Virus record (IMG/VR): IMGVR_UViG_3300045007_000250
Location: 1-64,000 of that record
Source of the DNA: a virus
Strand: one strand, 5' to 3'
DNA length: 64,000 bases
Shown here: positions 1-64,000 of the stretch, piece by piece
Numbering within the stretch: the stretch's first letter is position 1
Layout of the letters: the number at the start of each line of letters is the position of its first letter
Position numbers and translations under genes: made by a program
The notes under the pieces: generated by a model
The model's database searches: none
What the model saw: the letters and a program-made list of their open reading frames with translations, nothing else
Told to the model about the DNA's origin: nothing

Positions 1-300
1 AAAGGACGAAGCGCGGGTGGTGTGGGTGGAGCAGTAAATACTAAACCACTGGTGTTGGTGCGTTACGGGTATATGCCAATAACACTCTCAAACGATGGGC
101 GTACTTGGTACACAACCATCCAAGCTGTTTCTGGTCAGGAGTACGGCGTTGGACGAACAACGGCTCAAAAAGAAGCAGACAAGACGAATCGCATTCGTCG
201 TGAAAAGGGTGATGATGTGGCGAGGCGGTCTCACGCTGCGTGGTTGTCGCGGTTCGACAAGGCTGTTCGGGACGAACTAAAGCGTAGTGGCGGTCGGTAA
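1..300 (+). CDS. MGKGR-leader protein, 5' end outside window
   Basis: The reading frame is open from the first base and ends at TAA 298-300. The first residues are KGRSAGGVGGAV, the same Gly-rich leader seen at the start of the genes at 300, 852, 1561 and 33171, so the true start is probably only two codons upstream of the window. The body (about 99 residues) ends in a basic, helical-looking segment (WLSRFDKAVRDELKRSGGR). TAATG links it to the next gene. Function is not recognised. It is probably a virion-associated or late accessory protein of the same set. Confidence 0.7.
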   Translation, partial: KGRSAGGVGGAVNTKPLVLVRYGYMPITLSNDGRTWYTTIQAVSGQEYGVGRTTAQKEADKTNRIRREKGDDVARRSHAAWLSRFDKAVRDELKRSGGR

Positions 301-824
301 TGGGCAAAGGACGAAGCACAGGTGGAGCAGGCGGCGGAGCGCCGGGAGTACGTCCCGCCGGTGGTGGTTTTTCCTTGGCCGCGGCGCGTGACGTTGACCG
401 TGTGGAAAAGATTTTCAACGGCAGTATCGGTCCCATGCACGGAGTTTATTCCCGACGCTACTACAAGGGGGCGGCTGCGGCTGAGATGGTCATGGCCGGA
501 GCGCGGGGCACCGGAAGCCCGACGTACAACGCCTTCCGATTCAGGACGATGGCTGCGGCGATGCGTGATCCTGCCTTTGCCGGTCTCTCCTTCAAATTCG
601 GGCGTGAGTATTCCCCGGTGCTCTACGTGAAGGGGCCGGAGGCACAGCTTCGGACCTTCATGACACGGCACGGGCGCACGGCGGATGAGAAGTGGATTGT
701 GCCGAAGGATGCGCGGGAGATCGTGCGGGGTCGTCGGGGCAATGCTTTGCTTGACGCCACCGGAACCGCCGTTCGCACGAAGGTTAGTCCGTTCCGCGGA
801 CAGCTTCGGCTTTGGTGGGATTGA
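300..824 (+). CDS. MGKGR-leader protein, unknown function
   Basis: This 174-residue protein starts MGKGRSTGGAGGG and shares that leader with its neighbours, while its body is unrelated to most of them. The start ATG overlaps the stop of the preceding gene (TAATG), which supports co-translation. The C terminus ends in LRLWWD. The same ending is found out of frame in the remnant at 1450-1542, so a paralogue once stood there. No catalytic motif is visible. The protein is basic and has no signal peptide or membrane segment. Confidence 0.75.
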   Translation: MGKGRSTGGAGGGAPGVRPAGGGFSLAAARDVDRVEKIFNGSIGPMHGVYSRRYYKGAAAAEMVMAGARGTGSPTYNAFRFRTMAAAMRDPAFAGLSFKFGREYSPVLYVKGPEAQLRTFMTRHGRTADEKWIVPKDAREIVRGRRGNALLDATGTAVRTKVSPFRGQLRLWWD

Positions 825-851
825 GTGCGGGCACCTGCACGGGAGTAGCGC

Positions 852-1436
852 ATGGGCAAAGGACGGTCAGGTGGTGGGATGGGCGGCGGGGCCGCTGCGA
901 ACATGAATCGCGCTGTGCCTTCTCTGCCGAGCCAGTTGATCGGCGGGGTTTCCGAGAAGCGCACAAAGGCCGCTGCGGAAAAGTTGGCGGAGCATCTTGC
1001 TCTGACCATCCCCGGACGTGATCTGCGGGCCTTCACGGAGCGGGAGCGGGCGGCAATGAACACGTTGCCGCGGCGTTCTCCTGCACGGTTGGCGTCTGAG
1101 CCTTCCTTGAAGGTGTATGAGCGGGCGTTGGCTTTACAGCGCGGGGCCGGGATCGTTCCTATCACCTTCAAGGTGCTGCGCACCATGCCGGGACCGGGGC
1201 GATTGGGACCGGCGGAACAGGCGCGTGTGGCCCGCGGTTTGGCGCTGCGGCACACCGGGGAAGACCTGCGGGCGCTGGCGACCCATGCGCGTAAAGATGC
1301 CACGGATATTCGTGCGGCCATGCGTGGGGCTTCAAATCCCTTGCTTGCACGCCGCATCAAGGTACTCGAATACCGGGCAAGGGTGCTGGATCAAGCTGTC
1401 AGATACGCTGATGAGTTCGCAATTACACGCCCGTGA
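852..1436 (+). CDS. MGKGR-leader protein, unknown function
   Basis: This 194-residue protein starts MGKGRSGGGMGGGAA. A GGGAG ribosome-binding site at 841-845 lies 6 bases before the ATG. After the leader the protein is helical, basic and rich in Ala, Arg and Leu, without cysteine clusters or membrane segments. No family is recognised. Its place in a run of same-leader genes suggests a joint role, possibly as proteins packaged in the virion. Confidence 0.75.
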   Translation: MGKGRSGGGMGGGAAANMNRAVPSLPSQLIGGVSEKRTKAAAEKLAEHLALTIPGRDLRAFTERERAAMNTLPRRSPARLASEPSLKVYERALALQRGAGIVPITFKVLRTMPGPGRLGPAEQARVARGLALRHTGEDLRALATHARKDATDIRAAMRGASNPLLARRIKVLEYRARVLDQAVRYADEFAITRP

Positions 1437-1449
1437 TGGGGGTTGACGG

Positions 1450-1542
1450 ATGGGTGACAAGGGCCGGGCAGGTGGCGGTTTGCGGCGATTCCGAACTCTA
1501 CCAAGGGGTCTTTGCGTCTTTGGTGGGATTGAGCGCGGATAG
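1450..1542 (+). pseudogene. internally deleted remnant of an MGKGR-leader gene
   Basis: A 30-codon frame starts MGDKGRAGGGLRRF. The DNA near its end (about 1513-1530) also encodes LRLWWD followed by a stop, but in another frame. LRLWWD-stop is exactly how the gene at 300-824 ends. The segment therefore keeps the head and the tail of a paralogue with the middle lost and the frame shifted. It may still express a 30-residue peptide, but I read it as a decayed duplicate. Confidence 0.5.
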
Positions 1543-1560
1543 CCGTGTAGGAGGTTTGTG

Positions 1561-2187
1561 ATGGGAAAAGGACGTGCTGGCGGTGGAATGGGCGGTGCCG
1601 GTGGGATGACGCAGAGTGAGCGTGACCGCGCCGAGATCGCACGCGAAGTCCGCCGGAACAGGGCGATTGACCTTCGTTCCATGCTTTCCGCCAATCGTCC
1701 TCTCGGTGCCACCCTTGAGGGACAGGCTTCGGAGATGGCTCGGTCCACTCGAAGCACTGAAAGCGTTGACCGGGCGCTTCGGGTGAGCCGTGATCTGCTT
1801 TTGCGGACACAGAGGGATGTGGCTTCCGGTATGACCATCCCCGCCGGTGACATGCTTCAACTGAGGATTCAGGTGGCCCGTGACAACCGTGCTCTGTACC
1901 TGCGTGGCCGTGACGCCGTGGATGCGGTGAATCGCACTGGCTGGCATACGGCGACGGACGGACAGATTGGTGCGATTGGGCACTACTTCGCCGGGTCGCG
2001 GGGCATCACTCAGATGCGGGGACAGATTGCCACACTTACTCGACGGGCTGCGGAAGCGCGGACTTCCGGTGAGTCGGCCACAGCTACCCAAGGCAGACGC
2101 AATGCCATTGCCGCCTTGCAGAGAGGCTACAACCTGCGGATGGAAGCACGACAGTTCGGACGTGACTTTACCCGTGCGGGTGGGTGA
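1561..2187 (+). CDS. MGKGR-leader protein, unknown function
   Basis: This 208-residue protein starts MGKGRAGGGMGGAGGM. The ATG at 1561 is preferred over the GTG at 1558 because AGGAGG at 1548-1553 is 7 bases upstream. The body is highly charged and helical (many Arg, Asp and Glu, with repeated Ala) and may form coiled coils. It ends with TGATGA, coupling it to the next small frame. No known domain is visible. Confidence 0.75.
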   Translation: MGKGRAGGGMGGAGGMTQSERDRAEIAREVRRNRAIDLRSMLSANRPLGATLEGQASEMARSTRSTESVDRALRVSRDLLLRTQRDVASGMTIPAGDMLQLRIQVARDNRALYLRGRDAVDAVNRTGWHTATDGQIGAIGHYFAGSRGITQMRGQIATLTRRAAEARTSGESATATQGRRNAIAALQRGYNLRMEARQFGRDFTRAGG

Positions 2188-2381
2188 TGAAAGTACCTGC
2201 GTTGACCACCCCCGCACTCAACCTGATTCGACGGCTCCCTCTGCCTTACGCCATGCTTCCCAAGGTGTTGAAGGCGGAAAGGGCTGTTCCTACGCAAGCC
2301 GGGGGTGGGGTGCCTACCTCTGCCCAGGACACTCCCGTTCCCACGGAAAAGCATGAGAGTGGGGATACCCTCAACCCCTAG
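2187..2381 (+). CDS. small Pro/Thr-rich hypothetical protein
   Basis: This 64-residue frame has its ATG overlapping the preceding stop (TGATGA). The N-terminal half is mildly hydrophobic (LNLIRRLPLPYAML) and the rest is a low-complexity Pro/Thr/Gly tail. There is no clear Shine-Dalgarno site apart from coupling, and no recognised family, so it may not be real. Confidence 0.4.
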   Translation: MKVPALTTPALNLIRRLPLPYAMLPKVLKAERAVPTQAGGGVPTSAQDTPVPTEKHESGDTLNP

Positions 2382-2452
2382 ATTGCTTCTTTCCTGACGC
2401 AAAGACATGGAGCTACCCATGCGCACCACGAGGACTGTGCCTCGTGCTCTGG

Positions 2453-2466
2453 TGCAAGCACTTGCA
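2453..2466. promoter_or_regulatory. palindrome TGCAAGCACTTGCA
   Basis: Exact match to the dispersed palindrome, with centre GCAC. It stands in the gene-poor region, 7 bases after a hairpin and far from any clear promoter. Confidence 0.6.
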
Positions 2467-3130
2467 TGGTGTCACCCTGCGCTACTTATGCCTTTAGATT
2501 GTGCAGCGTGACGCATGAAGGGGGTGGGGTGTGTTGCATTCCCTTGTCCATAGCGAGTTCAACGCAGGGGCAGGGCGCAAGTCAAGCAGCCTTGCAAGGA
2601 AAGCGGGGGTGGGGGGCGGGCAGTAAGCAGGCGGTGTCCCGTGTGCGGGGACTAGGACCACCTGATAGGTAGGGCTTGCGGGGGTGTTCACGTAGCCAAG
2701 ACCCTACACACACGGGGACTATGCCCACCCACGCCCTTGTTTCACGCGGAGCCGTAGGCCATGTCCTGCCCTCGTCCTTGTACGGGTCCACGGATCAAAT
2801 TCACGCCTTTTTCGTTGTGTTTGGGTCGGGGGAGTGTCCGGGGGTGGCCCTCGATTTGAAAAGTCCCTTTTTCTAATCGTTTTTCAACCTATGTGCCGGA
2901 GGGGAATGGGGCATAGGACGTTGGTAATTCTCAAGAAAATCAGGCGTTTCGGCGGGAGTGTTCGCCACGGATGCCCCGTGTGTTCATAGGACAAGAAAAC
3001 TGAGCGCGTAGGACCAAAAAACACTCCGAGAGGGGCTTTGAGGGGGCCGGAAGCCCTTGAATAAGGAAAAAATCGTACCCGTGGGGGTGATCGCGGCCAG
3101 GAAAACGCCCTCAAACCTCCCATCCAACCC

Positions 3131-3150
3131 TCTCAAACCCTCTCAAACCC
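3131..3150. repeat. tandem 10-bp repeat, two copies
   Basis: TCTCAAACCC occurs twice in a row, with degenerate relatives just upstream (CCTCAAACCT at 3110-3119). It lies in the gene-poor region. Such repeats can be protein-binding sites, but no function can be assigned. Confidence 0.5.
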
Positions 3151-3235
3151 CTCCGACGAGTCGCGCCTTTGTCCAGAGGACAAGATAAAGGATTTCGACC
3201 GGGTGGCCCCCAAAGTTTCTAACACGCCTTTACTC

Positions 3236-3264
3236 TTGCATTATGGCCGGGACAGGTTTATGAT
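3236..3264 (+). promoter_or_regulatory. promoter TTGCAT-17-TATGAT
   Basis: The -35 box is TTGCAT (3236-3241) and the -10 box TATGAT (3259-3264), with a 17-bp spacer. It lacks the GGCGTGT spacer end of the main promoter class. It stands just before the 304-residue envelope gene. Confidence 0.6.
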
Positions 3265-3289
3265 AGGGATGACATGAAGGAGAAATTCC

Positions 3290-4204
3290 ATGATTGCTGG
3301 TGAAGAACCGGGGAAGCGGGACGGACAGCAGCCCTCTCAGTTTGGCGAGGGTTGGTCTCAGTGTTTTCTCTGGCATAGGCGTTGGCCGGTGGCCTCCGGC
3401 GTGTGGCTCCTTCTCCTTCTCGGCATCGTCACGAACGCCTTGTGGTGGTGGAATTACGAACAGGAAACGACGGAACACGGGCAGCATCATGCGGAATTGT
3501 CGTCGCTTGAAGCTGACACCACAAAATACAAACGGGAGATTGAGGTTCTTGAAGGTGCCGCCGATGTATTGCGGCAGGAGATTGAAAATGCTCCCTCCAA
3601 AACAACGGTACGAGTTGTACGGATCAGTGACGAACGCGGCCCCACGGCTTTACCGCCGGGTACGCCGCCCGATCACGAAAATACACCGACACCGGAGCCG
3701 CTGCCACTCGACTGCATAACCTGTTTCCGGCAGGTGGAGATACCCTATCAGTTCACGAATCAATACGTGGTCCTCACCGACCTTTTGCGTTGGAACGAGC
3801 GGGCGCAAACCTTGGAATCCGACCCCGATCACCGCGCCATTCGTTTCACCCCGGAGTTCAATCGCGCCTTGGTGGATGCCGGTATTGCCGGATTCGTCAC
3901 TTATGACAACCGGGTGGCGCGCGCCCGTTTCTTCTTTGGGGTGGACGGTGGCGTGGCCCTGGCCGACACCCCGGTTTTCGGCGTGGGTGCCGGTCTTGAG
4001 TTCCTGAATTTCGAGAAATGGATTCGTGCGCCCATCGGGCTGCAAGCGGGCTTCTTCGGCACACCGATGGACTGGTGGCAAAGCCACGCTTCCCTTGGTC
4101 TTAGTTGGCGTTTCGTGCGCAACGTGAGCCTGAATCTTTCCTACGGACGGGCGTGGCGAACGAATCAAGTGCTGCTCGGCTTGAGCGTGTACCCTTTCGA
4201 CTAG
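3290..4204 (+). CDS. single-pass envelope protein with coiled coil, spanin-like layout
   Basis: This 304-residue protein starts after AAGGAG (3277-3282). A basic N terminus is followed by one membrane segment (about residues 34-54), a charged coiled coil (about 60-100), a Pro-rich linker (about 115-135), a CITC pair, and a C-terminal part from about 215 with alternating hydrophobic residues, aromatics and a final Phe-Asp. That tail looks like outer-membrane beta strands. Inner-membrane anchor, periplasmic rod and outer-membrane-like tail together recall a spanin that links both membranes. It is far larger than usual spanins and not next to the endolysin, so a role in another envelope function is equally possible. 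Confidence 0.7.
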   Translation: MIAGEEPGKRDGQQPSQFGEGWSQCFLWHRRWPVASGVWLLLLLGIVTNALWWWNYEQETTEHGQHHAELSSLEADTTKYKREIEVLEGAADVLRQEIENAPSKTTVRVVRISDERGPTALPPGTPPDHENTPTPEPLPLDCITCFRQVEIPYQFTNQYVVLTDLLRWNERAQTLESDPDHRAIRFTPEFNRALVDAGIAGFVTYDNRVARARFFFGVDGGVALADTPVFGVGAGLEFLNFEKWIRAPIGLQAGFFGTPMDWWQSHASLGLSWRFVRNVSLNLSYGRAWRTNQVLLGLSVYPFD

Positions 4205-4212
4205 GGGGTTTC

Positions 4213-4491
4213 GTGAGCACCGAGACGACGTGGTTGGACATTCAGTTTGATGTTGGTTTCCGACTTCGTGCCACCCGGTTTGGGGACGAGCACTGCACGT
4301 CTCGTTTTTCCATCACCACCCCAAGCGGTGTGTCCATACCGGCGTCAAAGGTGCTGGCGAATGGACAGGTTATCCTTGACGCGGTGGAAGCTGATCCGGT
4401 GATGCCGGAAGCCGACATTCTGCGTCTGGTGCAATCCCCCAACGTCGTAATCGAAGCCCATTCCCGTGGCGATGTGGTGCTTCTAACATAG
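4213..4491 (+). CDS. hypothetical protein, 92 residues
   Basis: The start is taken as GTG 4213, 8 bases after the preceding stop and preceded by a G-run (GGGGG 4204-4208). The protein looks beta-rich (WLDIQFDVGFRLRATRFG, then a SIPASKVLANGQV segment), without membrane segments or catalytic motifs. It lies between the envelope protein and a small zinc-type protein. Function is not recognised. Confidence 0.6.
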   Translation: MSTETTWLDIQFDVGFRLRATRFGDEHCTSRFSITTPSGVSIPASKVLANGQVILDAVEADPVMPEADILRLVQSPNVVIEAHSRGDVVLLT

Positions 4492-4505
4492 TGCAGGCGC
4501 TTGCA
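4492..4505. promoter_or_regulatory. palindrome, one mismatch (TGCAGGCGCTTGCA)
   Basis: It differs from the exact site at the fifth base only. It lies in the 38-bp gap between the genes at 4213 and 4530, where no promoter boxes are evident. Confidence 0.4.
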
Positions 4506-4529
4506 CGGATAGACGAAGGAGATTTTTGC

Positions 4530-4781
4530 ATGGCGAAGACACCGGAAATCCGGGTGGACGCATCAAAGCTGGCGGAGTTGGTGCGGGAACGGGGTGCGCG
4601 TCCTTCGCCACCTTCCAACCCTTTTGTGGACGCCATCCGCCGTGGGAAGTCCGCGTTTGACGCCGGGGCCAAACCCGGAGATCAAGCATCCTGTCCCACT
4701 CACGAAGGCTCCAAGTTCGTTGCCTTCACCGGCAAGGGGCTGATCTGCGCCGTCTGTGCCAAGGAGCACGGTGTAAAATGA
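4530..4781 (+). CDS. small protein with C-terminal CxxH/CxxC zinc site
   Basis: This 83-residue protein starts after GAAGGAG. The C-terminal part has CPTH (about residues 55-58) and CAVC (about 75-78), spaced like a small zinc ribbon. The N-terminal half is helical and basic. It probably binds nucleic acid or a protein partner, but no specific family is recognised. It overlaps the next frame by 4 bases. Confidence 0.65.
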   Translation: MAKTPEIRVDASKLAELVRERGARPSPPSNPFVDAIRRGKSAFDAGAKPGDQASCPTHEGSKFVAFTGKGLICAVCAKEHGVK

Positions 4782-4921
4782 CCCCACCCCTAAAATTTAG
4801 GGTGGTACGAGCACTCAAGCAGGCGATCTACCACGTCCTGCTCTTCCCCCTACTCGTCTTTTTCTGGATTCTGCGGTACATCGTCCTGCTCATTCCGTTC
4901 TGGATTCTCGAAGGGGTCTGA
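4778..4921 (+). CDS. 47-residue membrane protein
   Basis: The ATG at 4778 overlaps the preceding stop region and AAGGAG lies at 4761-4766. A short basic N terminus (KFRVVRALKQ) is followed by about 28 hydrophobic residues (HVLLFPLLVFFWILRY, then IVLLIPFWIL), giving one or two membrane segments. It ends with TGATG shared with the following frame. Small phage membrane proteins of this kind are often holin-like or inhibit host envelope functions. No family is recognised. Confidence 0.6.
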   Translation: MTPPLKFRVVRALKQAIYHVLLFPLLVFFWILRYIVLLIPFWILEGV

Positions 4922-5406
4922 TGCTGGCCTTCATCTGCAACCGCTGTGGCTGGTGCTGCCTCAACATGCGCGCCGGATGCTACGTCACCAAGCCGACCAT
5001 GCTCAGGATCATCGCGGCAGGACTGGCACAGGCGGGGGATTTCTCCCCGACAATCATACCAAAGGCCATTTATCCCACTCCGTTCGGGCTTCATAGCAGT
5101 CCGGGCAAAGGTATTGTCCGTCTTCGCGGATCAAATCACACTCCGCAAATTCTTCATGGCAACCGTCGCAGTAATTGTGTCCGCGCCGGTGTCCGTGGGT
5201 TTCGGCGTAGCATGTGTCACATTGTTGTCGTCCGCAGTGATGGCAGTGCTCTATACAATGCGTGCAGAAATGCCCCTTGCAGGTTGCGCACGTCCGCACG
5301 TCGGCACTCGATTCCAAGGCTTTCCCGCAGCTTGCGCAGACTTCCGATTTTTTCATGTGCTCCGCACAAGGCTTGCATACACGCCCACCAGACGAGTCCA
5401 CGGTGA
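4921..5406 (+). CDS. probably truncated YkgJ-like Cys-cluster protein
   Basis: The first 20 residues hold CNRCGWCC followed by a further Cys (C20), the signature of YkgJ-type iron- or zinc-binding proteins, and the ATG is coupled to the preceding stop (TGATG). From about residue 45 on, the frame runs antisense to the well-supported minus-strand zinc-finger gene and loses any sensible composition. I infer that only the N terminus is original and that the 3' part was replaced when the minus-strand cassette arrived. It may be non-functional. Confidence 0.4.
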   Translation: MLAFICNRCGWCCLNMRAGCYVTKPTMLRIIAAGLAQAGDFSPTIIPKAIYPTPFGLHSSPGKGIVRLRGSNHTPQILHGNRRSNCVRAGVRGFRRSMCHIVVVRSDGSALYNACRNAPCRLRTSARRHSIPRLSRSLRRLPIFSCAPHKACIHAHQTSPR

Positions 5407-5815
5407 CGGTGTAGTGTTGGAAATGCGTCTGACCACAGTTGGCGCATTCCACCGTCTCTCCGTGAATGATTTTTTCGGTCTCATACACCTGCAAGTGACC
5501 TTCCGTCTCAAGGCGCTCTATCAGGTCCATTTTTCGCACCGCAAATACGGTGGCCGGATCGTAGTGGTCGGGGGGCTTCAAGAAGAAAAGCGTCTCTTCC
5601 GGCTTCTCTTCCATTGTGGAGAGGATAAGCGCAATCGGAATGGTCTCAAGATGTTCTTTTGGGGCAAGTGGTTTTGTGTCTTTGTGTTCAAACTGAATGC
5701 AGACGGGGGCGGAGTTCCCGTTCGACCAAACGCGGAACATGGTGAGCGTGGTGAATGGAATTTCAATCACGGTCACGACACCATGAATTTTTTGCTTGGC
5801 TTCAAGCAGGTTCAC
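5054..5815 (-). CDS. multi-zinc-finger protein
   Basis: From the GTG at 5815 the product has 253 residues. The C-terminal half is a chain of nine CxxC pairs (CANC, CKPC, CASC, CATC, CTHC, CHHC, CDTC, CDGC, CPDC) with interspersed His, arranged like treble-clef or LIM/RING-type modules. The N-terminal half is beta-rich and lacks cysteine pairs. GTG is preferred because it is coupled to the 26-codon frame before it (TGGTGA). The frame also stays open to an ATG at 5899, which would add 28 less protein-like residues. It is the last gene of a minus-strand operon. A host-protein or nucleic-acid binding role is inferred. Confidence 0.8.
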   Translation of the reverse strand: MNLLEAKQKIHGVVTVIEIPFTTLTMFRVWSNGNSAPVCIQFEHKDTKPLAPKEHLETIPIALILSTMEEKPEETLFFLKPPDHYDPATVFAVRKMDLIERLETEGHLQVYETEKIIHGETVECANCGQTHFQHYTVTVDSSGGRVCKPCAEHMKKSEVCASCGKALESSADVRTCATCKGHFCTHCIEHCHHCGRQQCDTCYAETHGHRRGHNYCDGCHEEFAECDLIREDGQYLCPDCYEARTEWDKWPLV

Positions 5816-5892
5816 CAGCGTACCCCGTTGACGTACCACTCCGCAACGGTTTTCGCCGGGCCTTGTATTATTTGAACGTCGTGAACACTCAT
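5812..5892 (-). CDS. 26-residue coupled peptide
   Basis: The ATG at 5892 has GAGGG 7 bases upstream, and its TGA overlaps the GTG of the zinc-finger gene. The peptide (MSVHDVQIIQGPAKTV then AEWYVNGVRW) looks like real protein. The alternative is that this DNA is read in the other frame as an N-terminal extension of the zinc-finger protein from ATG 5899. Ribosome-site spacing favours the short peptide. Confidence 0.4.
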   Translation of the reverse strand: MSVHDVQIIQGPAKTVAEWYVNGVRW

Positions 5893-5895
5893 GGT

Positions 5896-6141
5896 TCATC
5901 CCTCAGACGGCGTGGTGTCTCCCTTTTGGTCGCAGAGTTGCACCATTGTCAGCATGTAGTCCACCACGCTTGTCGCGCCGTTGTGTACTTGAAGGTTCGG
6001 ACAAGCCAATACCGGCTTTTTCGGTGCTCCCTGGGGGAAGTAGAATACACGCCACTCGGCCCCTTGCCCATTGCGGGAACGGGCCTTGGCGCGAAGGTCT
6101 CCGTCCTTGTCACGGATTTCCACCATGATCGTGCGTTCCAT
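5896..6141 (-). CDS. hypothetical protein, 81 residues
   Basis: Its ATG follows the stop of the upstream gene by one base. The protein is mixed alpha/beta and basic in the first third (DLRAKARSRNGQ), with one cysteine and no membrane segment. It is the third gene of the minus-strand operon. No family is recognised. Confidence 0.65.
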   Translation of the reverse strand: MERTIMVEIRDKDGDLRAKARSRNGQGAEWRVFYFPQGAPKKPVLACPNLQVHNGATSVVDYMLTMVQLCDQKGDTTPSEG

Positions 6142-6142
6142 C

Positions 6143-6589
6143 TCAGATTTCCTTGCTCAAAGATTCCTCGTCAAATTCAATCGCGCATTCCCGGCAAAGA
6201 TGCTTGCCGTGGCGATCTTCTAAGATTTCCGGTACTTGGATTTGAATTTTGTTGCACTTTTCGCACGCCACCTCCTTCATGGAAGAGCGCGTGATTTTTT
6301 CGTCCCCTTCCTCATCGCAGTATTGTACTTCCACCCACGCCGCGAGGAAGAGGGTGTGCAGGTGTTCAATAAAATGAGCGCGCCGAGCGTTCCCCTTGTC
6401 GGATTCGGGCCACCCCTCTTTGCTTCCGTCCGGGCCGACAAAGACGGTGTAGTATCCGTTGATGGTGCCTCGAAGCACATCGGACACCATTTGCGATGGG
6501 AAGAGCCGCTTGGCCGTCTTGTGGACTTCCTTGATTGTTGCTTTGTCCCACGTCGTCACGATGATGGCGTGGTGTCGCGTATAGCCCAT
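6143..6589 (-). CDS. hypothetical protein with C-terminal CxxC zinc ribbon
   Basis: The start is ATG 6589, coupled to the preceding stop (TAATG), giving 148 residues. A longer in-frame extension is Pro/Arg-rich and overlaps the upstream gene, so it was rejected. The N-terminal domain (GYTRHHAIIVTTWDKATIKE) looks like an alpha/beta fold. The C terminus carries CEKC and CREC, a four-cysteine zinc ribbon. The tail is acidic. Function is unknown. Together with the terminal gene of the operon it gives this unit a zinc-protein theme. Confidence 0.7.
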   Translation of the reverse strand: MGYTRHHAIIVTTWDKATIKEVHKTAKRLFPSQMVSDVLRGTINGYYTVFVGPDGSKEGWPESDKGNARRAHFIEHLHTLFLAAWVEVQYCDEEGDEKITRSSMKEVACEKCNKIQIQVPEILEDRHGKHLCRECAIEFDEESLSKEI

Positions 6590-6966
6590 TAGTTGTTCTC
6601 CTTCCCGATGGGGAGTAAGTCTTCCAGCCGGATCAGTACCGGCTTCCGCTCGATCCCTTGCACGGCCAATTCGTCCACCGGGCAGGCATCCGTGGGCTGA
6701 ATCACCACGGGCAGGCGGGAGTGGAGACTGAGATGGGCTTGGAGTACGGTGAGCAGGGCGGGGTAGGACGAATCGCGGACGTGAGACCAATCCCACTCTA
6801 CCTGATTCGCAAACGCCTCATCCTGCATTCCAAACCCATCGCAGAGCAGCCAGAGTCGCTTCCACTCTTCGGTTGAAAGGGCGGTGTTTCGCATCACGGA
6901 GAGCGCCTTGTGTCGAATGGACGCCCAACCCAGCTTCACCACTTGGAGTGTCTTGGCATCGTGCAT
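6589..6966 (-). CDS. hypothetical protein, first gene of minus operon
   Basis: This 125-residue protein starts at ATG 6966 behind AAGGGG, about 30 bases downstream of the minus-strand promoter at 6996-7024. It is mainly helical (LSTEEWKRLWLLCDGF) and has no recognised motif. Being first in the operon, it would be the most highly expressed. Early host-takeover proteins often look like this, but that is inference. Confidence 0.7.
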   Translation of the reverse strand: MHDAKTLQVVKLGWASIRHKALSVMRNTALSTEEWKRLWLLCDGFGMQDEAFANQVEWDWSHVRDSSYPALLTVLQAHLSLHSRLPVVIQPTDACPVDELAVQGIERKPVLIRLEDLLPIGKENN

Positions 6967-6995
6967 TGTCGGTCCCCTTCTTAGTGTCTGAGGGC

Positions 6996-7024
6996 AACGT
7001 AACACGTCTTTTCCGGCTTGTCAA
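6996..7024 (-). promoter_or_regulatory. minus-strand promoter TTGACA-17-TACGTT
   Basis: On the minus strand, TTGACA (7024-7019) and TACGTT (7001-6996) are 17 bp apart, and TGT directly precedes the -10 box. It fires into the 6966-5054 operon. The palindrome at 7032-7045 lies 7 bp upstream of its -35 box. Confidence 0.85.
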
Positions 7025-7031
7025 GAAAAAA

Positions 7032-7045
7032 TGCAATCGCTTGCA
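7032..7045. promoter_or_regulatory. palindrome TGCAATCGCTTGCA between divergent promoters
   Basis: Exact site with a CG centre. It is 7 bp from the -35 box of the leftward promoter and 8 bp from that of the rightward one, so one bound dimer could control both operons. Confidence 0.8.
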
Positions 7046-7053
7046 CTTTTTTC

Positions 7054-7082
7054 TTGACAAGTCGTTTTAGAAGTGTTACGTT
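7054..7082 (+). promoter_or_regulatory. promoter TTGACA-17-TACGTT
   Basis: TTGACA 7054-7059 and TACGTT 7077-7082. Transcription should begin near 7089, which makes the ATG at 7125 the likely start of the first gene. Confidence 0.85.
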
Positions 7083-7124
7083 GTAATCATGGCGGCAAGA
7101 AGCCGCAAGGAAAGGACACGGACC

Positions 7125-7403
7125 ATGATCGGCACGGCTTTGGTAGCTCCCCGTTTCTGGCTTTGCGAGAAGACGGAAGGGGAGGAAAAGGGCTCGTGGT
7201 ATCGGAAGGTGTTGCAGAGACGCCCGGACGGGTCGCTTCTGCACATCGGCACCGTTGGTTTTTGGCGGGGCCTTTTCCTGGTGAGGGTATCGAAAAAGCG
7301 GCTAGCGCACTCTCCGCTGGTTGCAAATACACTTCCCAGCCAGGAAGACACCTTTTGGGGCGCTCTCAGTCACGTTGTAAAGGATTTCGCGCTTCTAGGC
7401 TGA
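7125..7403 (+). CDS. hypothetical protein, 92 residues
   Basis: ATG 7125 follows AAGGAAAGG at 7108-7116. An earlier ATG at 7089 falls on the expected transcription start and was rejected. The protein is rich in Trp, Arg and Gly with a beta pattern in the middle (GSLLHIGTVGFWRGLF). No motif is recognised. It opens the rightward accessory operon opposite the minus-strand unit. Confidence 0.6.
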   Translation: MIGTALVAPRFWLCEKTEGEEKGSWYRKVLQRRPDGSLLHIGTVGFWRGLFLVRVSKKRLAHSPLVANTLPSQEDTFWGALSHVVKDFALLG

Positions 7404-7411
7404 TTTTCGTC

Positions 7412-7440
7412 TTGACAATCCGAAAGAGGCGTGTTAGCTT
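7412..7440 (+). promoter_or_regulatory. promoter TTGACA-17-TAGCTT
   Basis: TTGACA 7412-7417 and TAGCTT 7435-7440, with GGCGTGT ending the spacer. No palindrome is nearby. It drives the genes from 7460. Confidence 0.85.
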
Positions 7441-7459
7441 CTTGAGAAGGGGACTGACA

Positions 7460-7783
7460 ATGCCGAGACACTTCAACTCCATTCCCGATGAAGAGGACGT
7501 GGAAGCCTACCGCGACGTGGCGGAGCAGATCGTCTCTCTTTTTACCGGCAAGACCAACAACATCGGGCTTCACGAACCGGCCTTTGCGCAGGCGCTTGTC
7601 AACGCGATGCACCGGCAGCACCGGACACTCCAAGCCAACGTCATTCGTGTCTTGCAGCACTTTCTTGTGGAATACGGCAAGCGTGACGGTATGCAGTGGG
7701 TGGATTTGCGGAACAAGGCGGCGGTGGAGCTTTGCCAGAAGGTGACGCCGCTTCTCATCGACAGCTACGTGCCCACGATTTAG
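7460..7783 (+). CDS. hypothetical helical protein, 107 residues
   Basis: It starts 20 bases after the -10 box with AAGGGG in the leader. The product is almost entirely helical (EAYRDVAEQIVSLFTG, ANVIRVLQHFLVEYG) and neutral, with no cysteine cluster. No family is recognised. It is first in a chain of tightly spaced small genes up to about 12 kb. Confidence 0.75.
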   Translation: MPRHFNSIPDEEDVEAYRDVAEQIVSLFTGKTNNIGLHEPAFAQALVNAMHRQHRTLQANVIRVLQHFLVEYGKRDGMQWVDLRNKAAVELCQKVTPLLIDSYVPTI

Positions 7784-7792
7784 GGGTGAGCC

Positions 7793-7990
7793 ATGATCGG
7801 CAAAGACTTTGCTCCGATTCTGCGTGAGCGTGTCCGGCGAGACAAAAGCCGCCTCTGGCGTGCCCGGCGGTGGTTTGGTTTTTCCGACTACTCATCGTGG
7901 GGGTACGTGATCGGAGAACTGATCGGGGGGATTCTTTTTCTCTCGTGCCTTTTCGTCTTCCCGGCGCTCTTCATGGCGCTGGGGGCTTGA
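7793..7990 (+). CDS. small membrane protein, 65 residues
   Basis: A very basic N-terminal half (RERVRRDKSRLWRARRW) is followed by one long hydrophobic stretch (about residues 38-63), so a cytoplasmic basic head on one membrane anchor is likely. GGGGTGAG precedes the ATG. Role unknown. Confidence 0.7.
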   Translation: MIGKDFAPILRERVRRDKSRLWRARRWFGFSDYSSWGYVIGELIGGILFLSCLFVFPALFMALGA

Positions 7991-7992
7991 CA

Positions 7993-8454
7993 ATGAACAT
8001 GCAAGTAGAGACGGCCAAGCGGAAAAGTTCCGTTGGTGAGCGGCGTTTTGCCAGAGAAAGGGCGTGGGCGCTTTATGCTCCGGTCGTCTTGTCTGATAGG
8101 CAGTGGCCGTGCGCCGATTGGATCAAAGAAGCACTGCCCTTGGCCCGGATGCTTCATCTTGGGGAGCACTATGCGAAAAGCAATGACCCCGTGGCCTTGG
8201 CGTCTGAACTTGATGTGCTTGCCCATTTGCAGAGCGCGTGCATGGAAGCCCCGATGCCTTCGGAGTACGTCCACATCTTCCTGCACCTTGGGGCGAAGAT
8301 GATGGAGCAGTGGCAGGGAGCGACGAATGCATGGGATGTTACGGCGGCTCCACGGGAACTTTCGAGATACGAACGGTTGTGCCTTCTTGAGCTTCAAGGC
8401 AACATTTACCGGAAGCAAATGAACGCTCTGGATACTCCGGGGAAGAAGTTATGA
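7993..8454 (+). CDS. hypothetical protein, 153 residues
   Basis: ATG 7993 follows the preceding stop by two bases. An upstream in-frame extension overlaps the membrane-protein gene and was rejected. The protein is helical, with a basic start (ETAKRKSSVGERRFARE), and has no zinc site. Its stop overlaps the next small frame as ATGA. No family is recognised. Confidence 0.7.
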   Translation: MNMQVETAKRKSSVGERRFARERAWALYAPVVLSDRQWPCADWIKEALPLARMLHLGEHYAKSNDPVALASELDVLAHLQSACMEAPMPSEYVHIFLHLGAKMMEQWQGATNAWDVTAAPRELSRYERLCLLELQGNIYRKQMNALDTPGKKL

Positions 8455-8558
8455 AACGAGGGTCTTGCCCCACCCCTTCTTATGCAGAAGGTGAAGCAAA
8501 ACGTAATCCGCTTCGTTGTGGAAGTGGCCTTTTTCACAACAGCACGGAGGTAGCATGA
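8451..8558 (+). CDS. 35-residue coupled peptide
   Basis: ATGA overlaps at both ends tie this short frame to the genes before and after it, which is good evidence of translation. It has two cysteines and a Gly/Ser tail and no recognisable motif. Confidence 0.45.
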   Translation: MKRGSCPTPSYAEGEAKRNPLRCGSGLFHNSTEVA

Positions 8559-8779
8559 GTCCCAAGGAATTTTCGACAGAGCGGACGCCCCTTGTTCGGT
8601 TACAGGCGGCGAAGGAACTTCTCAAAGCAGTGAAGGTGCATGGCGTTCCAGCCGTGACCGACAAGGTTTCCGATTTTTGGGAGTCCTTGGAGTCGGCGGT
8701 GAACGCGGGCCTTGAGTTGCACCAGGCCCTTTCCGCCATTGAATACCGGGCTAAGATGGCCAAAGCGGGGCGGGCGTGA
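8555..8779 (+). CDS. hypothetical protein, 74 residues
   Basis: GGAGG at 8547-8551 sits only 3 bases before the ATG. The product is helical and amphipathic (LVRLQAAKELLKAVKVHG, LESAVNAGLELHQALSAI). It overlaps the next gene closely and is part of the 7.4-12 kb chain. No family is recognised. Confidence 0.7.
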   Translation: MSPKEFSTERTPLVRLQAAKELLKAVKVHGVPAVTDKVSDFWESLESAVNAGLELHQALSAIEYRAKMAKAGRA

Positions 8780-8781
8780 GC

Positions 8782-9537
8782 ATGAACGAAGAGAAGTTGG
8801 ATGGTAGCACGGAGCAGACGGTGGGACAGAAGGACCGCCAAGTGCGGGTGATGTGGGACGACGGGAATCCGCCGATGGCGAAGGCGGTATGTGATGTTGA
8901 CGGCACTAACTTGCGCTACCGTGTGGTGTACGACTCCAAGACGGGGTACGAAGAATGGTACGAAGTGGAGCGGCTTCCGTCTGAAGTCTGCCCGTACTGC
9001 CACGGTCGCGGCACCACCGGCACGCTGATACAGCCACGGAAGAAGGGTCTTGCCATTGTCGGAAAGATCGAGGCGGGGCGTGCCGATCTGATCCGCAGGA
9101 CGGTTGTGTGCAAGTGCCTTGGCAAGATTGGAAAACGGGTGCCGAAACCGCTTGTGGTTCCGCCGCGCGCGAAGTTTGATCCGATGGTGGCGTGGGTGAT
9201 TGCCGTGCGCCAGTTGGATCAGGCCGTATCTCACTTCAACACGTCTTGTGCCGTTTCGCAGGGTGAAGTGCCTCTGAGCATCGCGGAGCATGGACCCTTC
9301 TCCACGGCTCCGACCTGCTATGTGCTTGAAACGGAAGGCGGAAAGCCGCTCACCGAGTTTCCTGACAAGGACCGGGTGTTGGCCGTGGAGCAGGCGGTGA
9401 AGCTCGCCAATGACATGCGGGCGATAGTGCCGCCGGAGCAGCGGACGAGTGAGAACTTCACAAAAATGGCCGTGGCGATTCAAATGGCGGAAGCGCGGAT
9501 GCGGTCCGTCAAGCCGCCGGAGACGCCGCCGGGATGA
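8782..9537 (+). CDS. zinc-binding hypothetical protein (CPYCHGRG / CKC)
   Basis: ATG 8782 was chosen. A GTG at 8776 overlapping the previous stop is possible. Of 251 residues, the first third is beta-rich. CPYCHGRG (about residues 72-79), the kind of CxxCxGxG element used by DnaJ-type zinc fingers, is followed by CKC near 112. The C-terminal half is helical. It could bind unfolded protein or nucleic acid, but the rest of a DnaJ protein is absent. Confidence 0.7.
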   Translation: MNEEKLDGSTEQTVGQKDRQVRVMWDDGNPPMAKAVCDVDGTNLRYRVVYDSKTGYEEWYEVERLPSEVCPYCHGRGTTGTLIQPRKKGLAIVGKIEAGRADLIRRTVVCKCLGKIGKRVPKPLVVPPRAKFDPMVAWVIAVRQLDQAVSHFNTSCAVSQGEVPLSIAEHGPFSTAPTCYVLETEGGKPLTEFPDKDRVLAVEQAVKLANDMRAIVPPEQRTSENFTKMAVAIQMAEARMRSVKPPETPPG

Positions 9538-10136
9538 CACTTCCCGTCTTCATTTACACGGATGGCTCCTGCTACCCGAATCCGAATGGAGAGGGCGGAT
9601 GGGCCTTCGTATTGAATTGCGGGTCTTGGTGGATGGCGGAGACCGGGTATCTTCCAAGAACGACGAACAACATAGCGGAGTTGGAAGCGGCGGTTCAGGC
9701 GTTGCTGGTTTTAGACGCCGATTTGCTGCGTAAACAGGGGCAAAGCGTCATTCTCACCACCGATTCGGCCTACCTCAAGAACGGAATCACGGATTGGGTG
9801 TGGGGCTGGCAGCGTCGGAGATGGCGGACGCGCACTGGTGCACCGGTGGCGAACGTGAACCTATGGAAGCGGTTGATGGCAGTTTTGGACGACCTGAAAG
9901 GTGTGTTCGTGCAATTCAAGCACGTACCGGGCCACCGCGGTCATACGGAGAATGAAGCAGCCGACTTCTTTGCGAAAACGGCGAGAACTAATCGGTGCGG
10001 TCTGAGCTTGCGTGAGGCGCGGTCTCTTGCTGAGCTTTACGCATGGAGTGGGTTGACACCAAAAGGAGAACATCATGGGTTCCGAAGAAGGGATGGACTC
10101 CAAGGAGCACGCGAAAGCTGTTGCCCGCGCCCGTAG
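9534..10136 (+). CDS. rnhA: ribonuclease HI
   Basis: RNase HI cuts the RNA strand of RNA:DNA hybrids, for example replication primers. The four catalytic acids are readable: D10 in YTDGSC, E49 in NNIAELEA, D77 in TTDSAY and D144 in HTENEAAD. HVPGHRGH (about 130-137) is the usual loop before the last Asp. The core ends near residue 155, and a 45-residue tail runs 62 bases into the next gene, so the real C terminus may matter little. ATGA links it to the upstream gene. Confidence 0.92.
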   Translation: MTLPVFIYTDGSCYPNPNGEGGWAFVLNCGSWWMAETGYLPRTTNNIAELEAAVQALLVLDADLLRKQGQSVILTTDSAYLKNGITDWVWGWQRRRWRTRTGAPVANVNLWKRLMAVLDDLKGVFVQFKHVPGHRGHTENEAADFFAKTARTNRCGLSLREARSLAELYAWSGLTPKGEHHGFRRRDGLQGARESCCPRP

Positions 10137-10545
10137 ATACTTCCGCGGTTTTACCCACGGGGCGGGCATGGGGCCGGTGGATGATGATTCGTCGCCGGAG
10201 TACACGCAGGGGTGGCGTGATGGAAGAGCAGCCAAACACCGGGCCGTCAACCGGTTCCGTGCGCGTCTCGGTCTTCCACCGGAAGTGATTGTGCGTCCGA
10301 CCAAGGTGAAGCCGCCAAAGCGTGTGTTTGAGGGGTGGGTACGGTTGGACAGTCTTTCCGTGGGTGATACCTTTGAACCGGCGCGGAATCGGGGGCTAGG
10401 TGCGGGGCTCGTCGGACGGGTGCTGGAAAAACAGCCGAAGGACATGCACCCGAAGCTCCGCCCGTGGGCAATCAGGGTGCAGTTTGAAGGTTGCGATAGT
10501 CCGACCACGCTGGGGCTTTCCACACGAGTTTTACGGAAACCATGA
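10075..10545 (+). CDS. hypothetical protein, 156 residues
   Basis: A strong site (AAAGGAG) lies 7-8 bases before the ATG, inside the end of the RNase H gene. The N-terminal half is helical and basic. The C-terminal half is beta-rich and begins with VFEGWVRLDSLSVGDTF, suggesting a small barrel of the SH3 or KOW kind. No catalytic motif is visible. Its stop overlaps the start of the nuclease gene. Confidence 0.7.
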   Translation: MGSEEGMDSKEHAKAVARARRYFRGFTHGAGMGPVDDDSSPEYTQGWRDGRAAKHRAVNRFRARLGLPPEVIVRPTKVKPPKRVFEGWVRLDSLSVGDTFEPARNRGLGAGLVGRVLEKQPKDMHPKLRPWAIRVQFEGCDSPTTLGLSTRVLRKP

Positions 10546-11222
10546 TGGGGCGGTATCAGGACTTAGATCAATTCACCCTCTTTCCGATGGATGAAGCCAA
10601 AGTGCGTCGGGAAGGCATTTATCGCGTGCTCTCCGGTGAAGCAGCGGAGCGGGCGGCGCTCAAGATCATTCAAAAGCAGATAGACCCGAACGCCAAACGT
10701 CACCGGCAGGCTCACGGAGCTTTGGTGCCGGACCTGACTTTCTCCTTCATGGGGTACCCGGTGTGGGGGGAAGTGAAGAGCGTCAATATGCCTCACGGTG
10801 ACGTGCTTCTTCGTATGGATCAGCACCACAACTTCGGGTTAGTGGAGCGGGATCACCAGGATGCAAACGTGGCCTACTGTTTCCTGCTTCATCCGCCGGA
10901 TGTGCAAACGATTGCACCGGCTGACTTGGTGGGTTGGTTTTTGGCGCATGGACGGTTGCGCTTGCTTTCTCTGAATGAGGTGGATTGGCGCTTGCATCGG
11001 ACGGGTGCGAGGGCGTACATACAGAAGAGCATGGTAGAAGCCCATGAACGCTACCGGCGGAAGCACAACATTCCAAAGGGTAGGCGGCGTGGGTGGGCGG
11101 CGTATCTCTGGTGGCGTGTGAAAGGAAGCCGGTTCTTTGAGGGGTGGGAAGGAACGGAGTACACTTTTGCCGAGGTTGAATTGCAAGGACGGGCGACGCA
11201 GGAAGCGCAAACCCAAGGGTAA
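10542..11222 (+). CDS. PD-(D/E)XK-type nuclease candidate
   Basis: Residues PDLTFSFMGYPVWGEVKS (about 64-81) fit the PD...(D/E)xK core: an Asp after Pro, a hydrophobic strand, then E-V-K. QHHNF and a helical, strongly basic C terminus (RYRRKHNIPKGRRRG) suit DNA binding. Such nucleases include resolvases and DNA-repair or restriction enzymes. The position next to RNase H suggests use in replication or host DNA breakdown. The substrate cannot be told. Confidence 0.65.
   Translation: MMGRYQDLDQFTLFPMDEAKVRREGIYRVLSGEAAERAALKIIQKQIDPNAKRHRQAHGALVPDLTFSFMGYPVWGEVKSVNMPHGDVLLRMDQHHNFGLVERDHQDANVAYCFLLHPPDVQTIAPADLVGWFLAHGRLRLLSLNEVDWRLHRTGARAYIQKSMVEAHERYRRKHNIPKGRRRGWAAYLWWRVKGSRFFEGWEGTEYTFAEVELQGRATQEAQTQG
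10903..10916. promoter_or_regulatory. palindrome TGCAAACGATTGCA, inside the nuclease gene
   Basis: Exact site, read in frame as V-Q-T-I-A-P. No promoter boxes flank it. Confidence 0.55.
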
Positions 11223-11262
11223 TTTGGGCCGTTGGACCAACAAACGGGCGGATGGCACGTAC

Positions 11263-11676
11263 ATGACTCGCGGGGGAAAGCGCAAGGCCGGGTGGTCCTA
11301 CTGGCGAATGCAGACCTGTCCCCACTGCGGACGGAAGTACCGATACTTCCGTATGGGCATGGCTCGTGAATCCGTGTATGAAAGCCTTTTGTCCGAGCAG
11401 CGTGCGGGGAAAAGAAACCATGTAACCTTGCGGACCTATCTTGGAAAAATGCACGAAATCAAATTGCGAGCGTGGGAAGCTCATGTTACCTTTTGTGAGA
11501 TGAATCAGAAGTATCTTCGCGGTGAAATTACCGACATGGAGATGGAACAGATATTTAGAGATGCCTACTCGCGTGGGGAACTGCCGGGAGAGTTTATCAA
11601 AGGGAGAGGAGGAAGGACGGCATGGCTAGAGGAACAGAAGAAACGCAAAAGGGCGGCGAACGACGTATCATTTTGA
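11263..11676 (+). CDS. hypothetical protein with CPHC zinc element
   Basis: The first ATG in frame is 11263. The frame is open further upstream and could start at TTG 11224 just after the preceding stop, which would add a basic segment. CPHCGRKY lies about 20 residues in, half of a zinc ribbon. The rest is helical and charged (LRAWEAHVTFCEMNQKYL), ending in a Lys/Arg-rich tail. It overlaps the next gene. It probably binds nucleic acid. Confidence 0.55.
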   Translation: MTRGGKRKAGWSYWRMQTCPHCGRKYRYFRMGMARESVYESLLSEQRAGKRNHVTLRTYLGKMHEIKLRAWEAHVTFCEMNQKYLRGEITDMEMEQIFRDAYSRGELPGEFIKGRGGRTAWLEEQKKRKRAANDVSF

Positions 11677-11999
11677 TGGTGGCGTTTTTCCTTGGTGGCG
11701 CGATGCTGTACCTATTCGCCGCGCTTTGCTTCGGCATTCCATTTCTTCTGGTGTACTCCGTGGGGCACTGGCTGGCCGGATGGCAATTTCCGCCGTCTTC
11801 GGTGGGGGGACAGGTGGTGATTTACTGCGTTGGGTGTCTGCACGCAATGACGGTGTACCGTCTATTGGGCATTTACCAAGAAAAACACAAGCAGCACCGT
11901 GCGCAAACCAGTCCTGTCCCTCAGATGCGAGTGCAAAAGCGTGTGGGTGACGCGCTTCTTCGATCTCGGCAGGCACAGGGGGGTCCGCCGGATGCCTAA
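11622..11999 (+). CDS. membrane protein, 125 residues
   Basis: GAGGAGG precedes the ATG. Two or three hydrophobic segments are visible (about residues 16-35, 38-55 and 62-78), followed by a basic, probably cytoplasmic tail. No family is recognised. Its end overlaps the methyltransferase start. Confidence 0.7.
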   Translation: MARGTEETQKGGERRIILMVAFFLGGAMLYLFAALCFGIPFLLVYSVGHWLAGWQFPPSSVGGQVVIYCVGCLHAMTVYRLLGIYQEKHKQHRAQTSPVPQMRVQKRVGDALLRSRQAQGGPPDA

Positions 12000-13080
12000 A
12001 ACATTGAGAAAACATGATGATTTGACTATTGAGAATATAGACCTTCATTGTGGGGATTGTCGGGAAGTTCTCCGTGATTTTCCCGATAATTCCTTTGATT
12101 CCGTGGTGACGGACCCCCCATACGGATTGAGCTTTATGGGCGTAGGGTGGGATCATGGAGTGCCGGGAGTGGTTTTTTGGCGAGAGATTTTGCGCGTAAT
12201 GAAGCCGGGAGCACACCTTCTGGCTTTTGGGGGCACTCGTACTTATCATCGGCTGGCTTGTGCAATAGAGGATGCTGGTTTCGAGATCAGAGATCAGATT
12301 CAATGGCTTTATGGGTCTGGTTTTCCAAAAAGTTTGGACGTTTCAAAAGCGATAGATAAATCCGTTGGCGCAAAGCGGTGGAACGCTAATAACACAGATG
12401 GAGATTATATTTATATGGCCCCGGCCTCCGACGCGGCTAAACAATGGGACGGTTGGGGAACGGCTCTCAAGCCAGCCAATGAGCCTCTTTGCCTTGCCAG
12501 AAAGTTCCTATCCGAGAAAACGGTTGTGGCTAACGTGCTGAAATGGGGAACGGGAGCTTTGAACATAGATGTGTGCAGAATCGCTTACGTGTCGGAGAAG
12601 GACAAGAATGGCGCTACGCCGCAAGGCTCCTGTACGAGCAAGGAATTGGCCGCTATCGGAGCCGAGCCGGATGCGGGCCGTAATCTAAATCGAATAACCT
12701 TTGAAAGACCGGAGCAGAAAGGACGTTGGCCTACCAACGTAATTCACGACGGGTCGAACGATGTTGTTGAAGTCTTTGCTCAAGAGGCGGGGGCTTTGGA
12801 TGTGGAAAATACGCCTAGTCGTTTCTTCTACTGTGCCAAGGCTCCGAAGTCGGAGCGCGGACAGGCAAATACGCATCCCACCGTAAAGCCCGTGGCTTTG
12901 ATGAAATACCTTGTGTCCCTGATTACTCCACCGGGGGGTACGGTTTTGGACCCATTCATGGGAAGCGGTACGACCGGAGTTGCTTGTGCCTGTTTGGGGC
13001 ACTCTTTCTGCGGCATGGACGTGGAGCAAGAGTTTTGCGACATTGCCAGCGTGCGTATAGGCGCTCTTTTTGATGAATAA
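11992..13080 (+). CDS. DNA methyltransferase, beta class (adenine-N6 or cytosine-N4)
   Basis: This 362-residue protein transfers a methyl group from SAM to DNA. The catalytic motif TDPPYGLSF (about residue 37) comes first, and the SAM-binding LDPFMGSGTTG (about 318) near the C terminus, an order typical of beta-class enzymes. HPTVKP (about 293) is the usual approach to it. A target-recognition region lies between. DPPY favours adenine. ATG 11992 overlaps the preceding stop. The DNA is visibly richer in A+T than its neighbours, which suggests recent acquisition. It likely protects phage DNA from restriction, and no partner endonuclease is adjacent. Confidence 0.9.
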   Translation: MPKTLRKHDDLTIENIDLHCGDCREVLRDFPDNSFDSVVTDPPYGLSFMGVGWDHGVPGVVFWREILRVMKPGAHLLAFGGTRTYHRLACAIEDAGFEIRDQIQWLYGSGFPKSLDVSKAIDKSVGAKRWNANNTDGDYIYMAPASDAAKQWDGWGTALKPANEPLCLARKFLSEKTVVANVLKWGTGALNIDVCRIAYVSEKDKNGATPQGSCTSKELAAIGAEPDAGRNLNRITFERPEQKGRWPTNVIHDGSNDVVEVFAQEAGALDVENTPSRFFYCAKAPKSERGQANTHPTVKPVALMKYLVSLITPPGGTVLDPFMGSGTTGVACACLGHSFCGMDVEQEFCDIASVRIGALFDE

Positions 13081-13582
13081 AATCCACGGCGACTTCCTGC
13101 AAACCCCGCCTTCGGTGCTCATGCCGGTGCTTCCCTACTTGAAAACGCGATGGGTGGTGTGGGAATGTGCCGCGGGGGAGGGCTCCTTGGTTCGTGGATT
13201 GACGGATGCGGGTTTCATGGTGATCGGATCGGACGTGGATCAGGGGCAGGATTTCTTGAAGTGGGCACCGGAGAAATTCGATTGCGTCGTGACGCACCCG
13301 CCACACTCTGAGTTGACCCGTTTCCTGGCGCGGGCCTACGAGTTGGACAAGCCATTTGCCCTCCTCATGCCCCTGCACGCTTTGGACACGCCGAAACGAC
13401 AGGCGCTTTTCCGCCGAGGGCTTGAATTGATCCTTTTGCCGGAGCGGGTGTGTTTCTATAAGCCGGGGATGGAGAAGCCGTTGGATCAGTGGATTCTTGC
13501 ATGGTTCACTTGGAGACTGAGAGTAGGGCGGCAACTCACCTTCTATCAAGGTGCGGTGAACATCTACCCGAAAAATCCTTGA
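13073..13582 (+). CDS. methyltransferase-like protein with altered motif IV
   Basis: This 169-residue protein has a Rossmann start WECAAGEGSL (motif I, about residue 31) and GSDVDQG (motif II), then DCVVTHPPHS where adenine methyltransferases have (N/D)PP(Y/F). Both the Asn/Asp and the aromatic residue are His here. Either the enzyme is inactive or it methylates something else. It overlaps the methyltransferase before it by 8 bases, so the two may act as a pair. Confidence 0.7.
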   Translation: MNKIHGDFLQTPPSVLMPVLPYLKTRWVVWECAAGEGSLVRGLTDAGFMVIGSDVDQGQDFLKWAPEKFDCVVTHPPHSELTRFLARAYELDKPFALLMPLHALDTPKRQALFRRGLELILLPERVCFYKPGMEKPLDQWILAWFTWRLRVGRQLTFYQGAVNIYPKNP

Positions 13583-13671
13583 CACCGCAGGGCTTCGAGG
13601 GGGAGCAACGCGGGGCTTAGTCAGCCTCATGTGCCGCGTCACACGATCTTTGAGAGAAAAAAAAAAAATAC

Positions 13672-13700
13672 TTGACACGTCGAATGCGGGGTGTTACGTT
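13672..13700 (+). promoter_or_regulatory. promoter TTGACA-17-TACGTT with A-tract
   Basis: TTGACA 13672-13677 and TACGTT 13695-13700. A run of A residues (13657-13668) directly upstream could act as an UP element. Transcription would begin near 13707. Confidence 0.85.
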
Positions 13701-13706
13701 GAAAGT

Positions 13707-13810
13707 GCATTGTTGTAGGAGTGGCCCCCAAGCCACTCGCCCCTTGGTCAAGTGTCCAGTGTCAGGCAGTGCCCGGTGGGGCTGGTCCTCATCGGGCATT
13801 TGCCTTTTTA
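13707..13810 (+). ncRNA. predicted small RNA of about 104 nt
   Basis: A strong promoter and an intrinsic terminator enclose about 104 nt with no start codon behind a ribosome site. The RNA would hold a perfect 7-bp hairpin (GAGTGGC/GCCACTC, 13719-13738, loop CCCCAA) that partly covers an AGGAG, a single-stranded middle, and the terminator hairpin. The next gene has its own promoter at 13852, so this unit stands alone. It could act as an antisense or protein-binding RNA. No known RNA family is recognised. The ends are inferred from the promoter and T-tract. Confidence 0.6.
13765..13810 (+). terminator. intrinsic terminator of the small RNA
   Basis: The stem runs GGCA-g-TGCCCGGTGGGG, loop CTGG, then TCCTCATCGGGCA-tt-TGCC, with G-U pairs allowed, and is followed at once by TTTTTA (13805-13810). 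Confidence 0.75.
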
Positions 13811-13829
13811 TGGGAGCGGTATGCGAAAG

Positions 13830-13843
13830 TGCAAGCGCGCGCA
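13830..13843. promoter_or_regulatory. degenerate palindrome (two mismatches)
   Basis: TGCAAGCGCGCGCA differs from the exact site at two bases of the right arm. It is exactly 8 bp upstream of the next -35 box, the same distance as the exact promoter sites at 7032, 29594, 31799 and 41888. Confidence 0.45.
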
Positions 13844-13851
13844 TTTTTCCA

Positions 13852-13880
13852 TTGACAATCCGTTTTTGACGTGTTAGGTT
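13852..13880 (+). promoter_or_regulatory. promoter TTGACA-17-TAGGTT
   Basis: TTGACA 13852-13857 and TAGGTT 13875-13880. It drives the CobS-like ATPase gene. Confidence 0.85.
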
Positions 13881-13915
13881 TCGGATGAACACTTGAACTA
13901 CAAGAGGACATGACA

Positions 13916-15256
13916 ATGCCAGAAGCGAGAAAAAGACCGAGATGGATGGCCGGAAGGGGCCGCAAGGATATGGCTTCCACAATCCCCCATTCCGTCAGGG
14001 AGCGGGTGACTTCCGAAGAAGCGGGAACCGCGGCGAAGCGTGTCCCCCGTGTCCCGCCGATTGCTTCTGCCAGTACGGACCCGGAGCTTGCGAACCGGTT
14101 TGCGGATTTCCTTATTACTGATATTCAGGATCATCCCGATGAGTACCCCAAATCCGTTGCGGATTTGGGACGGGCCGCGAAGGTCTCCGCCACTTACGTT
14201 CGTTTTCAGGTTGCCAAGCCGGACCTGATTGCTCGTGTACGTGCTGAGACCGGAATGACAATGGAAAGTGATGGTGCGACCGTTACCCTTGATGGTACTC
14301 CGGTAGCACCCCGCACCCCCAGCGGCGAGGGGGTAACGGTGAAAAAGGATGGAGCACGCCCCGATACGTGGCGGGTGCGTCCTATGTCCTCGTCAACGGA
14401 CTCCACGGTGGACCACGACCCCAATTTTTTCCACTATCCGCCGGGTTTCAAGGAGCGTGTTCGGGCCATTCTTGCCGCCGATCTAAACTTGTGGTTTTAC
14501 GGAGAAACCGGCACCGGCAAGTCAGAAGGCTTTGAGCGTATCTGCGAAGAGGATTCGCGCAAGGTAGTCAAGGCGTCCTGCAACGGGGAATCGTCGGTGG
14601 ACGACGTGCTTGGACATTTTATCCTGCGTGGTACGGAAACCGTGTGGGTGGACGGCGCTCTTCCTCTAGCCATGAAGACCGGCGCGGTGCTGATCTGCGA
14701 AGAAGTGGACGCGGCTCCGGCGGAGATCAACCTTGCTCTGCAACGGGCTTTGGAAGTGCGTGTTGGACGTAAACGGCATTTCCTGAATCCGCGCAACGGG
14801 GAGGAAGTTGAAGCGCAGCCGGGCTTCCTGATCGCCGCGACGGCCAACACCAGTGGCGGCGGGGACTACTCCGGTATCTATGCCGGAACGCAGACGCAGA
14901 ATGCGGCCTTCCGAGATCGTTTCGTGTTTATTCAGGTGACGTACCCGGATGAGCCTTCTGAGATCAAGATTCTACAACATCGGGTGAAGGATTTTCCCTT
15001 TACGATTGCACAAAAAGCAGTGCGTCTCGCCAACTACGCCCGTAACGCAATGAAAAACGGGCAAACCTTCACTCCGGTTTCAACACGCTCCCTACTTGGG
15101 TTTGCGCAGTTGTATATGGCTTTCACCACCGGTGGTATTGGGGAGCGTACTTCCTTGCGTGACGCCTTGAATGCCACGATCTTTCACAAGGCGGCTTCCC
15201 CGTCCGATTCCAAGGCCCTCTCCGAGATGGCGCAAAAACTCTTTGGCACCTTCTGA
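13916..15256 (+). CDS. CobS/MoxR-like AAA+ ATPase
   Basis: This 446-residue protein starts at ATG 13916, 9 bases after GAGG. The N-terminal 130 residues are basic and disordered-looking, with a small helical segment that may bind DNA (SVADLGRAAKVSATYVRF). The AAA+ core has Walker A GETGTGKS (about residues 196-203) and Walker B VLICEEVD (about 261-268). It resembles the ATPase subunit of magnesium/cobalt chelatases and MoxR proteins, which remodel a VWA-domain partner. The VWA protein is the next gene. Phage pairs of this kind are known, but their job is not. A cobalamin role is not supported because no CobN is present. Confidence 0.85.
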   Translation: MPEARKRPRWMAGRGRKDMASTIPHSVRERVTSEEAGTAAKRVPRVPPIASASTDPELANRFADFLITDIQDHPDEYPKSVADLGRAAKVSATYVRFQVAKPDLIARVRAETGMTMESDGATVTLDGTPVAPRTPSGEGVTVKKDGARPDTWRVRPMSSSTDSTVDHDPNFFHYPPGFKERVRAILAADLNLWFYGETGTGKSEGFERICEEDSRKVVKASCNGESSVDDVLGHFILRGTETVWVDGALPLAMKTGAVLICEEVDAAPAEINLALQRALEVRVGRKRHFLNPRNGEEVEAQPGFLIAATANTSGGGDYSGIYAGTQTQNAAFRDRFVFIQVTYPDEPSEIKILQHRVKDFPFTIAQKAVRLANYARNAMKNGQTFTPVSTRSLLGFAQLYMAFTTGGIGERTSLRDALNATIFHKAASPSDSKALSEMAQKLFGTF

Positions 15257-15262
15257 AAATAC

Positions 15263-15291
15263 TTGACAAGTCTTTTGCGCCGTGTTAGGTT
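15263..15291 (+). promoter_or_regulatory. promoter TTGACA-17-TAGGTT
   Basis: TTGACA 15263-15268 and TAGGTT 15286-15291, in the 70-bp gap between ATPase and VWA genes. The VWA gene thus has its own promoter. Confidence 0.85.
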
Positions 15292-15326
15292 ATACTTGAC
15301 GTGGCGCTTTGGTTCAGGGAGTGCCC

Positions 15327-17279
15327 ATGACGACAAGGGCAATACAAGTCCTAGAAACGGCGAGCGAAAAAGTTGCACGGATGATGACGGCAACGGGCGT
15401 CACCGTGCAATTTCATCCGAAGTGCACGGTGCCTTGTGCAGACCCCGAAACGCTGTCCATTGTGCTCCCACCGCTGCCTGAAAAGCTGACCGAGGAAGAG
15501 GAAATGAAACTCCGTGGCGCTCTTGACCACGAAGTTGCGCACATCCTCTTTAGCAAGAACAAGGATGGAAAGCCGGAAAACTTGGGCAAGCTGGGGGGAA
15601 CACTAGCCGGGTACTTGTTCAATATCGTGGAAGACGGGCGCGTGAATCGCCTCATTGCCGAAAAATTCATGGGGGCTGGTGAGAATATCTTGGTGGAAGA
15701 ACGGATGATTTTCAGGCATCATGCCGCAGAAGTGGCAACCAAGCGACCTACTTTGTCGGAAAAAGACAGGGTGAACTTGGAGCGATGGATTGCAGTGATG
15801 CGGGCGGTTGAAAAGTACGTTTTTCGGAGCGGGGAAGATGTCACGACTCCGCTGGGGCCGTCTCGCTTTGATGCGACCCTTCCTGCTTCCCTGAAAGCTC
15901 GTCTTGAAGCCGTGGCGACCTTAGAAGACGCCAAGGAGTGTGCGGACCCTATCAAGGTGTGGCTTTTCGGCAATCCTGATGAAGCCAAAAAAACCAAAAG
16001 CGACGCCCGCAAAGACGCGGGGAAGACCAAATCCGACAAACGCGGCTCCGGTTCAGGCAAACCAGACCCTTCCAAGGGGTTTGAGGAGCCGGAGAAGGAT
16101 GCAAAGGAGGAAGCCGGAGACAACAAAGCCGTGGAGGAAGAGAAGAAAGAAGCAGGGGGTAAGAACAAAGAGGAAAAGAAAGAAAAACCGGAAGCAAAGA
16201 GCGATTTAGAAGACGGTGAAGGCTTCGAGGAAAAAGATACCGATAGGGATGGTGAGTTATTTGGGGAAGATGACGAAGAAAACGTCGGCGCTCTTGTCGC
16301 AGTTATGATGGAAGGGGAAGCGGATAAGGCGGAGTTCCTAGAGATTTCCGTTGATGCCTTCCGGGGGGAGACCCGGTACTACGTGGACACGTCAACGGAT
16401 GCGGAAGTCCATGTGAGGGACGTTGCCAAGTATAGTTGGCGGGACGGAATGATTGACCCGGAGGCCCTCATTGAAGGGAAGCGTCTTTTCTCTGGCTTGG
16501 TGGACAAGGTGGCGGCTCTCCGTGGGCGACTCATTATGGACCTTCAAAGCATCGGAAGAAAATGGGAGCGCCATCTTGAGACCGGTATCTTGGATACCCG
16601 CGCTCTTCATCGTCCATTCGTCGGTGATCCGCGGATGTTCGCCAACCGGGTCAAAAGGGAAAAAATCCATACGGCGGTTACGCTGCTTCAAGACTGCTCA
16701 AGTTCCATGCACGGAAAAAAGTTCAACACGTCCATTCAGCTTGCCGCCCTCTTCTGCGATGCGTTAGAGATGGCAAACGTACCGTGTGAAGTGCTTGGTT
16801 TTACTACGCATTATAATGCACGTCCCACGTTTGGCATTCGCCATGAATCCTTGCTTCATGTCGTTTTCAAGAGTTTCCAAGAGCGGGCTTGGTCGCACCG
16901 GAATGACTGGTATGCAATGAATGACCTGCTAGGTCAGAATGTGGACGGGGAAGGTGTGCTTTGGGCGGCAAAGCGGCTTGTGGTGCGGCCTGAGCGCCGG
17001 AAGGTGCTTTTTGTACTCTCCGATGGTATCCCGATGGCGATGGTTGATGGGCGTGGGACTGGTGGTGTTTACATTCTTCACTCCCACCTGAGAGAATCAG
17101 TCCGGGCGGCGGAGTTGGCCGGGATCGAGGTGATCGGTGTGGGGATCAGGACGGATGCACCCCGGTATTTCTACCGGAAGCATGTTGTTTACGATAGCCT
17201 TGGCGATTTGATGACGGGCTTCTACTCCGGGGTAGCTTCCCTACTTAGAGGGGGTCCGGGCTTGCCGATGGCCGTGTGA
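15327..17279 (+). CDS. CobT-like VWA protein with metallopeptidase-type HEVAH motif
   Basis: This 650-residue protein starts after AGGGAG. Domain order: an N-terminal part with DHEVAHILFS (about residues 67-76) and NIVEDGRVN (about 100-108), a layout like the zinc-peptidase fold of DUF2201-type proteins; a long Lys/Glu/Asp-rich linker (about 220-310); and a C-terminal VWA domain whose metal site starts QDCSSSM (about 456-462) and continues with VLFVLSDG. CobT-like VWA proteins are moved by the MoxR/CobS ATPase encoded next door. The linker is charged enough to be disordered. HEVAH could be a real zinc site or a structural relic. Confidence 0.85.
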   Translation: MTTRAIQVLETASEKVARMMTATGVTVQFHPKCTVPCADPETLSIVLPPLPEKLTEEEEMKLRGALDHEVAHILFSKNKDGKPENLGKLGGTLAGYLFNIVEDGRVNRLIAEKFMGAGENILVEERMIFRHHAAEVATKRPTLSEKDRVNLERWIAVMRAVEKYVFRSGEDVTTPLGPSRFDATLPASLKARLEAVATLEDAKECADPIKVWLFGNPDEAKKTKSDARKDAGKTKSDKRGSGSGKPDPSKGFEEPEKDAKEEAGDNKAVEEEKKEAGGKNKEEKKEKPEAKSDLEDGEGFEEKDTDRDGELFGEDDEENVGALVAVMMEGEADKAEFLEISVDAFRGETRYYVDTSTDAEVHVRDVAKYSWRDGMIDPEALIEGKRLFSGLVDKVAALRGRLIMDLQSIGRKWERHLETGILDTRALHRPFVGDPRMFANRVKREKIHTAVTLLQDCSSSMHGKKFNTSIQLAALFCDALEMANVPCEVLGFTTHYNARPTFGIRHESLLHVVFKSFQERAWSHRNDWYAMNDLLGQNVDGEGVLWAAKRLVVRPERRKVLFVLSDGIPMAMVDGRGTGGVYILHSHLRESVRAAELAGIEVIGVGIRTDAPRYFYRKHVVYDSLGDLMTGFYSGVASLLRGGPGLPMAV

Positions 17280-17289
17280 GGAAGACTGC

Positions 17290-18351
17290 ATGAGGTTGTG
17301 CCTTGTGCCGGATACACTGACCGGGGTAAAGCCGGTGACGGCACAAGTGTATCTGCTCATGGCATCCCGAACCAACGAGTACGGGGTGTCCTGCATTTCC
17401 CAGGGGGAGATTGCCAAGACCTTGCGAATAAGCGAACGCACGGCCAAGCGTTGCACCGGGGAACTTGAAGACCTTGGAATGATTCGGCATGTTGGCCGGG
17501 GTAGATGGGAGACGGCTGTGGGAGTGTTCTACTCGAAAAACCGGGCGGCGGGCTACCGAAAGCGAGAGGGGACGAAAGGTGACGCCCGTGACACCTTTGG
17601 GGGGAAAGGTGACACCCATGACCCGTTACAAGTAGTCAGTAAAAAATTTCCTACTTTGAATGTACTTGGTACGAATAATGCTAATATACTAGCTGCGGGC
17701 CACCCATGTCACCTTTCGGGCCAAAAGGTGCCACCCATGTCACCTTTCATGTTTTCCGCGGAGTTGAACATGGCTTTGAATCTCAAAACAGTGGTGCAAT
17801 CCTTCACTCCTGGTGCTCCCCCGGCGGATCAGAAGAAGGATACCGAGAAGAAGTTGTTTTCCCGATCTGATACGGGGCAGTTTGCCGCAAGAGAGACGGA
17901 ATTGGATGCCTTGCCGGTGGAGCGATGGACGGTGGGGAATTTCGCCTCATATTGGCGGCAGCGGTACTATGCTCTCTACCCGAACGAGGGGCGGGTGCCT
18001 GCGGACGTGTTGATTGGGCGCAAGGGATTCGGGCAGTTGAAGAAGCTGCTTGGGCGCTTGGGCGACTCCCGGATGACGGAAGAGGACTCCCTTGCCGAAG
18101 CCCGGCAGAAGTTACGTGCGCTCCTGGACCATTTTTTCGACAATGCGCCGCGGATCATGGCTGGTCTTGGGTTGACAGGTCGGCCTTTTCCCGGCTTGTT
18201 GGTGGGGTGGCAGGCGTCCATTGAGGAAGACATGAGGGGGACCAAGCGCATTTCCCCGCGAGTGGCGACGGCGATGGATGAGGAGTGTCCGGGCGGGGAC
18301 AGTGACGATCACGGCTTGGCTGGCGTTGAGGATTTTCTGAATGACGAATGA
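17290..18351 (+). CDS. replication initiator-like winged-helix protein
   Basis: This 353-residue protein starts behind GAGGAAG. Residues about 15-75 form a winged helix (CISQGEIAKTLRISERTAKR, then ELEDLGMIRHVG), as in phage O-type initiators. The middle (about 95-155) is Gly/Pro-rich and is encoded by the repeat array described separately. The C-terminal part is helical and ends acidic. Loader-like, helicase and primase genes follow, the order of a lambda-type replication module. Binding to the repeats in its own gene is inferred. Confidence 0.75.
   Translation: MRLCLVPDTLTGVKPVTAQVYLLMASRTNEYGVSCISQGEIAKTLRISERTAKRCTGELEDLGMIRHVGRGRWETAVGVFYSKNRAAGYRKREGTKGDARDTFGGKGDTHDPLQVVSKKFPTLNVLGTNNANILAAGHPCHLSGQKVPPMSPFMFSAELNMALNLKTVVQSFTPGAPPADQKKDTEKKLFSRSDTGQFAARETELDALPVERWTVGNFASYWRQRYYALYPNEGRVPADVLIGRKGFGQLKKLLGRLGDSRMTEEDSLAEARQKLRALLDHFFDNAPRIMAGLGLTGRPFPGLLVGWQASIEEDMRGTKRISPRVATAMDEECPGGDSDDHGLAGVEDFLNDE
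17575..17747. other. predicted replication origin: four 24-bp palindromic repeats around an A+T-rich core
   Basis: The unit is AAAGGTGnCrCCCrTGnCACCTTT. Complete copies lie at 17575-17598 and 17724-17747, a left-arm copy at 17605-17622 and a right-arm copy at 17701-17716. Start spacing within each pair is 30-31 bp. Between the pairs (about 17625-17695) the DNA is A+T-rich in a G+C-rich genome. Repeats plus an easily melted core inside the initiator gene match the design of the lambda origin. Confidence 0.7.
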
Positions 18352-18982
18352 GCACAGAGGGCGTGGGCCGCACCCCACGATACAGGCCGATTCGTGCTCC
18401 ACGGTGCGTGAGCTTGGTCCGCGTGACATGGAGATTATGAATTTGCCCGCTGCTTTTTGGGGCACTACTCTGAGCGGATTGCCGTTGGGACCGGCGCGGG
18501 TGGCGGTGGACAGATTCGTTCGGCAGACCGTGGAAGCCATGCGCAGCCCCGTGCACACCTGTTTCATCTTTCATGGGAACCTCGCCGTGGGTAACGATGC
18601 CGCGTCCATCATGGCGAAGAAGTCACGGGCGCATGGTTTTCGCGTTTTGTTTGTGTACGCGACCGACTTGGTGCGTCTCTGCATGGAAGACGACCTCTCG
18701 CCGGACGATGAGCAGACGTTTGAAGAGCGCCTTTACACCACCGACCTTTTGGTGATCTCCGGCCTTGGGATGGAAAGCACCACGGACAAGTTTCGGGAGC
18801 TTTTCGGAAGCATTTTGCAGACGCGACAGAACGAGCTTTTCAAGACCGTGTTGGTTTCTGGCTTGTCCCTTTCGGTGTTGCGTTCTCACTACAAGGGGGC
18901 CATTTCTGGACTTTTTGAGGGGCGCGGACTTCAAATACCGTGCGGGGATGCAAGCGATTGCACCGGGGGTGAGAAGAGATGA
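18341..18982 (+). CDS. DnaC/IstB-like helicase loader lacking ATPase motifs
   Basis: This 213-residue protein aligns by eye along the whole DnaC/IstB core: FIFHGN, AHGFRVLFVYATDLVRL, TTDLLVISGLG, TVLVSGLSLSVL. Yet each catalytic element is changed. Walker A is GNLAVGND (79-86), without the Lys and Thr/Ser. Walker B is LLVISG (136-141), without the acidic pair. Sensor 1 is SG, not SN. The arginine-finger region reads GLFEGRGL. It sits between initiator and helicase, where a loader belongs, so it may load the helicase without ATP or inhibit the host loader. It overlaps both neighbours slightly. Confidence 0.75.
   Translation: MTNEHRGRGPHPTIQADSCSTVRELGPRDMEIMNLPAAFWGTTLSGLPLGPARVAVDRFVRQTVEAMRSPVHTCFIFHGNLAVGNDAASIMAKKSRAHGFRVLFVYATDLVRLCMEDDLSPDDEQTFEERLYTTDLLVISGLGMESTTDKFRELFGSILQTRQNELFKTVLVSGLSLSVLRSHYKGAISGLFEGRGLQIPCGDASDCTGGEKR
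18949..18962. promoter_or_regulatory. palindrome TGCAAGCGATTGCA at the end of the loader gene
   Basis: Exact site 17 bp before the helicase start codon. It is read in frame as D-A-S-D-C-T, a different frame from most other intragenic copies. Confidence 0.6.
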
Positions 18983-20256
18983 GCCAGCTTGAGCAAGACC
19001 TTCTCTCCCGTGTGCTCCGGCACCCCGAAGAATTGAAAGAAGTGTTGACGCACTCTCTTACCGACCGGCATTTTCGTGACCCGTCGAGGCTGGATGTGTT
19101 CAAGTACATCATGGGCGTTCGCCGGACCACGGGAAAGGTGCCAAGCCCTGAGACTGTGGCCCGGTACACCGGCTTCACCGCGTCTGATCCGCCGGAGACG
19201 GCCAAGTTCTATTGTCTTGAGATGGTGAAGCGGGCGACCTTCTATGCGTTGCAAGAAGGTGTGAATACCGCGGTGGACATGCTCAACGCCGGGAACGTGT
19301 ATGATGCGGTCAGACAGGTGGCGTTGGCACATCGGGATGCGGCACGGGAAGCCGCGTACCAGCATGAGGTATTTTCCACGGAAGCGGTTGAATTGCGTGA
19401 AGAGCGGTATGACAAGGCCAAGGCTCGCGGCGGGGAGCCGGAAGGCTGGCCAATGCCTTGGGAACCTTTGACGAAGGCGACGATGGGATGGCGTCCAAGC
19501 CTGCTCGGTTTGATTGCGGCCCGCACTGGCGTCGGCAAAACGATGCAAATGATAATGCACGCCGACTGTGCGTGGTCGGCGGGGGCCAAGGTAACGATCA
19601 TTTCGCCTGAAATGTCCCCCCAATCCTTGCAGCTTCGCCACGATGCCTACGTTGCGCAGGTGCCAATGAGTCGTCTTTTGGAAGGCACTTTGTCGGAAGA
19701 CGATGAGGCGGAGTACCGGCGCACACTTGGTCTGCTCCGGTCCTACGAAGGGATCAAGATTGTCGGGCACAACATGGCCGCGACGGTGCCGGACGTGATT
19801 GCCACGATTGAACGGACGGAGCCGGATATTCTTTTCATTGACAGCCTTTATCTGGTCCGCCCCACCCACTTTTCCGCCCGGATGAGTCGGAATGACCGTT
19901 TGGCGGAGTTGGGTGATGAGATGGCGACGTTGGCGAACGATTACAAGATTCCCATTGTCGGATGCGTGCAGATCAACCGACAGCAGAAGAAGGGCGCGAA
20001 GGAAGTGGACACCGAAAACATCTACGGCACGGATGTTTTCGGGCAGCACGCCAGCATCATTCTTGGGATGGTGCAGTACCCCGAAGACAAGGCGGAAGGG
20101 TCCATGCACCTTTCCTGCTTCAAAAACCGTGACGGCCTCGTGTGTGCCTTGAAGGTGCGGTGGGACTTTGAGGACATGGTGTTTGACACCGTGGCCTTCG
20201 AGATGGGAGTGACCATGTTGAAACCGGCCAGGCCGCCGGTGGTGAAGGTGTGGTGA
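18979..20256 (+). CDS. replicative DNA helicase, DnaB-like
   Basis: This 425-residue hexameric-type helicase unwinds DNA at the fork. An N-terminal helical domain (to about 130) is joined to a RecA-like motor with Walker A ARTGVGKT (about 181-188), Walker B ILFIDS (about 284-289) and the later segment PIVGCVQINRQQ (about 315-326), where the Gln is the usual sensor. It starts with ATGA overlap after the loader gene, and an 80-bp gap separates it from the primase gene. Confidence 0.92.
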   Translation: MSQLEQDLLSRVLRHPEELKEVLTHSLTDRHFRDPSRLDVFKYIMGVRRTTGKVPSPETVARYTGFTASDPPETAKFYCLEMVKRATFYALQEGVNTAVDMLNAGNVYDAVRQVALAHRDAAREAAYQHEVFSTEAVELREERYDKAKARGGEPEGWPMPWEPLTKATMGWRPSLLGLIAARTGVGKTMQMIMHADCAWSAGAKVTIISPEMSPQSLQLRHDAYVAQVPMSRLLEGTLSEDDEAEYRRTLGLLRSYEGIKIVGHNMAATVPDVIATIERTEPDILFIDSLYLVRPTHFSARMSRNDRLAELGDEMATLANDYKIPIVGCVQINRQQKKGAKEVDTENIYGTDVFGQHASIILGMVQYPEDKAEGSMHLSCFKNRDGLVCALKVRWDFEDMVFDTVAFEMGVTMLKPARPPVVKVW

Positions 20257-20336
20257 TGGGCTGTTGTTGAGGAGGGGGTTGGGGCGGTGGATGTGCGTTT
20301 GAGGCAGACGACGACCTTCCCTTGTGAGGGTGAGAG

Positions 20337-21434
20337 ATGAACACGGTTGATTTACATTCTTTGGCCCGGATGCTTGATTTGCAAGCCGAGACTGTGACCG
20401 GTAACGTGATGATGCTTTGCCCGTTTTCCCCGTGGTTGCATGGAAAAAGCAGGATGCAGAATCCGCCGGGGAGCATGAGTCTGCAAGTCAGCGAGGGGGA
20501 ATCCAAGTGGCACTGTTTTGCGTGCAACCGTGCAGGGCACAATCTTTACGGATTGCTTTTCCAAATCAATTACTTAGGCTTTTTCAAAGCCCGCGGTGGT
20601 GAGGAATCTTATAAACGTGTCTTGGCTTTTGTGGAAGCGCGGGAGAAGCGTGTTGCCCCATCTCGTCGGTCGTATGAGGATGCGGTGATGATGCCTCGTT
20701 TGGTGAGCCTCTATTCGGCTCCGCCGGAAGACGTGCCGATGTATGACGACGGGCGGTTAGATCGCATGTCTATTCCTCTTACGAACCCGGCAGCGTCTCC
20801 CGCGTTGGCGTATTTGCGGGATCGCCATGTGTTACCGGAGACGTGGGAGACATTGGAGATTCGGTACGATCAGTTGCATGACCGGGTGGTTTTTCCCGTG
20901 CGGTGGTTTGGCGGGCAACTTGTGGGTGCTCTTGGCCGGTTGATTCATCCGCCGCGGGAGATTGAAGTGGTGCGTGATGGAAAGAAGGTCACGGAGAAGG
21001 AGAAGCCGCACCACACCTACTGGAATTTTCCGAAGGGGCAGGTGCTCCACGGGGAGCATTTGCTTCGCCCGGAGCCGGTGGTGGTGGTGGAGGGGCCGTT
21101 TGACCATGTGCGTGTTCGGCAGGCGGGTTTCAACGTGGTGGACACGGCGGGGGCCGGGTTTGCACAGGAACAGGCGGATAAATTGGTGGAGTTCGGTCAA
21201 CCGGTAGTGATCTTTTATGACCCGGATAGGGCTGGTCAGATAAACGGTGACAAACTCCATAGTGCTATTGTGAAACAAGGTGGACGTGCGGTACTCTACC
21301 TTCCGGTGGTGCTCGGCAAAGATGCGGGGAGCCACACGGAAGAGGAAGTGAAGGCCGCGCTTGGTCCACTCATAGAATCGTTGTCTGGCGGTTTGGCACG
21401 CCGGGTAAGCGGCGCTCCGATACATTGGGACTAA
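20337..21434 (+). CDS. DNA primase with CHC2-type zinc finger and TOPRIM domain
   Basis: This 365-residue protein makes RNA primers. The zinc finger uses C28, H35, C60 and C63. The TOPRIM core has VVVVEGPFD (248-256, with E252 and D256) and IFYDPDRAG (about 292-300). The usual RNA-polymerase middle part is compact. The start ATG overlaps the stop of a possible 17-22-codon frame in the 80-bp gap after the helicase, which I did not annotate. Confidence 0.9.
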   Translation: MNTVDLHSLARMLDLQAETVTGNVMMLCPFSPWLHGKSRMQNPPGSMSLQVSEGESKWHCFACNRAGHNLYGLLFQINYLGFFKARGGEESYKRVLAFVEAREKRVAPSRRSYEDAVMMPRLVSLYSAPPEDVPMYDDGRLDRMSIPLTNPAASPALAYLRDRHVLPETWETLEIRYDQLHDRVVFPVRWFGGQLVGALGRLIHPPREIEVVRDGKKVTEKEKPHHTYWNFPKGQVLHGEHLLRPEPVVVVEGPFDHVRVRQAGFNVVDTAGAGFAQEQADKLVEFGQPVVIFYDPDRAGQINGDKLHSAIVKQGGRAVLYLPVVLGKDAGSHTEEEVKAALGPLIESLSGGLARRVSGAPIHWD

Positions 21435-21447
21435 GAGGGGGAATCGT

Positions 21448-21921
21448 ATGGGTGCAGTACCAACGGCAAAAGTGGTGGGATTGGTAGTCAATCTTGTCAC
21501 GCACACAGACGGTTTGGTTCGCCTCTCGTTTTCCGGTGTCTCGCTGCGGTGCTTCCCGGCGTTGTCCGATTTTTTCGCGGTGAAGTTGACGGGATGCCCG
21601 GTCGGGCAATTTGTCCTTCCTCCGGCATTGCAGCTTGAGGCGGTGACGGACAAACGGGTTGTCCATCTCTTCCAACTCGGCTGCACTACCGCACTTGCCG
21701 GGTATGGTGCACTCAAACAATCACTTGCACCCCTTCTTTCGTCCGAAGAATGTGAAGCCGCGGCTCTCTCCCTGCTTCCTTCCGCCCGTGCTTTGCGGGG
21801 GGAGCTTGAGGCGATTTCCTTGGACGCCGGGGGTTTCTGCAAGCGGTATTCGGATTCCCCGGACCATGAGCTTCGGCAGTTGGCGCGAAAAATTTTCGTG
21901 CTTCTCCACGAATCTTCTTGA
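21448..21921 (+). CDS. hypothetical protein, 157 residues
   Basis: AGAGGGGG precedes the ATG. The first half is beta-rich and the second half is helical and Ala/Leu-rich (EECEAAALSLLPSARALRG). No motif is recognised. It lies within the replication block, and its last codons overlap the next -35 box, so it may be a replication accessory protein. Confidence 0.65.
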   Translation: MGAVPTAKVVGLVVNLVTHTDGLVRLSFSGVSLRCFPALSDFFAVKLTGCPVGQFVLPPALQLEAVTDKRVVHLFQLGCTTALAGYGALKQSLAPLLSSEECEAAALSLLPSARALRGELEAISLDAGGFCKRYSDSPDHELRQLARKIFVLLHESS

Positions 21922-21946
21922 CAATCCGCAAAGACGCAGTTAGATT
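21918..21946 (+). promoter_or_regulatory. promoter TTGACA-17-TAGATT
   Basis: TTGACA 21918-21923 and TAGATT 21941-21946. The spacer ends in CGCAGT rather than GGCGTGT. It drives the single-strand-binding-like and polymerase genes. Confidence 0.8.
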
Positions 21947-21968
21947 TTCGGTAGTGTCCGAGCGTCCC

Positions 21969-21985
21969 TTGACCTGCGTTGTCAA
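21969..21985. promoter_or_regulatory. inverted repeat TTGAC-7-GTCAA in the leader
   Basis: A 5-bp inverted repeat lies about 16 bases after the expected transcription start, within the 75-base leader of the next gene. It could be an operator or a small hairpin for translational control. It may also be chance. Confidence 0.3.
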
Positions 21986-22029
21986 CTTGGGGGACTGCTA
22001 AACTGAAACCTCTTTGAAAGGAGATTCCT

Positions 22030-22674
22030 ATGGCCGTTTCGACTCCCTCGTGGATGAAGGGCAAAGGCACCAAGACGATGGCGCACACCATCAAGGAAGC
22101 CGAAGCCCTCAGCAACCGTGGCCCCCGCCGATTCTGGCTCAAACCCCATACCGATACCGTGATCGTCTTTGTGGACGACGACGCTCCACAGATCATGGAG
22201 CATCAGGTTCGTGCGAACGGGCGGTGGGACAACTTCGCAACGTGCCCCGGCCCGGAGTGCCCCGTGTGCGCCGCCGGTGACACCCCCTATTTGGTGGCCT
22301 TCTGGACCATCATTGATCGGACGCAGTACGTCGGCAAGGACGACAAGACGTACAAGGATCAGGTGCGTCTCTTTGCGGCGAAGCAAAAGGTCATGGAGAA
22401 GTTGCGTCGCCGGTCGGAAGAGTTGATTGCCGGTGGATACGCCAAAGGCTTGCAGGGGATCGTCGTGCAAGTCTTCCGGGGGGACGACAAGACGCCGGGC
22501 AGCGGTGACGACTTCACCATCAAGGCGCAAGCCGCGCCGGAATTGCTGATTGGGCCGGATGGCAAGCTCATCAAGCCCTTCGATTATGAGGCGATTCTGG
22601 CTCCGAATGAAGCCCGTTTGGCGCAGTTCGCCCGGATCGTGTCGGCGGGCGGCGGGAAAGGCGTTCCCTTCTGA
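22030..22674 (+). CDS. single-stranded DNA-binding protein candidate with zinc site
   Basis: This 214-residue protein starts behind AAAGGAG. It has a basic start, a beta-rich core with CPGPECPVC (about residues 78-86, three cysteines) and an acidic-to-neutral end. Zinc-containing beta proteins placed just before the polymerase are typical of phage ssDNA-binding proteins. The fold is inferred from context and composition only. A long leader with an inverted repeat hints at autoregulation. Confidence 0.6.
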   Translation: MAVSTPSWMKGKGTKTMAHTIKEAEALSNRGPRRFWLKPHTDTVIVFVDDDAPQIMEHQVRANGRWDNFATCPGPECPVCAAGDTPYLVAFWTIIDRTQYVGKDDKTYKDQVRLFAAKQKVMEKLRRRSEELIAGGYAKGLQGIVVQVFRGDDKTPGSGDDFTIKAQAAPELLIGPDGKLIKPFDYEAILAPNEARLAQFARIVSAGGGKGVPF

Positions 22675-22675
22675 A

Positions 22676-24607
22676 ATGGACTTCAAGTCCGCCCTCATCC
22701 GAACAAAGGACGAATGGTTACGGGAGCGTGCCCGCTTTGAGGCCGCTCCCGTGGTCTCCTTCGATTTTGAAACGGTTTCTCTTGACGATCACACCGTAAC
22801 CGGTCTTTCCTTGGGGATTCCGCCCGTTACGTCGGAAGGCTTCGGGTATGCGGTGTATCTTGGTTTTGAGGACGACTGCGACCTTTCTTTTGATCGTGAT
22901 GTGAAACCTTGGCTTGAGATTCTTTTTGCCGATCCACAGCGGGAAATTGTGGGGGTCAATCTCAAATTTGATACGATGGTGCTTCGTAACAATGGCGTGG
23001 AGAACGTGCCCGGAAATGTCGGCACGGCTCGTATTTTCGATTGTATGGTGGCTTCGTGGATGCTTTCAAATGATGAGCGAAAGCATGGTATTGAAGCCGC
23101 GGCGGAGCGTTTTCTTCATACGACGGTGGTGAAAGACCTTGGTGAGATTCGCAAGCTGAAAGCTACAAATCCAGACCTTTATTGGAAAGAGATGTTGCGC
23201 TACGGGTACGTGGACGCGACGATTCCGTTGCAGCTTCGCTCCGTGATGATTCCGATGCTTCATGCCCGGAATTTGGAAAAGGCTTTCAAAGAACTTGAGA
23301 TGCCGTGCGTTGGTGTGACGACGGAGATGGAGATGGCCGGTATTCCGATGGACACCGTTCATCTGCAAGCGATTGCACCGGGGATTGAAGAGGCGGCGAA
23401 GGCTGCACAGACTGAAGTTTTCAAGTACGCCGGGCGGGAGTTCAACATCGGCTCCCCGGTGCAGTTGTCGGAAGTGCTTTATGAAGGCACTCCGCCACTT
23501 CTTTCGAGTGAGGGCTTGGAGCGCGGAAAGTCGCGGGGCAAGAAGAATCCCAAGCCCGGCGCTTATCCCACTGGTTCTGAAATTCTTAAATACTTTGACC
23601 ACCCTATTGCCAAGGCGGTTCTCGATTGGCGTGGGTCGGAAAAGTTGCTTAGGACATACGTGTATCCTCTCATTGAATTTTCCCATTCCCACGGGGGCCG
23701 GATTTACACGTCTTGGAGGCAGACGGGAACCACAACCGGGCGCTATGCCACTTCCGATCCCCTCAACGTGCAGAATTGGCCTCGGAAAAAGGGACTGATT
23801 CGGAAGGCGGCGAAGGCGTCTCCTGGTTTCGTGATAGTGGCAAGCGACTATTCGCAGATTGAGTTGCGCCTAATGGCTCACCAAAGTTGTGACCCGGTGA
23901 TGATCGCGGCGTACCTGGCGAACGAAGACTTGCACCGGCGTACTGCCGCGTTCCTTTTGCGCATTCCTGAGAGCGAAGTCACTAAAGAGCAGCGACACAT
24001 GGCGAAGGCGGTGAATTTTGGCTTCTTGTACGGAATGTCCGCGCAGTCTTTCGTGGAGTACGCTTTCTTGAATTATGGGGTGACGGTGAGTCCTTCCGAT
24101 GCCGAAGCCTTCCGCAAATCTTTCTTCTTGCTTTATCGTGGGGTTGCTGAATACCACAATTACATGCGTGATTTTGTTTGGGAGAGGGGGTACGCGGAGA
24201 ACGTCATTGGCGAGCGTCGGTATCTGCCGGAACATCGGTCTTCTGATAATTACAAGCGATGGTTGGCGTGGTCGGAAGGCGTGAACTACACGATTCAGGG
24301 GAGCGCGGCGGCGCTTATCAAGATCGCCATGCGCAACATCTACCGTGACTTGATTCGTCCGCACGGGTACAAACGGTCCACCCGGTATGGACGGCTTTTG
24401 ACGTGTTGGGGCGCTCCGTCTCTTGCCCACGAAGTCCGCTTGGTGATGCAGGTGCATGATGAATTGGTGTTTGAGGTACGACAGGAAATTGCGGTGCCTT
24501 TCTCCAAATGGTTGCGTCACAAGATGGAGACTGCGGTAACGGCTTTCAAGATTCCGATTATCGCGGAAGCTGGGATTGGCCCGGACGTGGAAAGTGCGAA
24601 AGTGTAG
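22676..24607 (+). CDS. DNA polymerase, family A, with 3'-5' exonuclease
   Basis: This 643-residue replicase starts at ATG 22676, right after the stop of the preceding gene. The exonuclease domain has SFDFET (D30, E32), NLKFDTMVL and YGYVDATI. The polymerase has motif A ASDYSQIELR (Asp near 391), motif B KAVNFGFLYG (near 444) and motif C VHDELVFEV (near 594). The helix B Lys and Tyr are present. It is a compact T7-like enzyme. Confidence 0.95.
   Translation: MDFKSALIRTKDEWLRERARFEAAPVVSFDFETVSLDDHTVTGLSLGIPPVTSEGFGYAVYLGFEDDCDLSFDRDVKPWLEILFADPQREIVGVNLKFDTMVLRNNGVENVPGNVGTARIFDCMVASWMLSNDERKHGIEAAAERFLHTTVVKDLGEIRKLKATNPDLYWKEMLRYGYVDATIPLQLRSVMIPMLHARNLEKAFKELEMPCVGVTTEMEMAGIPMDTVHLQAIAPGIEEAAKAAQTEVFKYAGREFNIGSPVQLSEVLYEGTPPLLSSEGLERGKSRGKKNPKPGAYPTGSEILKYFDHPIAKAVLDWRGSEKLLRTYVYPLIEFSHSHGGRIYTSWRQTGTTTGRYATSDPLNVQNWPRKKGLIRKAAKASPGFVIVASDYSQIELRLMAHQSCDPVMIAAYLANEDLHRRTAAFLLRIPESEVTKEQRHMAKAVNFGFLYGMSAQSFVEYAFLNYGVTVSPSDAEAFRKSFFLLYRGVAEYHNYMRDFVWERGYAENVIGERRYLPEHRSSDNYKRWLAWSEGVNYTIQGSAAALIKIAMRNIYRDLIRPHGYKRSTRYGRLLTCWGAPSLAHEVRLVMQVHDELVFEVRQEIAVPFSKWLRHKMETAVTAFKIPIIAEAGIGPDVESAKV
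23364..23377. promoter_or_regulatory. palindrome TGCAAGCGATTGCA inside the polymerase gene
   Basis: Exact site, read in frame as L-Q-A-I-A-P. It shares the extended context GCAAGCGATTGCACCGGGG with the copy at 18949 although the genes are unrelated. Confidence 0.55.
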
Positions 24608-24618
24608 CGTGGTGAAGT

Positions 24619-25965
24619 ATGACGACTCCTTTTGTGGATTCTTGGCTGCACCTACCCGTTGGACCATACAATCCGTCCACGTTGGCCGGGCGTCTGACTT
24701 TTTTGAGCCGAGCGTCCGAGTTTGACCCCACCGGTGCGCAGTCTCAGATAGACCTTTTCAAGATGGAGCCGGGTGGGATCGCCATTCCGCGCAATGCTGC
24801 AATCGTTCCGCGAAGTGTGATCTTGGGTGCAACTGATTGCACTACCGCGGGGGATTATAGGCTTTTCAAAGCCCCGTCCATCACGCTTCGTCCTCATCAA
24901 GAGCCGGTGTTGGCAACCGTGATGGACGCTTTGAGTGGTTCGTATCCTTATGGTGGGATTATCCTGGCGAAGCCGGGAAGCGGAAAGACGGTGATGGCGT
25001 TGGAGGTCGCCCGCCGCCTGTGTCGCACCACCCTGATTTTGGTCCACACGACGGCTTTGATGACGCAGTGGGGAGACCGTATCCGTGAGCATCTTCCGGG
25101 TGCGCGGGTGGGTTTTGTTCGTCAAGGCATGTGTCAGTTCGGTGATAATTACGACTTCGTGGTGGGGATGCTAGAAAGTCTATCCGTCCGACAGTACCCT
25201 TCTGCGTTCTACCGATGGCCGGGTGTGGTGATTACGGATGAGGTTCACCGGCTTGGGGCGGAGACATGGGCACCAGTGATTGTGCAGTTTCCTGCGAAGG
25301 TGCGCCTTGGGTTGACGGCCACCCCGCGACGCAAGGACGGGTTGGAGCCGGTTTTTTTCTGGCACGTCGGGCCGATCATTTCCACGGCGAAGCACGACGC
25401 GATTATGACCCCCACCGTGAAGGTGGTGAAGTACATCAAGACGTACAAACGAAACTTCATTCAGCGAAACGGGAACTTCAACAGGGCGCGGTGGCTTACC
25501 AGTATCGGAGAGGATGCGGAGCGGAATTGGGTGCTCTGCCAGTTCATTTTGAAGGCGTTGCGGAATGGTAGGAAGATTCTTTGTCTTTCTGATCGTCTTG
25601 AGCAGATTGCCGCGGTTCGCACCATGCTTGCTCCCCACGTTCCGACCGGGAAGTGGGTTAGTCCCTACGTTGGGGAGTGTACTCCGGCGGAGCGAATGGA
25701 GGCCGTGGCGTCGGACGTGATTATGGCAACGTACCCGATTGCGGCGGAGGGCTTGGACATACCGGACTTGGACACCCTTATTTTTATGACTCCCCGTGGC
25801 GATGTGGAGCAAGCAGTGGGGCGTATTCAGCGTGTGGTGCCGGGGAAGTTGACGCCGGTAGTCATAGACATTGTGGACGCGGCTTATAGGTTTGGGGTTG
25901 CACTGGCAAAGGTTCGGCGGCGGGTTTACGAAAGAATCGGGGCGATGATGCACGAAGGGCGTTGA
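24619..25965 (+). CDS. superfamily 2 DNA helicase
   Basis: This 448-residue protein has Walker A AKPGSGKT (about 117-124), the DExH box DEVH (about 207-210), GLTATPRRKDG (motif III) and, in the second domain, TYPIAAEGLDIPDLD and AVGRIQR (motifs V-VI). The layout is that of phage UvsW-like and DEAD/DEAH repair helicases, which unwind forks and recombination intermediates. It lies 12 bases after the polymerase gene. Confidence 0.9.
   Translation: MTTPFVDSWLHLPVGPYNPSTLAGRLTFLSRASEFDPTGAQSQIDLFKMEPGGIAIPRNAAIVPRSVILGATDCTTAGDYRLFKAPSITLRPHQEPVLATVMDALSGSYPYGGIILAKPGSGKTVMALEVARRLCRTTLILVHTTALMTQWGDRIREHLPGARVGFVRQGMCQFGDNYDFVVGMLESLSVRQYPSAFYRWPGVVITDEVHRLGAETWAPVIVQFPAKVRLGLTATPRRKDGLEPVFFWHVGPIISTAKHDAIMTPTVKVVKYIKTYKRNFIQRNGNFNRARWLTSIGEDAERNWVLCQFILKALRNGRKILCLSDRLEQIAAVRTMLAPHVPTGKWVSPYVGECTPAERMEAVASDVIMATYPIAAEGLDIPDLDTLIFMTPRGDVEQAVGRIQRVVPGKLTPVVIDIVDAAYRFGVALAKVRRRVYERIGAMMHEGR
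24828..24841. promoter_or_regulatory. palindrome TGCAACTGATTGCA inside the SF2 helicase gene
   Basis: Exact arms with a CTGA centre, read as A-T-D-C, again a different frame from most copies. Confidence 0.5.
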
Positions 25966-25990
25966 CAAGCCCCTTTTGGCGTGTTATAGT
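25962..25990 (+). promoter_or_regulatory. promoter TTGACA-17-TATAGT
   Basis: TTGACA 25962-25967 overlaps the helicase stop. TATAGT is at 25985-25990, with GGCGTGT ending the spacer. It drives the recombination block. Confidence 0.85.
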
Positions 25991-26024
25991 TAGAAAGGGT
26001 GAAACTTTGAAAGGAGAAACCCCC

Positions 26025-26960
26025 ATGAGAATACCCGTGAAAGCGAGACCAAGGACGAAGGGCGATGCTCTTCTGGTTTCTTCCGCAGCGTCCGGCGGAC
26101 CCGTGCAAGACGGGGAGTTGTCGGAGACCGTGGATACCAGCGTTTTCGACGAGATTGACGGTGTGACGCCTGATCCGGTGGACGACGCCGCTTTGGAGAA
26201 GGAACATCTTGCGGCGGGCGCTTCGGTGGAAGAGGACGCCAATTTGGGTCCGGTGGCCCACATCGAAGACGCAGCGAATATGACGGAAGGCGACGCCGTG
26301 AGCGGTGACAAGCCGGTGACGATTCCCCAGGGCGGCTTGCCGGTACTTGGCAAAGAGGGTGCTGTGGTGACTTCCGGCACCAAGACCGGGCGGTTTACCA
26401 CGGCGGTCTCATCCGTCAAGGAAGTGGAGAAACCGGTGGATTTGGTGAAGGGGCGCGGGGATGCTCCGGTGGAAAAGCATCCGGCTCCGGCTCCCGGTGA
26501 GACGGCGGAGATCATCTTGGTTCCGTCCACCATTACCGTTCGCAAGCAATTCTTGAAAGTCACGGACGGCAAGATGAGGATGGTGCGGGAAGAGGAAAGC
26601 ACGGAGACCATTGCCGTGCATCGCTTCGTAACCATACCGGCGCAGCCGGGGTACACGGCGCAACGCACCGTCAACCTTGGGGACTTCAACTCCCTGAAAG
26701 TCGGCGTGTGGGGCACCGTTCCGTGCTACAAGGAGGAGTACGACGAGGCTTGCCAGTTCATTCAGGAACACACCGACGCTCGCATGGACTCCATTTCGGA
26801 CGCGATTGACAAGAGCATGGAAGGCGGGGACGCACCGGAGACCACGTATGAGAAGACTCCGGTTTCCAAAGACAAGGAAACGGCTCCGGCTTCCGAGACC
26901 CCGGTGGCGGGAAAAGGTGTGCGTGAGATTTCCACGTTCAAGCTCCCGATTGTGAGGTAG
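26025..26960 (+). CDS. acidic hypothetical protein, 311 residues
   Basis: AAGGAG (26011-26016) lies 8 bases before the ATG. After a basic start (RIPVKARPRTKG) the protein is acidic, Pro/Thr/Val-rich and probably disordered to about residue 150. A compact region follows (IILVPSTITVRKQFLKVTDG, YKEEYDEACQFIQEHTD). It could be a recombination mediator or a scaffold for the RecA gene downstream. No family is recognised. Confidence 0.65.
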   Translation: MRIPVKARPRTKGDALLVSSAASGGPVQDGELSETVDTSVFDEIDGVTPDPVDDAALEKEHLAAGASVEEDANLGPVAHIEDAANMTEGDAVSGDKPVTIPQGGLPVLGKEGAVVTSGTKTGRFTTAVSSVKEVEKPVDLVKGRGDAPVEKHPAPAPGETAEIILVPSTITVRKQFLKVTDGKMRMVREEESTETIAVHRFVTIPAQPGYTAQRTVNLGDFNSLKVGVWGTVPCYKEEYDEACQFIQEHTDARMDSISDAIDKSMEGGDAPETTYEKTPVSKDKETAPASETPVAGKGVREISTFKLPIVR

Positions 26961-26963
26961 GGT

Positions 26964-27725
26964 ATGGACGTGATGGCACAAGCAAAGACGGTCTTGGGGA
27001 CCGCCAAGAAGATTGTGGTGTTGACCGGAGCGGGGATTTCCGTTGAAAGCGGTATCCCCGCCTTTCGCACCGATGCCGACGCCTTGTGGTCGAAGTTTGA
27101 CATGGGCAAGGCCACGCTTTCCTATTTTCTCCATAACCCGGAAGGGTTTTGGAAGGCTCTTGGCCCGTTGGCGGGGAAGTTCATGGGCGCGAAGCCCAAT
27201 GCTGCACATGCGGCTTTGGCCGGTTTGGAGCAGACCGGGCGCTTGAAGGCACTTATCACGCAGAACATTGACGGTCTTCATCAAGAGGCCGGGAGCAAGC
27301 GCGTGATCGAATTTCATGGCAATGCCCGGCGCTTGGTCTGCTTGAAATGCGGCAAGGCGTACTCCGTGGCGGAGATACTTGCCGTGCATGACCCGGAAAA
27401 TGAGACCATCGTTCCGGCGTGTGAGTGTGGACAAATCCTGAAACCGGATGCCACCCTTTTCGGTGAATCAATACCCCCGGATGCGCTCAAGGCTGCGCTC
27501 AAGGCGGTGCGGGGAATGGTGGACGCCATGCTGATTGTCGGTACATCCGGTTCCATTCAACCGGCAAACCAGCTTCCTCAGATCGCCAAAGAGCGCGGTG
27601 TCAAAGTGATCGAAGTCAATCCTTCCCCCACTCCGTACACTCAGCACCGGATTACGGATATTTTTGTGAAGGGGGCTGCGGGGATGGTGCTGCCGCAAAT
27701 TTTGGGGGGAAAATTATGTCAGTAA
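26964..27725 (+). CDS. Sir2-family NAD-dependent deacylase (sirtuin)
   Basis: This 253-residue enzyme removes acyl groups from lysine using NAD, or cleaves NAD. All signature parts are present: GAGIS (22-26), TQNIDGLH (99-106, with Q100, N101, D103), catalytic H118 in FHGN, the zinc ligands C126, C129, C153 and C155, and VGTSGSI for the nicotinamide/NAD pocket. It lies in the recombination operon between an acidic protein and RecA. It might modify host or phage proteins or act on NAD during host defence. Confidence 0.92.
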   Translation: MDVMAQAKTVLGTAKKIVVLTGAGISVESGIPAFRTDADALWSKFDMGKATLSYFLHNPEGFWKALGPLAGKFMGAKPNAAHAALAGLEQTGRLKALITQNIDGLHQEAGSKRVIEFHGNARRLVCLKCGKAYSVAEILAVHDPENETIVPACECGQILKPDATLFGESIPPDALKAALKAVRGMVDAMLIVGTSGSIQPANQLPQIAKERGVKVIEVNPSPTPYTQHRITDIFVKGAAGMVLPQILGGKLCQ

Positions 27726-27922
27726 TTGCTACGAAACCGTGTTTTGATTTTGCGGGTGGTCCTGATGCGGGGATTTTGCCTTGTCAAACGGACGGGGCTT
27801 TTTCCGGCAAGGTAGAGTGCCTTGAATTACTTGAGGGCGGGTGTTGGTCCAAGTGTGTGATGGGCAAGCTGCACCCGCTTTACGAGGATTGGAAGTCGTC
27901 AAAGAAAGCGGTGTCAAAGTGA
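27716..27922 (+). CDS. small cysteine-rich protein, 68 residues
   Basis: It overlaps the sirtuin end by 10 bases and the RecA start by 4. Five cysteines are scattered (PCFDF, LPCQTD, VECLE, GCWSKC), suggesting a compact zinc- or iron-binding fold. No family is recognised. Confidence 0.6.
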   Translation: MSVIATKPCFDFAGGPDAGILPCQTDGAFSGKVECLELLEGGCWSKCVMGKLHPLYEDWKSSKKAVSK

Positions 27923-29193
27923 GCGAAAAGATCAACGCGAAGTACGGGCCGGGCACACTTGTTCGGCTCGGTGAGCAGGTGCTTGGGCACCGGATTTCCA
28001 CTGGTATCTTCGACTTGGACCTTGCCCTTGGCGGCGGGTGGCGTGGCCCTTTCGATGAGATTTGGGGTGGGCGTTCCACCGGAAAAAGCACGGTGGCGGC
28101 ACATACGGTCCATGAGGCTCAACAGATTTGCCGGTACGACGGTTTGCTTCTCGGTGATCCGAAGGTGGAAGGAAATTCCCCCTTGCCGTTGGTGCCGACA
28201 TGGACCGACCCGAAGGGTGGTCTGCATTCGGGGCCGGATACGGACACGGATGAGTTCAAGAAAGCCGCCTACGAAGTGAAGAAGGTCAAGGTCAAGGACG
28301 AAGAGGGGAAAGAGACCGGTGAAGTGCAGGAAGTCACCGTATTGCGCAAGGGGTGGGTGCAGCATCGGGTACAGGAGCCGCTTCGTTGCACCGTGGTCAA
28401 CGTGGAGCAGGCGGTGGACCCGGATTGGTACATTCACTGCGGGGCTGACCGTGACTTGACCAATCTTTTGAACGTGACCACGACGGAGCACGTTGTTGAC
28501 CTGATTGACGTGCTGATTCGGGAACAGACCGCCGATTTTGTGGTGCTGGATTCCATCGCGTCCATGTCTCCTCTGTGGGAGCAGGAGAACACGGCGGAGA
28601 AAAAGGCTCCTCCTAAAAACGCCGAATTGCTCAACCGCGCCCTGCGCTGTTGGCTTGCCGCTATCGTGGCTCGGCAAGGCGCGACCGTCCTTCCCCGCAT
28701 CCTGTTGGTCAACCAGGTGCGTTCCAAGATCAACCTGCCCTATCCCAACATGAATCCCGATGTAAAGACTGCCGGATTGGGGCAGGACTTTGCCTCTGTC
28801 TCCGAAGTGAAGTTAGAGCCGGGAAAGCATGACAAGTCCGATTTTCTGTCCCCGGAAGACGGCGGTTTGTCAATTCTCAACCGCACCAACTTCAAGGTGA
28901 CGAAAAACAAGACCTACCCCCCTCTTGGTTATGGTCAGTTCATCACTTGCCTGATTGGGCACGACGGGTATTCACAGGGCGAGATCATGCAGCTTCGCTC
29001 GGTGTTCGAGACGGCGCGGCGGTACAACGTCATTCAGACCGTGAAAGACAAGTGGTTTCTCGGTGGCTTGGAGTTCCGCACGCAGAAGGCGGTGGCGGAG
29101 CATCTTCGGGAACATCCTGCTGATTTTCGCGCCTTGTGGCGGGTGCTGGTTCCCCTTGTCACTGCGGCGCGGATTGGTCGGAAAGTCGCATGA
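27919..29193 (+). CDS. RecA-family recombinase
   Basis: This product of 424 residues starts at GTG 27919, coupled to the preceding stop. Walker A is GGRSTGKST (about 50-58), Walker B FVVLDSIASM (about 208-217), and the L1/L2 region is announced by LLVNQVRSKI (about 264-273). It carries an insert rich in Lys and Glu (about 115-140) not found in bacterial RecA. The role is strand exchange in phage recombination and repair. A longer frame upstream would overlap the small Cys-rich gene. Confidence 0.88.
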   Translation: MSEKINAKYGPGTLVRLGEQVLGHRISTGIFDLDLALGGGWRGPFDEIWGGRSTGKSTVAAHTVHEAQQICRYDGLLLGDPKVEGNSPLPLVPTWTDPKGGLHSGPDTDTDEFKKAAYEVKKVKVKDEEGKETGEVQEVTVLRKGWVQHRVQEPLRCTVVNVEQAVDPDWYIHCGADRDLTNLLNVTTTEHVVDLIDVLIREQTADFVVLDSIASMSPLWEQENTAEKKAPPKNAELLNRALRCWLAAIVARQGATVLPRILLVNQVRSKINLPYPNMNPDVKTAGLGQDFASVSEVKLEPGKHDKSDFLSPEDGGLSILNRTNFKVTKNKTYPPLGYGQFITCLIGHDGYSQGEIMQLRSVFETARRYNVIQTVKDKWFLGGLEFRTQKAVAEHLREHPADFRALWRVLVPLVTAARIGRKVA

Positions 29194-29585
29194 AGGCCCT
29201 GGCCGATCATATTCCTAGAAGGGTGGGGAAGAAAGTTGGGCGGGAGTGCGACGTTCCGACGTGGAAAAGGCAGGAGCGGCGGGTTGCGAAGCGGCGCGGG
29301 GCCAAGTTACAACCGAGAAGCGGGGCACACCCTACCCGGAAGGGGGACACTGTTGACTCCGTGGTGGTGATTGAAGCCAAGAGCACTAAGCACGCTTCCA
29401 TCTCAATCACGGTGGGGCATCTTCAAAGGGTGACGGATGCCGCACACGCGGCAGGGGTGTCCCCGGCCATGTCCTACACCTTCGAGAACATGCCGCCGGG
29501 GGTGGACCCGGATTGGGTTTTGATTCCGTTAGGGGTGTTCAACGCTTTGACTGGCACCCCGGAGCCGGGGTTGAAAGAGGGGTGA
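29190..29585 (+). CDS. Hjc-like PD-(D/E)XK nuclease candidate
   Basis: The ATG overlaps the RecA stop (ATGA). Of 131 residues, a basic N terminus is followed by GDTVDSVVVIEAKST (Asp, then E-A-K), SITVGHLQRV and a final beta pair. This is the pattern of Holliday-junction resolvases of the Hjc type and related phage nucleases. Coupling to RecA fits a job in recombination. The first conserved Glu is not certain. Confidence 0.65.
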   Translation: MKALADHIPRRVGKKVGRECDVPTWKRQERRVAKRRGAKLQPRSGAHPTRKGDTVDSVVVIEAKSTKHASISITVGHLQRVTDAAHAAGVSPAMSYTFENMPPGVDPDWVLIPLGVFNALTGTPEPGLKEG

Positions 29586-29593
29586 AAAAAAAG

Positions 29594-29607
29594 TGCAAGC
29601 GATTGCA
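29594..29607. promoter_or_regulatory. palindrome TGCAAGCGATTGCA upstream of promoter
   Basis: Exact site, 8 bp before the -35 box at 29616, with a T-rich stretch in between. It lies just after the stop of the Hjc-like gene. Confidence 0.8.
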
Positions 29608-29615
29608 TTTTTCTC

Positions 29616-29644
29616 TTGACAAGCCAAAAGTGGCGTGTTATATT
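29616..29644 (+). promoter_or_regulatory. promoter TTGACA-17-TATATT
   Basis: TTGACA 29616-29621 and TATATT 29639-29644, with an extended -10 (TGT). It is the strongest-looking promoter in the window and controls the SWIM protein gene. Confidence 0.9.
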
Positions 29645-29695
29645 GTGCCCATGATGACACGGACCACAAACCACGAAACACGAAAGGGCACGACA

Positions 29696-30091
29696 ATGCG
29701 TAACACTCACACCACGAATCCGGCTGCTTCCATCGCTATCGCCATCGCGGTTGTCCGCGCTCGGATGGGTCAGTATCGCGCCACCATCATGCGAAACTTG
29801 GAAAAGGCGGTGAAGGCCGGGAAGTTCTCGCAGAAGGCGGTGGCGGATCGTGCGGAGCGGGCGGTTGAAGTGCTCCGTACCTACTCCATTACCGACACCG
29901 GGCGCAAGATCAACGGGTGGGGTGAGTTGGTTCACGCCTTCACTCTGGAAAATCCGAGAGGCCGTGAGTACGAAGTGCAGGTGCGCGACAACGGGCAGAC
30001 TTCGTGCAACTGCCCGGACTGGATTTACCGGCGTGGCTCTCACGGCGGATTCTGCAAGCACTCTCTTGCGATTTCCGCCTTGGTGTGGTAG
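29696..30091 (+). CDS. SWIM zinc-finger protein
   Basis: ATG 29696 lies about 45 bases after the transcription start, behind AAAGGG. Of 131 residues, the first half is helical and basic. The second is a SWIM module, with CNCPDWIYR followed by FCKHSLAI (CxC...CxH). SWIM domains bind DNA or proteins and occur in recombination helpers. An intrinsic terminator follows, so with the operator-controlled promoter this is a one-gene unit. Confidence 0.8.
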   Translation: MRNTHTTNPAASIAIAIAVVRARMGQYRATIMRNLEKAVKAGKFSQKAVADRAERAVEVLRTYSITDTGRKINGWGELVHAFTLENPRGREYEVQVRDNGQTSCNCPDWIYRRGSHGGFCKHSLAISALVW

Positions 30092-30104
30092 TTGGTGAAG
30101 ACAC

Positions 30105-30130
30105 GGGCGGGGGTAAAACCCCGCCCTTTT
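30105..30130 (+). terminator. intrinsic terminator
   Basis: GGGCGGGG and CCCCGCCC pair perfectly around a 6-base loop and are followed by TTTT. It closes the SWIM gene unit. Confidence 0.85.
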
Positions 30131-30151
30131 GTGCGTGAAATAGGAGTAAAA

Positions 30152-31135
30152 ATGCGGTGGGTCAGGACCGGCCTCAAGAAGCCGTCCGTTCCGGCGGTAA
30201 AGCCCCTTGGTGCGGCTGAAAAGAAGTCTTCCGTTGTGTCGGGTATTCCCGTCACTCTCCCTCGTCCGTTGGTGCTTCCCGCTTTGATTGAGGCGGTGAA
30301 GGAAGACGACGTGCGGGATGATTCCTACCTTCATGCGTCTTCCCTTGAGGATTACTGCCCGCGTATGCAGGTGATCCTTCATGTGTTCGGGTTGCGGGTG
30401 TCCAAGCCGGAGCTTTCGTTGAACCTGAAATGGACGATGGAGCTTGGCAAGATGATTCACACCACCCTGCAAAACCGCTTCCTTGGGCGGCGGGGGGTGT
30501 TGGTCGGGAAGTGGAAGTGCCTTGCGTGCGAGCATCGCGTTGGCCGGGATATGCCGAATGAGTGGGTACGAATGCCGGACCCTGGCGAATGCCCGGCTTT
30601 GTCCACTTTCAGTGGTCGGGAACGTCCGCACCTTTGGGTGCATGATGAATGCCACGCGGTTGATGCAGAGCTTGGGATTGGTGGGGACATTGACGGCGGG
30701 ATTCGACACTCCAACGGGGAGATCGTCGGCTTGGAGATCAAGAGCATTTCTGCGGACGGGCACAATCGTCTTCGTGGGGTGAAGGCGGACCATATTGTGC
30801 AAGCCAACGTCTATATGATGCTCTTTGGGCTTCGACAACAGGTTTTTGTTTATACATCGAAGGGTTGGCATGATGAAAAAGAGGCGACCGTGCGTGACGC
30901 GGCTGGGGGTTGGCGCAACGGTCCTTTCTATGAAGTTTCGTTGAAGCGCGATGAGCGGGTGATTGCCGACTTCGTGCTCAAACGCCGGTCGGAACAAACG
31001 GCGCGTGCGGATATGGCGCGAAGCGGTGGGGAGTGTTACCCACCGCGGTTGGAGAGGGAGTGCGCTTCGGAATTTACAGGTCGGGCCAAGGCTTGCCCGG
31101 TGAAAGACCTTTGTTTTTCTCTGGCGGCTGAGTGA
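30152..31135 (+). CDS. Cas4/RecB-like nuclease with Fe-S type cysteines
   Basis: This 327-residue protein starts behind TAGGAG. The RecB-type core is visible as GGDIDGGIRH, GLEIKSIS (E-x-K) and QANVYMMLFG (QxxxY). Four cysteines suited to a 4Fe-4S cluster are C69 in SSLEDYCPRM and three near the C terminus (CASEF, ACPVKDLC). An extra CLAC...C...C knuckle lies in the middle. It likely resects DNA ends for the RecA system. Confidence 0.82.
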   Translation: MRWVRTGLKKPSVPAVKPLGAAEKKSSVVSGIPVTLPRPLVLPALIEAVKEDDVRDDSYLHASSLEDYCPRMQVILHVFGLRVSKPELSLNLKWTMELGKMIHTTLQNRFLGRRGVLVGKWKCLACEHRVGRDMPNEWVRMPDPGECPALSTFSGRERPHLWVHDECHAVDAELGIGGDIDGGIRHSNGEIVGLEIKSISADGHNRLRGVKADHIVQANVYMMLFGLRQQVFVYTSKGWHDEKEATVRDAAGGWRNGPFYEVSLKRDERVIADFVLKRRSEQTARADMARSGGECYPPRLERECASEFTGRAKACPVKDLCFSLAAE

Positions 31136-31824
31136 TGGAGAGACCCGTACCGAAGCCGGATGGCTTTGTTCATCCGACATGGGCTGTTGGCCTTGACTTG
31201 AGCTTGGATTCCGCCGGTGTGGTGGTTCTTGGCGATGGGCTGGTGCAGCATCACGAAGCCTTGCAGTATGCCCCTGTGTCCGCAGAGATGACCCGCACGA
31301 AGTCCGGTAAGAGCCAGTCCCTTACGTTGCGGCAGAAGGCGGCGCGATTGGCTTTCGTCTGTGATGGGGTGTGCCGAATCATGTTGGATGCCGGTACTCC
31401 GCACGCCGTCATTGAGAACTACGCCTTTTCACGGGGCGGGGCTTCCGCGTCCGTGACCGGGTTGGCCGAAGTGTCCGGGGCGGTGCGGGTTGCTCTTTTC
31501 AAGATGGGGGTTGTCCCCCTGGTTGTGGAAGTTTCCGTGGCGCGGGCTTTTGTCTGCGGGAAGGGGAATGCGACCAAGGAAGACACCATTGCCGTGCTTC
31601 AAGGCGCGCAGTATGGAAAGCAGCAGTTTGGAACGGAAGATGAGTACGATGCAATGGCCTTGGCGCTGATTCTCTACTATCTTCGTAATCCGGGGAAGCG
31701 CGAGGGTTTGTCCATGAAGCAGGTGTTGACTCTCTCCCGGTGGAGTGACCGGGTGGATCGGGTGACGGGGGTGGTTGTGCCGTCAAAGTTCAAAAAAGTG
31801 CAACTGCTTGCACAGAAGCCTTGA
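31135..31824 (+). CDS. RuvC-like Holliday junction resolvase
   Basis: This 229-residue protein carries the RuvC acids D21 in GLDLSLDSAG, E94 in VIENYAF and D169/D172 in TEDEYDAMAL. The ATG overlaps the preceding stop. It resolves four-way junctions before packaging. Its stop codon lies inside the next -35 box. Confidence 0.88.
   Translation: MERPVPKPDGFVHPTWAVGLDLSLDSAGVVVLGDGLVQHHEALQYAPVSAEMTRTKSGKSQSLTLRQKAARLAFVCDGVCRIMLDAGTPHAVIENYAFSRGGASASVTGLAEVSGAVRVALFKMGVVPLVVEVSVARAFVCGKGNATKEDTIAVLQGAQYGKQQFGTEDEYDAMALALILYYLRNPGKREGLSMKQVLTLSRWSDRVDRVTGVVVPSKFKKVQLLAQKP
31799..31812. promoter_or_regulatory. palindrome TGCAACTGCTTGCA upstream of promoter
   Basis: Exact arms with a CTGC centre. 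It overlaps the last codons of the resolvase gene and ends 8 bp before the next -35 box. Confidence 0.75.
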
Positions 31825-31849
31825 CATTCCAAAAGCGGCGTGTTAGATT
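31821..31849 (+). promoter_or_regulatory. promoter TTGACA-17-TAGATT
   Basis: TTGACA 31821-31826 and TAGATT 31844-31849, with GGCGTGT ending the spacer. It drives the genes from 31892. Confidence 0.88.
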
Positions 31850-31891
31850 TTTCTATAGGGCTTAGTACCAGTTTGAGAAGGGGAAACGACA

Positions 31892-32113
31892 ATGGCTTTG
31901 ACGATTCGAGTAGTCAGGGAAATGGACCCGTGGGACGCTTTCTTGGAAGAGTCGGGGTTTCTGATGGATGATCCTACCGTTCGCGTTCGCGGCAAGGGTG
32001 ACGTTTTGGACATGCTCAAACAATACACTGACTTCTTGGAGAAGAAGCGCACGGAAGCCGGGGCGTGTCCGGTGTGTGGGTGGCGCTTCCGCAAGAAGGA
32101 GGAGGGTGACTGA
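31892..32113 (+). CDS. small protein with CPVC zinc element
   Basis: This 73-residue protein starts after AAGGGG. The N-terminal part is acidic and helical. The C-terminal part carries CPVCGWRFRKKEE, one half of a zinc ribbon. It is linked to the next gene by TGATG. It is possibly a regulator. No family is recognised. Confidence 0.7.
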   Translation: MALTIRVVREMDPWDAFLEESGFLMDDPTVRVRGKGDVLDMLKQYTDFLEKKRTEAGACPVCGWRFRKKEEGD

Positions 32114-32859
32114 TGGGACGCAAGCCTTTCATGGAAGGGAGCAACGCGGAGATCACTTTGGCTCCCGAAGCCGTAGCATCTCTCCGCACGGAAGCGGCTC
32201 GCCTGGCGTGTGTGGTGGAAGAGACCTACTTTGACCTTGGACACGTCCTCTTGGACATCGCCCGGTCCACCTGCTACAAGGCGTGGGGCTTCAAGGACTT
32301 CGACACCTACGTTGAGAAGGAGTTGTCTTTTCAGCGTCGGAAGGCGTACTACCTCATACTCATTTATGACCAAGCGACGGAGCTTGGCTTGACGATGGAA
32401 GACCTTGCCGGGATCGGGTGGAGCAAGGCCAAGGAAATTCTCGCCTACGTTCATACGCGGGCTGACTTTGACGTGTGGGCGGCGAGGGCCAGAAAGATGA
32501 GCCTGCGGGAACTGATTGACGCCATCCGAATCGCCCGCGGGGTCGGTCCGAAGCCGGAGCACCCCATTTCGGAGCATCCCGTCACCGGTGAAACTCTGCA
32601 CACCATGACGTTCGCCCTCACCGATGGGCAGTACGCCAACGTGATGCTGGCGATGGAGACGGCAAAGCGAATCGGCAAGACGGACAAGGATTCGCACGCC
32701 TTCGACCTGATTTGCCTTGACTTCGCCTCTCACAATGCGGCAACCTCTGACTTGGCGGTGAAGCTGGCTCAGTGGTTCGTGACCACGCCGGACTTGGGGG
32801 ATCGGATTGCGGCGGCGGTGAACGCTGGCGTGCTTGAGGAAGTGCCGCCGGGGAGCTAG
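32113..32859 (+). CDS. hypothetical DNA-binding-like protein, 248 residues
   Basis: Helical throughout. The segment VLLDIARSTCYKAWGFKD, then FDTYVEKELSFQRRKAY (about residues 43-80), resembles the first helices of phage and plasmid proteins that bind DNA through a helix-turn-helix with a Tyr/Arg-rich second helix. No exact family is recognised. Position under an operator-controlled promoter suggests a regulatory role. Confidence 0.65.
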   Translation: MGRKPFMEGSNAEITLAPEAVASLRTEAARLACVVEETYFDLGHVLLDIARSTCYKAWGFKDFDTYVEKELSFQRRKAYYLILIYDQATELGLTMEDLAGIGWSKAKEILAYVHTRADFDVWAARARKMSLRELIDAIRIARGVGPKPEHPISEHPVTGETLHTMTFALTDGQYANVMLAMETAKRIGKTDKDSHAFDLICLDFASHNAATSDLAVKLAQWFVTTPDLGDRIAAAVNAGVLEEVPPGS

Positions 32860-32875
32860 ACCGAGGGGGTGACGA

Positions 32876-33100
32876 ATGCCCTTGAGCGGACAAGTGTTGG
32901 GTCAGGCGATCATTGCGGCGGTGCAGGCTCCGCCGGACGCTCAACCGAAAATCTTGGCGATGGCGGAAGCCATCGTGCAGCACTTCATAACGAATGCGGT
33001 GGTGACGGTCCCTATCACGGGGACCGTCATTGCCACGGGAGCGATGGCCGGTGGTCCGGGTGTTCCTTGTGCGGGGACTGCCACTGGCACCGTTGGCTGA
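32876..33100 (+). CDS. small Gly/Thr-rich protein, 74 residues
   Basis: GAGGGGGTGACGA precedes the ATG. The first half is helical (AIIAAVQAPPDAQPKILAM). The second is a beta-rich, Val/Thr/Gly tail (AVVTVPITGTVIATG) like those of small virion or baseplate proteins. No family is assigned. Confidence 0.65.
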   Translation: MPLSGQVLGQAIIAAVQAPPDAQPKILAMAEAIVQHFITNAVVTVPITGTVIATGAMAGGPGVPCAGTATGTVG

Positions 33101-33170
33101 AATCTCTTGCGGGCGTGGTTGTTTTGCTTTAGCATGTTGACAGAACATTCTTGTCCGCGGGGGTGTGTGA

Positions 33171-34244
33171 ATGGCCGGAAAAGGACGTGCAAGCGGAGCA
33201 GCGGGTGGTGGCGGTGGTCCGACCCGCGAGCAGATTGAAGAAAAAGAGCGGGCGGCAGCGCAGATCGCCGAAGAGCAGCGTGCTCGTGAAGAGTTGATGC
33301 GTCGGCAAGAGGCCGAAGCCAGAGCGCGGGCGCAGGCTGCGGCGCAAGCGGCGCAAGCGGATCGGGCTTTCCAGCAAGCCTACACTCGTTTCGTTTCGCA
33401 TGAAACCATTACGGGCGCGGCGCGTGATCGTGGTGTACCCCCCGAATTGCGAAAACAGTTCGTGGGGAACGTCCGTGGGATGCGCGATCAGGTGATGAAG
33501 GAAAAACCCGCGAGCATCATTGCAAAATTCCGGGCCGATGGGCATACGGTGGACGCTCATGGTGTGTCGGATCGGCGGTTGCGGCAGGCGCTAACCGAAG
33601 GCGGGATCAAGCCCATTCGTGGTGTCACCGCTGCGGAACAGTTGGCGGCTATCTCCGGTATTGCGGGGGTTGGTTTGCGTGGGTGGAATTTTACCATTTC
33701 GGGAGCGGGGGACTCTCTTCTTGTGAGCGGCAAGGGTCCGAGTGGCGGGAGCGTGAGCTATGCCATCTCGAAGGTGTGGAACGCGGAGGCGGGACGTGCC
33801 ACTCCCATGCTCGGTTATGGCGGCTTTTTTCCCGGACAGCAGCGCGGCGCGGGTGTGAGTTATTCCGCTATGCCGCGTATGTTTATCATGGCGCGGGCTT
33901 CTGGCATTCACGGGTTGGGCTTTCTCGCTGGTACTGGTGGTAACATGACCGGGGCGGTTGCTTGGCCTTTGATGGGCGCTCGCTTTTTGAATCCTACAGA
34001 GGCGCGTGGCGCAATGGAATACATGGCGCGGGCCACGGGGAATCGCCAGTGGTTGCGGTTGCGCGATCCGCGTGACATGATTGGAAAGGATCGGCTGGTG
34101 CGTGAGTGGAAACAGCACGCTCGCAATCTTCCGTCAATGCCGGAGATGGGGCTGAGTTTGCTTGGTCCGCAAGCGCGTGTGGACGGGAAGTATTTGAACA
34201 AGTCAACTCTCGAATCGGCGTATCGCATGATTCGTAGGATGTAG
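33171..34244 (+). CDS. MGKGR-leader protein with coiled coil, 357 residues
   Basis: It starts MAGKGRASGAAGGGGG, the same leader as the 0-2 kb proteins 31 kb away. A long Glu/Ala/Arg coiled coil follows (about residues 18-65), then a globular part rich in Gly and aromatics (GYGGFFPGQQRGAGVSY). Such a build suits a structural or ejected virion protein. The large size and different body show that the leader is a portable element. Confidence 0.75.
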   Translation: MAGKGRASGAAGGGGGPTREQIEEKERAAAQIAEEQRAREELMRRQEAEARARAQAAAQAAQADRAFQQAYTRFVSHETITGAARDRGVPPELRKQFVGNVRGMRDQVMKEKPASIIAKFRADGHTVDAHGVSDRRLRQALTEGGIKPIRGVTAAEQLAAISGIAGVGLRGWNFTISGAGDSLLVSGKGPSGGSVSYAISKVWNAEAGRATPMLGYGGFFPGQQRGAGVSYSAMPRMFIMARASGIHGLGFLAGTGGNMTGAVAWPLMGARFLNPTEARGAMEYMARATGNRQWLRLRDPRDMIGKDRLVREWKQHARNLPSMPEMGLSLLGPQARVDGKYLNKSTLESAYRMIRRM

Positions 34245-34254
34245 GGGAGAAAAG

Positions 34255-34461
34255 ATGGCTCCGAAAAATGGCGAAGTGATGCCGTGGAATCTTTCCGGGT
34301 TGAAACGGGGAAAGCCGGAAAAACCGCGTGGTATTTCTCCCGATGCCGCGGACACACTCATTCAGAATCCGCGGGATTTGCTGAATGACTCGAATCCGGG
34401 GATCAGGAAGGCCGCACAGCGGGCCGTGGAGCTTGCGGATCGGGTCAAGAAGGGGAAATAG
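34255..34461 (+). CDS. small basic protein, 68 residues
   Basis: GGGGAGAAAAG precedes the ATG. The product is Lys/Arg/Pro-rich at the start and helical later (IRKAAQRAVELADRVKKG). No family is recognised. It lies in the gene row leading to the terminase genes. Confidence 0.65.
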   Translation: MAPKNGEVMPWNLSGLKRGKPEKPRGISPDAADTLIQNPRDLLNDSNPGIRKAAQRAVELADRVKKGK

Positions 34462-34464
34462 TGT

Positions 34465-35670
34465 GTGGGTTTCGACATAAACCAAAAACGTGATGCTGAG
34501 TATCGTCACACCTTTGCAGCCCGCGACTACGACTATTTACGAAATTGTAAAACCTGCCCGTTGAAAGAGCTTTGCGGTGGGTGGAGTGTCTGGAATGATG
34601 CTCGGTGGTGTGTTGGACCCGGAGAAGTGTGCGTTGGCGGGGAGTCCGGTAAGTGGGTGCATGGTTGCCGGGCTATCTGTTCCCGTTCCCCGGAGAAGGT
34701 GAGTTACCTGGCTACTCTCTTGGGTCAGGATCATTGCTTTCTCAATCCAGAATACAACCCTGAAAGCCCGGATGTGTGGAAGCGCGTGCAGTACCTTCCG
34801 CGGCTCTCCATCGTTGGGGAGCATCCGTGGGTGTCTTGGGAGTACGATTGGCCGGACGTTGGGTTTCAGGTGAACGCCCATGTAGAAGGGATTTACCAAG
34901 ACCTCTACACCATTTCTTTGAAACATCTCTATTACCCGGATCGGGATTCGTGGTCCCCTCAGAAGGATGTACGGAAGCGTTTTCAGATACCCAAAGATTC
35001 AGCAGTGGCGATCACCACCACGACCCACGATTTTCATTTGGATCGTCTCTGTGAGGACTTGGATTTGTGGGCGGATGAGATGGTGGAGTTTGAGGGGGTG
35101 GACTTCATCATTGCTCCGAATCTTTCCGTGTACGACAACTACCCGCGTCTGGACAACCTTTTTCAGATCAAGCGCAAGTGGATCATGCTGGAAAAGCTGC
35201 AACGCCGCGGGGCGCTGGTGCTTCCCGACGTTTGCTTTGTAACTTCTGGCGATTTCAAGAATCAGGTGGCGTGGATGCGGGACAATCACTGTACCTGCAT
35301 GATGATGAATTTTCAGGTGCAGGCGGTGACGACTACGACCCCGCAATGGCGTGCTCAGTTGAAGAACGCTCTCATGGTCCGCGACTTCTTGGGGTGGCCG
35401 GTGCAAATGCTTGCATACGGAGCCACGGGTGGGGACCGTATGGTGGAGATTGCCAAGCACTATCCCACCACGACGTTCCTTGACGCCAAGAGCTTCCGGC
35501 TGGCGGAGTTCCACCACGATCTGTTCGGGGGGACGGACAAGACGAAGCTGGTGAAGGTGCAGTTTCGTGAGAACTGTGCCGCGATGATTGAGCGCGTGCG
35601 GAAGGCGAAGAAAGGATTTGCGCTCGGCGACGACCTGTGCGATAATGCGACAAACGGTGAGGATGAGTGA
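34465..35670 (+). CDS. DUF4417-like protein with N-terminal Cys cluster
   Basis: This 401-residue protein starts at GTG 34465. The N terminus has NCKTCPLKELC, then CVGPGEVC and CRAIC, a set able to bind a metal or Fe-S centre. The C-terminal half (IIAPNLSVYDNYPRLDNLF, then WIMLEKLQRRGALVLPDV) follows the pattern of DUF4417, a TIM-barrel-like domain of unknown function found in phages and bacteria. The assignment is by eye. Confidence 0.55.
   Translation: MGFDINQKRDAEYRHTFAARDYDYLRNCKTCPLKELCGGWSVWNDARWCVGPGEVCVGGESGKWVHGCRAICSRSPEKVSYLATLLGQDHCFLNPEYNPESPDVWKRVQYLPRLSIVGEHPWVSWEYDWPDVGFQVNAHVEGIYQDLYTISLKHLYYPDRDSWSPQKDVRKRFQIPKDSAVAITTTTHDFHLDRLCEDLDLWADEMVEFEGVDFIIAPNLSVYDNYPRLDNLFQIKRKWIMLEKLQRRGALVLPDVCFVTSGDFKNQVAWMRDNHCTCMMMNFQVQAVTTTTPQWRAQLKNALMVRDFLGWPVQMLAYGATGGDRMVEIAKHYPTTTFLDAKSFRLAEFHHDLFGGTDKTKLVKVQFRENCAAMIERVRKAKKGFALGDDLCDNATNGEDE
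35402..35415. promoter_or_regulatory. palindrome TGCAAATGCTTGCA inside the DUF4417-like gene
   Basis: Exact arms with an ATGC centre, itself palindromic. Read in frame as V-Q-M-L-A-Y. Confidence 0.5.
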
Positions 35671-37088
35671 TGCCCGCTATTCTGGACCGCTGTGTAGCAC
35701 ACCTTCAAGCCCGCGGGGTAAGCACGTCTTCGTCCTACGCCATTTGCACGTCTTCTCTGCAACGCGCTGGCAAACTTCCCCGCGGAAAGTCCAAGAAAGA
35801 GCTTGAGGTTGAGTTCGGCGAGTGGTCCAAACGGGTACTGTTGCCTTCCGATTTTACTCTTTCCATGCAGATGATTTGGGAGCATTTTGCTCCCGGTGAC
35901 GTGAATCTCTTGAAGGCTCTTCGCAAGGTATCGGTTCTGGATGAGGATTACTCCGATCAGACCGATCCCGTGAAGCGCAAGAGGGAGTTGGCTCGGAGGA
36001 AGCGCATTCTTGGCGAGGCGCGGTTGCACTCCAAGAACATCTCCATGAATCCGAAGGCGCTGGTGCGTATCGGGGATCATCCGGTGTGGTATGGTACGGT
36101 GGCGATCCATGAGGCGCAACATGCGGTGTACGGTTTTGGGGAGCACGAAGCAACCCGCGGGGAACAGCGGTGGCTTGGGAAGCTCTTTGCGGAGTATTCC
36201 TTGGATTTCGACAAACCGGCCATGATGCTCACGATGAGGGCCGCGGCAGTGGCTCAGGCGCAGAGGGAGAAGGACGTGCATCATGCGCACCGGGCCAAGG
36301 ACTTTCACTTCTTGAACTCGGTGGGCTTCACTGCCCGTGCTGCTCGCAGGATTCTTGCCATTGGCCGGGCGATGGAGAAGTACCGGAAGTGGCATGTTCA
36401 ACAGGAAGATGATGCTGCGAAGGATTATTACGACTTCATGGAAGGCGATCTTACGTGGATCGAAAGGACCGTGGACGCCGATCTTGAGGAAGCCTTCGGC
36501 GATTTGATTGAAAAGACCTTTTTTCCCGTTGTGCATGGGGTGGAGAGGTTGCTTGGCTCCGGTGCGGGCGGGTACGCGGACGCGGTGGACTCCAAGGGGG
36601 CGCGTGGCGGGCGGAATCCTTACATGGGAAGCCCGGCGGAGCGGCGTATTTCCACTGGTGGCGATGTGCCCGTGTCATCTGGTGTGTCGTCTCCAAGCCC
36701 TCCCTCCACTGTGCGGAATCCGTATGACGACCGGTACGATTACATGGTGACGGCGGACACGCCTACACCGTGGACTACGGTTGCGGGCATGATGGAGCGA
36801 TACATCAATCGGTCCATCACTCGGCGTGTGGGAAAGGAACTTCGTGGGCCTTTGGGCGTGGTTCCTGCCTTGCGTCGTGCCGGATGGGATGCCAAGAATC
36901 TTCCTGCTGAATGGAAGGAGAAACGCCTTGCTTCTCTGCGCGAATGCTTGCCTTCGTTGAAAACACAGGGGCTTTTTGATGAGGACGGGGAAGTGACGGA
37001 CGCCCATCTTCTTTGCCTGCTCCATGCGTGGACCCCGGTGCCCCACTTGATCTTTGACGACGAAGCCCTAGACGTGGTTCTCGTCTGA
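35670..37088 (+). CDS. hypothetical protein with HEAQH metallopeptidase-like motif
   Basis: This 473-residue protein couples to the preceding stop. The opening (CVAHLQARG, SYAICTSSLQRAG) resembles a helical hairpin common in phage virion-associated proteins. VAIHEAQHAVYGFGEHEATRG (about residues 148-168) fits the HExxH zinc-peptidase helix with a later Glu. The middle is helical and charged, followed by a Ser/Pro linker and a C-terminal domain. It may be a virion-associated protease. The third zinc ligand is not proven. Confidence 0.65.
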   Translation: MPAILDRCVAHLQARGVSTSSSYAICTSSLQRAGKLPRGKSKKELEVEFGEWSKRVLLPSDFTLSMQMIWEHFAPGDVNLLKALRKVSVLDEDYSDQTDPVKRKRELARRKRILGEARLHSKNISMNPKALVRIGDHPVWYGTVAIHEAQHAVYGFGEHEATRGEQRWLGKLFAEYSLDFDKPAMMLTMRAAAVAQAQREKDVHHAHRAKDFHFLNSVGFTARAARRILAIGRAMEKYRKWHVQQEDDAAKDYYDFMEGDLTWIERTVDADLEEAFGDLIEKTFFPVVHGVERLLGSGAGGYADAVDSKGARGGRNPYMGSPAERRISTGGDVPVSSGVSSPSPPSTVRNPYDDRYDYMVTADTPTPWTTVAGMMERYINRSITRRVGKELRGPLGVVPALRRAGWDAKNLPAEWKEKRLASLRECLPSLKTQGLFDEDGEVTDAHLLCLLHAWTPVPHLIFDDEALDVVLV

Positions 37089-37103
37089 TCCCACAATTAG
37101 TAG

Positions 37104-37133
37104 TTGCATATTCCTCTTTTGGCGTGTTATGAT
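37104..37133 (+). promoter_or_regulatory. promoter TTGCAT-18-TATGAT
   Basis: TTGCAT 37104-37109 and TATGAT 37128-37133, with GGCGTGT before the -10 box. It drives the ParB-terminase block. Confidence 0.7.
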
Positions 37134-37160
37134 TTCGGCGGATGTTTTTGAGGATGCATC

Positions 37161-38141
37161 ATGCCGAAGAAAAAGGTTGTCAATGTTTCTGAGCCAAGGA
37201 CGGAAGCCCCGGCTGTTCCGGTCGAAAAGAAGAGTCGCTTGTCTCGCCTTCCATTTCGGGGACGCATCGCCGCCCGTCCTGTTCCCGAAGAGCTTGGCGA
37301 ACCTGGGACAGCGCATAAGGATACTGCGTGGCTTGACGAGGGTTTCCTTCCCCCCGATTCTCTGGCGAGTACGCCGGAATCCATGAAGCTGCCCGGCACC
37401 TTGGCCGACATTTCCTTGGTGAAGCTCAGGCCGAACACATGGAATCCGAACAGGATGACCAACAAGACGTTTGATTTGTTGGTGCGCCGGATGCGTGAGG
37501 CGGGGTGCTTGCAGCCGATTCGTGTGTGGCTTGACCCCGCGGATGGCATGTACGAGATTGTGGACGGGTTTCACCGATTCAAAGCCGCTGGCATCTTGGG
37601 GTGGGAGACCATTCCCGCGCTGGTGTTTCCTGAAAAGTGGGACGATCCCGATTTGCGGGTGTTCACCGGCATGACGCTCAATAACGTCCACGGACAGAAC
37701 GATCCTGTGGAGTTTTTGAAGCTCTACAACCAGTTGCTTCCGAAGTACCCGGACAAAGAGTTGCAAGACCTCATGGGCTTTGCGGAGCGAACCAAGTGGA
37801 AGATTCTTACCAAGGGCATCATGGAGGGACTGCCAAAGGGGATGAGGAAGGCGTTTGGTGAGCGGGTGAAGGACGCCACTGCGGATGAGTTGGGCGGCAT
37901 CCTGCAAGAGTTGATGGCGCACTACGGCAATGATCTGCGTTTCAATTTCATGGTCTTCACGCTGGACGGCGTGGAGAATGTGTGGATTCGGTGTCTTCCC
38001 GAAACAATGCAAGGGATTGCACAACTCGCGGAGAAATGCCGGGAGAGCGGTGTGGACATAAACTATCCTCTCATGGATGGACTCACTCATGCGCTCAACA
38101 GCTTTACCGCGGAGCCGGATAAGGAAACTGCCAGAGCATGA
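37161..38141 (+). CDS. ParB-domain protein
   Basis: This 326-residue protein carries, after a disordered N terminus, a ParB/sulfiredoxin-type nucleotide-binding fold: LRPNTWNPNRM (about residues 94-104), LVRRMREAGCLQPIRVW and YEIVDGFHRFKAAGILG (the GxHR-like element). The C-terminal half is helical. Beside the small-terminase-like gene it could mark phage DNA for packaging or regulate late genes. There is no ParA in the window. Confidence 0.8.
   Translation: MPKKKVVNVSEPRTEAPAVPVEKKSRLSRLPFRGRIAARPVPEELGEPGTAHKDTAWLDEGFLPPDSLASTPESMKLPGTLADISLVKLRPNTWNPNRMTNKTFDLLVRRMREAGCLQPIRVWLDPADGMYEIVDGFHRFKAAGILGWETIPALVFPEKWDDPDLRVFTGMTLNNVHGQNDPVEFLKLYNQLLPKYPDKELQDLMGFAERTKWKILTKGIMEGLPKGMRKAFGERVKDATADELGGILQELMAHYGNDLRFNFMVFTLDGVENVWIRCLPETMQGIAQLAEKCRESGVDINYPLMDGLTHALNSFTAEPDKETARA
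38008..38021. promoter_or_regulatory. palindrome TGCAAGGGATTGCA inside the ParB-like gene
   Basis: Exact arms with a GGGA centre, read in frame as M-Q-G-I-A-Q. Confidence 0.5.
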
Positions 38142-38917
38142 GTACGCGACCGCAAGTGCGAAGATCGAAGCAGTCAAAAAAGCCGGTGCCGAAGCAGGCG
38201 GTGACGCGGCTTCAAGACCTGCCCATTTACAATGTGCTCCTTGAAAAATTGCTCTCCGGTGTTTCTTGCAATCAGTTGGCGGGGTGGATCAAGGGGCAGG
38301 GGTTTTTTCCCGACGTGAATACCGAAGCTCTGCGAAAGGCGCTTGACCGTCTTCGTCGTGCCGAGCAGAGGGCGCATCCCCCGTTGGCTCCGACGTTGAG
38401 TAATCCCGTTCCGCAGCCTGTCACCGATGACGGAGCCGTGGAGATCAAGGAGACCAAACTTCTTCCACCGGAGATTGCGGCTTTGGAAGAGTTGGCGATG
38501 TTGCAACAGGACCGTATCAACCTGCTCCACGATAATGAAAGGAAGATCAAACACCTTTTCCCGCAAGGAAGGGGGGAAGTTGCTGAACTGCGTGCGATAC
38601 TACACACCCTTCTGGACAAGAAGCGAGAGCTTGGCACGCCGGGGTACGGTGGTCCGCAGCAACCCGCGCCGGAGCGTGGTGGTGATGTGAACCTGACCCT
38701 CCATGTTGGGCAACTCACCCAACAGACCATGACTGTGTTGGGAGACCCCGGATCGCGGCGGCGGGTGCTGGATGCGTTGCGGGCGTTGGGCACTAAGGGG
38801 GACTTGGACAGGCTGCTTTTGAAGAAGCGTCTTGGAGACAATGTTTTGTCCGAAGCCGGGCTGCTTGAGGACGGCGAAAAGAAAGAACCTGTAACGGTAG
38901 TGGTGGCTGGTCCATGA
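38138..38917 (+). CDS. small terminase subunit candidate
   Basis: This 259-residue protein ends 4 bases inside the large-terminase gene, the usual place of the small subunit. The N terminus is basic with a winged-helix-like segment (LLEKLLSGVSCNQLAGWI). A helical, Leu-rich middle suits oligomer formation. Small terminases bind the packaging site and hand it to the large subunit. Identification is mainly by position. Confidence 0.6.
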   Translation: MSTRPQVRRSKQSKKPVPKQAVTRLQDLPIYNVLLEKLLSGVSCNQLAGWIKGQGFFPDVNTEALRKALDRLRRAEQRAHPPLAPTLSNPVPQPVTDDGAVEIKETKLLPPEIAALEELAMLQQDRINLLHDNERKIKHLFPQGRGEVAELRAILHTLLDKKRELGTPGYGGPQQPAPERGGDVNLTLHVGQLTQQTMTVLGDPGSRRRVLDALRALGTKGDLDRLLLKKRLGDNVLSEAGLLEDGEKKEPVTVVVAGP

Positions 38918-40752
38918 GCCCCCCTGAGACTCCTCTTCCGCCGCAACTCCTACCCGAAGAGGCGGAGATGCTTTCTCGCCTTTCGCCGGAAGAGCGGGAA
39001 GTTCTGCAAATGATCCTCTTGGGCAATGAGGATTTGCTGACCGCTATCTACGATCAGGAGTATGAAGAATCCCCGGTGGATGCTAAGACCTTTTTCACCG
39101 ATCCTTATTACTTGGGTGTAACCGGTGGAGACCTCTATCCGCAGGTGTTGGACGACCTTTGTGAGATTTTCAACCCGGAGAGGAATTATCTTGAAGTAAT
39201 CCTTGGCGGAGCAATCGGATGGGGAAAGAGCACTGAAGTTGAATTTGGTTTGCTTCGGTGCCTTTATGAGATTGCTTGCTTGCGTAATCCCCAGCGGTCC
39301 TTTGGTCTCATGGAAGGCTCGTCTATCGTCATCATCAACCTTTCGGTCACGGAGCAACAGGCGCGGAAGGCCATTTTTTCCGGTCTTCTGGCGAAGGTGC
39401 GGCAGTCTCCGTTTTTCAAGAACAACTTTGCCTATGATCCTACCGTAGTCTCGGAGCTTCGTTTCCCCAAAGGCATCACGGTGTTCCCCGGAGCTTCCAC
39501 GGACAATTCCATTCTCGGTTTGAACGTCGTGGCCGGAGCGGTGGATGAAACCAACTTCATGCCCATCATGGAAGTACGGAAGACTGCTGGGGGAAGGTCC
39601 GCGGGCGTGTATGATAAGGCGGCGTCCTTGTATAACGCCATGATTCGTCGCATGAAGAGCCGCTTCCTTCGACATGGACGTTTGCCCGGCAAGATGTTTT
39701 CTCTTTCCAGTGCGCAGTACCCCAACGATTTTATTGAGCGGAAGGTGCGGCAGGCGCTTTCCGACACGACCATTTTTGCCCGCCGATATGCCCTTTGGGA
39801 CGTGAAGCGTGAACAGTTCTCTACGCAGACTTTTCCGGTGGAAGTCGGCACGGACCTTTCCGGTTCCCGTGTGCTTTACCCCGGAGATCAGCCGACCGGG
39901 AAAGTGATTGACGTTCCGGTGGACTTCCGACCTGATTTTGAAAAGGACTGTGACGGCTCTCTTCGTGACATTGCCGGGGTCAGCACGCTTACCGTGGATC
40001 AGTTCATCAAGGACTTCGGGAAGGTGGTGGAATGCGTCAATGAGAAGCGCCGCCACGCCTTCACTAAGGAGTTCACCACCCTTGAGGATGGGGCTAAACT
40101 TCGGCTTTCTACTCTGCTCAAGGAGAATCCTCAGAATCCGCGGTGGAAGCCGGTGCTCATTCACAATCCTGAATCCTTGCGAGTGGTTCACATTGACCCC
40201 TCGCTAACCCGCGACGCCACCGGCATTGCCGTGGGGCACATTTCCGATATGGTGCGGGTGGTGCGGCGGCAGGATGATGGGACGGAGAAGGTGGAGTGGG
40301 CACCCTTCATCGTCTATGACTTGCTGTTGCGTATTGTTCCACCGCGGCACCGGGAGATTCAGTACGACCGAATCCGCGACATTATTTATCGGCTGCAAGA
40401 GGTTGGGATGCGGATTGGGTTTGTGTCTATGGATAGCTTTCAAACGGCGGAGATGAGGCAACAGCTTACGCGGCGGCGCATTCCCAACGATGTGCTTTCG
40501 ATTGACCGCACCACCGAACCATACGAAATTCTCAAGGCGGCTTTGTATGAGAAGCGGGTGGACCTGTACCCCTACCCCGTTGCGATGAAGGAGCTTCGCC
40601 AGTTGGAGCATGACCGACTCAAGGGAAAGATTGACCACCCGGAGCATGGGTCCAAAGACGTGTCCGACGCGATGGCGGGCGTGGCTTATATTCTCACTTT
40701 GCACGCGGCTCGTTTCTATAAGCCCAAGGTGAGCGTAAGCACATTCGGTTGA
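38914..40752 (+). CDS. terL: large terminase subunit
   Basis: This 612-residue packaging motor and nuclease has Walker A GAIGWGKST (99-107) and Walker B VAGAVDET (acidic D211, E212) in the ATPase half. In the nuclease half it has HIDPSLTRDATG (Asp near 428), SMDSFQTAEM (near 507) and KDVSDAMAG (near 586), the three acidic clusters of the RNase H-like fold. It overlaps the preceding gene by 4 bases. No intein is seen. Confidence 0.93.
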   Translation: MSPPETPLPPQLLPEEAEMLSRLSPEEREVLQMILLGNEDLLTAIYDQEYEESPVDAKTFFTDPYYLGVTGGDLYPQVLDDLCEIFNPERNYLEVILGGAIGWGKSTEVEFGLLRCLYEIACLRNPQRSFGLMEGSSIVIINLSVTEQQARKAIFSGLLAKVRQSPFFKNNFAYDPTVVSELRFPKGITVFPGASTDNSILGLNVVAGAVDETNFMPIMEVRKTAGGRSAGVYDKAASLYNAMIRRMKSRFLRHGRLPGKMFSLSSAQYPNDFIERKVRQALSDTTIFARRYALWDVKREQFSTQTFPVEVGTDLSGSRVLYPGDQPTGKVIDVPVDFRPDFEKDCDGSLRDIAGVSTLTVDQFIKDFGKVVECVNEKRRHAFTKEFTTLEDGAKLRLSTLLKENPQNPRWKPVLIHNPESLRVVHIDPSLTRDATGIAVGHISDMVRVVRRQDDGTEKVEWAPFIVYDLLLRIVPPRHREIQYDRIRDIIYRLQEVGMRIGFVSMDSFQTAEMRQQLTRRRIPNDVLSIDRTTEPYEILKAALYEKRVDLYPYPVAMKELRQLEHDRLKGKIDHPEHGSKDVSDAMAGVAYILTLHAARFYKPKVSVSTFG

Positions 40753-40813
40753 TTGTCTTTCCGACACGCCCTACTACCTGTGCCCGTCTTTCTTTCAGTG
40801 GCGCTTTTTTGTG

Positions 40814-40842
40814 TTGACACGGCGGAAAAGGCGTGTTACGTT
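40814..40842 (+). promoter_or_regulatory. promoter TTGACA-17-TACGTT
   Basis: TTGACA 40814-40819 and TACGTT 40837-40842, with GGCGTGT in the spacer. It drives the helix-turn-helix gene only. Confidence 0.85.
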
Positions 40843-40892
40843 GATGGTGCCCGTTGGGAAAGCACCGTTCACAAAGAACGGGGTGGAGAAAG

Positions 40893-41303
40893 ATGAGCGA
40901 CGTGAAGGAGAAGAAGCAGCAGCGATTGGCGGAGCGTTGGCGCACTCGGATTCTCGTGGAGCTTGGCACGATGACGGATGCGGCCTTGGCAAAGAAGTAT
41001 TCCAAGAAGGTCGGATTCGTCATTGGGCGGCACACCATCTTCTATTTGCGCAAGGCCAATGGCATTCCGGCTTTTGAACAGCGGGCGTATTCGCCTCCGT
41101 CTTTCCGCGGTCGTTTGGAAGATGCGCACCCGGAGATCAAGGAGTTACTCGGTAAGGTGCCCGTGGTCGCGCTGGCGATGAGGTACGATGTGTCCCGGTC
41201 TTGCGTTCGGGCAGCGGCACAACGCCTTGGGCTTCCGACCCGTGCGCAGAATTTCGACGATGTGATTGCCGCGGCAGAGGCTAAGGTACAAGCGACGGCG
41301 TAG
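40893..41303 (+). CDS. helix-turn-helix DNA-binding protein
   Basis: This 136-residue protein starts behind GGAGAAAG. Two helix-turn-helix-like stretches are seen: TMTDAALAKKYSKKVGFVIG (about 24-43) and VPVVALAMRYDVSRSCVRAA (about 88-107), and the ends are basic. It stands alone under its own promoter and faces the minus-strand genes. It is a candidate regulator of the phage promoters, though nothing links it to the palindrome directly. Confidence 0.7.
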   Translation: MSDVKEKKQQRLAERWRTRILVELGTMTDAALAKKYSKKVGFVIGRHTIFYLRKANGIPAFEQRAYSPPSFRGRLEDAHPEIKELLGKVPVVALAMRYDVSRSCVRAAAQRLGLPTRAQNFDDVIAAAEAKVQATA

Positions 41304-41323
41304 GCTCAAGTCAAGAAGCAAGA

Positions 41324-41659
41324 TCAGGCGGCTTTGTTCTCAACTCGCCGGTCAATCACGTCCGTTAGCATGTCGCAGTACACGGTATCCACCGTTTCCA
41401 CCGTCGTCCACTTACCCCGGCGGATGCAGCCAAACTCCACGGTATAATCGTCGGAGCAGGTGAGCCATACGATGACCCATCCGGTGAAGTGGCGACCGGA
41501 GACGTAGAATTTCAAACCGCCTTCCATGAAGCTGCCAAAGCGGTGCGTCTTTGGCATGGCGATCAGCTTGCGCATTCCCCAAGAGCCGGGCACGAATGGG
41601 CCGTGCGCAGCAAAGATTTGGGCGCGGATGATGCTGGCGATTTCCATGTGGCGTTGCAT
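41324..41659 (-). CDS. hypothetical protein, 111 residues
   Basis: The ATG at 41659 follows AAGGAACTGACA, two bases after the stop of the 52-residue gene. The protein is beta-rich with several Trp and Tyr (GRHFTGWVIVWLTCSDDY) and looks like a small compact fold. It is second in the short minus-strand unit. No family is recognised. Confidence 0.75.
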   Translation of the reverse strand: MQRHMEIASIIRAQIFAAHGPFVPGSWGMRKLIAMPKTHRFGSFMEGGLKFYVSGRHFTGWVIVWLTCSDDYTVEFGCIRRGKWTTVETVDTVYCDMLTDVIDRRVENKAA

Positions 41660-41661
41660 TG

Positions 41662-41820
41662 TCAGTTCCTTTCCGTATCAAAGAGCGACTCGATTTCCCG
41701 AAGTTCGTTTTCCATGTCGGCAATCTCTTCCGGGGTGGCGGTAGCGCGTGCGGCTTCAAGTTCTGCCCGCAAGCCTTCGAGCATCTTCCCCGCCGCTTCA
41801 ATCATTTCTCGGTGTGTCAT
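41662..41820 (-). CDS. 52-residue coiled-coil protein
   Basis: ATG 41820 lies behind AAAGGACACGGACC, downstream of the minus-strand promoter. The product is one or two charged helices (EMIEAAGKMLEGLRAELEAA, then EIADMENELREIESLF) with heptad-like spacing. Small helical proteins like this often bind and inhibit a host enzyme, but that is inference. Confidence 0.7.
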   Translation of the reverse strand: MTHREMIEAAGKMLEGLRAELEAARATATPEEIADMENELREIESLFDTERN

Positions 41821-41850
41821 GGTCCGTGTCCTTTCTCAGTGTCTAGGGGT

Positions 41851-41879
41851 ATTCTGACACGCCTTTTTCGGCTTGTCAA
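41851..41879 (-). promoter_or_regulatory. minus-strand promoter TTGACA-17-CAGAAT
   Basis: TTGACA 41879-41874 and CAGAAT 41856-41851 on the minus strand, with GGCGTGT ending the spacer. It drives the 41820 and 41659 genes. Confidence 0.8.
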
Positions 41880-41887
41880 GGAAAAAG

Positions 41888-41901
41888 TGCAAGCGATTGC
41901 A
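41888..41901. promoter_or_regulatory. palindrome TGCAAGCGATTGCA upstream of minus promoter
   Basis: Exact site, 8 bp from the -35 box at 41879-41874, with an A/T stretch between. Confidence 0.8.
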
Positions 41902-41925
41902 TTTTTTCCTGGCCTCAAAATGCGG

Positions 41926-41955
41926 GGCACCCGGCTTTGCGACCGGGTGCCTTTT
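41926..41955 (+). terminator. strong hairpin with T-tract, + direction
   Basis: GGCACCCGG and CCGGGTGCC pair over 9 bp around an 8-base loop, followed by TTTT on the + strand. It would stop + transcripts running through the minus-strand genes. On the minus strand it lies in the leader of the transcript from 42024 and could attenuate it. Confidence 0.7.
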
Positions 41956-41995
41956 GGTGGGCTTTGTTGGAGGGGCCAAGTGGCAGTGTGGATGC

Positions 41996-42024
41996 TTTAT
42001 AACACGACTTTTTTGGCTTGTCAA
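41996..42024 (-). promoter_or_regulatory. second minus-strand promoter TTGACA-17-TATAAA
   Basis: TTGACA 42024-42019 and TATAAA 42001-41996. It is in tandem with the promoter at 41851-41879, and a hairpin lies between them. It has no palindrome. Confidence 0.75.
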
Positions 42025-42077
42025 GAGAAAAGTGGGGTGAGAAACCTTTTTTGGCCCTTCCCGCGACTTCTTTTTTC

Positions 42078-42106
42078 TTGACACGTCGGGAATGGCGTGT
42101 TAGGTT
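42078..42106 (+). promoter_or_regulatory. promoter TTGACA-17-TAGGTT
   Basis: TTGACA 42078-42083 and TAGGTT 42101-42106, with GGCGTGT. It is divergent from the promoter at 42024. The two -35 boxes are 53 bp apart. Confidence 0.85.
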
Positions 42107-42134
42107 TGGAGCAGGGACACGAAGGGGGACTTGA

Positions 42135-42266
42135 ATGCAATGCTCAATCTGCGGTGGTGAGTTGGTGGAGATGGGGGTGCTTGGCCGTTTGGTTCACCTT
42201 TGCTGCCGGAATTGCGGCCTGTGGTTCACTAAACGGAAGCGTCTCAAGCGCAAGGCGTCAAAGTAA
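42135..42266 (+). CDS. 43-residue zinc-ribbon protein
   Basis: The ATG lies behind AAGGGGGAC. CSIC and CCRNC (about residues 3-6 and 23-27) form a four-cysteine zinc ribbon, followed by a Lys/Arg tail. TAATG couples it to the next gene. Small basic zinc ribbons often bind RNA polymerase or DNA. Confidence 0.65.
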   Translation: MQCSICGGELVEMGVLGRLVHLCCRNCGLWFTKRKRLKRKASK

Positions 42267-42475
42267 TGTCTTTGACAAAAGAGGAAGAGGCGTTGGCGGA
42301 GCTTGCCTTTGGGCGCATTCTTCGCATGGCTTTCCGCCCCGCGCAAGCGGGGGACGTGGAGGAATACTACCGGTGCCGGGGGATCATGCTCGATCTTCTT
42401 GAGCCGGTATTTTCTTTTCAGGATACGCGCCCCAACTACGCCCGTGACCGTCTAAAAGGTGCGGCGGGGGGCTGA
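42266..42475 (+). CDS. hypothetical protein, 69 residues
   Basis: Coupled by TAATG to the zinc-ribbon gene. It is helical and acidic at the start (LTKEEEALAELAFGRILRM), with one Cys-Arg-Gly segment. No family is recognised. Confidence 0.65.
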   Translation: MSLTKEEEALAELAFGRILRMAFRPAQAGDVEEYYRCRGIMLDLLEPVFSFQDTRPNYARDRLKGAAGG

Positions 42476-42476
42476 C

Positions 42477-42833
42477 ATGGTAAACGACAAGGATTTTGTT
42501 CTCATTGCCGGTGATCCTTCCAAGTGGGACGCTGAAATACGCTCCCTTGCCGGGAATGTGTCTTTGTCCGCGTTGCAGAGTGCGCAGTTCATGGACGGGA
42601 GGCGCGGTGCGATTCTTCAACCGGTGCATGGTGGCAGAGAGTGGGTAGTCACGCATGACAGTTCCCTTTCTGGTTTTGTGGCGATCAACGGCATGAAACC
42701 GGTGGTGGACAAGCTGGTGGCGATCCGTGTGGGAATCGCGTGGGCGGAGAGGGCTCCGTTGAAGCGGGAGTTCTATGCTCGCCGGGTAGATGTGACACCG
42801 GAAGAGGTTGAAGCGGCGAGGAGGGCTGGATGA
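42477..42833 (+). CDS. hypothetical protein, 118 residues
   Basis: ATG 42477 lies one base after the previous stop. The protein is mixed alpha/beta with a Val/Gly-rich centre and a helical C terminus (EEVEAARRAG). It has no motif and is part of a four-gene accessory operon. Confidence 0.65.
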   Translation: MVNDKDFVLIAGDPSKWDAEIRSLAGNVSLSALQSAQFMDGRRGAILQPVHGGREWVVTHDSSLSGFVAINGMKPVVDKLVAIRVGIAWAERAPLKREFYARRVDVTPEEVEAARRAG

Positions 42834-42961
42834 TGGTGTGGAGACCTGAGACAGAACGCGGTGCTTGGGTCGTGCGGTGCTCTCAAAGACCGGGAAGAAA
42901 AATAATCTTTCAGTTGACAACGCTTTTTGGGTGTGTCAGAGTATCCGGTAATGAGTGAGGT
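42833..42961 (+). CDS. possible 42-residue peptide over a promoter
   Basis: ATG codons at 42830 and 42833 overlap the preceding stop. The frame then runs through the promoter at 42914-42942 and into the next gene. Composition is unremarkable (two Trp, several Arg). Because it spans a promoter it may be only an open stretch. Confidence 0.25.
42914..42942 (+). promoter_or_regulatory. promoter TTGACA-17-CAGAGT
   Basis: TTGACA 42914-42919 and CAGAGT 42937-42942, with TGT before the -10 box. Transcription would start about 42949, only two bases before the ATG of the next gene. Confidence 0.65.
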
Positions 42962-43211
42962 TGCGCCAGCTATCTTGAGGGAACCGGAGAAGTTGGTGGG
43001 CGTACCGAGTGAGAAAAAGCCTTTCTATGTTCGCTGTCCGCAGTGTCAGGTGCCTATCAGAATCTTAGATCGAGAGCGGAACGCAAAGCGCACGCTTTGT
43101 ACGTCCTGCTTCTCGGTTTTTGATCCTGAGACACAGCGGGTGTTGGTGAAACGCAATCTTCGCAACACCGATCCAATTGATCTTGACGACTTGGATGAGG
43201 TCAAACTATGA
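42951..43211 (+). CDS. zinc-ribbon protein, possibly leaderless
   Basis: This 86-residue protein has CPQC and CTSC (about residues 29-32 and 49-52), a zinc ribbon of the type found in transcription factors, and an acidic C terminus. No ribosome-binding site precedes ATG 42951. With the promoter above, the message may begin almost at the start codon. It overlaps the RlpA-like gene by 4 bases. Confidence 0.65.
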
Positions 43212-43681
43212 AACGATTTGTACTGGCGCTTTTTCTCTTCACCTTGGCTGTGTTCGTTCCCTTGGCGATCTCTGCCGCGCCCTCTCCGTTGCCGGTCATT
43301 GAGGGGGGCCGGGCGACGTACTATGCGGAGCCTTTTCATGGAAGACGGACAGCTTCGGGTGAAATCTACGACATGAACGCCATCACCGCGGCTCATCCGC
43401 GGTGGCCGTTTCACTCTTTGGTGCGTGTGACAAACAAAGATAATGGCAAGTCGGTGGATGTGCGTATCAATGATCGTGGTCCCTTCACCTGTGGCCGACG
43501 TGGGGGTGCGCGGTGCGTGCAGTGGGTCAGGCGTGATGATCGCCACATTGATCTCTCTCGTGCCGCCTTCTTCGCGATCTGTCAAAACTGCGGCAACCCC
43601 ATGACCGTGCGCCTTGAAGTGCTCCGGTGGGGTGCCGTTCCGCGAGGAAGTCGTGCCTGTGTTGTGGAAGCGGCTCCATGA
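43208..43681 (+). CDS. exported RlpA-like double-psi barrel protein
   Basis: This 157-residue protein has a signal peptide ([20 protein letters not shown], cleavage after about residue 24). The RlpA-like fold shows [28 protein letters not shown] and RINDRGPF with its conserved Asp. RlpA proteins are periplasmic and some cleave bare glycan strands of peptidoglycan. In a phage it may aid lysis or alter the wall of the infected cell. The lipobox Cys of bacterial RlpA is missing, so it is probably soluble. Confidence 0.82.
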
Positions 43682-44119
43682 GTGGGCGGTGTGGCGGTGC
43701 ATCCGGCGCTCCCAAAAAGAACGATCCCGCTTGAAGCCGTTGGCGGGAGTGTTGAGAAGGAAGTTCTACCTCTTGACCGTGCGGAGAGTAGCGTAGCGGG
43801 TGTGCAATTCGTCAAATCTATTCAGGTGATTGGCTTTGAAGGGCGGAGACCAAGAGAGAAGATGCGGCTCTCCCTTACCTGCCAGCACATACCGGATGTA
43901 TTTACGGTGTTGGTACCCTTGGTTCCGCTGGTGCAGGCGTTGGACTTGTTCTCTGGTGACTTTGAAGATTTGGATTTTGATTTTCACCTGAAAAAGAAGA
44001 AGCTCCACCTGCTTTGCCCCTTTCTACTTTTGGTGGACGTGTTGGAGCGGGATGGAGCCTTGCTGCGTTACGAGAGGTCTTTAGTGAAGGATGGTCCAAC
44101 CCCTCCAAGAGCAGAGTAG
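43682..44119 (+). CDS. hypothetical protein, 145 residues
   Basis: The GTG at 43682 directly follows the RlpA-like stop. The C-terminal two thirds look protein-like: an alternating hydrophobic and acidic stretch (FTVLVPLVPLVQALDLFSG) and a Lys-rich helix. The opposite strand is also open here but its product looks less natural. The frame ends 39 bases inside the convergent minus-strand gene. Confidence 0.5.
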   Translation: MGGVAVHPALPKRTIPLEAVGGSVEKEVLPLDRAESSVAGVQFVKSIQVIGFEGRRPREKMRLSLTCQHIPDVFTVLVPLVPLVQALDLFSGDFEDLDFDFHLKKKKLHLLCPFLLLVDVLERDGALLRYERSLVKDGPTPPRAE

Positions 44120-44479
44120 AACGTGTCCGAGCGGATTTACCAGCACGTCACCGAGCATCATGGACGTGTGGTGGATTCCTTTTTCTTCTAGGAAAGCGTT
44201 GGCTTCGCCATCGGGGGACCAATTCTCTCCCTGCATAGCGAGAAACACCCCGTCGATTCCGTTTCCATCGGGGAAGCCAACGGTGCCTAAGAGGGTGTGT
44301 GTTTTCTCCAAGCGTTTCGGGTCGATAGGAACGGGATCAGGAAGCCAGTCCTTTCCGTCATCCGCAATCTTGCGCAGGGACTTTTCTTGCGCCAGATTTG
44401 GAATGAAACCCCTTTTCAAGTACCATACTTGGACTTTTCCGGGTATGAGGCCGAAATCTTGCAAGGTTGTTCTTTTCAT
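44081..44479 (-). CDS. hypothetical protein, 132 residues
   Basis: The ATG overlaps the preceding stop by 4 bases. It is an alpha/beta protein with a basic first third (WYLKRGFIPNLAQEKSLRK) and Gly/Leu-rich end. It has no motif and is second gene of the minus-strand pair. Confidence 0.72.
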   Translation of the reverse strand: MKRTTLQDFGLIPGKVQVWYLKRGFIPNLAQEKSLRKIADDGKDWLPDPVPIDPKRLEKTHTLLGTVGFPDGNGIDGVFLAMQGENWSPDGEANAFLEEKGIHHTSMMLGDVLVNPLGHVLLCSWRGWTILH

Positions 44480-44892
44480 AGTGCCACCATTGAGCGGGAT
44501 TCCGCCGGAAGTTCGTGGTCAAGCAGGGGGCGTCCGTTTTCCGCGTGGAAACGGCGTCCGTCCATGTAACGCGGGAACGTGCGCACGATGCTCTTTTCGT
44601 TGATTCTCAGGACACGCATGATCGGATCGTGCCCATACTTGGCTTTGAAGGCGTCCGCGAAGCACGCCGCGTCGCTATCTTCTTCCAGATAGACGAAGTA
44701 CCCGGTGTGGGGCGTCTGGAAAGAGTAGGACGTGATCTCGGTGGCGATTCCGAGTTGTTCTAAGAAGCGCCGGGCCACCTTGAGGTAGCCATGTCCCGGA
44801 TCGGAGATGAAATTGAAGGGGCGGTTCGGATTCAGTTCCGCGGTGCTTTCCGTCCGGGGATGCCAGCAGGTTTTGTGGGTTCTGGTACGCAT
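44476..44892 (-). CDS. hypothetical protein, 138 residues
   Basis: ATG 44892 stands behind AAAGGGCAAGGCG, about 30 bases from the minus-strand transcription start. The core (GYLKVARRFLEQLGIATEI, GYFVYLEEDSDAACFADAF) has the beta-alpha-beta look of a small ferredoxin-like domain. No family is recognised. Confidence 0.72.
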   Translation of the reverse strand: MRTRTHKTCWHPRTESTAELNPNRPFNFISDPGHGYLKVARRFLEQLGIATEITSYSFQTPHTGYFVYLEEDSDAACFADAFKAKYGHDPIMRVLRINEKSIVRTFPRYMDGRRFHAENGRPLLDHELPAESRSMVAL

Positions 44893-44929
44893 CGCCTTGC
44901 CCTTTCGTGGTCCGTGTCATCATGGGCAC

Positions 44930-44958
44930 ACTCTAACACGGCTTTTCCGGCTTGTCAA
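44930..44958 (-). promoter_or_regulatory. minus-strand promoter TTGACA-17-TAGAGT
   Basis: TTGACA 44958-44953 and TAGAGT 44935-44930. It drives the 44892 and 44479 genes. No good copy of the palindrome is upstream. Confidence 0.85.
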
Positions 44959-45199
44959 GGAAAAAAGGCGTACAAGCGTGGAAAGTGGGGTGTCCCGGTG
45001 ATTCGGTGGACGAAAGTTCAAGACCCCGGTGCTTGAGTGTGACCCCGCCTTTTTGCCGAGCGCGCCCAATTGCGGAGAGCCGGTCTTGAGTTCCTTGAGC
45101 GGGTGAAGAGTGCTCCGAGACCCGGCACCTAAGAAACCGGTGGGGTTGTCTTTGCGTTTGGTGCCGGTACATGGCCCCCGTCCCTTTTGATTTTCTCGC
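44959..45199. other. non-coding interval with inverted repeat
   Basis: About 240 bp between divergent units without a plausible gene. A perfect 8-bp inverted repeat, CCGGCACC (45122-45129) and GGTGCCGG (45160-45167), and a near match GCCGGTCT/AGACCCGGC just before it suggest a folded RNA or protein site. No promoter is seen for it. Confidence 0.4.
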
Positions 45200-45228
45200 T
45201 TGCCTTTTTTACAGATTGCCGGTATCCT
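45200..45228 (+). promoter_or_regulatory. promoter TTGCCT-17-TATCCT
   Basis: TTGCCT 45200-45205 and TATCCT 45223-45228. It lacks the GGCGTGT spacer end, as do the promoters at 45942 and 51796, hinting at a second, late class. Confidence 0.55.
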
Positions 45229-45260
45229 TGTCGTAGCGATTTCTCGAAAGGAGAGGGCCG

Positions 45261-45467
45261 ATGGCAGTTCTCAAAGTGTTCCACACGGACAAGATTGACG
45301 GAACTTCCATTCAGGAGACGGCGCTTGCGGCGGACGATTTCGTGAAGTATTTGGCCGCGCAGCAGGCGGTGGACCCGGCGCAGATGGACACGGCGATGAG
45401 TGACAACGGTTTCACCATCACGATCATGTCCGGTCTGAGCGACAGTGACTTTGGTGGGCCGCAGTAA
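45261..45467 (+). CDS. FHTDKID-type small protein, copy 1
   Basis: This 68-residue protein starts behind GAAAGGAG. It opens MAVLKVFHTDKIDGTSIQ, nearly the same as the next gene, so the two are tandem paralogues. It has no membrane or metal motif. Next to virion genes it may be a minor structural or decoration protein. Confidence 0.72.
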   Translation: MAVLKVFHTDKIDGTSIQETALAADDFVKYLAAQQAVDPAQMDTAMSDNGFTITIMSGLSDSDFGGPQ

Positions 45468-45482
45468 GGACGGGGGTGAAGC

Positions 45483-45683
45483 ATGGCCGGAATCAAAGCC
45501 TTTCACACGGACAAGATTGACGATGCTTCAATCAAGGCGGTTGAGGCGGATGCCAGTCTCTACGTGGACTCCCTGCGTCCTGACACGGTGGTACAGGTGC
45601 GCACGACCAAGTGTGACAACGGTTTCGTGATCGTTGTCATGGACGGTTTGAGTCGGTTCGGGGTGATTCTGCCGCCCAACTAA
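45483..45683 (+). CDS. FHTDKID-type small protein, copy 2
   Basis: This 66-residue paralogue of the preceding gene opens MAGIKAFHTDKIDDASIK and shares the later DNGF(T/V)I pattern. The GGGGTGAAGC before the ATG gives a weaker ribosome site. The copies have diverged beyond about half identity outside the shared opening. Confidence 0.72.
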   Translation: MAGIKAFHTDKIDDASIKAVEADASLYVDSLRPDTVVQVRTTKCDNGFVIVVMDGLSRFGVILPPN

Positions 45684-45697
45684 GCGGTGGGTGACGC

Positions 45698-45877
45698 ATG
45701 AAGGACAAACGCGGAGGCGTGAGCTTTCAGGATCGCGGTACGCCCGGCTCTCCGGTGAGGGTGGCGGGCCGTCCGGCGAAGACGACGGATTTGACTCCGG
45801 GGAACAAAACCAAGGGTCTGAGGGTCCGTCTGATTGAGGACAAACCGCTGAAATTCGATCCTCAAGGCGTGCGCTGA
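45698..45877 (+). CDS. 59-residue basic Gly/Pro-rich protein
   Basis: ATG 45698 follows the previous stop by 14 bases. It is Lys/Arg-rich with Gly/Pro turns (QDRGTPGSPVRVAGRPAKTT), then a beta-like end. It is likely disordered or a small virion cement protein. No family is recognised. Confidence 0.6.
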   Translation: MKDKRGGVSFQDRGTPGSPVRVAGRPAKTTDLTPGNKTKGLRVRLIEDKPLKFDPQGVR

Positions 45878-45941
45878 GACAGTAGCTTTTCTTGGGATGT
45901 GCGCTAGGACTGCCCGGTGGTCTTGGCGCATTTCTTTTCTC

Positions 45942-45970
45942 TTGCCATTCCCTGTGCCTTCCTTTAGAAT
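45942..45970 (+). promoter_or_regulatory. promoter TTGCCA-17-TAGAAT
   Basis: TTGCCA 45942-45947 and TAGAAT 45965-45970, 44 bp before the next gene. Confidence 0.6.
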
Positions 45971-46014
45971 ACTTGGCGGAGTGGGCGAAGCCCCAAACAC
46001 AAAGGAGTGTGCAA

Positions 46015-46356
46015 ATGGCCTTGGTGCAGTATTTCACGGTGAACCGCCAAGATCAGCGGGCGCTTGAAGACCTACAAGATCAGGTCAACACGTTTCTCGC
46101 AACTCTGGCGGGTGGTACTCCCGTTGAGACATCCCTGAAATTCAGTCGCTACGAAATCGTGGCTGAGATCATTTACGGGGATGGCGTCGGCGGGCAGGTG
46201 ATCGGGGACGATGGGTTTGGCAACGTCATTCTGTGGTTCTCGTCGGACCACAAGAACTGGCTGCGTTTCAACGTGGCGGAAAACCGCTTCGAGTTCGCTT
46301 TGAACGACGTGGTGGTGGGGATCGTTGACGAAAACGGCCCCGGCCAACCGTCGTAA
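46015..46356 (+). CDS. hypothetical virion-type protein, 113 residues
   Basis: AAAGGAGTGTGCAA precedes the ATG. A helical N terminus (QDQRALEDLQDQVNTFLATL) is followed by a beta-rich domain with Trp and Phe (VILWFSSDHKNWLRFNV). The layout fits a small tail-fibre partner or chaperone for the repeat protein downstream. Confidence 0.65.
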   Translation: MALVQYFTVNRQDQRALEDLQDQVNTFLATLAGGTPVETSLKFSRYEIVAEIIYGDGVGGQVIGDDGFGNVILWFSSDHKNWLRFNVAENRFEFALNDVVVGIVDENGPGQPS

Positions 46357-46367
46357 GGGGGACGACA

Positions 46368-48650
46368 ATGCCTTACATTTGCAGCATCACGAAGAACGGA
46401 ATTGCGGTTCACGAAGAGGGCGTGGATCATCACCAGCAGTACGTTTTCTACGTGGACTACGATGACGTGACCAACCGGGTGACGTTGGAAATCCGCGACA
46501 TTGCGGGCAACGTCGTCCTGTCCGTCGTGGAGACCGCGGGCGATCCCACCATGACCGGCAAGCTGGTGGACATGCTCATGGCGTCCATCGCCGCTCTGGA
46601 CTGGCAGGAGAGTGTGCTTGATCGTCTCGCCGCTCCCCCGATGGGTCCGGCGGACGGGGCGCGTTATCTTGCCACGGCCACTGCCGGTGGGTGGACCGTG
46701 GATCACATCTACGAGTGGGACGCCGGTGCGACCGCTTGGGTGGATACGACTCCCAACGAAGGCATGTGCGTGTTTGTGGAATCGGAAAACACCTTCTACC
46801 GCTACGCCGGTGCGGTGTGGGTGACGTTCTTCAACATCACCGACCTCAAGGCTTCGTCCGTGGGTCTCACGGCTTCCGCCGATCCTGAAATCCTCTCGAA
46901 GACCGGCAGTGTTTCTCCGGTGTCCGTGTCGGTTCAGGACATGCTGAATGACCTGATCGTGGTGGCGGGAAGTTTTCAATACACGGCGCTTGATCTACTC
47001 GCTGCTCCGCCGGTGCCTGCTCTGGATGGCGATACCTACGCGGTGGACGTGGGTGCTATCGGCCCGTGGGCGGGACAGGACGGCAATCTGGCGGTGGCCG
47101 TTTTCAGCATGGGCGCGTTCGATCATTGGGACTTCATCATCTTCTCTGGCGGGGAGATGGTGGTGGTGGGTGCCGTTTCCTCCTACGTCATTGTCAGTGA
47201 TGGGGCGGCGGGCTGGTATCAATTCCACGCCATGATTGCCACTCCCGTTCCGGGGACGGCGGATGAGCAGGAGACCTTGGCGCAGAAGGTCGGCGCTCCG
47301 GCGAATCTCGGCGCGGCGACTTTGGCCCTGATCCAATACCTGAACAACATCCAGAGTTTCACGGTTTTGGATTGGACGGATACTCCGCCGATGGCTCCGG
47401 GTGATGGCGATACCTACGCCGTGGCCGCGGGTGCGATTGGTGCCTGGGTTGGGCAAGACGGCACGTTTGCCCGGTGGGATGCGGGTGGCCCGGCGTGGGT
47501 CTTCTTCAACGGGGAGCCGGGTGACATCGTGTATGTCAACGTGGGTACTCCGTACCTGATTCAGTACACCGGCGGGGCGGATTTCGTGAACTTCGGTGCC
47601 GTTCTCCTGGCGGCGGGCATCCCGCTGGTGGATGCCGACAACTACTTCACCACGGACAACGTGGAAGCGGCGTTGCAACAGGTCGGGGAGACGTTGGCGA
47701 ACATCGCGGCGCTTGGCACCGAGATCATGTCGGTGATTCTGATTGCCAATGACGATCCGGTTCCGGCCAATGATGGAGACACCTACGCTGTTGGTCCTGC
47801 CGGTATCGACGGCTGGCTTGGGCATGACAACGAGATCGCTGTGGCGGTCTTTTCTATGGGCGCGTTCGATCATTGGGACTTCATCACGATGGACGACGGC
47901 CACATGGTCTATCGTGAGGACTACGCGCAAATCTACATCAAGGACTACACCACGCACGCCTACATCCCGGCGTCCGAGTTCTTTGTGCCGGTGGACGCGA
48001 TCTACTGGCAGTATGACGCGGACGGTGTTCTTCGGTGGCAGACGGGCATGGCGGAGCAGGTGCGCAATCAGGGTCACATCGGGAAAGCGATCTGGACGCC
48101 CGTTAACAACCCATCGAACGGCGACACCGTGACCATCGGTGCGGACACCTATGAGTTTGACGACGGCGGTGGTGTCGGTCCCGGCAACATTCAAGTGCTG
48201 ATTGGCGTTGCTCTGACGAACACGCTGGACAACCTCGTTACTGCGATTGATGTCAACGGTACGCAGAATGTCGTCGGTGCCAATACCGGCGGAACGGCGC
48301 TGACCTTGGAGACCGCGATTTCGCCTGGCGGCGCGGTTCTTTGCGGTGTGCTTCCCGCCGTGTCCGGGTCTGTCCCCGCAGATGTGTGGGTGGTGTATGC
48401 CACCGGCAAGGTTGTGGGTGGGCGGCATACGATTGGGGAAGTGGGGTTGACCACGGCGAACATCGCTGCGGCTTTCGACATCGACTTGGACTTCACTCCG
48501 ACGTGGTGCAAATTCAGTGTGTACGACGCTTCCGGTGTGCCGGTGGCGCTTGACAGTGCGAGCATGGTGGTGGGCGCGTCCAAGGTGACGTTCGATCCCG
48601 ACAACGACTGCGCTGACACCAATGTTCTGGTGTTTGAAGCGGGCAACTAG
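46368..48650 (+). CDS. repeat protein with four DUF2793-like modules, tail fibre candidate
   Basis: This 760-residue protein has four modules of about 75 residues, each starting near a (A/D)xPPxxxxDGxxY segment, following DUF2793, a domain seen in phage tail and fibre proteins (about residues 85-150, 205-290, 325-400 and 460-530). Modules 2 and 4 share AVAVFSMGAFDHWDFI. A Gly/Thr/Asn-rich beta domain closes the protein. It is probably a receptor-binding or fibre component. A terminator follows. Confidence 0.72.
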   Translation: MPYICSITKNGIAVHEEGVDHHQQYVFYVDYDDVTNRVTLEIRDIAGNVVLSVVETAGDPTMTGKLVDMLMASIAALDWQESVLDRLAAPPMGPADGARYLATATAGGWTVDHIYEWDAGATAWVDTTPNEGMCVFVESENTFYRYAGAVWVTFFNITDLKASSVGLTASADPEILSKTGSVSPVSVSVQDMLNDLIVVAGSFQYTALDLLAAPPVPALDGDTYAVDVGAIGPWAGQDGNLAVAVFSMGAFDHWDFIIFSGGEMVVVGAVSSYVIVSDGAAGWYQFHAMIATPVPGTADEQETLAQKVGAPANLGAATLALIQYLNNIQSFTVLDWTDTPPMAPGDGDTYAVAAGAIGAWVGQDGTFARWDAGGPAWVFFNGEPGDIVYVNVGTPYLIQYTGGADFVNFGAVLLAAGIPLVDADNYFTTDNVEAALQQVGETLANIAALGTEIMSVILIANDDPVPANDGDTYAVGPAGIDGWLGHDNEIAVAVFSMGAFDHWDFITMDDGHMVYREDYAQIYIKDYTTHAYIPASEFFVPVDAIYWQYDADGVLRWQTGMAEQVRNQGHIGKAIWTPVNNPSNGDTVTIGADTYEFDDGGGVGPGNIQVLIGVALTNTLDNLVTAIDVNGTQNVVGANTGGTALTLETAISPGGAVLCGVLPAVSGSVPADVWVVYATGKVVGGRHTIGEVGLTTANIAAAFDIDLDFTPTWCKFSVYDASGVPVALDSASMVVGASKVTFDPDNDCADTNVLVFEAGN

Positions 48651-48688
48651 GCGGGCGGCTTCCTTCTCTGCCATCGTGAACCCCTAAA

Positions 48689-48717
48689 GGGCCGGGTTGG
48701 TGCTCGGCCCCCCTTTT
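48689..48717 (+). terminator. intrinsic terminator
   Basis: GGGCCGGG pairs with CTCGGCCC (one G-U pair) around TTGGTG, then CCCTTTT. It ends the 45-48.6 kb unit. Confidence 0.75.
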
Positions 48718-48721
48718 ATGC

Positions 48722-48750
48722 TTGACACGCCATCTTTGACCTGATAGAGT
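48722..48750 (+). promoter_or_regulatory. promoter TTGACA-17-TAGAGT
   Basis: TTGACA 48722-48727 and TAGAGT 48745-48750, 5 bp after the terminator. It drives the lysis cassette. Confidence 0.78.
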
Positions 48751-48782
48751 TGAAAATGGTTGACAACTCTTAGGGGATCAAT

Positions 48783-49058
48783 ATGGCGGAACAGAACGGG
48801 AAACTCGGTGGCCGGAAATTTTGGGCGTTGAAGTTCGTTCTTGTGCTCGCCTTTCTCTCCTTCATCCTCTCCCTTGTGACCATCATTGTGAAGCCGACTA
48901 TTGCGCAGCAGGTGGTGGACCTTGCGGGCAGCTTGGGAACCACTCTGCTTGTGGTGGGCGGCGGTTACATCGGTGCGCAGGGGGTGGTGGATTATCGTAG
49001 CGTGCAAGCGAATGCACAACCGGCGGCGGTGGCACCGGTGCCTCCGCCTGCTCAATGA
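48783..49058 (+). CDS. holin candidate
   Basis: This 91-residue protein has two membrane segments (about residues 17-36 and 46-63) and a Pro/Ala-rich tail, right before the endolysin gene. This is the classical holin position. Holins open the inner membrane at lysis. The start lies behind GGGG. Confidence 0.72.
   Translation: MAEQNGKLGGRKFWALKFVLVLAFLSFILSLVTIIVKPTIAQQVVDLAGSLGTTLLVVGGGYIGAQGVVDYRSVQANAQPAAVAPVPPPAQ
49003..49016. promoter_or_regulatory. palindrome, one mismatch, inside the holin gene
   Basis: TGCAAGCGAATGCA differs from the exact site at the tenth base. Read in frame as V-Q-A-N-A-Q. Confidence 0.4.
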
Positions 49059-49065
49059 GGTACCT

Positions 49066-49869
49066 ATGTTGCTTCAAGAAGGATCGCGTGGACCCGAAGT
49101 GGCGGAGATGCAGGGCATTCTCTTGGCGCATGGTTTCGGTGTCGGGCGCATGGTCGTCAACGGTGTCCTGGACGACCCAACGATGGATGCTCTGCTTTAC
49201 TTTCAACAGACGCATTTGAACTCCGAGGGGCGTTTTCTTGAGCCGGACGGGAAGGTGCTGGTGGGCGGCACCGAGACGTGGTGGGCGCTTTACAATGCTT
49301 CCGGTGATGCGCAGCGCAATTATTTCGACCCGTTCATTCCCGAAGGAGTCTCCGGCATGGCGCGGGCCATTCTGGAAGTCGCGTTGGCGGAACATGCCAA
49401 GGGCGTCCGCGAAGAGCCGGATGGGTCGAATTGGGGGCCGGAGATTTCCAAATACGGCGGTCAACCAGGCTGGCCGTGGTGCTGTCTTTTCACAAGTTGG
49501 TGCGAGATGATCGCCTATGGTGCGTATCCCTTGGGGGCCAAGTACGCGCTTTGCGCGGCGGCGTGGAAACGGGCGAAGGAGATGGGGCGGACGTTTACCG
49601 CCGTGCGGGGCCAACTCCGTCCGGGACAGCAATTTATGATCCTGCGCGGGGATGGCACCGGGCATACCGGCTTCATCGCCGCGGTATCGGCGGACGAAAC
49701 CGTGGTGAACACGGTGGAAGGCAACTGTGGCAATCGCGTGAAAGTCGGCCAGCGTCCTGTGTCTCAGTTCGCCGGGGTGATTGACTTCTTCGATCTTCCC
49801 CTGAACTCCATGTGGTTCGAGCGAGGTCTTTTTTCCGCGAAACCCGTGGGGCAGGACGGCACAAGATGA
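49066..49869 (+). CDS. endolysin: peptidoglycan-binding plus CHAP-type domain
   Basis: This 267-residue protein has an N-terminal peptidoglycan-binding domain 1 (GSRGPEVAEMQGILLAHGF, then VLDDPTMDALLYFQQ) and a CHAP/NlpC-like domain with Cys in GWPWCCLFTSW (about 146), His in GTGHTGFIAAV (about 200) and Asn in VEGNCGN. It cuts peptide cross-bridges or the amide bond of the wall. There is no signal peptide, so it depends on the holin. Confidence 0.85.
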   Translation: MLLQEGSRGPEVAEMQGILLAHGFGVGRMVVNGVLDDPTMDALLYFQQTHLNSEGRFLEPDGKVLVGGTETWWALYNASGDAQRNYFDPFIPEGVSGMARAILEVALAEHAKGVREEPDGSNWGPEISKYGGQPGWPWCCLFTSWCEMIAYGAYPLGAKYALCAAAWKRAKEMGRTFTAVRGQLRPGQQFMILRGDGTGHTGFIAAVSADETVVNTVEGNCGNRVKVGQRPVSQFAGVIDFFDLPLNSMWFERGLFSAKPVGQDGTR

Positions 49870-50063
49870 GAAAGCGCCTGCTTTTTCTGGCGTGGTGGTT
49901 TGAGACGGTGTACCCCGTATTACAGAAGCCGGATGGTACTCCGATTCTGAATCAGCATGGTACGTCGGTTCAAGACGATTTGCGACGGTGGGCGCGCTCT
50001 CTTTGGTGGAAACGCCTTTTTCTTTTCGGGGCCGGGGTTGTCCTGGGGTTGCTGATTGAGTGA
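49866..50063 (+). CDS. small membrane protein of the lysis cassette, 65 residues
   Basis: ATGA overlap with the endolysin. A hydrophobic start (LLFLAWWF), a polar middle and a C-terminal membrane segment (LFLFGAGVVLGLLI) suggest a hairpin or two-segment protein, perhaps an accessory holin or lysis regulator. Confidence 0.65.
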   Translation: MRKRLLFLAWWFETVYPVLQKPDGTPILNQHGTSVQDDLRRWARSLWWKRLFLFGAGVVLGLLIE

Positions 50064-50412
50064 TCCGAAGTATCAGTTTCACCAGAAACAGACCGCGTGG
50101 GCATTGAACATTTCCACGTCTCGTTTGACTTTCTTGCGTCGTGTCGGGAAGTTTCCTGCCACCGGTCGGGATGGGACGGGTTTTTTGTGGTCCGCCGCGG
50201 CGATTATGGAGTGGGCGGGCCGAAAGAAGGGTGAACAGGCGGACGCTTACCGTAGTATGGTGTCCGAGCGATTGCGGGCTTTGATGTATGATGGCAAAAC
50301 GTCGGCGTCTCTACACGCACCGGGGGGACGCCCCAAGAGAGAGGAAGAAACAAATGCTGCTGACGGGTACGGAGATTCGCAAGGCGATGGAGGAAGGGCG
50401 GATCATCGTTGA
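50056..50412 (+). CDS. MerR/Nu1-like helix-turn-helix protein
   Basis: The best start is TTG 50056. Of 118 residues, the first 60 read like a terminase small-subunit (Nu1) or excisionase helix-turn-helix (QTAWALNISTSRLTFLRRVG, with a later FLWSAAAIMEWA wing). The C terminus is low-complexity and overlaps the dCTP deaminase start by 59 bases. It is a regulator or a second small-terminase candidate. Confidence 0.55.
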   Translation: MSDPKYQFHQKQTAWALNISTSRLTFLRRVGKFPATGRDGTGFLWSAAAIMEWAGRKKGEQADAYRSMVSERLRALMYDGKTSASLHAPGGRPKREEETNAADGYGDSQGDGGRADHR

Positions 50413-51019
50413 TCCTCTCACCCCGGAGCATGTTGGGCCAAACTCGGTGGACTTGACGTTGGCCGACGTGCTAATTCTCTATGAGCTTGCGCTGGATGAC
50501 GGGATCATTCGACAGCAGGCGACCCCGGATGGGAAGCAGTTGGTGTTGCCGATTTTCTTGGACACGGCCAATGCGCAACACCCATCCTTGTCCTTGAAAA
50601 TTCCTGAATCCGGTCTCCTACTTCGCCCCGGCAAATTCTACTTGGCGGCGTGCCGGGAGAGGGTGCAGGCGGATGAGTACGTGGCGGAGATTCAGTCGCG
50701 CTCTTCCGTTACCCGTCTTGGCTTGATTGTTCATGGCGGGGTGGGGGAGATGGGCGCGACGGGAACGTGGACCTTTGGGCTTCAACCGTTGGTGCCCGTG
50801 TACGTTCGCCCTGGTTTGCGTATCTGCAAAATGGTGTTTCACAAGGCGGAAGCCGGTGGGACGCTCTATCGGGGCAAGTACCTCAATGAAACTGGTGTGG
50901 GCGCTTCCAAGATCGGTTTGGACGTGAAAAAGCGTCCCCCTTTGGAAGTTGTGTCGCCCGCCCCGGAGTCTGGCAGTTCCGAACCGGCGAAGCGGAAGGA
51001 GGCGGAAAAAAATTCTTGA
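50354..51019 (+). CDS. dcd: dCTP deaminase
   Basis: This 221-residue protein starts MLLTGTEIRKAMEEGRI, the usual opening of Dcd, behind GAGAGAGGAAG. EIQSRSSVTRLGLIVHGG (about 114-131) is the family signature, and GVGEMGATG supplies the catalytic Glu region. It deaminates dCTP to dUTP for dTTP supply. A Pro/Glu/Lys tail is extra. Together with the ribonucleotide reductase it forms a nucleotide-supply pair. Confidence 0.85.
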   Translation: MLLTGTEIRKAMEEGRIIVDPLTPEHVGPNSVDLTLADVLILYELALDDGIIRQQATPDGKQLVLPIFLDTANAQHPSLSLKIPESGLLLRPGKFYLAACRERVQADEYVAEIQSRSSVTRLGLIVHGGVGEMGATGTWTFGLQPLVPVYVRPGLRICKMVFHKAEAGGTLYRGKYLNETGVGASKIGLDVKKRPPLEVVSPAPESGSSEPAKRKEAEKNS

Positions 51020-51044
51020 CAAGCCCTTCATGGCGTGTTAGATT
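51016..51044 (+). promoter_or_regulatory. promoter TTGACA-17-TAGATT
   Basis: TTGACA 51016-51021 overlaps the deaminase stop. TAGATT is at 51039-51044, with GGCGTGT in the spacer. Confidence 0.85.
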
Positions 51045-51085
51045 TGGGGCATGGTAAGGACTAACCACGAAAGGAGACCTTGACC

Positions 51086-51766
51086 ATGCCAAAGAAGCCG
51101 AAGAAAACCGGAGCGAATTTGTCGCCGGAACCGAAGCCGATGCTGCCCGTTGGCAAAGCGGCCTCGAAAGCCGCTGCAACGGGGCCGCAAGAGCCGGGGG
51201 AGAACGTGCCCTTGTCGCAGGACGCCGCCACCATCTTTGAGGCGTTGCAGACCGTCGTGGGAGACGTGAAAGCCGGAGCCGTGACCACGGATGAAATTCC
51301 GATTTTCGACGCCTTCCGGCAGGGCTTGGACAAAGCCAGTGACGCCTTGAAGGAAGCGATGCGACCGGCTGCAATCGAAGCGGCCAAGGGTGCGGAAGGC
51401 ACGTACCGGTGTGAAACGGGGCAGATCACGTACACCTTCATCCCCGGCAAAGAGACGGTGGAGTACACCGAAGAGACCGTGGCCTACTTGGAGCGTATCG
51501 GTTCCTTGGAAGAGGCGGTGAATCTCACTGCGACTTTGAAGCCGGGTGTGGACGTGAAATCCATGTCCGAAGACGACCTGAAAGTGCTCCAAAGGTTCTT
51601 CATCATTGAGCATGAAGTGGCGCAGGACAAGCTCGCGGCCCTCTTCACGTTGGGCAAGGCGGACCCCGCCGAAGTCGAAAAGACGGTGGTTCGCACCCCC
51701 GGCAAAGCGACGGAGCGCGTGACCATCACGCCCAAACCGGAGATCAAAAAGGCGTTCACGCTCTGA
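51086..51766 (+). CDS. hypothetical protein, 226 residues
   Basis: AAAGGAG precedes ATG 51086. The N terminus is Lys/Pro-rich. The rest is helical and acidic, with one beta pair (GQITYTFIPGKETVEYTEE), and a basic tail. It is expressed from a strong promoter in the nucleotide-metabolism region. No family is recognised. Confidence 0.68.
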   Translation: MPKKPKKTGANLSPEPKPMLPVGKAASKAAATGPQEPGENVPLSQDAATIFEALQTVVGDVKAGAVTTDEIPIFDAFRQGLDKASDALKEAMRPAAIEAAKGAEGTYRCETGQITYTFIPGKETVEYTEETVAYLERIGSLEEAVNLTATLKPGVDVKSMSEDDLKVLQRFFIIEHEVAQDKLAALFTLGKADPAEVEKTVVRTPGKATERVTITPKPEIKKAFTL

Positions 51767-51795
51767 TTCTCGGCGCGTTGGAAGCGGTTTTGGTC

Positions 51796-51824
51796 TTGCT
51801 CTAGCACGCGGAAGAGGCTACCAT
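51796..51824 (+). promoter_or_regulatory. weak promoter TTGCTC-17-TACCAT
   Basis: TTGCTC 51796-51801 and TACCAT 51819-51824, 40 bp before the ribonucleotide reductase gene. Confidence 0.4.
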
Positions 51825-51863
51825 GTTCGGTAGTCTTTTCCGCGTTGCATTCAGGGGTTGACG

Positions 51864-53834
51864 ATGTTGCCGATTACGCCTTTCCAGCTTACCGACACAT
51901 TTCTTGAGCAATACAAACACAAGCCCCCGGCGTGGGGTTACGGAGTAGTTGGATGGCTCACCTTTCTTCGCACATACGCCCGTCCAAAAGAGGGTGGTGG
52001 TGTGGAAGACTGGTGGGAGACCGTAAAGCGCGTGGTGGAGGGGTGTTACGCGGTCCAACGGTATCACTGCGACTTGCATAAACTTCCGTGGAATGGGCAG
52101 AAAGCGCAGCATTCAGCGCAGATCATGTACGACCTGATTTTTCACTTCAAATTCCTTCCGCCGGGCCGTGGGTTGTGGGCGATGGGCACTGACTATGTGT
52201 GGACCCGTGGTGCGGCTTCCCTCAATAATTGTTCTTTCTATTCCACGAGGGATATTCGACAGGACTTTGCCGCGCCTTTCCTCTTTTTGATGGACATGAG
52301 TATGGTCGGTGTGGGTGTTGGTCTGGACACCCGTGGTGCAGGCACTTGCACTATCAAGCACCCGCCCGGTCAGTCGTCCAATCCTTTCGTGGTGGAAGAT
52401 TCGCGGGAAGGGTGGGTGGCGTCGGTCAAAGTTCTTTTGGATGCCTTCTCCGGCAAGGGTCCATTGCCTAGCGGCTTTGATTACTCGCGGGTGAGACCGG
52501 CGGGGAGTCCATTGCGGGGTTTCGGTGGGGTGGCTTCTGGTCCCGGTCCTTTGGAGGAGTGCCACGATGCTCTGCTTGGTCTTTTTACAGATCACATTGA
52601 GAGGCCGGTGACTTCCCGGATCATCGTGGACATGGCCAACATTCTCGGTCGGTGCGTGGTGGCCGGGGGCATTCGTCGGACGGCGGAGAACATCTTGGGC
52701 GCTCCCGATGACGCCGAATTTTTGGACTTGAAAAATCCGTCTCTGCATCCCAAGGAGTTGCGGGAGTGGCGGTGGGCAAGCAACAATTCCGTGCTGGCGG
52801 AAGTCGGCATGGATTACTCTCCGTTTGTGGATCGCGTGATGGCGAACGGGGAGCCGGGTTTTTTCTGGTTGGACAACGCACAGCACTACCGCAGGATGGC
52901 CGATCCCCGCGGGGATTGGGACACTTTTGCTCTTGGGTGTAATCCGTGTTTTGAGCAGACGTTGGAATCAGGTGAATTATGCAATTTGGTTGAGACCTTT
53001 CCCGCGCACCATGCTTCTTACGAGGAGTACCAACGCACCCTCAAGTTCGCCTACCTTTTTGCCAAGGTGGTCTCTCTGATTCCCACGCATAACTCCAACT
53101 CCAACGCGATTATCGGTCGGAACAGGCGTGTGGGTACGTCCATGAGCGGCATCACGCAGGCGATTCACAAATTCGGCTTCCGGCAGTTCATGGAGATGTG
53201 CAATCGCGGTTACAACTATCTGCGGCATCTGGACAAGATTTACTCGCGGTGGCTTTGTATCCCCGAATCCATCAAGCTCACGTCGGTCAAACCGTCCGGC
53301 ACCGTCTCGTTATTGGCTGGGGCCACTCCCGGTATTCACTTTCCCAAGGCACAGTTCTACGTTCGCAACATTCGGTTTGATCCGTTGTCACCCCTTTTGG
53401 AAGTCTTGGCCAAGGCGGGGTATTCAACGGAGTCTTCGGTGGCGAAGGATGGTACGGTGGTTGTATCGTTCCCTGTGGAACAGCCGCACTTTTTGAAGTC
53501 AGAGGGGAACGTCTCCTTGTGGGAGCAGATGGAATTGGCCGCGCAGATGCAGCATTGTTGGGCGGACAATCAGGTGTCTATCACCGTTGCTGTGCGTGAT
53601 CGTGATGCGGCAGACCTGCCTCGGTGTCTTTCCATGTACGATACTCGTTTGAAGAGCGTGAGCTTCATTCCAGAGGGGAAGAAGCACGGCTTCAAGCAGG
53701 CTCCATACATTCCGATTACGGAAGACGAATACAAGGAGATGAGGGCGAAGATCAAACCCCTCAAGGGGATGGCCGGAGCCGCGGCCCATGAGGTCACGGA
53801 AAAGGGTTGTGATGGCGAAACCTGCACAATCTGA
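51864..53834 (+). CDS. ribonucleotide reductase, class II (adenosylcobalamin-dependent)
   Basis: This 656-residue monomeric-type RTPR turns ribonucleotides into deoxyribonucleotides using vitamin B12. PCFEQ holds the active-site C362 and E364, NNCSFYS provides the first redox Cys, KPSGTVSLLAGATPGIH is the phosphate-binding loop, and CDGETC is the C-terminal redox pair. No subunit gene or B12 synthesis gene is nearby, so the cofactor must come from the host. B12 dependence makes the enzyme independent of oxygen. Confidence 0.9.
   Translation: MLPITPFQLTDTFLEQYKHKPPAWGYGVVGWLTFLRTYARPKEGGGVEDWWETVKRVVEGCYAVQRYHCDLHKLPWNGQKAQHSAQIMYDLIFHFKFLPPGRGLWAMGTDYVWTRGAASLNNCSFYSTRDIRQDFAAPFLFLMDMSMVGVGVGLDTRGAGTCTIKHPPGQSSNPFVVEDSREGWVASVKVLLDAFSGKGPLPSGFDYSRVRPAGSPLRGFGGVASGPGPLEECHDALLGLFTDHIERPVTSRIIVDMANILGRCVVAGGIRRTAENILGAPDDAEFLDLKNPSLHPKELREWRWASNNSVLAEVGMDYSPFVDRVMANGEPGFFWLDNAQHYRRMADPRGDWDTFALGCNPCFEQTLESGELCNLVETFPAHHASYEEYQRTLKFAYLFAKVVSLIPTHNSNSNAIIGRNRRVGTSMSGITQAIHKFGFRQFMEMCNRGYNYLRHLDKIYSRWLCIPESIKLTSVKPSGTVSLLAGATPGIHFPKAQFYVRNIRFDPLSPLLEVLAKAGYSTESSVAKDGTVVVSFPVEQPHFLKSEGNVSLWEQMELAAQMQHCWADNQVSITVAVRDRDAADLPRCLSMYDTRLKSVSFIPEGKKHGFKQAPYIPITEDEYKEMRAKIKPLKGMAGAAAHEVTEKGCDGETCTI
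52337..52350. promoter_or_regulatory. palindrome, one mismatch, inside the reductase gene
   Basis: TGCAGGCACTTGCA differs at the fifth base, like the copy at 4492. Confidence 0.35.
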
Positions 53835-54036
53835 AAGAAGGCGATTGCAAAGTTGTCGAAATTGCCGCACAGTATGTGTGGTAAGGGATTCGTCCGGGCT
53901 TTGTGACTTGTGCCGCGGAGTGCCCGTTGCTTCCACGGTTCGCAAGGTGGGTTTCGACAATGAAAGTGTGGTGACACGCACCTTGTTTGGTGGGAGAGAA
54001 GATGCCCGAAGAAAAGTCAAACAAAGATTCCGCTAG
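53812..54036 (+). CDS. small zinc-ribbon protein, 74 residues
   Basis: It overlaps the ends of both neighbours. CRNC and CDLC (about residues 17-20 and 33-36) form a zinc ribbon inside a very basic protein. It could bind DNA or RNA polymerase. No specific family is recognised. Confidence 0.6.
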   Translation: MAKPAQSERRRLQSCRNCRTVCVVRDSSGLCDLCRGVPVASTVRKVGFDNESVVTRTLFGGREDARRKVKQRFR

Positions 54037-56827
54037 GCCGGGGTATTTTGAGGCTCTTGTTGCCGATTCCGAGCTAACCATTGTCAAGGTTTTCGGTGGC
54101 GAGAGTGACGTGGGTTTACCCGGAGCCGCGAAGTCTCAACAGCTTCCGCCTAACTACTTTGAGCAGGACATTCGTGCGGGGAAGGTTATTGCTCCGCTCT
54201 ATGATCCGCTGGTGTGGGCTTTCCTTCTTGAGCAGAGTACCCGCCTCGCCACGCTGGTTCGCAGCATGGCGAACAACACCGTGGGGTTGGGATGGGAGCT
54301 TGTGCCGGTCAAGGAAGAGGAGACGTGGCTTGAACAGAACAAGGATGCAATCGCGGCGGAGAAAGAGAACGTCACCGGTCTCTTTGAGGCTCCCAATCCT
54401 GAGTTGCCTTTCTGTGAAACTCTAAAGTGCGTCAAGATTGATGAGGAAGCGACCGGCGGCGGTTGGCTTGAAGTGTTGCCCACCGTGAGCGATCCTCACG
54501 CCATTGCCGGTTTTGACCACATCCCGTCCTATACGATGCGCGTTGCCAAAGAAGGCGACAAATACGTGCAAATGCGTCCTTCCGACACGTCCAAGCGCGT
54601 GTATTTCAAGCCGTATGGGGAACGGCGTGACTTGAATTGCGAAACCGGCGAGTGGGGGACGGACAAGATTCCGGTGCCGAAGGACAAGCTGGCGCATGAG
54701 GTTCTTTACTGGAAGCTCTACTCTCCGCGGTCTTCTTTTTACGGTGTCCCGCGTGCTGTTGCCACCGCACCGGCGATTGCCGGAACACGCTTGGCGCACC
54801 GGCGGAACGTCAATTTTTTCGAGAATGATGCATGTCAGCCAAAAAGTGCAATGATTCTCACACCTTACGGGTGGTCCACGATGGGGGAGATGTGCGTTGG
54901 CGCTCTTGTCATCGGTTCTGATGGCAAGGCTCATGCGGTTACGGGGGTCTTCCCACAGGCCGGTGAGCGGGATGTGTACCGGGTGCATTTCTTCGGCGGT
55001 GCTTCAACGGAATGCTCTTTGGATCACGTTTGGACCGTGACCAACGCTTATGATCGGAAGCGGGGTGTGATGCGAAAGATGACCCTAGAGGATATTCTCA
55101 AAGACGGTTTATTCTACGAGTGCGGTACGGCGAAGTGGGCCGTGCCGATGCTGGACCCCGTGGAGTATGCGCCGGTGGAATCTCTCTCCGTGGACCCCTA
55201 TTTGCTTGGGTATCTTTTGGGTAATGGGTGCTTGCGTGGCGGTGGGGTATCCATTTCTTGCAATGCTACCGACACGGATTTTGTGGAGAGCATGTTTAAG
55301 AGTACCACGGGACTTCCCGTTTCTCGGTCGGATATGAAAGGTTGGTCCACGCTGCGATCTTGTGGTGGTCGTAATAATTCCATCCGTGAGGCGTTGAAAG
55401 TCTTGGGTGTTTACGGTCTTTTGGGAAAGGAGAAATTCATTCCTGAGAGCTACTTGCGGGCGTCTGTGGCGGATCGTACTGCTCTTCTTCAAGGTTTGAT
55501 TGATTCGGATGGGCATGTGGGGGATACTTTTGTCCGCTTTACGACGGCCTCGCGCCGCTTGGCGGAGGGCGTGCAGGATTTGGTGGGTTCCTTGGGGGGT
55601 GCTACGACGTTTGCTCCTTGTAAGGGGCGCTCCACCATGAATGTCACCATTCGGCAGTTGCCGGAAGAGATTGTGCCGGTGCGTTTGCCTCGAAAGGCTG
55701 CGGCCTATTCAATGTTGTCGGTGACACGGGTTCGCACCATGATAGGTGCAGAGTTTGTCCGAAAAGAAGCGGTACAGTGTATTCGCGTGGACACGCCGGA
55801 TTCGCTTTACGTCACGGATAATTTCATTCTTACGCACAATACGCCCCGGTTGGCCGTGGTCGTGAACGGCGGGGAGCTTTCGTCCGAGAGCCTTGAGATG
55901 ATTCGGGACTTTGCGGAAGTTCGTGGGAAGGGTGTGGCGAATGCCGGGCGTGTCATGGTGTTGCAGGCGCGTGCCGCGGATAACATCACGCAGAACACGG
56001 ATCAGTTGAAGATTCAGTTGGTGCCTTTGACAGTTGGTGTGCAGGATGACGCCTCGTTTGCCAAATACATCGCCATGAACAATGAAGAGATCAGGGAAGC
56101 CTTCGGTATCGGGCAGATTTTCATTGGTACGTCGGACAACGTGAACCGGGCCGTGGCTCTGGCAATGAAGCAGTTGACCGTGGAGCAGGTCTTTGAGCCG
56201 GAAGCCGTGCGGTACGAGTACAAATTCAACCTCATCTTGCGTGATCGTTTCGGTGTGAAGCACATCCGGTTGAAGTTCAAGCGGCCTCGTACCACGGATT
56301 TGCAGGCGGAGGCACAGGCATTCTCCATGTTGGCCGCGGCTGGCGGAGTTACGCCCAACGACATTCGTGACTTCCTTGGAAAGCCGCGGTTTGAGGGCGC
56401 GTGGGCCAACACTCCCATCGCCATTCTTCGTTCCGGCATGATGGAGAAACGTGGTGAAGCGGATGCGACTCTTTGGACGCATTACGGGGACAAGCTGCCG
56501 TCTATGCGTCTTACGGATGAACAGGCTGATTTGGCCGAGGCTCAAGCGGGGACGGCGAAGCAGCAAGGAGAGACGCAAAAGATAATGGTACCGATGCAGC
56601 AAGAGGGTCTGAAAGCGCAGTTGGAAGTGACCAAAGCGCAGGCTGCGAAGCTCTTGCAGGAAGCCAGAACAGGCGGGCAGGCTCCGACTCCGACGCAGAT
56701 TCAGGCTGCGGCGAAGGAGTTTTGGGATGATGACTACCTCGCGCTCATGGAGCAGGTGCAATCGCTTGCAGACAAGCTCGCTGGACTCGGCATGGCGGTG
56801 GAAGTTCGTCCGGTGGTGGAGATATGA
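54002..56827 (+). CDS. portal protein interrupted by an intein
   Basis: Of 941 residues, an intein takes 278-613. The remaining 605 form a phage portal, the ring through which DNA enters and leaves the head. Flanks RRNVNFFENDA and TPRLAVVVNGGELS join into the usual portal segment. The C-terminal part is coiled and Gln/Ala-rich. ATG 54002 is preferred over GTG 53987 on ribosome-site spacing. Splicing must happen before assembly because the insertion is in the conserved core. Confidence 0.85.
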   Translation: MPEEKSNKDSARPGYFEALVADSELTIVKVFGGESDVGLPGAAKSQQLPPNYFEQDIRAGKVIAPLYDPLVWAFLLEQSTRLATLVRSMANNTVGLGWELVPVKEEETWLEQNKDAIAAEKENVTGLFEAPNPELPFCETLKCVKIDEEATGGGWLEVLPTVSDPHAIAGFDHIPSYTMRVAKEGDKYVQMRPSDTSKRVYFKPYGERRDLNCETGEWGTDKIPVPKDKLAHEVLYWKLYSPRSSFYGVPRAVATAPAIAGTRLAHRRNVNFFENDACQPKSAMILTPYGWSTMGEMCVGALVIGSDGKAHAVTGVFPQAGERDVYRVHFFGGASTECSLDHVWTVTNAYDRKRGVMRKMTLEDILKDGLFYECGTAKWAVPMLDPVEYAPVESLSVDPYLLGYLLGNGCLRGGGVSISCNATDTDFVESMFKSTTGLPVSRSDMKGWSTLRSCGGRNNSIREALKVLGVYGLLGKEKFIPESYLRASVADRTALLQGLIDSDGHVGDTFVRFTTASRRLAEGVQDLVGSLGGATTFAPCKGRSTMNVTIRQLPEEIVPVRLPRKAAAYSMLSVTRVRTMIGAEFVRKEAVQCIRVDTPDSLYVTDNFILTHNTPRLAVVVNGGELSSESLEMIRDFAEVRGKGVANAGRVMVLQARAADNITQNTDQLKIQLVPLTVGVQDDASFAKYIAMNNEEIREAFGIGQIFIGTSDNVNRAVALAMKQLTVEQVFEPEAVRYEYKFNLILRDRFGVKHIRLKFKRPRTTDLQAEAQAFSMLAAAGGVTPNDIRDFLGKPRFEGAWANTPIAILRSGMMEKRGEADATLWTHYGDKLPSMRLTDEQADLAEAQAGTAKQQGETQKIMVPMQQEGLKAQLEVTKAQAAKLLQEARTGGQAPTPTQIQAAAKEFWDDDYLALMEQVQSLADKLAGLGMAVEVRPVVEI
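54833..55840 (+). mobile_element. intein with LAGLIDADG homing endonuclease
   Basis: The 336-residue element starts at Cys (codon 54833) and ends VTDNFILTHN before Thr. The N-terminal block CQPKSAMILTPYGW, the block with TECSLDHVW and the final His-Asn are splicing motifs. LLGYLLGNG and LLQGLIDSDG are the two LAGLIDADG motifs. All needed residues look intact, so both splicing and homing may be active. Thr as the +1 residue is allowed. Confidence 0.88.
56757..56770. promoter_or_regulatory. palindrome TGCAATCGCTTGCA at the end of the portal gene
   Basis: Exact site, identical in sequence to the one between the divergent promoters at 7032. It is 75 bp upstream of the -35 box at 56845. Read in frame as V-Q-S-L-A-D. 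Confidence 0.6.
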
Positions 56828-56844
56828 TTGACAACGAAATAGAC

Positions 56845-56873
56845 TTGACACGTTTTCGTGTGTTCTGTATCAT
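56845..56873 (+). promoter_or_regulatory. promoter TTGACA-17-TATCAT
   Basis: TTGACA 56845-56850 and TATCAT 56868-56873. It drives the head genes after the portal. Confidence 0.75.
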
Positions 56874-56926
56874 GGCTTCCGTAACGTGAGGATTATCGAA
56901 AGGTCTTCGTACAAGGAGTAGCGAAA

Positions 56927-57127
56927 ATGGCCGACAAGATCAAAGGCGCGACCCCGATTCCCGGCGTGGCTCTTTCCGGCGCGAAGGTGGCTGGTGTGGC
57001 TGACCACGATGCCGCCGCTGGCAAGGATTTGCAGACCGGCGCGGCGAATCCGACGCAGAAGGCGAAGGAGAACACGCCGAACCTGCAAAAGCTGAATCAG
57101 ACTCGCAACGCGAACGCTGCCGACTAA
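56927..57127 (+). CDS. small Ala/Lys/Asn-rich protein, 66 residues
   Basis: AAGGAG precedes the ATG. The product is polar and low in aromatics, with no motif (VALSGAKVAGVADHDAAAG). It lies between portal and protease. It might be a head-assembly or decoration protein. Confidence 0.65.
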   Translation: MADKIKGATPIPGVALSGAKVAGVADHDAAAGKDLQTGAANPTQKAKENTPNLQKLNQTRNANAAD

Positions 57128-57152
57128 TCCGTGCTCTTGAAGGGGTGCGTGG

Positions 57153-59225
57153 ATGAAAGATCGGTTTGAGTTCGATCTGACTGTGTGGAAGGCTGACCAA
57201 CGCGACGGTAAGCCTTGCTTGCTCATCTACGCCACTGACACTGCGGACGACCGGCATGGCGACAACTGCACTCTCGCGTGTCTTGAAGGCTTGCAGAAGC
57301 AGATTCGGGATGGCGGGATAGAAATTCTCAATTCCCATCACGACGCGGTGGGTCTTGGACAAGCGGTTGATGCCCATATTGTTGACGCGGAACAGTTTGA
57401 TTTCCGCTTGAAGGGCGAGCGTGCCCTTTTGGTGGATACGATTTTGGACCCCCACGATCCGCGGGCGATCAAGCTCTTCGAGAAGGCACAGCAGAGCACC
57501 CCTGAGAATCCTCTGATTCGTTTTTCCATCGGTGGCGAATTGAACAAGGCCAATCCACGGCGCGTTCTTTGGAAGACTGGCGGTGGCAGGCAACTCAACG
57601 ACATGGTTCTTGACCACATCACCGCTTGCCGTCCCCTCAAAGCCTCTAACACACGCACACACATTGCCGAAGCCGTTTTCAAGACGTTGGAATACCCGGA
57701 AAGCGATCCGGGGTCCGTCGTTTTGGCGGACAATGTGGCTGCGGACAAGGACAAAACCATGCCCCCTGACTCCTTCGTTGCGGCACTCCGAAAGTTGGCT
57801 TTCGGTGACGGCGTGGAAAAGGCTCTCTCCACCGCGTACTTTGAGGGCGAGAGCGGCCCCGCGGGGAAGGGGGAGAATGAGCATGTTCACCAGTTCACCG
57901 CCCGTTTGAATGCGGACGGTGGTACGGTGATCGGCATGACGCAGAATTGGTCTGCCGGGGATCGTCATTCGCACATGATTGATCTCATGGGTGACGACGA
58001 TCCCGTGACTTCCGGCCCATCTCGCGGTTTTCAGCATTTTCACGCCTTGGAAATGCCGACTGTTCGCCAATTGACCCAAGCGGAGTATGAAAAGACCGTG
58101 GCGGCCCTGGTTGCGGAAGACCCCAATGCCACCGTCTTGCAGGTTGACCCTGCGGACTTGGAGAAGTTGGCCCCGGCGGTGGAGCCTGCTCCTGTGGACG
58201 TGGCGGCGAAGAAGGCCGAGGACGACGAAGAGCCGGATGAGGATGAGCCGGAAACCAAGGCAGCGATGGGCTTTTTCAAGACCATGATCCAAAAGCTCCG
58301 GCACAAGGAACCACCCACTCCGCTTGTCCTGTTGAAGCAGACGGCGAGCTATCTCACGCCCGAAGCCGTTGCGAAAGACGGTTTCGACGCGGTGGTGGGC
58401 GGAACCATCGAAGTTCTCCGAAAGGTTCTGGCGGCTGCTCCGGCGGATCGTGAGAGCCTTACCGTGCGTGCGGCCAAGACCATTTCTGTGTTGGAAGCCG
58501 CCGCTACCGGTACCGAGCTTCCGAAAGAAGCCGTTGGAGCTTTGGTGGATGCTTTCGCCAAGCATACCAATTCCGCACCGGACGGCCCGACTGCTCCCCC
58601 GGCGGAGGCCAGTGGCGGCGGTAAGTCGGAAGTATTGGAAGGTGAAGCCGGGGAGAAGGCCAAAGAAGAAATGCCCGCGGGTGGTTTCGCGGGTGCGGAG
58701 AATGCAACGAAACCCGCTCCGGTTGGGGGCGGCGAAGAGGATGAGGGAGTGCCCGACATGAAGAGGGAAGAACTATTGGCGGCTCTGAAAGAGTTTGCGG
58801 CGGAGCAGACCGTGGCAATCGTGAAAGGCGTCACGGACGCCTTCCGCAAAGACGGGTTGCTCCCTGCGAAAGACAATCAGACGGAAACCCCGGCTTCGGG
58901 GGCAACCTCGAAAGAGGCCCCTCCGGCGACCGAGACACCGGTTTCCAAAGAGGCGGCTCCGGCGGCTCCGGCACAAGCCGAGACTCTTACGGCCCCGGCG
59001 GACGCGCAGAAGGACGGCGGCGAAGTCGAAGCGTTGAGGGCGACATTGGACACGGTTCTCAAGACCGTGGACGGTCTCAATGCGACGGTACAGCGGTTGT
59101 CCAACGCTCCGGCGGCTCCGCGCAACATCGCGGGGCAGGATGGCCCGGCCACGCCCCCGCAGGCGAAGAGGGGTGTCTTTTCCGGCGCTCTTTTCCGCGG
59201 GGACAAGCCCTCGGCCAAGGCGTAA
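57153..59225 (+). CDS. prohead protease fused to scaffold-like region
   Basis: This 690-residue protein has an N-terminal domain (to about 190) that fits a prohead serine protease: NSHHDAVGLG carries the His, and IRFSIGGEL (about 125-133) the Ser. A His-rich middle (HVHQFTARL, DRHSHMIDL) follows. The last 350 residues are Ala/Glu/Pro-rich with coiled-coil parts, as in scaffolding proteins. Cleavage of the scaffold and capsid during maturation is the expected role. Confidence 0.78.
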   Translation: MKDRFEFDLTVWKADQRDGKPCLLIYATDTADDRHGDNCTLACLEGLQKQIRDGGIEILNSHHDAVGLGQAVDAHIVDAEQFDFRLKGERALLVDTILDPHDPRAIKLFEKAQQSTPENPLIRFSIGGELNKANPRRVLWKTGGGRQLNDMVLDHITACRPLKASNTRTHIAEAVFKTLEYPESDPGSVVLADNVAADKDKTMPPDSFVAALRKLAFGDGVEKALSTAYFEGESGPAGKGENEHVHQFTARLNADGGTVIGMTQNWSAGDRHSHMIDLMGDDDPVTSGPSRGFQHFHALEMPTVRQLTQAEYEKTVAALVAEDPNATVLQVDPADLEKLAPAVEPAPVDVAAKKAEDDEEPDEDEPETKAAMGFFKTMIQKLRHKEPPTPLVLLKQTASYLTPEAVAKDGFDAVVGGTIEVLRKVLAAAPADRESLTVRAAKTISVLEAAATGTELPKEAVGALVDAFAKHTNSAPDGPTAPPAEASGGGKSEVLEGEAGEKAKEEMPAGGFAGAENATKPAPVGGGEEDEGVPDMKREELLAALKEFAAEQTVAIVKGVTDAFRKDGLLPAKDNQTETPASGATSKEAPPATETPVSKEAAPAAPAQAETLTAPADAQKDGGEVEALRATLDTVLKTVDGLNATVQRLSNAPAAPRNIAGQDGPATPPQAKRGVFSGALFRGDKPSAKA

Positions 59226-59280
59226 GGGTTGCCGCGTAAGCGGCGTGAACAATCATCTCGTTTTGTGAAGGAGTGCTATA

Positions 59281-60594
59281 ATGCCCCCGAAAACCGACAA
59301 TCAGGAGTTGATCGAAAAAACGATCACGACTGACATGCTTTTGACTGGCGGACGTTTGAATCCGGCCCAACAGGATGCCTTCGTGCAGTTGGTCAAGGAC
59401 ACGTCCGTTCTCTTGCAGAAAGTCCGCTTCGAGCGGATGGCGACGGCTCGCAAGCAGATCGACAAGGCGTACATCGGCGAGCCTGTCACCCGTGGTGTGG
59501 CTGAAAACGCCGCCACCGCGGTCAACGCTCGCGCCGTGTTCGACCAGATCACCCTCAACGCGACCAAGGTGAAGTCGGATTGGTCCATCACCACCGAGAC
59601 CTTGCAGGAAAACATCGAAGGGGATGCTTTCGAGGACACCCTGATGAGCATGATGACCAAGCGGATCAGCACCGACTTGGAATTGCTCGCCATTCAGGGC
59701 GACGTGACCCTTCCGGGTGGTACGGTGCTCAACAACCTGCTCAGCACGCTGGACGGATGGGACAAGAAATCCCTTGCTGCGCACATCGTTGACGCCAACG
59801 GCTCCGGGATCACCAAGGAAATCTTTGCTCGCGCCATGCGCCGGATGCCGGAACAGTACATGCAAGACCCCGATCTTGTGTGGCTGACTCCGCGTGCGGT
59901 GGCGACGGATTGGGCGGAGCAGGTCGCGGCCCGCGAAACTGCGGCTGGTGATGACGCTCTCAAGGGCAACACGCTCATGCCCTATGGCTTCCCCATGCTG
60001 ATCGTGCCGAATCTCCCGGCGCGGAAGTCTTTGGCGGTTGCGACGGCGACCCCGGCCCTCTGGCTCGGCACACAGTTTGCTCCGTTCGAGATCACTGCGG
60101 GCGTGAACGACCGGCTGACCATCAACGTCAACGCCATCGGCAATCAGGCGTTGGTTCTCACGGCGGGCGTCTATACCGTCGTGGAGTTCATTGCGATGTT
60201 CATGGCGAAGCTGGCGACGGCTTCCCCGGCGAGCGCGGCGGCGTTGCAGTGTTACGATGATGGACAGGGGCGGCTGGTGTTGCAGACCATTGCCACCGGT
60301 GCGGCCACGTCCATCGAGTTCGTGGCGGTGGCTCTCAACTGCTACGCGGAGATCGGTGTCACGGCGGCTTCGCACACGGGCGCGGCGGCGGGCAGTGGCA
60401 CGACCAACGACGGCACGATCCTGTTGCTCACCAACCTCAAGAACCTGATCTTCGGGATGGTGGATGACACGCGCATCTACTCCGAGTACAACAAGGACTA
60501 CGACCGCTACGAGTTCGTGGTTTACAACCAAGTCGCGGTCGAGATCGAAAACACCGAAGCCGTGGTGAAGGTCATCAACCTGAAACGCGGCTAG
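59281..60594 (+). CDS. major capsid protein, HK97-type
   Basis: This 437-residue protein starts behind GAAGGAG. It lies right after the protease-scaffold gene and reads like an HK97-fold capsid: a helical N-terminal arm, IYSEYNKDYDRYEFVVYN near the C terminus and a final AVVKVINLK strand. The middle holds a Gly/Ala/Thr-rich insertion (about residues 265-390) that may be an extra surface domain. Identification rests on order and pattern. Confidence 0.82.
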   Translation: MPPKTDNQELIEKTITTDMLLTGGRLNPAQQDAFVQLVKDTSVLLQKVRFERMATARKQIDKAYIGEPVTRGVAENAATAVNARAVFDQITLNATKVKSDWSITTETLQENIEGDAFEDTLMSMMTKRISTDLELLAIQGDVTLPGGTVLNNLLSTLDGWDKKSLAAHIVDANGSGITKEIFARAMRRMPEQYMQDPDLVWLTPRAVATDWAEQVAARETAAGDDALKGNTLMPYGFPMLIVPNLPARKSLAVATATPALWLGTQFAPFEITAGVNDRLTINVNAIGNQALVLTAGVYTVVEFIAMFMAKLATASPASAAALQCYDDGQGRLVLQTIATGAATSIEFVAVALNCYAEIGVTAASHTGAAAGSGTTNDGTILLLTNLKNLIFGMVDDTRIYSEYNKDYDRYEFVVYNQVAVEIENTEAVVKVINLKRG

Positions 60595-60632
60595 GCGTTG
60601 CTCTCCGCAGAGGCGGGGGCGGGGCGTGACGG

Positions 60633-61229
60633 ATGGACGAGGGAATGATGGCTCCGATCTACTTTGACACGATGGGCGGGCGCGTGTCGTTTGCCTGTCG
60701 TTTCAGCCGGAATGTCTATCGCTTCTACGAAGGGCAACCGGAGTTGAATCCCGTGACGAATCCGCATGACGTGGATGAGTTGCGGCAGTGCCCGGACCTG
60801 GTGGAAGTGACGCAGATTGAAGGCGGACGGTGGGTACGGCGTCCCGCCCCCGGTGTACGTCCGCGGCGGACGGTGATGACTTCGGACACTCTGGCGCAGC
60901 CCACACCCGTACCGATCACGGTAGCTGGGGTGGAGAGTTCGGCGAGTGTGCAGCCGACTTTGGTGGGGAATGGCGACACTCACCCCCTAGCGGTAGCGTT
61001 GGCGGAAGAGCCGGTGGGGGAAAGGAAAGAGGAGATTGCGGAAGAGCCGGGGGTGGAAACACCCCCGGTTTCTCCGGTTCTTGGAGAAGAGCCGGTGGGG
61101 GGAGTGCAAGCGGAACCTGATTCCGCTGGTGTCGTGGGAAGCGACGACATCCCAAAGGATGCCGCGGTAATCCCCGCTCCCACCATCAAAGTCAGAGTGG
61201 CGAAGGACAAGAAGCCAAAGGATGAATAA
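60633..61229 (+). CDS. head-associated hypothetical protein, 198 residues
   Basis: Starts at 60633, 60645 or 60648 are possible. A compact beta-rich N-terminal part (to about 85) is followed by a Pro/Val/Glu-rich disordered tail ending in KKPKDE. Between capsid and connector it may be a head-decoration or joining protein. Confidence 0.62.
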   Translation: MDEGMMAPIYFDTMGGRVSFACRFSRNVYRFYEGQPELNPVTNPHDVDELRQCPDLVEVTQIEGGRWVRRPAPGVRPRRTVMTSDTLAQPTPVPITVAGVESSASVQPTLVGNGDTHPLAVALAEEPVGERKEEIAEEPGVETPPVSPVLGEEPVGGVQAEPDSAGVVGSDDIPKDAAVIPAPTIKVRVAKDKKPKDE

Positions 61230-61231
61230 GT

Positions 61232-62305
61232 GTGCGTCCAAAATTCCGATACGCCACACTTCCCGAAGTCAAGCGGCGGATAATTCCGACTGCTCTCACT
61301 GATCCTGACCCCGATATTTCCGACGCGGACATTCTCAAGATCATCGAAGCTGTGTCCGCGGCGCTCAATGAGTGGACGCAGCAGTTCTTTCAGCCCGTTC
61401 CTGAGTTGGTAAGGGTTTCGGGGCAGGGCGATCAAGTGTTGTCGCATCCCTCTGTGGTGCCCATTCTTGCCATTTTACAGATGGCTGGATTGCCGGTGCG
61501 CGGTTACGGGGAATTTCGGGGCAGTGAGAGGATCGTCCCGTTTTCCAACGACTACCCGGAAATTCTTTATGAAGGCTTGGTGTACCCGCCTCAGTACGGG
61601 CAAGCTCTAAATCAAACTGGAAGTGGCCTTGTCGCGTGGGAGCGTGGGAAACGGCATGTCCGTATGCTTTCCCGGCGCGGCGGGTTTGTTCGTGGGTACG
61701 CCAATGTGGAGATGACGGGGTGGTACGGGTGGCTTGAGGGGTACAAGTCGGTGAGCATGACCCTTTCCACTGCCATCGCGGTCAACACGTCCGTCAGTAC
61801 CATTCATGTCAATCAGATCGTGGACCCCACCAGCGGTGATTTCTTGCAGGTTGGGGATACCGTTGCCATCTATTTGCAGGAGCCGGTAGGTGCGCTGATC
61901 CCGTCCGCAGTGGAGTTTGCGATTGTGCAAGCGATTGCAGACCATGTGGGCGGTGGCTATGATTTGACGGTGGACCCCATTTCTAAGTACCCGTTTTCTC
62001 TGCCGATTGGGACTAAGGTGCTGTCCCTTGGAGCGGTTCCGCGAGGTTTGGCGGAAGTGGCGCAGTACCTTGTGGCCAAAGAAGTGATCGCGCTTTCGGA
62101 TTCTCTCACTGGTGGTTCTTCTGGTGGTGGGAGTAGTGGTCCTCTCATTTCCGAATCGGTTGACAACTATTCGTACACGCTGGCCGACACTTCAAGTAGC
62201 GGTGGTACGAGCAAAGGTGCGTTGGGACTCATTACCGGCTCCGTGCGGCATGATTTACTTTTACGTGAGTTTGTCCGTCCGCAGGTGAGCATTTCGTGGT
62301 GGTAG
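61232..62305 (+). CDS. head-tail connector protein candidate
   Basis: The product of 357 residues starts at GTG 61232. The helical N terminus (SDADILKIIEAVSAALNEWT) fits gp6-like adaptor proteins. A long beta-rich middle and a Gly/Ser linker precede the C-terminal arm. Its position after the capsid genes supports a neck role. The size is larger than usual for adaptors. Confidence 0.6.
   Translation: MRPKFRYATLPEVKRRIIPTALTDPDPDISDADILKIIEAVSAALNEWTQQFFQPVPELVRVSGQGDQVLSHPSVVPILAILQMAGLPVRGYGEFRGSERIVPFSNDYPEILYEGLVYPPQYGQALNQTGSGLVAWERGKRHVRMLSRRGGFVRGYANVEMTGWYGWLEGYKSVSMTLSTAIAVNTSVSTIHVNQIVDPTSGDFLQVGDTVAIYLQEPVGALIPSAVEFAIVQAIADHVGGGYDLTVDPISKYPFSLPIGTKVLSLGAVPRGLAEVAQYLVAKEVIALSDSLTGGSSGGGSSGPLISESVDNYSYTLADTSSSGGTSKGALGLITGSVRHDLLLREFVRPQVSISWW
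61926..61939. promoter_or_regulatory. palindrome TGCAAGCGATTGCA inside the connector gene
   Basis: Exact site, read in frame as V-Q-A-I-A-D. No promoter is seen nearby. Confidence 0.55.
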
Positions 62306-62308
62306 CGA

Positions 62309-62722
62309 ATGTCGGTGCCGATGCGCATGAATCTGGTGGACGTGGAGTACACTCCTTTGTTGAGCGGGGCTCAACAAACTATGGATTCCGACTTCAACGA
62401 ACCGCGCACTGGCGCTCGGCGTCAATACGGAGCCGCTGTTTCGGCGAAGTCACAGGTAGTGTGGGGTCAGCGGCATCGTCGGGATGCGAGCGTGACCGGT
62501 GATCCGGCGAATGCGACCGGACACCTGTGTTTGAGCGTAAAGGCAATGACGGCGGGTGGGTGGGTGTTCTCGAAGGGAGACCTCATCACGAAGATTGCCG
62601 GGGTTGCTCAAAATTTGGAAGTGATCGAAGTGCGACCGGTTGGACATTTGAATGGCAAAAGCAATCTGACTCTGGTATTCTTCGGGAACAATGAAGACAC
62701 GAATCCCAACGTGCGGGGGTGA
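62309..62722 (+). CDS. head-closure or neck protein candidate
   Basis: This 137-residue protein starts 3 bases after the connector stop. It is basic in the first half and beta-rich later (GDLITKIAGVAQNLEVIEV). Position between connector and tail genes suggests a stopper. No direct motif. Confidence 0.55.
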   Translation: MSVPMRMNLVDVEYTPLLSGAQQTMDSDFNEPRTGARRQYGAAVSAKSQVVWGQRHRRDASVTGDPANATGHLCLSVKAMTAGGWVFSKGDLITKIAGVAQNLEVIEVRPVGHLNGKSNLTLVFFGNNEDTNPNVRG

Positions 62723-62725
62723 GTG

Positions 62726-63079
62726 ATGCAACAGTGGACTCATCGGGTTGGTGCCGGGTCTCAGATGGATGGGACGGCGGGCAAGGGTGGTTTCACCGAA
62801 GCGCAGGAGATGTATAGGGCGCAAGGGCACTACTTGATGCAGGTGGTCCTTCGCGTCGGCGCGTCGGTGCTGGTCAAGGATGTGGAAGTGTATCTTCGTA
62901 CCGCTTTTGGCGACGTTCCGGTGATTGCTACCACCGTTGCCGCGGTGGACGAATACTACTTTCTCAGCGATTTTACCATGTATGCGGGGCCGGGCGAGTA
63001 TTTCGTGGTGACGACGGACCACTGTGTAACGGAAGTCTTCGCTTCCATTTACACCGTTGGCACCGTGGCGGAGTGGTGA
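62726..63079 (+). CDS. hypothetical tail-joining protein, 117 residues
   Basis: ATG 62726 is coupled to the preceding stop. It is a beta-rich protein (HYLMQVVLRVGASVLVKDVE). It may be a tail-completion or tail-terminator protein. Assigned by order only. Confidence 0.55.
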   Translation: MQQWTHRVGAGSQMDGTAGKGGFTEAQEMYRAQGHYLMQVVLRVGASVLVKDVEVYLRTAFGDVPVIATTVAAVDEYYFLSDFTMYAGPGEYFVVTTDHCVTEVFASIYTVGTVAEW

Positions 63080-63128
63080 CGTGACTCAGATTCTCCTTTT
63101 CACTGAGTTTCCGGCGTAGGGGTTTTGA

Positions 63129-64000
63129 ATGGCGACCATTACGATTACTCTGCTTGCCGGTGCGGGTACTCCGCCACTTGATTTTCAGGTGGGCGATCAG
63201 GTGGGGCTTGAGGCCACTGGTGGTGCTGGGGGTGGTTTGTCCACCCCGACGTACTTGTGGACCTTCGTGGATAAGCCCGCGGCTTCTGCGGCGGTTCTAA
63301 ATAACGCCACGTCTCAAAATGCCGATTTCACGGTGGATGTGGAAGGCACCTACTTGGTGCAGGTCGTGGTGGACGGGTACGATATGACCCGCGCCGCCGC
63401 GGGTTGTCCCTTGGTAGTTATCGGGCCTTCCGTGCTTCGTCCCCCTGCTATTGGCGAGATGGTAGAAGCGAACATGGTGACGGGATGGGGCAGGGAGTTT
63501 CAAAATCTCTTCTACTTGATGGGCACCGTTTCTTCCATCCTGTCGTCTCTTTTCGCTAGCGGGCGTTCTCCCGGCGATCCGCCGGTGTATTTCGTGGATT
63601 CGGTGGGCGGGGACGACGTGACCGGGGATGGGAGTTTTGCCCTTCCTTGGCAGACGGTGGGCTACGCGGTCTCTCAATGTCCGGTGGCTCCTGCTGATAC
63701 CCGCGCTATTCTTTGCCTTTTTTCTGGTACGCATGATCTTGGTTCGGGAGTTGGTTTTTCCGATCAGGCTATTTCTTTTGTGGGTTTGGGTGGGAGCCGC
63801 AACGATGTGAGGATGGAAGCCACTTCTATTCCGGGCGGAAACGCCATCACCCTGTCCGGCGAAACTTGGCCCGACGGTTCGGTGATGTTCTACAATCTCA
63901 CTATTGAAAACTTGACCACCGGTGGAAATGAATCCGCCGTATTTTTTGATGCCGCCTATCGTACCACCAATCCGGCTTTTTTCGTGGATTGTATGTTGCG
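63129..64000 (+). CDS. tail or spike protein with beta-helix start, 3' end outside window
   Basis: The frame runs open to the window end (290 codons seen). The N-terminal part (to about 100) is an Ig/PKD-like beta domain (PTYLWTFVDKPAASAAVL). From about residue 155, YFVDSVGGDDVTGDG and PWQTVGYAV open a right-handed beta-helix as in pectate-lyase-like spikes, followed by regular Gly/Asn turns. It likely binds or degrades a surface sugar. Confidence 0.75.
   Translation, partial: MATITITLLAGAGTPPLDFQVGDQVGLEATGGAGGGLSTPTYLWTFVDKPAASAAVLNNATSQNADFTVDVEGTYLVQVVVDGYDMTRAAAGCPLVVIGPSVLRPPAIGEMVEANMVTGWGREFQNLFYLMGTVSSILSSLFASGRSPGDPPVYFVDSVGGDDVTGDGSFALPWQTVGYAVSQCPVAPADTRAILCLFSGTHDLGSGVGFSDQAISFVGLGGSRNDVRMEATSIPGGNAITLSGETWPDGSVMFYNLTIENLTTGGNESAVFFDAAYRTTNPAFFVDCML

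Follow-up and report, generated by a model that had tools for sequence, protein, structure and literature searches.

The DNA analyzed here is a stretch of 64,000 nucleotides (the window), which is part of an 86,920-bp IMG/VR virus record (IMGVR_UViG_3300045007_000250). On its plus strand, an open reading frame at 26964..27725, with an ATG start and a TAA stop, encodes a protein of 253 amino acids. This protein is a full-length Sir2/sirtuin in which all of the NAD, catalytic, and zinc residues are present, as had been claimed in an earlier note on this DNA, and matches to Pfam, PHROG, and NCBIfam profiles confirm the gene at exactly these coordinates. The Pfam SIR2 profile (PF02146, cut-off 24 bits) is matched over its whole length (positions 1-180 of 180) with 149.5 bits and an E value of 1.3e-43; PHROG 2162, 'Sir2', is matched with an E value of 3.9e-33; and the score of 258.5 bits against NCBIfam NF001753, 'NAD-dependent protein deacylase', exceeds the curated cut-off of 243. 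The score against the CobB equivalog NF040867, 265 bits, lies below the curated cut-off of 320. By base composition alone, the chance of an open frame as long as this one is about 4e-5, and its GC content by codon position (0.59/0.44/0.66) equals that of the core genes of the phage (0.60/0.43/0.66).

The motifs expected of a sirtuin can be read off the protein directly: GAGIS (residues 22-26), GIPAFR (30-35), QNIDGLH (100-106), GTSG (193-196), and VNPS (218-221), with the catalytic histidine, H118, inside FHGN. A four-cysteine zinc site is formed by C126 and C129 (CLKC, 126-129) together with C153 and C155, such that the second pair is CxC rather than CxxC, as is also the case in several cellular relatives. 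An AlphaFold2 model (pLDDT 92.2, pTM 0.90) superimposes on solved deacylases with TM scores of 0.85-0.89. The best solved matches to the model are Sir2Af2 and Sir2Af1, whose structures were obtained with NAD, ADP-ribose, or acyl peptide, and this result agrees with the sequence searches. On the profiles, motifs, and model, then, the gene is predicted to specify a Sir2/CobB-type NAD-dependent protein-lysine deacylase, which is probably enzymatically active.

SIR2 domains can also have a destructive role. DSR2 and other bacterial defence systems use them to deplete NAD (PMC10981675), and the phage protein might likewise act as an NADase effector, killing or stalling the cell, for instance when other phages superinfect it. 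It does share the SIR2 Rossmann domain and the use of NAD+ with DSR2, ThsA, and Sir2-pAgo; however, those are multi-domain NADase effectors, whose models the sirtuin matches only over short, sub-threshold stretches (the PADLOC SIR2 models at E 0.0026 or worse). The phage protein is a single domain of 253 amino acids, the length of a stand-alone deacylase, lacks a sensor domain, and has its deacylase features intact, which makes such an effector extremely improbable. The converse idea in the earlier note, that the enzyme might counter NAD-destroying defence, is not supported either: the best PADLOC SIR2 match extends over only about 30 residues, a deacylase itself spends NAD, and no gene of the NAPRTase/NAMPT type is detectable in the phage or in its sister phage (below). 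A link to NAD salvage was rejected on this last ground.

The sirtuin gene lies within a long replication and recombination module. The head of the replication module is a CobS-like AAA ATPase (window 13910-15256) and a CobT-like protein (window 15309-17279), after which come an initiator-like HTH protein, a DnaC-like loader, DnaB, and a primase. The primase is followed by an SSB-like protein (so called because the genes in the syntenic position of related phages are annotated as DNA-binding), DNA polymerase A, and a RAD25/ResIII-like DNA helicase (24619..25965, +; Pfam ResIII, PHROG 16). Next is hypB (26022..26960, +), which encodes an acidic, low-complexity N-terminal part and a C-terminal domain recognized by PHROG 25619, tblastn, and synteny; its ATG start at 26022 is preceded by AAGGAG. 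The sirtuin gene comes after hypB and is followed by a 68-aa cysteine-rich frame, ORF68 (27716..27922, +), for which searches found no relatives. Beyond ORF68 are a RecA-like recombinase (27919..29193, +; Pfam RecA, E 4.7e-26), with a likely GTG start at 27919 as judged by alignment with the sister phage; a probable Hjc-like Holliday-junction resolvase (29136..29585, +), for which the Pfam Hjc match is weak (E 0.027) and which is homologous to the annotated Holliday junction resolvase genes of RcZahn and L338C; a SWIM protein; a Cas4-like exonuclease (30092..31135, +; PHROG 2506 and 1706); and a RuvC-like resolvase (31132..31824, +; PHROG 159). These neighbors are phage genes. The sirtuin is, as the earlier note had it, a free-standing protein encoded within a phage recombination operon.

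The genes around the sirtuin are tightly packed. The start of ORF68 overlaps the sirtuin stop by 10 nt, and the end of ORF68 in turn runs into the likely GTG start of recA. Just upstream of hypB, a consensus scan finds a putative sigma-70 promoter-like site, TTGACA-17-TATAGT (25962..25990, +; 11/12 matches). Two more near-consensus sites of this kind are present at window 29616-29644 and 31821-31849, and both have TG before the -10 box, as does the site before hypB. These promoter-like sites suggest that the phage uses the host sigma factor. The hypB-sirtuin-ORF68-recA-resolvase genes form an apparent operon, and the sirtuin and RecA are likely to be co-expressed.

A second contig, IMGVR_UViG_3300045008_000200 (83,213 bp), is 99.9% identical to the contig of the window and covers window positions 1-26840 and 47759 onward. 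About 17.2 kb of it (39163-56374) is absent from the contig of the window, which suggests that both are different cuts of a single genome, about 104 kb in size and circular or circularly permuted. The second contig breaks off at window 26840, which is 124 bp short of the sirtuin gene. This was considered as a sign of a variable insert and rejected; it is merely a contig end, and the sequence resumes at 47759. The replication proteins are only about 30% identical to those of Rhizobium, Rhodobacter, and Vibrio phages, and the capsid protein is about 40% identical, locally, to proteins of Streptomyces phages. The portal gene (window 53987-56827) holds an intein of about 336 aa (about 54833-55840), whose first residue is a Cys after NDA, which ends in THN before a Thr, and within which lies a LAGLIDADG domain; the portal domain (PF04860) continues at residue 618, past the intein.

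The same arrangement of genes is found in a diverged sister phage, contig IMGVR_UViG_3300017991_000007 (106,648 bp), which has the module in common with the window and in which most core proteins are about 47-59% identical to those encoded here (DNA polymerase 59%, RecA 47%). Its sirtuin orthologue is 57% identical and likewise lies between hypB and recA, with an overlapping frame after it. Given that the arrangement recurs on an independent contig, chance or mis-assembly of the sirtuin locus was rejected. The sister protein retains the NAD-binding and catalytic motifs GAGxS, GIPxFR, QNID, and HG; its zinc pairs are both CxxC, and it has FDE where most sirtuins have FGE. The overlapping frame of the sister, ORF150, is unlike ORF68, and ORF68, having no relatives, was accordingly rejected as a conserved partner of the sirtuin. 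Between the two phages, differences by codon position amount to 0.36/0.29/0.65 for the sirtuin and 0.34/0.26/0.64 for DNA polymerase. The two patterns match and are of the kind left by purifying selection, and the simplest reading of this pair of genes is vertical inheritance from a common ancestor. The orthologue is the strongest new evidence that the sirtuin matters to the phage. Scans of 2.9 million viral contigs, in which the two sirtuins and the two polymerases served as queries, revealed no third member of the lineage, and RecA as a probe for relatives among viral contigs yielded nothing that could be confirmed.

More distant relatives place the position of the gene in another light. In twelve named phages (of Rhizobium, Rhodobacter, Vibrio, Stenotrophomonas, and Pseudomonas), the genes follow, exactly or nearly, the order helicase, small gene(s), recA, resolvase, exonuclease, RuvC. 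In nine of these twelve, a homologue of the C-terminal domain of hypB was detected, and in seven it directly abuts recA; in RcZahn and RHph_TM16, one small gene stands between the two. PF02146 has no match in the whole record of any of the twelve. Two more distant metagenomic relatives, L165 and L209, whose records may be fragments, also have no sirtuin in those records, and between hypB and recA they carry, respectively, a 3D-domain protein with a 113-aa frame and two frames of 114 and 120 aa. The interval in question spans 26964-27922 in the window, 10268-11454 in the sister phage, 15617-16548 in L165, and 16733-17534 in L209. Because all fourteen of these relatives with the same module show no sirtuin in their records, and some have unrelated genes at this position, the hypB-recA interval is, as judged from gene content, an accessory slot whose contents differ between phages.

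These comparisons bear on the idea that the sirtuin serves phage recombination or replication by deacylating RecA, SSB, the helicase, or DNA polymerase, or replication proteins of the host, whose binding to DNA would otherwise be weakened by acylation during infection. This is a narrower version of the explanation that we favor below. In its support, two diverged phages have the gene next to recA, with overlaps between the genes, and in E. coli DnaA is inhibited by acetylation of K178 or K243, which CobB helps to reverse (PMC4971506, PMC5397419). However, the slot holds a 3D-domain protein in L165 and small frames in L209, twelve phages with the module do entirely without a sirtuin, and the neighborhood of a phage gene often reflects mere co-timing. 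A dedicated role in recombination or replication is thus possible but unlikely. The emphasis that the earlier note placed on the location 'beside RecA' is correct as to position; since other genes occupy the slot in relatives, it is weak evidence for a recombination role and says little about function.

The slot holds lineage-specific accessory genes, as is often the case for counter-defence genes, and another possibility is that the sirtuin strips acyl marks needed by a host defence system or a GNAT-type toxin. Sirtuins can act on such a switch, since CobB reverses the acetylation that the TacT toxin places on the TacA antitoxin (PMC5449658). However, the core-gene-like conservation of the sirtuin over the deep divergence of the two phages is unlike that of fast-changing anti-defence genes. 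Furthermore, a sirtuin would not restore NAD, and no member of the NAPRTase/NAMPT families was detected in the phage or in its sister. A counter-defence role is consequently improbable.

Among solved proteins, the best relatives by both sequence and fold are Sir2Af2 of Archaeoglobus fulgidus (1ma3, 1yc2, 4twj) and Sir2Af1. The sequence matches have an E value of 1.8e-52 with the phage protein alone and 5.4e-63 with the phage pair, and the match to Sir2Af2 by fold has 43% identity and a TM score of 0.85. Sir2Af2 and the phage sirtuin have the same motifs, and neither has the Y/R pair of desuccinylases. The phage gene differs from Sir2Af2 and Sir2Af1, to which it is about 40% identical, in its location in a recombination operon and in the CxC form of its second zinc pair. 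Outside the phage lineage, the nearest proteins are cellular sirtuins of Desulfarculus, Desulfobacterales, Elusimicrobiota, Bacteroidota, and Acidobacteriota (44-48% identity, the closest at 46-48%), several of which have CxC; unlike the phage copy, these are chromosomal genes.

Phage sirtuins themselves have been discussed previously (PMC5107563, PMC9503650). Those of T5, KVP40, V5-like phages, 4MG, SE131, and KEY (the PHROG 2162 group) are also stand-alone SIR2 proteins, often encoded near replication or nucleotide genes, but they are only about 26-31% identical to the sirtuin here and form a separate clade. The zinc site has been reported missing from the sirtuins of phiSt2 and KVP40 (PMC5107563), and the six proteins of the T5/KVP40/V5/SE131/KEY/4MG type that were examined have lost the zinc cysteines and have TNVDDLL or similar at the position of QNIDGLH, whereas the sirtuin here keeps both. 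The Streptomyces phages Comrade, Moab, and Annadreamy also have zinc-complete sirtuins, and Annadreamy provides the best viral structure match (TM 0.76-0.85). These proteins are about 27-30% identical to the one described here, and the Comrade gene lies beside rIIA and tRNAs. The Moab-type sirtuin is described as paired with a macro-domain gene (PMC9503650). The macro domain PF01661 is absent from the 86,920-bp contig, in which part of the genome is lacking and the neighbors of the sirtuin are present, and a sirtuin-macro toxin-antitoxin pair of the Moab type was rejected because no macro gene lies beside the sirtuin.

Two phylogenetic trees were constructed, the first with 105 sirtuins and the second with 57, the sister protein included. 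The first had long-branch joins among unrelated phage sirtuins, and those rows were consequently left out of the second. In both, the phage protein or pair falls among the cellular sirtuins of Desulfarculus, Desulfobacterales, Elusimicrobiota, Bacteroidota, and Acidobacteriota and apart from the T5/KVP40/V5 clade. In the second tree, the pair is a fully supported branch of its own (100/99), with moderate support for the deeper branches nearby (94/78) and no recent donor visible. At least four changes of the phage label are required on the first tree, and phages have probably acquired sirtuins several times. It is likely that some of the 'phage' records in that tree are host DNA. Sirtuin gene matches occur in 582 GenBank phage records, and such genes are thus far from rare in phages. 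In ON470619.1 (vB_EcoS-813R8), the 'phage sirtuin' sits between lolCDE/nagK and potCD, with an integrase nearby, and looks like the chromosomal cobB of E. coli; ON470612.1 has match values equal to those of ON470619.1. Counts of phage sirtuins thus contain some host DNA.

Several sirtuins of the T5/KVP40 group sit with RNA-repair genes, and Iyer and colleagues have predicted that the majority viral clade acts in RNA repair (PMC9503650). In addition, some sirtuins do ADP-ribosylate. If the present protein were of this kind, it would be an ADP-ribosyltransferase or RNA-repair enzyme rather than a deacylase. However, the T5/KVP40-type proteins are without the zinc cysteines, whereas the sirtuin here has the canonical residues and a different position in the trees; furthermore, there is no RNA ligase, 2H, or macro gene beside it. 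We regard this alternative as very improbable, and the RNA-repair proposal made for that viral clade should not be extended to an intact sirtuin such as this one.

Taken together, these results make it quite likely that the phage gene is a working deacylase of the Sir2Af2/CobB kind, acquired from a cell and kept by the lineage, that deacylates host or phage proteins. Of the roles offered in the earlier note, undoing host acylation or acting on phage proteins thus seems the best reading. In this model, the common ancestor of the phage and its sister would have taken the gene from a cellular organism into the hypB-recA slot and the lineage would have retained it, the protein probably being made together with RecA during infection. 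The enzyme would bind NAD+ and an acyl-lysine and, with the help of H118, transfer the acyl group to ADP-ribose, generating nicotinamide, O-acyl-ADP-ribose, and free lysine. As a result, host and/or phage proteins would stay deacylated during the takeover of the cell.

Some features of the protein bear on which acyl groups may be removed. The Y/R pair of class III desuccinylases (SIRT5/PA1125 type) is absent from the sirtuin and its sister; L66 and L69 occupy the positions of SIRT5 Y102 and R105, and the sister has L and V. In P. aeruginosa, the enzyme with an L/L pair has a preference for short acyl chains, and replacement of Y/R by L/L abolished desuccinylation (PMC10652111). Given these findings, the most likely activity, and the one that we would predict, is that of a deacetylase or long-chain deacylase rather than a desuccinylase or NADase. 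The preference of Sir2Af2 is given as myristoyl-lysine where it is cited in PMC10652111. Two observations count against the favored reading. One is the FDE motif of the sister protein; the other is that no match to the acetyltransferase family PF00583 was found in either phage, and the source of any acyl mark would then be the host or non-enzymatic acylation. Targets of CobB-type enzymes include acetylated DnaA (PMC4971506), acetyl-CoA synthetase (in a phage context, PMC5107563), and the TacA antitoxin (PMC5449658); replication, energy supply, and counter-defence are therefore all possible spheres of action for the phage enzyme. We would guess that the likeliest substrates are DNA-metabolism proteins and acetyl-CoA synthetase, which are the best backed by host biology. 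The more specific proposal, that during infection a canonical deacylase of the recA operon resets how the replication/recombination machinery, or else a defence switch of the host, is acylated, we consider doubtful.

Sirtuin genes are known in hundreds of phage records, many of them for copies without the zinc site, and no function has been shown for them in the literature found. What appears to be new here, given that phage sirtuins were already known, is an unusually intact copy of the cellular type that is conserved in its lineage beside recA. The comparison of neighborhoods has also shown that phages of a widespread group, roughly 80-110 kb in size, have a slot for accessory genes next to recA. 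If the proposed function is correct, this would be a phage enzyme that controls the lysine acylation of the infected cell, for which the literature found offers no demonstrated example. By its sequence, the present copy has everything needed for deacylation, and it is conserved like a replication gene. An intact and conserved copy of this kind therefore offers a clean way to ask whether phages edit the protein acylation of their hosts.
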